From the IMG/VR virus record IMGVR_UViG_3300027797_001510, positions 1 to 21,172 of that record: a stretch of DNA of 21,172 nucleotides; one strand, given 5' to 3'. The first letter of the stretch is position 1, and every line of letters begins with the position of its first letter. Under the pieces are notes generated by a model. The model was not told where the DNA came from. It saw nothing but the letters and a program-made list of their open reading frames with translations, and did not search any database. A program made the translations under genes and the position numbers. This stretch comes from a virus. Positions 1 to 21,172 of this stretch are shown here, one piece after another.

Positions 1-1
1 C

Positions 2-802
2 TTTAGCCGCCGTAACATCCAGCTGTTCGATATTAATTACGACCCGACCAATGACGCCCAGGCACAAGTCATTGACGGCACCGGCACGGTCGCCCCTGGG
101 TCTGTCGTTTCTGCCAACAGCCTGGATCTATTCTTCCTGGCGGACAACGGGATCAGATCCGTCAAGGCACGCCAGAATACGGTGTCTGCCTACTCGGACG
201 ACGTCGGAACCCCGATCGACACCCTGATCATTAACCAGCTTGCAACGATGACCGAAGAGCAGAAACGCTCTGCCGTTGCGATCATTGAGCCTGTCGAGGG
301 CCGCTACTGGCTCGCCCTGGGCAATCAGGTCTACGTCTTGTCCATGTACGCAGGTAGCCAGATCTTCGCCTGGTCTCGCTATGAGCCTGGATTCAACATC
401 CAGTGGCTACGCAACAAGGACAACCTGGTCATCGCACGCTCTGGGAATAACATCTACGCCTACGGAGGCCTTACTGGCCGTGAGTACGACAGCTGTCCTG
501 TTACCGTTGAGCTTCCATACATGGACGCAGGTACTCCTCAGATGTACAAGCAGGGTACCGGCGTTGATCTTACCATTGACGGTCAGTGGACCCTTTCGGC
601 AGGGTTTGACTACACCGCCCCGGAAGCCCGAGACGTGATTTGTACGGTCAACCAATCTACTTACGCCCTTGGGGCCATCCCGATGGTTGGCGTCGGCACG
701 CACATGGGGATCAAAATGGTCAACCAGGCGCCAGGTCCGGCCAAGGTTAGCAACATCGTCGTCCACTTCCGTGAATTACACTCCAGAAGTTCGGCTGGCT
801 GA
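2..802 (+). CDS. Tail nozzle / packaged-DNA stabilization protein, C-terminal part (5' partial)
   Basis: The reading frame is open from base 2, so the gene begins before the window; the GTG at 182 is an internal codon, not the start. The visible 266 residues contain LFFLADNGIRSVKAR, then DVGTPIDTLI, IEPVEGRYWLALG and VTVELPYMDAG. From memory these are characteristic of podovirus tail-tube/nozzle and P22 gp10-like DNA stabilization proteins, which have a beta-propeller-rich fold and plug the portal after packaging. The protein would sit below the portal in the virion. Its TGA overlaps the next ATG (TGATG), so the two genes are probably translationally coupled. The next genes are gp13- and gp14-like, which fits a tail protein here. 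The family call rests on pattern recognition; T7 gp12-like and P22 gp10-like are both possible. Confidence 0.65.
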   Translation, partial: FSRRNIQLFDINYDPTNDAQAQVIDGTGTVAPGSVVSANSLDLFFLADNGIRSVKARQNTVSAYSDDVGTPIDTLIINQLATMTEEQKRSAVAIIEPVEGRYWLALGNQVYVLSMYAGSQIFAWSRYEPGFNIQWLRNKDNLVIARSGNNIYAYGGLTGREYDSCPVTVELPYMDAGTPQMYKQGTGVDLTIDGQWTLSAGFDYTAPEARDVICTVNQSTYALGAIPMVGVGTHMGIKMVNQAPGPAKVSNIVVHFRELHSRSSAG

Positions 803-1380
803 TGTACTTTCGTGAAATAAACCAAAAAGACGTGTCGTTCGTCGCAGAAAACCTGCGTTTGTCCGACAAAAGGGAGGTATTCGCCACAAGATGGACAGAA
901 AGTGGCGATGATCTTGCGGACGCCATACTGTCGTACGGCAATTTTGGATGGATCGCCTGTGCTGACGACGGAACTCCTGTCTCGGCATTCGGTGCGGTCC
1001 CGATCTGGGACGGAGTTTGGTCGGTTTGGATGTTCGCCACTGACCGCTGGCCGGAAGTTTCGATCTCGGTGACCAGGTTCATCAAGAAGATCATGACGCC
1101 GGCCCTGGAGGAAGCTGGATACCATCGTGCCGAGTGCAAATCTCTCGCCGACAACACGACGTCTCATCGATGGCTTGAATTACTTGGTGCCTCCAAAGAG
1201 TCGGAGCTGATAAACTACGGAAAAAACGGTGAGACCTTCTACACTTTCAGCTGGATCAGACCGGTAAGTCGCACACACTCGCATCCATGTGTGCACCATC
1301 TGGAGACGGAGGAGCGGCTCAAGCCCGAGCGGACGAGCACGCACGCCAGCAACGGATCCGTGAAGGAACCGCCGCAATAG
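802..1380 (+). CDS. GNAT-fold protein of the T7 gp13 type (internal virion protein A-like)
   Basis: This 192-residue protein starts at the ATG overlapping the upstream TGA. Residues 1-153 look like the phage gp13/DUF2833 family, a GNAT acetyltransferase-like fold. Visible features are GWIACADDGTPVSAFGA, WSVWMFATDRWPEV and the helix-loop segment HRAECKSLADNTTSHRWLELLG, which ends as many GNAT domains do with an N-x-x-x-x-x-W-L-E-x-L-G element. T7 gp13 is needed for virion assembly; whether members acetylate anything is not established. The last 40 or so residues, after FSWIRP, are polar and low in hydrophobics and lie in DNA shared with the next gene, so they are probably a by-product of the overlap. 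No clear Shine-Dalgarno is present. Position between the nozzle and gp14-like genes supports the call. Confidence 0.75.
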   Translation: MYFREINQKDVSFVAENLRLSDKREVFATRWTESGDDLADAILSYGNFGWIACADDGTPVSAFGAVPIWDGVWSVWMFATDRWPEVSISVTRFIKKIMTPALEEAGYHRAECKSLADNTTSHRWLELLGASKESELINYGKNGETFYTFSWIRPVSRTHSHPCVHHLETEERLKPERTSTHASNGSVKEPPQ

Positions 1381-1865
1381 ACAAGCAATTCGCAGGTTTT
1401 GACGACAACTACTTCAAGGCACGTGAAAACGCCTTCGTCAAACAGGCAACCCCGCTTCTGAACAACGCTTTCACTGGCGCAAAGGACAATTCTGAGATGG
1501 GTCTGGCCGCAAATGGCATGACCGACTCAAGCAACGCCGCCAAGGTAGCCGCAGGGCTCCAGGGTAGCTACAACTCTAAGGCCGCAGGTATCGCCAGCTC
1601 CGCAATGGACCAGGCAAACCAGCTCCGCCAGACCGTAGCCAACAACCGATCCCAGCTCATCGGACAGCTCAACGGGAGCGAAGACTCTTTCCAAGCTGGT
1701 CGAGACGCATCAAACAGGGCTACTACTCTTTCAAATAGCATCAACACTAGCATGATGCCTGGAATCATTTCCGGGTTTGCTGGAGCCTATGGCGCCGCAG
1801 AAGACGGCCGACGCTACTCCGATGGCGGCAAGGGTCGTGGCGGAGGCGGCATGTTCGGCTTCTAA
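1287..1865 (+). CDS. Small 'MCAP' phage structural protein, function unknown
   Basis: This 192-residue protein begins Met-Cys-Ala-Pro, a start often seen in small structural proteins beside gp14-like proteins in podoviruses. It is alanine-, glutamine- and asparagine-rich and mostly helical: FDDNYFKARENAFVKQATP, then SSNAAKVAAGLQGSY and AMDQANQLRQTVANNRSQL. It has a short hydrophobic patch, MMPGIISGFAGAYGAA, near residue 160 and ends in a Gly-rich tail GGKGRGGGGMFGF. The start overlaps the GNAT-fold gene by 94 bases in another frame. I kept this start because the MCxP opening recurs in the next gene, MCEP. It is probably a virion component of the internal core or head-tail region. There is no Shine-Dalgarno in front of it. 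Confidence 0.65.
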   Translation: MCAPSGDGGAAQARADEHARQQRIREGTAAIDKQFAGFDDNYFKARENAFVKQATPLLNNAFTGAKDNSEMGLAANGMTDSSNAAKVAAGLQGSYNSKAAGIASSAMDQANQLRQTVANNRSQLIGQLNGSEDSFQAGRDASNRATTLSNSINTSMMPGIISGFAGAYGAAEDGRRYSDGGKGRGGGGMFGF

Positions 1866-1868
1866 TCT

Positions 1869-2465
1869 ATGTGTGAACCAATGTCATTAACGGCACTTGC
1901 GATGACAACCGCAGGAGCCGCCGCAAAGGCCCGAGGCAACCAGATTGCCAAGGGTAAGATCGGTGCGGCCAATGCCGCTGAGCGTGAACGTCAGGCCAGG
2001 CTCCAGGAGGAATCCCAGGCCGAATTAAACCGATCCAAGAGACGTGCATCTCCGGCCGAACAAGCCAAGATGCTAGCTACTGCGAACGCTAATCGATTCG
2101 CCTCCATGCGTGGTGCCATGCAAACCGATCAGATGGCTAACTTTAAGAACGCATACGGCACCGCCGACAATGTCGCCGGAGCCAACAAGGTGCGTATCGG
2201 TGACGCCAACAGCCTGGCCGTCAACAACGCCAAGAACGACTCCCTACTAGCGGCCTACGGTGACATCCAGCTCGGCAACAATATGGCCAACGATCGCTTT
2301 AACGAAAACATCAGACGCATCGGTGGTTTCGCTGGCGGATCCGCACGTGTACTGGGCGCCGAGACCGACGCCGCAACCGGCCCTAACGGCTGGTCTGACT
2401 TCGGTGATCTACTTAACGCAGGTGGCAAGATCGCCGCCGGCAAAGCTGGAGCTAAGCCCGCTTAA
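1869..2465 (+). CDS. T7 gp14-like internal virion protein B
   Basis: This 198-residue protein starts MCEPMSLTALAMTTAGAAAKA, three bases after the previous stop. T7 gp14 also opens with Met-Cys and an Ala-rich helix. The remainder is Ala- and Asn-rich helix with a charged segment near residues 35-60 (AERERQARLQEESQAELN), ending in a Gly/Ala/Lys-rich tail. In T7, gp14 is ejected first and forms a channel in the outer membrane for DNA entry; the short hydrophobic N-terminus here suits that. The match is by position, length (T7 gp14 is 196 residues), opening residues and composition, not by a diagnostic motif. The gene lies between the MCAP protein and a gp15-position protein, as expected for the ejection cluster. 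Confidence 0.65.
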   Translation: MCEPMSLTALAMTTAGAAAKARGNQIAKGKIGAANAAERERQARLQEESQAELNRSKRRASPAEQAKMLATANANRFASMRGAMQTDQMANFKNAYGTADNVAGANKVRIGDANSLAVNNAKNDSLLAAYGDIQLGNNMANDRFNENIRRIGGFAGGSARVLGAETDAATGPNGWSDFGDLLNAGGKIAAGKAGAKPA

Positions 2466-2470
2466 CCACT

Positions 2471-4336
2471 ATGGCACTCGACGAAAATGGGAATGTTAAG
2501 TCTTCCGGATGGGGTAAGGCTTTGGGCGACGTTGCTGGCTTAATTGCCGGCAACCCCAAGGCTGATGCCGAGGCGGAAAACTTTCGCACGGTCGGTGAGG
2601 CCAACAAGATCAAGCTCGAAGAGGCACGACGTGCCGCCGCTCGGGACAAGGCCCTCGACCCTGCACGTGAAACGTGGCGCAGTCTTTGGACTGAAACAGA
2701 AGTCCCTGGGCCAGCTAATGGCCCCACGGAAGTCCTTGCAGATGGTCTTGGCGTAAACCCGGCAAAGGTCAAAAAACCAGCGGCAATTCGATTTGAAGGC
2801 GAGAGAGGCTTTGTATTTGATCAAGCCAGGATCCCTGAAATTATCAGCTCTGGCACAGAGCTGTACGGTCCTGATTTTGTTACCAAAATGCATGGTTTCC
2901 TGACTAAGGCTGGACCGGCGTGGAATAAATTGACCGACGAGGAACGAAATAAAGTCACCAGGGAAGGCATTGAGTCCATCACTGGTGGCATCCCGATGAG
3001 CGAAACATCAAAGGGCAATGCCGCCAGCAACACGATGGCAATTGAAACCGGAAAGGCTAAAGCTGGCGCAAAGGTTGCAGAGATTGAAGCCAAAACGAAA
3101 GCTGATATTGATCACCGATACGGCACCCACCCTAACCCTCATACGGGCGGAATTCACATCGGGAAGGATGGAGTAATTGCTAAAATATTGGCGGCGGGCG
3201 CAACTAATCCTGAAACAAAACAGGAAGCAAAGCCAGGATCCGGGTGGTTTGCTGAGCCAGCCCCAGCCCCAGACCCTGAGGCATCGATTCCGATGTCGAA
3301 TACTTCAGATCCTCATCCGACTCCAAGCACTGATACCGCAAACCTACCTCCGTTGTTTAGCGGGAACGATCTAAACCCGCCTGTCACAAAGCAGTATTCG
3401 GAAGATAAGAAAAAGGCAACGTCTGGGAAAATTGCCGAGCAGATTTCTAGCGGCGTAAAGGTTACTCGCAACCCAGACGGATCGTATTCCTTGTTGCCCC
3501 AAGAGCCGGCCAGAAGCATGAACCCTTCTGAGCAATCCAGGGCGGCGGCTAATGACATCGGACGGAACAGCCTACCTACTGGTGCGGACTTAAACAAGAC
3601 CAGGGAGTTAGACGATCAGTGGGCCGCCGGCCTGGCCGCAAGATTTGGGAAAGCTGTAGCGGACGAAAAAGGGCACGCTCCTGGCCCAACCTTACTTGAA
3701 CCCATCGTCAACGGTATCAATAACCTAAGGCTCGACCTTGAACGTCGTGGCGTTCCCGGAGACGAAGCACGATCAATCGCTTTTCAAATGGCTCAAAATT
3801 CGTTCCGAAAATACATGAGAACCGATTGGGACATGAAGGGCGAAAATCAAATAGAGCTAATTGGAAGCGAACAGATCAAAAAGGGTGCTGATGGTAAGGA
3901 AAAGAAGGTATTGGCCCAGGAGCCAGATGATTGGAACTGGTACAGGCCGTGGAGCTGGGATACTTCAGGGCCCAATGTTGACGGAATCAAAGCCGCAAAA
4001 ATCGTTTCAGACGACGTTGCCGCTAATGAAACAAACAGGATTCCTAACATGTACATCGATAAGCCGACGTACGACAAAAATTTGCCAGACACTTTGACAT
4101 CTCTTGGCGTGCATCCTGACTACCATGACAACGAAGAGCTTAAGGCGCTCGGAATTGGTCTCCTCTGGATGAAAGACGTTTACGATACCGCCCCAGGGAA
4201 TGGATACAGGTTCTCAGAGACGGCCGGAGTCGGCCAGGGGCACGTCGTAAGGACTATGCGTGATCCTGCCGCCTACATGAAAGCTCTTGCTGAGCGCATT
4301 CAGCAGACCGAACAATACATCAAAGAAAACTACTAA
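2471..4336 (+). CDS. Large virion protein in the gp15 position (internal virion protein C candidate)
   Basis: This 621-residue protein starts five bases after the gp14-like stop. I recognise no catalytic motif. The N-terminal 60 residues are charged helix (AENFRTVGEANKIKLEEARR). The middle, roughly residues 160-370, is low in complexity and rich in Pro, Ser, Thr and Lys, with a PAPAPDPEAS run and two copies of an Ile-Pro-Met-Ser-x-Thr-Ser motif near residues 174 and 273. The C-terminal part is more ordered: NGINNLRLDLERRGVPGDEA and DDWNWYRPWSWDTSG. Size (T7 gp15 is 747 residues) and position suggest the second ejection protein. A sampled stretch at 2761-2820 is about 47% G+C against about 63% at 1921-1980, so part of it may have a separate history. 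Confidence is high that it is coding and moderate for the role. Confidence 0.55.
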   Translation: MALDENGNVKSSGWGKALGDVAGLIAGNPKADAEAENFRTVGEANKIKLEEARRAAARDKALDPARETWRSLWTETEVPGPANGPTEVLADGLGVNPAKVKKPAAIRFEGERGFVFDQARIPEIISSGTELYGPDFVTKMHGFLTKAGPAWNKLTDEERNKVTREGIESITGGIPMSETSKGNAASNTMAIETGKAKAGAKVAEIEAKTKADIDHRYGTHPNPHTGGIHIGKDGVIAKILAAGATNPETKQEAKPGSGWFAEPAPAPDPEASIPMSNTSDPHPTPSTDTANLPPLFSGNDLNPPVTKQYSEDKKKATSGKIAEQISSGVKVTRNPDGSYSLLPQEPARSMNPSEQSRAAANDIGRNSLPTGADLNKTRELDDQWAAGLAARFGKAVADEKGHAPGPTLLEPIVNGINNLRLDLERRGVPGDEARSIAFQMAQNSFRKYMRTDWDMKGENQIELIGSEQIKKGADGKEKKVLAQEPDDWNWYRPWSWDTSGPNVDGIKAAKIVSDDVAANETNRIPNMYIDKPTYDKNLPDTLTSLGVHPDYHDNEELKALGIGLLWMKDVYDTAPGNGYRFSETAGVGQGHVVRTMRDPAAYMKALAERIQQTEQYIKENY

Positions 4337-4343
4337 AAACAAC

Positions 4344-6782
4344 ATGTCATCCGAAGAGATCAAGCGGCTCCTAGACTTTAGCACACTTCCTGAGGCTGAT
4401 AATTCCGGAGCCCAAATCGGCGGAGGCATGGGTGGGAGCTGGCGTAGGGCTGGGCCAGAGGAGCTTGCTACGGTGGGCGACGGTGAGGACGTCATGATCA
4501 TGCGTTCTGGCGGCCAGCTTAAGCGTGTAAAATACAACAAAGCCAAAAACAAATTTTTCAGCGAAAAGGAAGTAGTTGAGGCAATGACACCAGGCAATCC
4601 TAGTGGCTTGCCAGTGACGGCTGGTGGCCTTGGTGGGGCTACGATTATGCCTTACACCACGAAGAAGGTCGTCGAAGACGAGGTTGATCCTTCCTCCGTG
4701 GAGGCTTTTGCGACCGGCCCTAGCGCACTTGAGACGGCAAGAGATGCCGCTCTCCGTGCGACCCCTGGTGCTGTTGTCGGGACTGGTGCATTCATAGCTG
4801 GCATGGGCGTCGGCTCTGCGGCCGTCGGCGGTCCACAAACTCCGCTTGGGCTTGCCGTCGGCCTAACGACAGGGATTGCCTCTAGCATGGTGGCATCCGC
4901 CGCCCTGGAGTCTGTTATGACTCACGGATTCAAGGTCACCGAAAGCGAACAAGAGCAGATCGGAAGAATGCTTAACCCCACGGCGGCGGCAATTGGTGAC
5001 TTTGCGCCAACGCTACTTATGTTCCGCCCGTCGGGAAGCGTCCTTAAAGCGGCCGCAGGGATAGAGGTAGCCGGCCTAAGCCAGAAAGCCGCTCTTGGTG
5101 TCGTCGCTAAAGGTGGCCTATTAAACATCGGGATCGCCCAGGCAAGTGCGACGGCTGACGCAATGGTATATGGCAATCGCCAAGATCCTAACCTTTCAAA
5201 CCTGGACGCAATGGGGCGGTCACTCGCATTTGGCGACGTCAACCAAGAGATGGGCGGCGGTCTCGGCAATATCGGTGATCGCCTTGCTCACGCTGGCAAG
5301 GAGCTGGCAATCGGTGGTCTTGCCCTTCACAAGCCATGGGCACTAGGGAAGCCTTTCCACAACGCAGTGCATGGCCGTGACCAGCAGGTCAAGTACAGCG
5401 GCTCCCACACCGAAGACGCCCTGGCTCAACAGCGACTAAATCTTCAGACTAACCAACAGCGTGCAAGGGCGATCATCACGGAGCAAGCCAAGAAGGACGC
5501 AGAGTTTGCCGAGCAGGTCAAAGACGTGCCGCTTACCGAAACTGAAAAGACGGGCGTAGATCAGATCAAGAAGGCCCTTTCTGACGCCTTTGCGAGAAAG
5601 GCTATCAGCAAGGAGACTCACGACGAGGCCCAGCGAATCGCAGATACGCTTGGCTCTGAAATGTTGGAAAACATCCAGCTCCGGCAGATCGGAGGCAAGG
5701 GAAAGCGTGCGACCGTCGAGGGTGAGGCATTTGAAGCTCCGATCATCGACAAGGATGGCAAAGCCACTGAGAACTTCACGAATGCAGTCCTTATTTACGC
5801 CAAGGCAATCGAACGTGGTAACTTCACGACTACGCTTACGCATGAAATTGCACACCCTCTCTTTGACAGCTTGCGTCCTGAGGTTCGCAAAAAGATTCTT
5901 CGTGACCTCGTAAGAGAGCGTGAGAAGTCGAGAAAGTCGGACCGTGTTTTTGACGAAGTCCTCAAGTTCTTTGACGCAAAGAACGACGCAGACTGGCTTA
6001 ATGTCGCAGAAAGGAAATTCAGCGTAGTGGATCAGCGTGCTCTCGTTGAGCACCTCCGGAAGAGCGGCCTAAAAGATTCTGAAATCCAAGACGGGTTCGA
6101 CCGTCTTTTTGTAACGAACCAAAAAGATGGATCTATCAGGCTTAGGAATGAGCTCGCAGGTGAAGACGGCAAAATTTCACGCCGACTCTGGAGCGCACGT
6201 GAGTTCCTCTCGGTTGAGTTTGCACGCTTGATCAAAAATCGTGGCAAGTACGACAGCCAGTGGGGCATCACGGACAAGAGTCTTACCAACTTCCTCACTG
6301 TGGTCCTTCAGACCATGAAGAGGGCCCTGCTCAGGGACACCAGGTTTAGCTCTGCTACCGACGACATCCTTGATCATATCGCAAGCGGAAGCCTAAAGGA
6401 AATTATGCCCGTTGAAAACAAGGGCGTAATCCCCGAGCGTGCATCTGACCCTGCAAGACAGGCCAAGGTTGATGCCGATGTCGGCTCTAAGCCTATCGAC
6501 CCAGAGTCGGTAACCAAGAAGATCGGCGATATCCTTTCTTCCGACGAGTTCAAGGCCAAGGCCGAGAAGCAACTCCAGGAGCGACGCCTAAAGGAGCTCA
6601 CCGAGGAGCCGAAGTCCGGTCCGTTCACACCAAAGGACGAAGAAGAAACCCCTGGAAGGATTGCCGCACTCTTTGGCTCCGAGGGCTGGCTCCGTGAGCA
6701 GACAAAAAGTGGCATGCCAACAGAGGCCGCAGAAGGGCTTAACTACGATGCCGCAGACAGGGATCTTGCCAGGAGAAATCTT
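4344..6782 (+). other. Segment 1 of the giant protein: hydrophobic region and HEIAH zincin-motif domain
   Basis: These are residues 1-813. Residues 142-187 form a long Gly/Ala/Val-rich hydrophobic stretch that could cross or line a membrane. Residues 370-480 are charged helix. HEIAH at 500-504 (bases 5841-5855), in the context TLTHEIAHPLFDSL, fits the HExxH zinc-binding helix of zincin metallopeptidases, a class listed among phage polyvalent domains. I could not assign the third zinc ligand. The rest, to about residue 800, is charged and helical and ends just before the first SEGDA. If the polyprotein is processed, this segment is a candidate protease. Confidence 0.6.
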
Positions 6783-9700
6783 AGCGAAGGCGACGCAGAA
6801 CCCTCCCTTCCAGAAACCTCCAAGGAGGCCCTTAAGAAGCTTGGCATCAAGAACACCGTCATCGGCAACGTGGTCCGCCACTCGAAGATCGGATCTATTC
6901 GCTCCGAGTTCGACAAGGCCAGCACGGCCGGCGAGGTCGCACACATTTTCCGCAACACGTCACAGGCCACCCAGGAGAGCATCCAGGTCCTAGTGACGGA
7001 CAAGGACGGCAATCCGCTTGAGATCTACCGCCACACGCTGAGCGAGCCGGGCTCCTCGACGTTGTTGCCTTCGGTCATGATTTCCCAGGCCCTGTCGGTC
7101 AAGGGAGCCAAGAAGGTGTGGGTATCCCATAACCACCCGTCAATGACGCCTCAGTTCTCTGGATCTGACCTTGGCACCGAGATGAACATCAAGACGATGT
7201 TCAAGGGCACCGGCCTTACCCTGGAAGGCTTCCTGGCTATTGCCGGCGATAAGTACGCATTTATCGGCAAGGAAAGCAAAGGACGTGACCTTGATCGCCA
7301 GGACATCCCTGGTAGCCGATTCCCTGCCACCGGCCGGGAGATCCCAATCATCGAGCGCCGATTCACCCTGCCACGTGGTGAAGACACCGACGTCGTATCA
7401 ACGACAAAGGGCGACACTGACGTCAACCAGCGTATGCTTGTCCAGGAGCTCCTCGGCGGTAAGCCTGGCGTGATCTTCCTGGATCGAAACGACCGTGCCG
7501 TTGGGCACCAGGAGGTCACCGCTGAGCAGATGGCCAAGCTTGGAACCGCCGGGGCTCGCAATCTCCTTGCTGGGTTCTCTCGATCTGGAGGCACCTCTAT
7601 CGTGGTCCACGTTGGCGGCGATACTGTCGCCGACGCCCTTCAGATCCAGGCCGGCGAAAACGTCGCCAACCTGGGCGCCTCTGTCCGTGGAAACGGAAAG
7701 GGCTTCATCAAGAACATCATCGGAACCAACCCCCTTGTCCGCACGCTCGACTCCAAGGGGAGTCGTGTGGCTGGGTTCAAGTCCGAAGGTGACGCCACCG
7801 CATTTGACCGTGGAGAGCCCGAAACCCGTGTCGGCGTAGGGGCTATTAAGCCTCTCCACGCCGCCCCTAAGAGCAACTTCCCCATCATGGCGGACAAGCT
7901 CAAGGACTTTGGCTTTGAGTCGGGATATCTGAATCAGTTCTCTGAGCACGCCATCGTTGGCCAGCTCAAGACTGGTGTCACCCAGGTCCGCACGGCCGGT
8001 GACGTTGCCGCCCTTATCCACGACTACTCCAGCACCCTGGCCCAGGGCCAGACGATGATCCTGATCATCGGTGCCGACGGTAAGCCGATCCAGGTAGGTC
8101 TTCACATGGTGGATTCCAGCATGAACGTAGAGGACAAGGTCGTCATCAAGCCCATGTGGGGCGTCCTGGCTGGCCAGGCGGTGTCAACCCCTGGGGCAAA
8201 GGAGGCCTGGATGGTCCGCATCAATAATGACGTCATTCCCGGCGAGGTAGACGCATCCGTCCAGAATGAGATCGCCCTTAAAAACCTTCTAGAAGGGTCT
8301 GGCATCAACTACCGTGGCCTGGTCGCTGTCGCCGGCCGTCAGTACCGCTCGATCGAGTACACGCCTGGCGTCCAGAATAAGAACGGCGGACACAATCAGT
8401 TCGATAGCACCAACGTGGATTGGATGCCGATCGATGTCCGCCCTGCTACTGGCACCATCCCCCTTACCGAGCGACGCTACTCGACCCGTAGCCAGATCCC
8501 TTACGATACAGGCGTAACGGCGCCAGACCGTCCCATCGGAGCTGAAGATGCCGGCTGGAACCGTAGCGAAAATGCGTCGGCAAAGCGTCTTCGTGAGCAC
8601 CTGGGTGGAGATCCTGGCGTGGTCTTCAAGACCAGCTCGGGCAAGATCGTCGGCACTGTCCACCTTACCCTGGACGAGATGGCCAACATCCGTAACTCGC
8701 CCGCACAAAAGACCCTCCTGGCCATGATGGACCGGGCCGGCGTCAACTGGGGCATGGTCAGCGTTGGTGACGCCCCTAATGACCCTGCGGCCGCACGTGC
8801 TACATCCAATATCAATGCCTTCCTGAAGCAGATGGGCCTTAAGGTTACCGACACCTTCCACAACAACCTGGGTGTCGTCCCTGGTGATCCTGTCGGAACG
8901 TCCGAGTACCGCTGGCAGTCGGAAGGGGATGCGGAAGCTCCGGCCTGGAGGCAGTCCGAACCGAAGGATGCCGGAAGATATGACGAGCGTGCCCGTCCGA
9001 CTCCTTACGCTAATTTTACGAATGCAATGGTAGAAAAGCTCGGCCTAAAGGTTGGGAAAATTGAAATGACCAAGGGTGATGTAAGGACGGTCAGGGATAA
9101 AAACGGAAATGAGGAAATCGTTGGTGCCGGAACCGGCAAAATCTTCGCCAAACATATGGTAGATTTTGAAAATCATTTCGGCTCCGGATTTGAAAAGAGT
9201 CTCTTCCCTGATCAAAACCTCACCAAGGAGCAAGCAGTCGAGCTAATCGTTCAGTCCGCACTTCAAAACGCCAACATTGAAGGATTTTCCAGGATTGGCG
9301 TTGCGAGCAAAGAGAAGGGGTATCGTGAAACACAGGAAAGCAGATTAACCGTTCTTGGTAACTTTAAGGGTGTTCATATGGAGATTGTTTTTGATACGGA
9401 ATCTGGCGTAAAAGGAAGGCCTGACGATGCGAATGTGCTAATGACGGCATATCCGATCGGAAGACAAAGGGTTGATTTTATCAAGCGTTCGGAACGATAC
9501 GTCTCTAACGGAAAGACCGACATGCGGCAAGCGAGGCTCAGTGAGCTACGCAAGAGCCAGGCGTCCTCCGGAATGGAGATGCCGGAAATTGTGAAAAGCG
9601 CAGAAGGTCAGGACGTGGCCGCACCGAGGGTCAACATGATTGCCAAGGAGAACGGTAAAGTCGTAGGCGAGCGCCGTCGTGGCATGAAAGGTCCGACGGC

Positions 9701-12700
9701 CTTCTCCGAAGGCGACGCCCAGGAGTATAACGGCCGTGCGGAAGAAGCCTTCAAGCGTGATCAGATCGTAGGCCCTGAGGCCATCAAGGGAGACTTCCTG
9801 GCCTGGGCCAAGAGCATGAAGGAGCTCGCCAACGAGCACCTGTTCCAGGCCCCCTACCCCCAGAAGTACAAGGACGGATCTGATCGTGAGCGTGACCAGC
9901 AACGCCTCCAGTCCCACCGTGTCATCGACCAGCTGATCGCCAAGCTTGAGCGCCAGAAGGGCTTCAACCCGATGACCCTCAAGCCTGGATTCCTGGACGC
10001 AGTCCGCAAGGTCTCTACCGAAGCCATGATGATCTCCTTTAAGGAGCTCGCACGTGAGGCCGTGAATGTCCATGACGCCACGGGTCTCGACCCTGAGGCC
10101 GGCGGATTCATTCCTCCCAGCGAGAACCTTGACGGCCCCAACGTCGAGAGGGACAAGGCTCACAAGGGCAACCTCGACTGGCACTGGAAGAAGGTGCAGG
10201 GGTACCACAGTCAGTTCATCAAGCACGTCCGCCTCTCGATGGACTCTGGCATGATCGCCCAGCGTACCGGCCTGGAAGTCATCGACATGGCAAACGAGAT
10301 CCGTAGCCGCACGTTCAACCGTGCCGACGGATACGGCGACATGCGTGGCTGGGGTCGTATGTCCGAAGGGGATGCTGAAAACATGCGTATCCCAGGCGGT
10401 GCACGTGATGAAGCCATGAAACGTCGTCCGGCCCGCATGAACAAGACCTACCTTGGCATCGGCCACGGCGGTGATCATGGCGTGCAATACTCAGCCGACG
10501 GACCACGCCCACCCTTTAACCCAGAGAAGGTGTTCCTGTACCACTATGAATCTGAGACCGGCAAGCTAACCGCCAGGAATATTGCCGAGATGGCTGACTC
10601 AGAGGGGATTGAGCGTGAAGACGTTAAGGCTGATTCCTTTGTGCACGGCGACCAGGGTGAGCTCGGCATTGACACCGGCGTTGGAATCAAGCGTGGCGGA
10701 TCTGGCGTCAACGGACGCATTGAGATCGACGACGACAGGGGAATCATCTTCGTTTCCGCCGGCTCAAGCCGTGGGGAACTCAACAACTTCCGCAAGGGAG
10801 ATGCCGGCCAAATGCGTGCTGAAGCCCTCTCGCAGGTCCGCAAATACGTCGAGGCCATGCAGAAAAAAGGCCAGCTACCCAAGGGCTACAAGATCGAAGG
10901 CTACGGGTTCGACCAGAACCGCAGTGTATGGGAGACCCAGGAGCGATTCTCCGAAGGCGATGCCCAGGATAACCGATCTTTCCGTGAGCCCAACCACAAG
11001 GATGAGACCCTGACCAAAAACGGTTTCATCACTAACTATGCCGACGGCAAGTTCATCCGTGGTGCTCAACGTGATCAGACGGTCCTTGAGCTACGCCGGG
11101 AGTACGGAACCAGGTCCAAGGTTTTTGATCCGTCGGTCCTAAAGGACGGAACGTATCGCCTAGACATCACCGATAAGGCGACCGGCCGTGAATACGGGCA
11201 CATCACATTTAGCATGGAGTCTGAGACCAGCGCTTATGTTGTCTCTACGCTTGTACGTGGGGTCCATGAAAACAAGGGCGTCGCCAAGGTTATGTACGCA
11301 GAGCTCGGCGAACGCCTACGTCGTGCTGGCGTCACCGAATTGACCGGGATGGTTGTTGATGAGTACGTCGATCCAAAGACCGGTAAGGTTATCCATCGCC
11401 CGATCAACGCCCGTGAGGCCGTGTTCGGGCTTGGGTCCACAGAGGTCAACCACCGCTACGAAAAAAACATGCACGACGACGATGTATGGATGCACGCCGA
11501 CGTCAGCACTAAGATCAACCCAGCCCGCCGCTTGTCAGAAGGCGACGGACAGCGTGAAGACCCGGCCATGCCGCCCGACACTAACCCCCGCACTAAGGGC
11601 AACGAGCTGGCAAACCACACGAATGCACAGCTAGCCAAGCGTGGGTTTATCTCCAATTACGCCGAGTCAAAGCTCAAGAGCCTTGCTGGCATGAAGGTTG
11701 TTATCGGCCTCCAGCTCGAAGGAGCCAAGCCGCCTGTACCCATTACGGATGCAGGAATTGACTACAACAGAACCAATAACACCTTCCAGGGTAAGATAGA
11801 ATTTACCGGCGAAAACGGCCTTGTCGAGGTTGCCCAGTTCACGTACGTCGTCGAAAATTTTTGGGACAAGGGTGCCCGCAAGGGCTTGCCTGGCGAGACC
11901 GGCGCTAAGCTCGACTGGATTAAGATCAAGCCCCAGTGGCGTGGCCGTGATCTATCTAATGTCATTGTCGCTGAAATCGTTGAGCGGCTTAGACGAGTCC
12001 GCCAGGACCAGGTAGACCTATTTGTCGTAGACCCAGAGGGTCGCCCGATTGCCTCAATCAACCGTATCCTGGGTAAAGAGAACGTTGAAACCTCCTTCAA
12101 CGGAATTGAAGAGACTGACGGACGTGATCAGTTCCGCATTCCCGACCCAAGGTCTGGCACTGGCTTCGTCAGGAAGACCTGGGATGTTACCGGCGAGATC
12201 GACCCCAAGAAGCTTTACTCTGAGGGCGACGACGGAGAGAACATGCGTATCCCAGGCGGAGCCAGGGATGAATTCCAGCGCAAGACGGCCGGCGTCAAGC
12301 GTCAGAAGCCTATCAAGTTCTGGATCGAAGTCGGCCATGCCGACCGTCGGGACGCCGAAGGCGAGCAGAATACCTACCTCTGGTACGCCACTAAAGATGG
12401 AGAAATCGAGGTAGTTAGTGCCGATGAGCTTCGTGGCCTGACTCAGATCGAGCCGGACGACATCCCCACGCACCACGACTGGGAGTCCCATATCGAATAC
12501 GGAAACATCGAAGGCATGTACGGCAAACAGCCGATCACATCTCTCCCGCACGGCCGCATCGACGACCGTGGCGACGTAACCAGGGTGTCCTACATGGACC
12601 ACAAGAACGCCGGCCGGACGGACTACGAGTTCCTTCGTGACGAGATCAAGAAGAAGATCGCAGGGTTCATGCTCAAACAGGCAGACGAAATGCCTGGGTA

Positions 12701-15700
12701 TGACTTTACTAATCCGACAAAGCCCCCTGAGCGTTTCTCTGAAGGGGACGCTGATCAGAACTATGAAGGGCTGGCCTTCTCTGAGAACGACGTCCGTAAG
12801 TACATCTACGGAACGCCGGAAGAAAGAAGGGGGATCTTTGGCTCGCTTCCCGATAAGAAAAACAGGGATGAGTTCAACATCATGTCCGAGTACGTTCGCA
12901 ACAAGGACTTCGAGGACCGTCCTAGAATTCGTGAGCTCCGGGCAAAACAGGAGGCTCGGAGGAAGGAAATCATCGAGAAGCACAGGGCCCAGGGCCACCC
13001 GTATCCTGAGCTGGCGGCGGACCAGGAAATGAATCCTCCGCCAACCGGCCCTGACCCGGAAGCCGAGCTTGATCAGATGCGTCAATCCCGTCGCTCCGAC
13101 AGGGGTAACATGAACTCCGAAGGTGACGCCGAGAACATGCGTATTCCTGGTGGCGCCCGTGACGAAGCCCTCAAGAAGCGTGAAGCCGCACTTCGCCAGA
13201 AGCGTTTCCGCAAGGAGGACTTCGACCTGCTGTACACCGACATCGGTCACGGCGACGAATTCGGCGTCTCTGATAAGATGGAAATCGTCGAGGCATCCAC
13301 ACAACAGTTCCTGTGGTCTTACGACCGCTACGGACAGTTCCACATGCAGAGCCTTCGTGATGCCGTGGATTCCTACAACGAACAGCGGATGCTTAAGTAT
13401 AAGAAGCTCCTGTCCGAGGGGGCTAAGGAAGAGGATATCTCTGACCTAAATGAACCTACGGCGGAAGCCGAGTTTACGCACAACGAATGGGCAAAGAGCC
13501 TTGGCCTCAAGAGCGCCCTTGAGCTCGACTACAAGACTGGCAACGGACGTTTGGACATTACGGTTGATGGCAAAGTCCGCATGAGCTGGGTCGCAAAGAT
13601 CAAGGAAGTAAATGAGCGCCAGATGATGGCCGAACAGATCAAGGAAGAGGCGGCATCGTGGCTCAATAGCAACAAGGGTAGCATCAAGGTCCAACTTACT
13701 AACAAGGTGAAGATGCCCTTCCGTGGCACCGAAGCTGATAAAATCGTAGGCTGGAATTGGGGCTACGGATCCGAAGAAGCTACCGGCCGTCCTCGTCGCT
13801 TCTCTGAAGGCGACGCCGAGAATGGACGCTGGGACAACCAGGAGCGTGCCAAGGGCAAGATCCCGAACGCCAAGATCAGCAACGGCGAAACCGACCTGGG
13901 CTTCATCCTGGACCCAGGTGAAGAGCTCGACTCCAAAGGCCTACGCATCCGCAAGAACACTACCGGCAAAATGTTCTGGGGCTCTATCGGCCATGACCCT
14001 GAGTTCTTCATGATGGATAAGGCCGTCATCGACGCCCTTGGTAAGAACCTGCCTGATAACTTTGATGCCTCCGTTGGGCTCTTCGCTTTTGATAGCTCAA
14101 CTGGTCGTGTAAAGACTACGCAAGAACGCTTGTTTTCATCTCACCTGGAATGGCTAGACCCGAATCAAGCGGTCTTTGGAGACAGTAACTATGGGCGTAT
14201 CCCGGAAAACTACAGCATGATGGGCCGATTCGAGCCCGCCATCATTGGAACCGACGGTGTTGTTATTCGTCGTGGCAGGATCTCCCTGGCCCGAAATGTT
14301 GCCGGCGGAAACTGGGTGTTTGATACGGCTGACTTCAGCCGCTCTGACATCCCGGCTGGCGCCATGGCGAAGATCCGTGAAGCTATCGCAGAGGAATCCA
14401 ACGCCATCCTGGATGGGAAAAACCGAGCCAAGTTCGAGCCCGCCCAGGATACTGCTGGTGACCACTACGACGTCTTCGGATTCGGCATGGCCAAGGAAAA
14501 GGAAGCCATGGGCTTCTCCCAGAAGGACACCGGCCCAATCAAGCTCAACGAGGACGCCAAGACCTACCGTGACCTGGCTGACCGCCCGATCGGCGAAGGC
14601 AAGGACGGCCAGGCTCGCCTCATGAAGATTGGACGCCAGCTTTCCGAAGGTGACGCAGTCGAAGAAAAACCGTTCCGCATCCCGAAGACCGCCGGCAACC
14701 GCACCAACATGCAGTTGGCCAAGGACATCGCTACGGCTCGCTTCTTCACTGGCATCAGCACCAAGGCCCACGACAACGCCGCAGAATTCCCGCTCAGCAA
14801 GACCATGAAGGAGATCGCCAACCTTATCCACGCCAGAGCTGGTGCGGAAGCTGGCGTCACTGGCCTGGATCTCCCGACGGCTATCATGAAGGAACGCACG
14901 AAGCAGATGAACCGCTTCTTTGAGATCATGGACCCGCTTCGCTCGGAGTTCGCCGCAATGGATCGTGACGGCCGTGAACAGGCCTACCAGGAACTGGCTG
15001 ACATGGTCACTGGACTACGCTCCATTGATAGCTCTACCTCAGCTGGCCGTGCCGCCGAAGGCATCAAGGCCATGCTCAAGGAGATGCACGACTACCGCAC
15101 TGCCGCCGGCGAAAAGCTCGGCGAAGTAGAGGACTACTTCCCGGCCGTATATGATTCGATCAACATCTCCGAGAACGCCATGGCCTTCAAGGAAGACGCC
15201 AAACAGGCGTACATGATCGAGCTTAGGGACGCATTCCAGGGCGACGCCCTGGAAGCCGCCGCCGAAAAAGCCGCCCGTGAGCTTACCATGTCCCACATTC
15301 GTGGGGAAGGTGAAGGCACGTTCAACGATCTGTTCGAGTCTGACGCCCCAGCTATGGGGGAGAACTCTTCGATGAAGCGCAAGTTCGGCCCTGAGTCCCA
15401 GCGGATCATGTCGAAGTGGCAGATCAAGGACCCTTACCGAATCATCTCCAGGTACATCGCTGGTGCCACCAAGCGTGCCGAGCTGACCCGCCGCCTGGGC
15501 GACGAAGGCCAGCAGTGGCGCCGCATGGCTCAGGCTCTTGAGAAGGAAGGCGTTTCGTATGAGAAGATCGACGAGATGCGTGACCTCCTGAAGGCCTCCG
15601 TCGGCGTAGGCCTCCGCCAGAACACCAGGGGCGAGCAGACTTTTATCGACCTTATGGGCCTTTACACGGCCGGCTCTGTGATGGGCCGTTCGTTCCTGAA

Positions 15701-16955
15701 TAACATGTTTGAGCCCGCATCCATGGGCATCCGCTCTGGCAATCTGTCCCTTGGCCTCCAGGCCTACGGTCAGACCTGGGCCCGCACGATCCGTAACGCC
15801 GCCCGTGTGCTGAGCGGTGAGCGTATCGACAAGACGTTCTGGGAGCAGTACGCAGAGCACGTCGGCACCATCAGTGCAGACGTCAACGATGCGTGGATGA
15901 ACAGCCACTCCATCGAAGTCGATGGCGACCGTTCTGACCCACGGATCAACTGGCTTACCAGCAAGGTGTACCAGTCCAACCTTCTCCAGATCACCGAGAA
16001 CGCCAAGCTCCAGGCGTCCCACGCTATTGGCTTTAAGTACTTGGTTGGCCTGGCCGAGATGCATCAAGGCAAGAGCTTCATGAACAAGTTTGACGTGACC
16101 GAGTCGGTCAGGTCCAACCTTCGTGAGCTTGGCATCCCTGACGCAGACCACACCCAGTTCGCCCAGTGGATGACCAGGCTTAACTCCCTGGATGACGCCG
16201 GCCGTATGCGTATGCTTACGAGCGGCGGCAAGATGTCCAAGATGTTTGAGACCGCTATCACCAAGTTCTCACTCCAGTCCTCGGTCCGTTCTAACCGTGC
16301 CCATAAGCCCGTCTTCCAGGACGGGCCGATCGGCAAGACGCTGTTCCAGCTCATGAGCTACTCGTACAGCTACGCCGCAGATGTCAACTCCCGCACGTAC
16401 AGCTACGCAAGGAGCGCCCTTAAGTCAGCTCCGGCCGGCAAGTCCTACACTGTCGGAGACCGTATCCGCTTCATGGCTCCACTCATGATGGTGCCTCTTA
16501 GCATCATCGCATACCGTGCCCTGTTCGCTCTAAAGGACGAACTGTACCCAACCGAGTTCAGCGAGAAGCACAAGGACGATCCGGCCTGGACCAAGTGGCT
16601 TAACGCCACCTCCTACGCTGGTGCCTTTGGGCCTAAGGTTGAAATGGCTACTAAGTACGTCATGCGTGACCAGCCTCCTGGCGGTCCCCTGGGCCAGACC
16701 GTTGTCGGTGCCGCACGTGCCGCCAAGACGGCCGTTGTGAACGCCGTCGAAGGCAAGCCCCAGGATAACGCAATCCGCCAGGCCAAGAAAGCATCGGTAT
16801 CTCCGATCAAGGCGGCGGCTGTCATTGGAGCTACGGCGGCACACCCTGCGGCCGGCACGATCGCATCTCAGGTTGCGAACAGCACTGCCTGGTCTAACGC
16901 AATGACCGAAGCCGACAAAACTGAGGCAAAAAAGAAGACCCCAGAGCGGAGATAA
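4344..16955 (+). CDS. Giant modular polyvalent protein (4203 aa) in the gp16 / ejected core protein position
   Basis: I chose ATG 4344 (MSSEEIKRLLDF), seven bases after the previous stop. An in-frame ATG at 4287 would add 19 residues but would overlap the upstream gene by 50 bases. Twelve SEGDA linkers separate about 13 segments. In order they hold: a hydrophobic stretch (142-187) and a zincin motif HEIAH (500-504); a RadC/JAB-like domain with complete JAMM ligands (H929, H931, S939, D942); a degenerate JAB copy; a possible BECR-type nuclease; a helical segment; unknown GH/GRI domain 1; two GNAT-like domains; GH/GRI domain 2; a short charged segment; GH/GRI domains 3 and 4; and a 770-residue helical C-terminus. 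T7 gp16 is 1318 residues, so this is about three times longer. Polyvalent proteins (Iyer, Aravind and colleagues, 2017) carry such domains and are thought to enter the host with phage DNA. Delivery and processing here are inferences. Confidence 0.85.
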   Translation: MSSEEIKRLLDFSTLPEADNSGAQIGGGMGGSWRRAGPEELATVGDGEDVMIMRSGGQLKRVKYNKAKNKFFSEKEVVEAMTPGNPSGLPVTAGGLGGATIMPYTTKKVVEDEVDPSSVEAFATGPSALETARDAALRATPGAVVGTGAFIAGMGVGSAAVGGPQTPLGLAVGLTTGIASSMVASAALESVMTHGFKVTESEQEQIGRMLNPTAAAIGDFAPTLLMFRPSGSVLKAAAGIEVAGLSQKAALGVVAKGGLLNIGIAQASATADAMVYGNRQDPNLSNLDAMGRSLAFGDVNQEMGGGLGNIGDRLAHAGKELAIGGLALHKPWALGKPFHNAVHGRDQQVKYSGSHTEDALAQQRLNLQTNQQRARAIITEQAKKDAEFAEQVKDVPLTETEKTGVDQIKKALSDAFARKAISKETHDEAQRIADTLGSEMLENIQLRQIGGKGKRATVEGEAFEAPIIDKDGKATENFTNAVLIYAKAIERGNFTTTLTHEIAHPLFDSLRPEVRKKILRDLVREREKSRKSDRVFDEVLKFFDAKNDADWLNVAERKFSVVDQRALVEHLRKSGLKDSEIQDGFDRLFVTNQKDGSIRLRNELAGEDGKISRRLWSAREFLSVEFARLIKNRGKYDSQWGITDKSLTNFLTVVLQTMKRALLRDTRFSSATDDILDHIASGSLKEIMPVENKGVIPERASDPARQAKVDADVGSKPIDPESVTKKIGDILSSDEFKAKAEKQLQERRLKELTEEPKSGPFTPKDEEETPGRIAALFGSEGWLREQTKSGMPTEAAEGLNYDAADRDLARRNLSEGDAEPSLPETSKEALKKLGIKNTVIGNVVRHSKIGSIRSEFDKASTAGEVAHIFRNTSQATQESIQVLVTDKDGNPLEIYRHTLSEPGSSTLLPSVMISQALSVKGAKKVWVSHNHPSMTPQFSGSDLGTEMNIKTMFKGTGLTLEGFLAIAGDKYAFIGKESKGRDLDRQDIPGSRFPATGREIPIIERRFTLPRGEDTDVVSTTKGDTDVNQRMLVQELLGGKPGVIFLDRNDRAVGHQEVTAEQMAKLGTAGARNLLAGFSRSGGTSIVVHVGGDTVADALQIQAGENVANLGASVRGNGKGFIKNIIGTNPLVRTLDSKGSRVAGFKSEGDATAFDRGEPETRVGVGAIKPLHAAPKSNFPIMADKLKDFGFESGYLNQFSEHAIVGQLKTGVTQVRTAGDVAALIHDYSSTLAQGQTMILIIGADGKPIQVGLHMVDSSMNVEDKVVIKPMWGVLAGQAVSTPGAKEAWMVRINNDVIPGEVDASVQNEIALKNLLEGSGINYRGLVAVAGRQYRSIEYTPGVQNKNGGHNQFDSTNVDWMPIDVRPATGTIPLTERRYSTRSQIPYDTGVTAPDRPIGAEDAGWNRSENASAKRLREHLGGDPGVVFKTSSGKIVGTVHLTLDEMANIRNSPAQKTLLAMMDRAGVNWGMVSVGDAPNDPAAARATSNINAFLKQMGLKVTDTFHNNLGVVPGDPVGTSEYRWQSEGDAEAPAWRQSEPKDAGRYDERARPTPYANFTNAMVEKLGLKVGKIEMTKGDVRTVRDKNGNEEIVGAGTGKIFAKHMVDFENHFGSGFEKSLFPDQNLTKEQAVELIVQSALQNANIEGFSRIGVASKEKGYRETQESRLTVLGNFKGVHMEIVFDTESGVKGRPDDANVLMTAYPIGRQRVDFIKRSERYVSNGKTDMRQARLSELRKSQASSGMEMPEIVKSAEGQDVAAPRVNMIAKENGKVVGERRRGMKGPTAFSEGDAQEYNGRAEEAFKRDQIVGPEAIKGDFLAWAKSMKELANEHLFQAPYPQKYKDGSDRERDQQRLQSHRVIDQLIAKLERQKGFNPMTLKPGFLDAVRKVSTEAMMISFKELAREAVNVHDATGLDPEAGGFIPPSENLDGPNVERDKAHKGNLDWHWKKVQGYHSQFIKHVRLSMDSGMIAQRTGLEVIDMANEIRSRTFNRADGYGDMRGWGRMSEGDAENMRIPGGARDEAMKRRPARMNKTYLGIGHGGDHGVQYSADGPRPPFNPEKVFLYHYESETGKLTARNIAEMADSEGIEREDVKADSFVHGDQGELGIDTGVGIKRGGSGVNGRIEIDDDRGIIFVSAGSSRGELNNFRKGDAGQMRAEALSQVRKYVEAMQKKGQLPKGYKIEGYGFDQNRSVWETQERFSEGDAQDNRSFREPNHKDETLTKNGFITNYADGKFIRGAQRDQTVLELRREYGTRSKVFDPSVLKDGTYRLDITDKATGREYGHITFSMESETSAYVVSTLVRGVHENKGVAKVMYAELGERLRRAGVTELTGMVVDEYVDPKTGKVIHRPINAREAVFGLGSTEVNHRYEKNMHDDDVWMHADVSTKINPARRLSEGDGQREDPAMPPDTNPRTKGNELANHTNAQLAKRGFISNYAESKLKSLAGMKVVIGLQLEGAKPPVPITDAGIDYNRTNNTFQGKIEFTGENGLVEVAQFTYVVENFWDKGARKGLPGETGAKLDWIKIKPQWRGRDLSNVIVAEIVERLRRVRQDQVDLFVVDPEGRPIASINRILGKENVETSFNGIEETDGRDQFRIPDPRSGTGFVRKTWDVTGEIDPKKLYSEGDDGENMRIPGGARDEFQRKTAGVKRQKPIKFWIEVGHADRRDAEGEQNTYLWYATKDGEIEVVSADELRGLTQIEPDDIPTHHDWESHIEYGNIEGMYGKQPITSLPHGRIDDRGDVTRVSYMDHKNAGRTDYEFLRDEIKKKIAGFMLKQADEMPGYDFTNPTKPPERFSEGDADQNYEGLAFSENDVRKYIYGTPEERRGIFGSLPDKKNRDEFNIMSEYVRNKDFEDRPRIRELRAKQEARRKEIIEKHRAQGHPYPELAADQEMNPPPTGPDPEAELDQMRQSRRSDRGNMNSEGDAENMRIPGGARDEALKKREAALRQKRFRKEDFDLLYTDIGHGDEFGVSDKMEIVEASTQQFLWSYDRYGQFHMQSLRDAVDSYNEQRMLKYKKLLSEGAKEEDISDLNEPTAEAEFTHNEWAKSLGLKSALELDYKTGNGRLDITVDGKVRMSWVAKIKEVNERQMMAEQIKEEAASWLNSNKGSIKVQLTNKVKMPFRGTEADKIVGWNWGYGSEEATGRPRRFSEGDAENGRWDNQERAKGKIPNAKISNGETDLGFILDPGEELDSKGLRIRKNTTGKMFWGSIGHDPEFFMMDKAVIDALGKNLPDNFDASVGLFAFDSSTGRVKTTQERLFSSHLEWLDPNQAVFGDSNYGRIPENYSMMGRFEPAIIGTDGVVIRRGRISLARNVAGGNWVFDTADFSRSDIPAGAMAKIREAIAEESNAILDGKNRAKFEPAQDTAGDHYDVFGFGMAKEKEAMGFSQKDTGPIKLNEDAKTYRDLADRPIGEGKDGQARLMKIGRQLSEGDAVEEKPFRIPKTAGNRTNMQLAKDIATARFFTGISTKAHDNAAEFPLSKTMKEIANLIHARAGAEAGVTGLDLPTAIMKERTKQMNRFFEIMDPLRSEFAAMDRDGREQAYQELADMVTGLRSIDSSTSAGRAAEGIKAMLKEMHDYRTAAGEKLGEVEDYFPAVYDSINISENAMAFKEDAKQAYMIELRDAFQGDALEAAAEKAARELTMSHIRGEGEGTFNDLFESDAPAMGENSSMKRKFGPESQRIMSKWQIKDPYRIISRYIAGATKRAELTRRLGDEGQQWRRMAQALEKEGVSYEKIDEMRDLLKASVGVGLRQNTRGEQTFIDLMGLYTAGSVMGRSFLNNMFEPASMGIRSGNLSLGLQAYGQTWARTIRNAARVLSGERIDKTFWEQYAEHVGTISADVNDAWMNSHSIEVDGDRSDPRINWLTSKVYQSNLLQITENAKLQASHAIGFKYLVGLAEMHQGKSFMNKFDVTESVRSNLRELGIPDADHTQFAQWMTRLNSLDDAGRMRMLTSGGKMSKMFETAITKFSLQSSVRSNRAHKPVFQDGPIGKTLFQLMSYSYSYAADVNSRTYSYARSALKSAPAGKSYTVGDRIRFMAPLMMVPLSIIAYRALFALKDELYPTEFSEKHKDDPAWTKWLNATSYAGAFGPKVEMATKYVMRDQPPGGPLGQTVVGAARAAKTAVVNAVEGKPQDNAIRQAKKASVSPIKAAAVIGATAAHPAAGTIASQVANSTAWSNAMTEADKTEAKKKTPERR
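6783..7781 (+). other. Segment 2: RadC/JAB-type metallopeptidase-like domain plus a JAB-like partner domain
   Basis: These are residues 814-1146. The first half has the RadC-type JAB layout: E878 in QESIQVLVTDKDG, then WVSHNHPSMTPQFSGSD, which is a full H-x-H-x7-S-x-x-D JAMM signature (H929, H931, S939, D942). All predicted zinc and catalytic residues are present. RadC proteins have no settled biochemical role, while other JAMM proteins are isopeptidases or peptidases. The second half (GGKPGVIFLDRNDRAVGHQE) resembles the opening of a RadC fold but has VHVGGD where HNHP would be, so it is probably a non-catalytic relative. Confidence 0.75.
7782..8918 (+). other. Segment 3: degenerate duplicate of the JAB segment
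   Basis: These are residues 1147-1525. The segment parallels segment 2 from end to end: VRTAGDVAALIHDYSSTLAQ against ASTAGEVAHIFRNTSQATQ, ILIIGADGKPIQVGLHMVD against VLVTDKDGNPLEIYRHTLS, and GTIPLTERRYS against REIPIIERRFT. The partner half is also repeated (GGDPGVVFKTSSGKIVG). The metal site is lost: HNHP becomes INND at residues 1293-1296, and SxxD is gone. The open frame and kept core pattern argue for selection for a non-catalytic role, such as binding or regulation. Confidence 0.7.
8919..9704 (+). other. Segment 4: possible BECR-fold (Barnase-EndoU-ColicinE5/D-RelE type) nuclease domain
   Basis: These are residues 1526-1787. KIEMTKGDVRTVRDK is followed by GKIFAKHMVDFENHFG (H1604) and later by VHMEIVFDTESG and NVLMTAYPIGR (1699-1708). 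A Lys-His element early and a Thr-Ala-Tyr-Pro strand late recall BECR-type phage and toxin nucleases, where the last strand is often TAYP. Sampled blocks in this stretch are 40-43% G+C (9061-9180, 9361-9420), against 63% at 9781-9840, which suggests a recently acquired domain. The nuclease call is tentative. Confidence 0.45.
9705..10361 (+). other. Segment 5: helical domain of unknown function
   Basis: These are residues 1788-2006. The segment is charged and predicted mostly helical, with IKGDFLAWAKSMKELANEHLF, VIDQLIAKLERQKGF and an aromatic/histidine stretch DWHWKKVQGYHSQFIKHVRL. I recognise no catalytic signature. It is bounded by SEGDA motifs on both sides and returns to high G+C after the AT-rich segment 4. 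Confidence 0.5.
10362..10949 (+). other. Segment 6: unknown 'GH/GRI' domain, copy 1
   Basis: These are residues 2007-2202. The segment opens with SEGDAENMRIPGGARDE and then has GIGHGGDHGV (H2041), FLYHYESETGKL, a His in FVHGDQ, and GRIEIDDDRGIIFVS (from residue 2124), followed by a closing helix. The same order of motifs recurs in segments 9, 11 and 12. I do not recognise the family. Confidence 0.6.
10950..11534 (+). other. Segment 7: GNAT-like domain, copy 1
   Basis: These are residues 2203-2397. The segment opens with SEGDAQDN and a lead-in LTKNGFITNYADGKF shared with segment 8. HITFSMESETSAYVVSTLV forms strands, then ENKGVAKVMYAELGERLRRAGV (from about residue 2309) resembles the acetyl-CoA-binding loop and helix of GNAT proteins. 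The loop is not a perfect R/Q-x-x-G-x-G/A, so activity is uncertain. Confidence 0.5.
11535..12218 (+). other. Segment 8: GNAT-like domain, copy 2
   Basis: These are residues 2398-2625. The lead-in LAKRGFISNYAESKL matches segment 7. LDWIKIKPQWRGRDLSNVIV (RGRD from residue 2533) is a better GNAT motif A than in segment 7, followed by EIVERLRR, a strand DLFVVD and SINRILGKENVETSF, which fits the last GNAT elements. The two tandem copies are diverged paralogs. Targets are unknown. Confidence 0.55.
12219..12737 (+). other. Segment 9: unknown 'GH/GRI' domain, copy 2
   Basis: These are residues 2626-2798. The segment opens SEGDDGENMRIPGGARDE, so the linker has one extra residue. It carries IEVGHADRRD (H2665), YLWYATKDGEIEV, THHDWESHI and HGRIDDRGDVTRVS (GRID from residue 2737), then a closing helix RDEIKKKIAGFML. 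The motif order matches copy 1 while the rest is strongly diverged. Confidence 0.6.
12738..13115 (+). other. Segment 10: short charged helical spacer
   Basis: These are residues 2799-2924. This is the shortest SEGDA-bounded piece, about 126 residues. It is rich in Arg, Glu and Lys (RIRELRAKQEARRKEIIEKH) and ends in a Pro-rich, acidic tail. No enzyme signature is visible. It may be a linker or small binding module. Confidence 0.5.
13116..13802 (+). other. Segment 11: unknown 'GH/GRI' domain, copy 3
   Basis: These are residues 2925-3153. The opening SEGDAENMRIPGGARDEA is identical in protein to copy 1 but differs at 10 of 17 codons, all silently. Then come TDIGHGDEFGV (H2969), QFLWSYDRYGQFHM, FTHNEWAKSL and GRLDITVDGKVRMS (from residue 3068), with a closing helix EQIKEEAASWL. 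An SEGA at about 13410 inside the domain is not a linker. Confidence 0.6.
13803..14642 (+). other. Segment 12: unknown 'GH/GRI' domain, copy 4
   Basis: These are residues 3154-3433. The opening is SEGDAENGRWDN, without the RIPGG part. GSIGHDPEFF (H3217), VGLFAFDSSTGRV, SSHLEWLD and MGRFEPAIIGTDGVVIR (from residue 3293) keep the motif order of the other three copies. It is the longest and most diverged copy, with extra sequence before the closing helix. Confidence 0.55.
14643..16955 (+). other. Segment 13: C-terminal helical region of large polyvalent protein type
   Basis: These are residues 3434-4203. The segment is helical throughout. EVEDYFPAVYDS, FLNNMFEPASMGIRSG, and ITKFSLQSSVRSNRAHKP followed by LFQLMSYSYSYAADVNSRT match, from memory, the recurrent C-terminal pattern of large phage polyvalent proteins. 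A hydrophobic stretch PLMMVPLSIIAYRALFAL near residue 4050 could insert in a membrane. After the last SEGDA there are no more linkers, so this would be one 770-residue product if processing occurs. A scaffold or ejection-channel role is inferred. Confidence 0.55.
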
Positions 16956-16990
16956 TTGACTTAGGATGCACAAAACCAAAGGATCATACC

Positions 16991-17116
16991 ATGTCCTACG
17001 TCATCACCGCCGCAGTCTTCACGCTCATCGGATTCATCGGAGGGTTGCTCGCCTTCCGAAAGAACCAGGCAAAGATCAACGATCTCGAAAAGAAGGCTGA
17101 AGACCTTCTGAAGTAA
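16991..17116 (+). CDS. 41-residue single-pass membrane peptide
   Basis: The ATG at 16991 has an AAAGGA seven bases upstream, one of the few plausible Shine-Dalgarno sites in the window, and the stop TAA abuts the next ATG (TAAATG). The peptide is MSYVITAAVFTLIGFIGGLL followed by a basic and then charged helical tail. There is one membrane span (residues 4-21) and a cytoplasmic-type coiled tail with Lys, Glu and Asp. It sits immediately before the lipoprotein and may be a lysis accessory such as a small holin or antiholin, or an inner-membrane spanin subunit. The role is inferred from position only. Confidence 0.6.
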   Translation: MSYVITAAVFTLIGFIGGLLAFRKNQAKINDLEKKAEDLLK

Positions 17117-17803
17117 ATGCGTGTTGCGACCATCATCCTTATGGTCGCATTGGCCGGTTGCTCAACGAGCGACCAGGCCCAGCCCCCATCCCCTAAGGTA
17201 GTATCCCTGGAGACCGTAGGCAAGAGCCTGGATCAGATCGATCTGGCAGTTGCCGCAAGTGTCCAGGTGGCACGTGAGATGAACAAGGCCGGCAAACCAG
17301 ACAAGGTCGAAGGCGAGCTATCCGTCGCCGCCGCCAACCTTCCTAAGGCTGACCCTCCCTCTGTCGCCCTGGCACGCCAGCGGGCCGACAATGCTACCGC
17401 ATCTGAATACGAGGACCAGCGGAAGAAGGCCCAGGCTAGGGTGTCTGAGCTAGAGAACGCCTGGATCGAGCTCGAAGACCAGGCCAGGGAAAAGGACGAT
17501 CAGATCAGGGAGCTCAAGCTCCAGGTTGAATCTGGGAAGAAAGACATCTTTACCGTAACTGGCGCCGGCCTCGTTGTGATCGGAGGGCTGGCATGGGCAT
17601 TTGCCGGCTGGAAAATGGGAGCTCCATTACTCTTGGCCGGTGCCTTCTGCGGAGCTATCCCGCATATCCTGGATAGCAGTGCGTTCATGTGGATCGCCGG
17701 CTTCACGCTCCTTGCGTGCTGTGGCATCTTCGTCTGGTGGCTCTTCGACAAAGCGAGGGACAACATCAATGAAACGCCCCAGAAAGAAATTCAAAATCGT
17801 TGA
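17117..17803 (+). CDS. Lipoprotein with coiled coil and C-terminal membrane segments (u-spanin-like)
   Basis: This 228-residue protein begins with a signal peptide and lipobox, VALAGC, with the lipidated Cys at residue 15. Residues 20-140 are polar, with a coiled coil around 100-140 (RVSELENAWIELEDQ). Residues 145-165, about 168-184 and 190-210 are hydrophobic, and the end is a charged tail. A lipoprotein N-terminus plus a C-terminal membrane anchor is the layout of unimolecular spanins (T1 gp11 type), which join and fuse the inner and outer membranes in the last step of Gram-negative lysis. Classical u-spanins have one C-terminal span; here there may be three, which is unusual. Neighbouring a holin-like gene supports a lysis role. 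The last 35 bases overlap the next gene. Confidence 0.6.
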   Translation: MRVATIILMVALAGCSTSDQAQPPSPKVVSLETVGKSLDQIDLAVAASVQVAREMNKAGKPDKVEGELSVAAANLPKADPPSVALARQRADNATASEYEDQRKKAQARVSELENAWIELEDQAREKDDQIRELKLQVESGKKDIFTVTGAGLVVIGGLAWAFAGWKMGAPLLLAGAFCGAIPHILDSSAFMWIAGFTLLACCGIFVWWLFDKARDNINETPQKEIQNR

Positions 17804-18026
17804 AAGCGATCTGAGGAAAGACAGAGATGACGGACAGCTATACCATGTCGGATCAAAAAAGTTCACCATCGTTATCGATAAGAACCATCGCTCAGAAAAA
17901 GAGAGACTTGATACGGTTGTGCATGAGTGCCTCCACGTTGGAGATCTTCGGGCCTCAGAACGGAAAGTCCGTCACATGGCCGCCATTATTACAGAAGCCC
18001 TCTGGCGACAAGGCTACCGACGATGA
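17769..18026 (+). CDS. Small phage zincin-like protein (HECLH motif)
   Basis: I chose ATG 17769, giving 85 residues; the frame is open upstream to 17601 but that would lie deep inside the lipoprotein gene. The protein has a basic N-terminus (MKRPRKKFKI), a strand pair (GQLYHVGSKKFTIVID), then KERLDTVVHECLHVGD with HECLH at residues 52-56, and a closing helix ending LWRQGYR. This matches a common small phage family with a T-x-x-H-E-x-x-H helix followed by L-W-x-x-G-Y-R. HExxH suggests zinc binding and possible peptidase activity; substrates are unknown. Asp59 or a later Glu might complete the site. Its TGA overlaps the next ATG (ATGA), so it is probably coupled to the nuclease gene. Confidence 0.7.
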   Translation: MKRPRKKFKIVESDLRKDRDDGQLYHVGSKKFTIVIDKNHRSEKERLDTVVHECLHVGDLRASERKVRHMAAIITEALWRQGYRR

Positions 18027-18367
18027 ACAGGCAACAGCGTTACCGACTGAAGAATCCCAAGATTCCGATCATCGGCAACGCTCGTCAGCGGGCGAAGTTT
18101 TTCGGAGTGCCGTGCACGCTGAAGCCGGCGGACTTCGAGATCCCGGAGTTCTGCCCAGTACTGGGAATCAGGCTAACACATGGATCGAACAAGAGATCCA
18201 CTCCCAGCTCTCCGAGCTTGGACAGATTGATCCCATCCAAGGGATACGTGAAGGGCAACGTCACGATCATCAGCAAGCTAGCCAACAGCATCAAGAGCTC
18301 GGCGACATCGGCGGAGCAGGTGCGCCAGGTGTACATGTGGCTTAAGAAGAAATTAAAAAACAAATGA
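18023..18367 (+). CDS. HNH-like endonuclease (SLDR...GYVxGNV type)
   Basis: This 114-residue protein starts at an ATGA overlap with the zincin gene; the longer open frame from 17927 lies inside that gene. It has a basic N-terminus, then EFCPVLGIRLT, and the motif SLDRLIPSKGYVKGNVTIIS followed by KLANSIKSSAT. This is the pattern of small phage HNH-like nucleases, in which Asp-Arg replaces the first His and the Asn of GNV and the Asn of LANSIK fill the other positions. Only one Cys of the usual zinc knuckle is visible. It may process branched or packaged DNA. Its stop overlaps the holin start (ATGA). Confidence 0.7.
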   Translation: MNRQQRYRLKNPKIPIIGNARQRAKFFGVPCTLKPADFEIPEFCPVLGIRLTHGSNKRSTPSSPSLDRLIPSKGYVKGNVTIISKLANSIKSSATSAEQVRQVYMWLKKKLKNK

Positions 18368-18690
18368 CTCCTCCAATCCAGCCACCAGAAGATCCCAGCG
18401 TCCTATTTAGCGACGGCGTAGTAGCGGCCTCGATCGGCTTGCTGGCCGGCATTGCCAGGGTCATGCTTAGCCATGAGAAGCATTCCTTTGGGTATGTGGC
18501 CAGGCGTACTGCCGTGGCTGGCATCGTAGGCTTCTTTTCTTCCATGCTTGTGGGCGAATATGTGACGTCCATCAGGCTTCAGTTCTGCTGTGTTGGTGCC
18601 ATATCTTACGCCGCACCAGAGGTTTGTGACTTTGTTTTGAGCGCCGTTAGAAGCGGGGCCCTGGCCAAGAACTTTTTCAAAAGATCCTAA
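18364..18690 (+). CDS. Holin-like membrane protein
   Basis: This 108-residue protein starts in an ATGA overlap with the HNH gene. It has three likely membrane helices: about residues 18-36 (VVAASIGLLAGIARVML), 46-66 (RRTAVAGIVGFFSSMLVGEY) and 72-94 (CVGAISYAAPEVCDFVL), with a short basic C-terminus (KNFFKRS). Length, three spans, the GxLAGIAR element and the YAAPEV element recall phage holins that form lesions in the inner membrane to release an endolysin. It closes the lysis cassette and is followed by the inverted repeat at 18695-18728. No endolysin is visible in the window, so its partner must lie elsewhere. Confidence 0.65.
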   Translation: MTPPIQPPEDPSVLFSDGVVAASIGLLAGIARVMLSHEKHSFGYVARRTAVAGIVGFFSSMLVGEYVTSIRLQFCCVGAISYAAPEVCDFVLSAVRSGALAKNFFKRS

Positions 18691-18694
18691 CTTT

Positions 18695-18728
18695 TGTAGT
18701 GGACACGCCGGAAATGGCTGTCCATACA
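18695..18728 (+). promoter_or_regulatory. Imperfect inverted repeat / hairpin between holin and HTH genes
   Basis: Left arm TGTAGTGGACACGCC (18695-18709) and right arm GGCTGTCCATACA (18716-18728) pair over 13 base pairs with two single-base bulges around a GGAAAT loop. It lies 6 bases before the HTH gene's ATG. There is no T tract after it, so an intrinsic terminator is unlikely. It may be an operator bound by the HTH protein or an RNA hairpin controlling its start. Confidence 0.55.
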
Positions 18729-18734
18729 TAGGCC

Positions 18735-19001
18735 ATGGGCATCGACGCCAAGACCATTGTGAAACGCTTCGGCGGACGCATGGAGCTTTACCGTCGGCTC
18801 ACGGCCATGGGTCATGACATCTCCGTCAAGACCATCGAGAAGTGGATGGAGCGAGACTCCATCCCGACTAAGCGACTGATCATCCTTATGAAGCTCGCCA
18901 AGAACGAAGGCCGTACCCTCAACCTACAAGATTTCATCCAAACCGACAATGAGCTACATGACAAACAAGACGACGGCCGAACTCCGAAAGATCTTCACTG
19001 A
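18735..19001 (+). CDS. Small helix-turn-helix DNA-binding protein (Cro/CI-type)
   Basis: This 88-residue protein has an N-terminal helical region AKTIVKRFGGRMELYRRLTAMG followed by HDISVKTIEKWMERDSIPTKRLIILMKLA. The second part fits a helix-turn-helix in which ISVKTIEKWMER is the recognition helix, as in Cro/CI-like and YdaS-like regulators. A polar tail follows residue 65. It is the first gene after the lysis cassette and sits directly behind a strong inverted repeat, as expected for a regulator of the early genes or a self-regulating repressor. Its end overlaps the next gene by 53 bases. No integrase is seen here, so it need not imply lysogeny. Confidence 0.6.
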   Translation: MGIDAKTIVKRFGGRMELYRRLTAMGHDISVKTIEKWMERDSIPTKRLIILMKLAKNEGRTLNLQDFIQTDNELHDKQDDGRTPKDLH

Positions 19002-19368
19002 TCTCGACGAAGTTATTGATGCCGCAAAACGGAGCCAGGAAGAAATTTCCCAGCTCCTTCTCCTCCGCCACTCCAAGCGTTTCCAGGACGAGCTCGCCTC
19101 GTCGGGCAAGCAGGACGGCGAGATGACCCGTGAAGTGGACGGCGAGAAGCTTACCTTTGCCGTCAAGGCCAAGGTCAAGTGGGACTCCAAGGTCCTCCAA
19201 GACATCGCCTCCAACCTCCCCCAGGACACCGTGTTCAAGGTCTTCAAGATCGAGTTCTCCGTGCCTGAGCGGATCTTCAAGGCGCTGACTGACGACGCCC
19301 TGATCACCCAGCTGACCACGGCCCGCACCGTCGAGTACGCCCAGCCCAAGATTGTCTTCGCCAAGTAA
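18949..19368 (+). CDS. Conserved phage early protein next to Sak4-type ATPase, function unknown
   Basis: This 139-residue protein starts at ATG 18949 (MSYMTNKT), preceded by AAACCGACA; the second Met at residue 4 is an alternative start. The N-terminal half is helical and charged (ELRKIFTDLDEVIDAAKRS). The C-terminal half has WDSKVLQDIASNLPQDTVFK, KIEFSVPERIFKAL and ARTVEYAQPKIVFAK. I recall this pattern in a phage protein family (possibly the one named DUF7173) coded just upstream of a Sak4-type ATPase and a DUF669 protein, which is the order here. A role in recombination or replication is likely from context but not shown. Confidence 0.65.
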   Translation: MSYMTNKTTAELRKIFTDLDEVIDAAKRSQEEISQLLLLRHSKRFQDELASSGKQDGEMTREVDGEKLTFAVKAKVKWDSKVLQDIASNLPQDTVFKVFKIEFSVPERIFKALTDDALITQLTTARTVEYAQPKIVFAK

Positions 19369-19386
19369 CCAATCTCCCAAACCGAC

Positions 19387-20241
19387 ATGATCAAAATCAT
19401 CAAAGCAGATGACCGCCTGAAAGCGGTCCCTAAGGTTAACGTGGTACTCTTCGGCCCTTCTGGGGTCGGCAAGACCACTCTCGCCCGCACCCTGGACCCG
19501 AAGAAGACCCTCTTCGTGGACCTTGAGGCCGGCACGCTCGCCATCCAGGACTGGCCTGGTGACGTGCTCGACGTCCGTGCCGCCTCGCTGGCGACCGGAG
19601 CTCACCCCTGGGAGATTGCACGAGCTCTCGCCCTGTACATCGGTGGCCCTGATCCGTCCGACGCCACCGGCCACTACTCTGCTGGCGTCTACGCCCAGGT
19701 GCAGGAGATGTTCGCCTCGATCGACCTTAAGAAGTACGACACGGTCTTCGTGGACTCGATCACCGTCGCCTCACGTGAGTGCTTCAAGTGGTCCCAGATC
19801 CAGCCTGAGGCCATGAGTGAGAAGACCGGCAAGCCTGACACCCGCTCCGCCTACGGCCTCCTGGGCCGTGAGATGATTCGCTGGGTCACGCACCTCCAGC
19901 ACAGCCAGAAGTCCGTCATCATGGTCGGCATCCTCGACTCTGAGAAGGACGATCTGAACCGCATCACCTGGAGCCCTCAGCTCGAAGGCTCCAAGACCGG
20001 CCGTGAAATCCCTGGCATCTTCGACCAGGTCATGACGCTCCAGAGCTTCAAGACCGACGAAGGTGAGATGTACCGTGCCCTCGTCTGCCAGCAACAGAAC
20101 CCCTGGAGCTACCCTGCGAAGGACCGCTCCGGCCGACTGGAGCTCCTGGAGGCCCCTGACCTGGGCGCCGTCCTCAAGAAGATCCGTGAAGGCAAACGTA
20201 TCGACACGTCGATCACCACCACTCTGCCGAACAAGCAGTAA
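19387..20241 (+). CDS. Sak4-like RecA-fold ATPase (phage recombinase / nucleotide-binding protein)
   Basis: This 284-residue protein has Walker A GPSGVGKTT at residues 23-31, an acidic strand TLFVDLEAGT near 41-50, and Walker B YDTVFVDS with Asp123. Later elements include SVIMVGILDSEKDDLNR, KTGREIPGIFDQVMTL and QNPWSYPAKDRSGRLE. These match phage AAA_24/Sak4-type proteins, which are single-domain RecA relatives that anneal or pair single-stranded DNA, usually with an SSB partner. The next gene is a DUF669/SSB-like protein, which supports the assignment. The start is preceded by AAACCGAC with no Shine-Dalgarno. Confidence 0.8.
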   Translation: MIKIIKADDRLKAVPKVNVVLFGPSGVGKTTLARTLDPKKTLFVDLEAGTLAIQDWPGDVLDVRAASLATGAHPWEIARALALYIGGPDPSDATGHYSAGVYAQVQEMFASIDLKKYDTVFVDSITVASRECFKWSQIQPEAMSEKTGKPDTRSAYGLLGREMIRWVTHLQHSQKSVIMVGILDSEKDDLNRITWSPQLEGSKTGREIPGIFDQVMTLQSFKTDEGEMYRALVCQQQNPWSYPAKDRSGRLELLEAPDLGAVLKKIREGKRIDTSITTTLPNKQ

Positions 20242-20264
20242 CTAACACCCAAAAACAAGAACAC

Positions 20265-20870
20265 ATGTTCAACACCACCAGCGGTCAGCCTGACCCCAAA
20301 CAAGGCAACACCCTCATCCCCAACGCCACCTTGGCGAAGGCGGTCCTGAAGGTTCAGAACGTCGGCAACTCCAAGCGGACCGGGGCCGAGTACGCAAAGC
20401 TCGACCTCGTCATCTGCGAGGGCGAATACACCAACCGTCACGTCTTCACCGTCGTCATGAACCCTCATGACAAGGATGGCGACAAGGCGGCAGGTGCCAA
20501 GATGGGCGAGAAGAACCTCTGCCACATGCTCGAAGCGGCCGGCCTCATGGATCACACTGATCCTGCCAGCACCGCACAGTTCGACGGAGCGTCCTTCCAG
20601 GATGTTCTCGGAGCTCTGGACGGCAAGGTCGTCGCCATCAAGATCCGTGTCGCTCCTGGCAAGGACGGCTACGAGGATAAGAACGAGGTCGCTAGCTACC
20701 TGTCGCCCATCCAGGCGTCTGGTTCCAAGCGTCTCTGGGATCAGGTCAACGCCGGCTCCGCTCCTGCGGCCGTCGTGCAGAAGCCGGCGTTCGTCGCCGC
20801 TCCTAAGCCTGTCGCTCCTGCTCCTAAGGCAACCACGGCTCCGGCCTGGCTCAAGCGTCCCAACGCCTAA
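20265..20870 (+). CDS. DUF669-like single-stranded DNA-binding protein
   Basis: This 201-residue protein has an early beta-strand region KAVLKVQNVGNSKRTGAEYAK followed by LDLVICEGEYTNRHVFTVVM, and a later ALDGKVVAIKIRVAPGKDGYE then NEVASYLSPI. This is the layout of DUF669-type phage proteins, OB-fold-like partners of Sak4 ATPases. Residues 160-201 form a flexible Ala/Pro/Lys tail ending PAWLKRPNA, which resembles linker tails in SSB proteins but lacks their acidic tip. A leader of Ala- and Cys-rich bases precedes the ATG without a Shine-Dalgarno. It is followed by a strong terminator, so it closes an early transcription unit. Confidence 0.7.
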   Translation: MFNTTSGQPDPKQGNTLIPNATLAKAVLKVQNVGNSKRTGAEYAKLDLVICEGEYTNRHVFTVVMNPHDKDGDKAAGAKMGEKNLCHMLEAAGLMDHTDPASTAQFDGASFQDVLGALDGKVVAIKIRVAPGKDGYEDKNEVASYLSPIQASGSKRLWDQVNAGSAPAAVVQKPAFVAAPKPVAPAPKATTAPAWLKRPNA

Positions 20871-20876
20871 CTGATC

Positions 20877-20955
20877 AGAACCCCCGACGCCACCGGCGAG
20901 CTTGACTACGCATCTGTGCGTACGATGCTCACGGCGTCGGGGGTTCTTTATTTTT
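20877..20955 (+). terminator. Intrinsic terminator with a structured loop
   Basis: Arms AGAACCCCCGACGCC (20877-20891) and GGCGTCGGGGGTTCT (20933-20947) are perfect 15-base complements, followed by the T-rich run TTATTTTT. The 41-base loop is itself structured: GAGC (20898-20901) pairs with GCTC (20927-20930), and TACGCA (20907-20912) pairs with TGCGTA (20917-20922) around TCTG. It begins 7 bases after the DUF669 stop. Confidence 0.9.
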
Positions 20956-21038
20956 AAAGCTGGGGGCGTGGGGCACTGCTATCGTGGCGTCGGTTCCATT
21001 CCGGCTTGCCCTTCCGCCCCCTCCACTTTCCAACCGAC
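20956..21038 (+). promoter_or_regulatory. Leader of the helicase gene with possible secondary structure
   Basis: After the terminator comes GGGGGCG (20962-20968) with its complement CGCCCCC (21015-21021), and inside it GGGCA (20971-20975) with TGCCC (21007-21011). GGCGTCGGTTC (20986-20996) repeats most of the terminator's right arm. TGCTATCGT near 20978 could be an extended -10 element, but there is no convincing -35. The start is preceded by CAACCGAC. A promoter must lie here or upstream for the helicase to escape the terminator. Confidence 0.35.
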
Positions 21039-21172
21039 ATGCAACTACGACCACGCCAGGCTGACTTTGTAAAGAGGTGCCTCGCCGCCCTAGCCAAGGA
21101 GGGCAACACCCTTGGCATCGCCCCGACTGGAGCTGGCAAAACTGTCATGCTGTCAGCCGTCCTGGATGGCCT
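21039..21172 (+). CDS. Superfamily 2 DNA helicase, N-terminal part (3' partial)
   Basis: Only 44 residues are visible and the gene runs off the window. MQLRPRQADFVKRCLAALAK matches the Q-motif region of superfamily 2 helicases (L-R-x-x-Q). GIAPTGAGKTVMLSAVL contains a Walker A loop of the form A-P-T-G-A-G-K-T, typical of DEAD/DEAH-type helicases. The position after Sak4 and DUF669 proteins suggests a replication or recombination helicase. The motif II box is beyond the edge, so the exact subfamily cannot be given. Confidence 0.8.
   Translation, partial: MQLRPRQADFVKRCLAALAKEGNTLGIAPTGAGKTVMLSAVLDG

Follow-up and report, generated by a model that had tools for sequence, protein, structure and literature searches.

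The 228-residue lipoprotein encoded in an uncultured-virus record of 21,172 bases (the window, meaning the whole stretch of DNA analyzed here) probably acts as a single-chain, u-spanin-like disruptor of the outer membrane, of a helical, three-span variety, in an uncultured phage; judging from sequence, we give this reading a probability of roughly 0.57. It is favored by the lipobox cysteine and three C-terminal spans common to all 39 full-length members of the family and by loop and tail charges that indicate an N-out/C-in orientation. It is favored also by the holin-like neighbor in all 39 loci with sufficient flank, the homologues of an exported lysozyme in relatives, and the size of the periplasmic part (128–154 residues). 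The lack of Asp at position +2, a nearly complete relative (G009) that has no other convincing lipoprotein, and a terminase, in the contig of L005, that is nearest to those of phages of Gram-negative hosts point in the same direction. Against it stand the absence of a significant match to spanin families, the all-helical periplasmic part, the extra periplasmic Cys in 13 of the 39 members, the eight members off the lipobox pattern, a K/R-rich stretch before the first span, the conservation of a helical domain, a distant gene of i-spanin layout in G009, and three fragmentary contigs (G000, G002, and G004) in which no SLT-type lysozyme was found. A u-spanin-like protein had been proposed at this position in an earlier note, and the anatomy, the charge pattern, and the holin-linked position all support that proposal.

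Anatomy and conservation of the lipoprotein

A 41-aa ORF ends, stop codon included, immediately ahead of the gene, whose product runs from a short basic start through a hydrophobic stretch with the lipobox ALAGC and a Pro-containing linker to a helical domain, a heptad-bearing helix, three membrane spans, and a charged tail (Table 1). Its Cys15 matches the lipobox pattern and its hydrophobic peaks correspond to the segments, about three between residues 145 and 210, that the earlier note had described. The combination of lipobox and three spans is not due to chance. A lipobox with at least three late peaks appeared in 2 of 5000 composition shuffles of the window protein. Among 836 ORFs of at least 100 aa, read in six frames from 12 phage stretches, the lipobox pattern, which overlooked a family member in L085, was found in 15, and only two of these, both family members, also had at least two C-terminal peaks.

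Table 1. Features of the lipoprotein gene and its cassette, in window coordinates.
Feature	Position	Strand	Basis
41-aa peptide, first cassette gene; N-terminal span 4–20, short charged tail	16991–17116	+	phrog_3879 (unknown function), E 4.5e-5
228-aa lipoprotein, u-spanin-like candidate	17117–17803	+	ATG start
Lipoprotein signal and lipobox LAGC, Cys15, Ser at +2	17117–17161	+	Lipobox pattern, aligned Cys
Residues 31–92, predicted helical bundle, strongly conserved	17207–17392	+	AlphaFold2 pLDDT block means 81–90
Residues 93–143, heptad helix continuing unbroken into span 1	17393–17545	+	Shuffles, AlphaFold2 helix 95–163
Residues 144–206, three membrane spans (144–160, 169–185, 190–206), N-out/C-in by charge	17546–17734	+	Hydrophobic peaks, charges
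85-aa HECLH mini-protein, phage metallo-protease/M78-like; overlaps lipoprotein gene end	17769–18026	+	phrog_87, E 0.019
108-aa LydA-like holin candidate, peaks 19–35, 51–67, 76–92	18364–18690	+	Pfam PF16083, phrog_785

Uncultured-virus contigs were searched both with single sequences and with alignments that grew as the search went on. The 53 loci obtained, together with the window and L019 and after removal of 11 duplicates, gave 44 distinct proteins, 39 of them full length (225–266 aa). Near-alike sequences are common, 21 of the 36 aligned rows being left at below 80% identity, and identity to the window protein ranges in this 36-row alignment from 97% down to 29%. In L030 (5780–6118 and 5920–6588), and also in L081, the family gene extends over two overlapping frames, as in a disrupted copy or through a sequencing error. 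An N-terminal Cys (at 13–30) and exactly three C-terminal peaks (at a cut of 1.2) were found in every full-length member; because members were collected by homology and start codons were picked to place the Cys at 13–26 where possible, this uniform layout speaks of constraint, not of independent origin.

The lipobox pattern, which is PROSITE-style, was passed by 31 full-length members; the other eight read LVGC with a short n-region (four), FQTC (two), LQTC (one), or LLGC with a Cys at −4 (one), Thr thus preceding the Cys in three of them. The column of Cys15 holds Cys in all 35 rows of the 36-row alignment that have a letter there. Asp at +2 is the retention signal of Escherichia coli, and none of the 39 members carries it. 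The extra periplasmic cysteines of other members are not present in the window protein. The length of the periplasmic part across the 39 members is near i-spanin size.

Conservation is unevenly spread along the protein. The invariant columns of the 36-row alignment (P61, V64, E67, A71, L75, P76, and R89) all bear on the helical domain, and among the 21 rows below 80% identity the mean identity is 0.52 in loop 2, 0.51 in the helical domain, 0.46 in span 1, and 0.43 in span 2, as against 0.35 in the signal, 0.33 in both the coiled coil and span 3, 0.28 in the linker, and 0.22 in the tail. Spans 1 and 2 are therefore conserved above the coiled coil and span 3 is not, and the higher identity of the spans is partly due to the small alphabet that membrane segments use. 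The strong conservation of residues 31–92 suggests that this domain may have a partner beyond its role in bridging. In the window protein the heptad of residues 93–143 is strong (0 of 2000 shuffles were equally good), so that the coiled coil seen by the earlier note holds there; across the family it reaches p ≤ 0.05 in 18 of 36 rows, and a classical coiled coil is for that reason not equally clear in all members.

These conservation values bear on a different reading, in which the protein is an inner-membrane lipoprotein that times lysis, both of its anchors residing in the inner membrane in an antiholin-like manner. The three-span block would pair with the holin or with the 41-aa peptide, and the periplasmic domain would sense murein or the exported lysozyme. 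A helical domain conserved as in a partner-binding module, the raised conservation of loop 2 and of the first two spans (though not of span 3), and the constant adjacency of a holin-like gene would all suit such a timer. It would, however, leave these phages, as seen in G009, without a visible disruptor of the outer membrane, and the E. coli retention signal is missing from the family, so that we consider it unlikely.

The orientation of the u-spanin-like candidate is suggested by the charges flanking its spans. Summed over the 39 members, the loop between spans 1 and 2 has 39 K/R and 0 D/E, the loop between spans 2 and 3 has 1 K/R and 44 D/E, and the 20 residues past span 3 have 126 K/R and 94 D/E. 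The loop and tail charges thus argue for an N-terminal part in the periplasm and a C-terminus in the cytoplasm, and the pattern fits an N-out/C-in topology, while the 15 residues ahead of span 1 (127 K/R and 108 D/E) fit the positive-inside rule poorly. Class I holins likewise have three spans and an N-out/C-in topology. It is conceivable on this ground that a spanin has been fused to a holin-type, class-I-like three-span block, so that one protein would both permeabilize the inner membrane and bring about its fusion with the outer membrane; that spans 1 and 2, together with loop 2, are conserved beyond the need of an anchor would agree with this, except that the small hydrophobic alphabet alone raises identity. 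However, a comparison of 12 such C-terminal blocks with holin families gave no match (best holin E 1.4), and each of the 39 loci examined also has a distinct holin-like gene, which makes such a fusion very unlikely. The version of it put forward in the earlier note, a u-spanin joined to a small holin-like hairpin, is not supported by the block either, which has three spans rather than a hairpin, and the fusion is a weaker reading than that of a u-spanin-like protein.

An AlphaFold2 model based on the 36-row alignment, which superseded an earlier model built on 15 rows (pLDDT 64.5), is all-helical, with a mean pLDDT of 76.5 and a pTM of 0.42. The predicted helices comprise residues 31–57, 61–74, and 80–92 in the conserved domain, an arm at 95–163 that runs into span 1, and two further helices at 165–185 and 190–217. 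Foldseek matched the model to A0A6J5MZD0 (E 3.5e-13, 42% identity) and A0A6J5MD62 (E 2.1e-5, 19% identity), uncharacterized proteins from uncultured Caudovirales phages that are probably members of the family; since their TM-scores are only 0.37 and 0.44, respectively, the matches rest on sequence and local shape. Against the PDB, Foldseek with the lipoprotein model found nothing significant (best E 2.3), and the best hit of a sequence search with the lipoprotein was a synthetic helix (E 0.044).

The cassette of the holin candidate and putative exported lysozymes

Neighboring genes were counted with profiles derived from these same cassettes. In all 39 loci whose downstream flank extends to 1.5 kb or more, the lipoprotein gene is followed by a holin-like gene that ends no more than 0.9 kb from it. 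A homologue of the 41-aa peptide precedes the lipoprotein in 31 of the 41 loci where the flank suffices and was undetected in the other 10; a two-span protein of ∼108–118 aa directly follows the holin in 34 of 39 loci (e.g., L009 7307–7633 and L020 2109–2453); and a mini-protein with an HExxH motif neighbors the lipoprotein in 16 of 39. Both companions named in the earlier note, the 41-residue membrane peptide with its one hydrophobic segment and the nearby holin-like gene, here found to be LydA-like, were recovered in the window (Table 1). The cassette gene is called a holin candidate here because the label rests on modest family matches: its Pfam PF16083 scores, 19.7 bits for the window gene and 24.7 bits for the L020 relative, are both under the cut-off of 28.4, and holin-like genes matched the PHROG holin families 785 (window, E 0.0064) and 6384, while database searches with the holin-like proteins gave no convincing match. 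The two-span protein, which is possibly an antiholin, went undetected in the window, L031, and L033, and the two copies scanned matched no PHROG and no Pfam family convincingly enough to name them.

The linkage to a holin-like gene in all 39 loci also weighs against a role in superinfection exclusion or in another envelope function unrelated to lysis, in which case the holin would be nearby by chance. Some phage lipoproteins do act in superinfection exclusion, but the multi-span C-terminus of the present protein adds to the difficulty, and we find this explanation scarcely credible.

Other genes in and around the cassette vary. The HExxH mini-protein is 85–96 aa long and overlaps the lipoprotein gene in several loci (L006 6581–6871 and L009 6686–6973), the L006 copy scoring above the cut-off of Pfam M78 (IrrE-like); in L064, L077, and L078 it is located after the holin instead. 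An HNH/endonuclease-VII-like gene at ∼18023–18367 (phrog_3322, E 5.1e-28), between the lipoprotein and the holin, is shared by L002 and L003 but missing from L004 and L005, and is a candidate mobile insertion in the cassette. Most of the window is taken up by a single ORF of 4222 aa (4287–16955), in which linker motifs such as SEGDAENMRIPGGARDE recur between modules and HExxH-like and HxHP motifs, the latter presumably JAB/RadC-like, were noticed by eye; it resembles a giant mosaic ejection protein.

A transglycosylase- or lysozyme-like protein of SLT type is encoded 3–5 kb downstream in 15 of 39 loci, within the flank available, and a homologue was found in 10 of the 16 contigs searched. The SLT-type search found none in the window, G002, or G004, all of which are fragments. 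These small proteins (∼139–153 aa; L020 4817–5245, L064 9615–10049, and L009 10163–10579) lie 3–5 kb from the holin and carry signal-like N-termini, the start codon with the most hydrophobic N-terminus having been chosen. Their Pfam SLT matches of 17.0 and 17.9 bits are under the cut-off of 21.3, and the transglycosylase family phrog_4067 was matched by the lysozymes of L020 (E 2.3e-8) and G009 (E 0.0078). Relatives that possess the gene would seem to use a Sec-exported endolysin encoded outside the holin cassette.

Whether another spanin could serve these phages was considered in G009, a contig of 37,113 bases whose 354-bp end repeat (6 mismatches) indicates that the genome is close to complete. 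Its cassette is complete, with a 43-aa peptide and the lipoprotein, HExxH, holin-like, and two-span genes. A scan for the lipobox pattern in G009 found no convincing lipoprotein besides the family member, the other matches being 49–123 aa long and located over longer ORFs. Outside the cassette, ∼1.5 kb from the lysozyme gene, G009 encodes a 92-aa protein of i-spanin layout (L087 15348–15626), with a basic start, one N-in span, and ∼55 residues after it, so that a distant two-component partner is conceivable in this phage and the elimination is imperfect. An early hydrophobic peak is seen as well in an 88-aa ORF of G009 (L087 4547–4813).

The 92-aa gene would enter a two-component arrangement in which the lipoprotein is the o-spanin and the part of the i-spanin is played by the 41-aa peptide, by the two-span protein encoded after the holin, or by such a distant gene. 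As to the peptide, its frequent place directly upstream and the weak matches of its L009 counterpart to spanin-type PHROGs (E 0.02 and 0.08; a database search with the same peptide gave no convincing match, best E 1) would be in keeping with that role. It nevertheless makes an improbable i-spanin, because in the window it has no basic residue before its span, FRK after it, and ∼20 residues left, which are too few to cross the periplasm, and across loci only ∼20–35 residues follow the span, with basic residues right after it; nor was it detected in every locus. Inspection of the cassette revealed no plausible i-spanin, and the distant candidate is confined to G009, its product having no homologue in the other family loci examined (phmmer, E ≤ 0.05) and no spanin-type PHROG match. 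Since o-spanins as described have no spans and the lipoprotein has three, the two-component arrangement appears highly improbable.

Relatives, hosts, and known spanins

The cultivated terminases nearest to that of the L005 contig come from phages that infect Microcystis, Rhizobium, and Pseudanabaena, which are diderm hosts; the 1851 terminase records matched also include many from phages of Gram-positive hosts, at lower identity. None of the three nearest phages, those of Microcystis, Rhizobium, and Pseudanabaena, has an ORF of at least 100 aa that combines the lipobox pattern with at least two C-terminal spans. Pattern-based scans of 84,980 species genomes, which required short conserved peptides and which relatives may escape, found no relative of the lipoprotein and hence no host for the window phage. 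With six family queries, INPHARED (50,697 phage records) likewise gave no convincing relative: the window and L080 had no match, for the window at E ≤ 1, and the best E values were 0.06 for L019, 0.2 for L009 (in the signal-peptide region), 0.5 for L064, and 9 for L036.

PHROG and family-library searches gave the lipoprotein no significant match to known spanin families. The matches obtained were weak and fell in the coiled coil, the signal, or the spans: phrog_2619 (unknown function) was matched by five of six members (best E 3.3e-4), phrog_1193 (“hemolysin”) by L036 (E 3.1e-4), and phrog_1544 by L064 (E 5.4e-4), and there were matches to UPF0242 (E 5.1e-5) and TIGR04211 (E 8.9e-5, far below its cut-off). 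A PHROG called Rz-like spanin was weakly matched by two of six members (best E 0.022) and another by L064 (E 0.036), which we take as hints only.

Two u-spanins, T1 gp11 and KP34 gp54, were run as controls. Each is 133–134 aa long, has a signal and one C-terminal span, and matches phrog_1804, which the window protein does not. They share with it the N-terminal lipobox, the periplasmic middle part, the C-terminal membrane anchor, a nearby holin, and a basic C-terminal tail, whereas the window family is longer (225–266 aa) and has three spans instead of one. In the available text of Kongari et al. 2018 (PMC6139136), T1-family u-spanins have a beta-rich periplasmic domain, while the window protein is predicted to be all-helical; none of the 58 known u-spanins there has a periplasmic Cys, which is an observation, not a stated requirement; and the search criteria did not consider other topologies. 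The accessible parts of a review (PMC7830690) give u-spanins one transmembrane domain and call it an anchor only, and there, as in PMC6139136, their mode of action is described as little understood. KP34-like u-spanins are described, in the portion of PMC4411677 available, with two transmembrane domains at their ends, which in our control run of KP34 gp54 correspond to the signal and the one C-terminal span. As far as the text of a survey of lytic proteins (PMC12596118) could be consulted, a transmembrane region and a lipid box define a u-spanin, and the lipoprotein of the window family would be counted as one under that definition. The available portions of the open-licence literature, including PMC6139136, PMC12596118, PMC7830690, PMC8776804, PMC8705779, and PMC4411677, contain no three-span u-spanin.

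The likeness to lambda Rz/Rz1 consists in the helical periplasmic part (Rz) and in a Pro-rich stretch after the lipidated Cys in several members (Rz1), but the window protein is one chain rather than two and has three C-terminal spans rather than one N-terminal span. LydA-type and class I holins resemble it in the three-span, N-out/C-in block; unlike LydA-type holins, it has a periplasmic domain of ∼130 aa following a lipoprotein signal, shows no family match, and stands next to a separate LydA-like gene. Both topological marks of a u-spanin, the lipobox and the C-terminal N-out/C-in anchor, are found in the window protein, but with three spans against the published one. Because the number of spans, the secondary structure, and the length differ and the T1 family is not matched, we call the protein u-spanin-like rather than a proven member, and it would be a new variant of u-spanin if its function is confirmed.

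Proposed mode of action and meaning

The u-spanin-like protein may work as follows. It would be exported by Sec and lipidated at Cys15, as the conserved lipobox suggests, and its lipid end would then be sorted to the outer membrane while the three spans remain lodged in the inner membrane and the tail faces the cytoplasm, the topology being that indicated by the charges. Outer-membrane sorting of the lipid end is the weakest step of the proposal. The helical domain and the coiled coil would cross the periplasm through the murein mesh, until the adjacent holin and the exported lysozyme, whose genes are seen in relatives and whose functions are presumed, clear the murein block. Following the published spanin model, the bridge so freed might fold back or oligomerize and thereby fuse both membranes.

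A more ambitious version, quite unlikely in our estimation, is that the protein performs two envelope steps in lysis, the three-span block permeabilizing or destabilizing the inner membrane before the lipid-anchored arm fuses the membranes. If true, diverse uncultured phages would share a conserved holin-spanin hybrid or multi-span fusogen. Should this family, with its three spans and its helical arm, prove to consist of spanins, spanin design would be wider than has been described. Annotators would gain a pattern to look for in phages at present recorded as having no spanin, and it could be tested whether a spanin's membrane part serves as more than an anchor.
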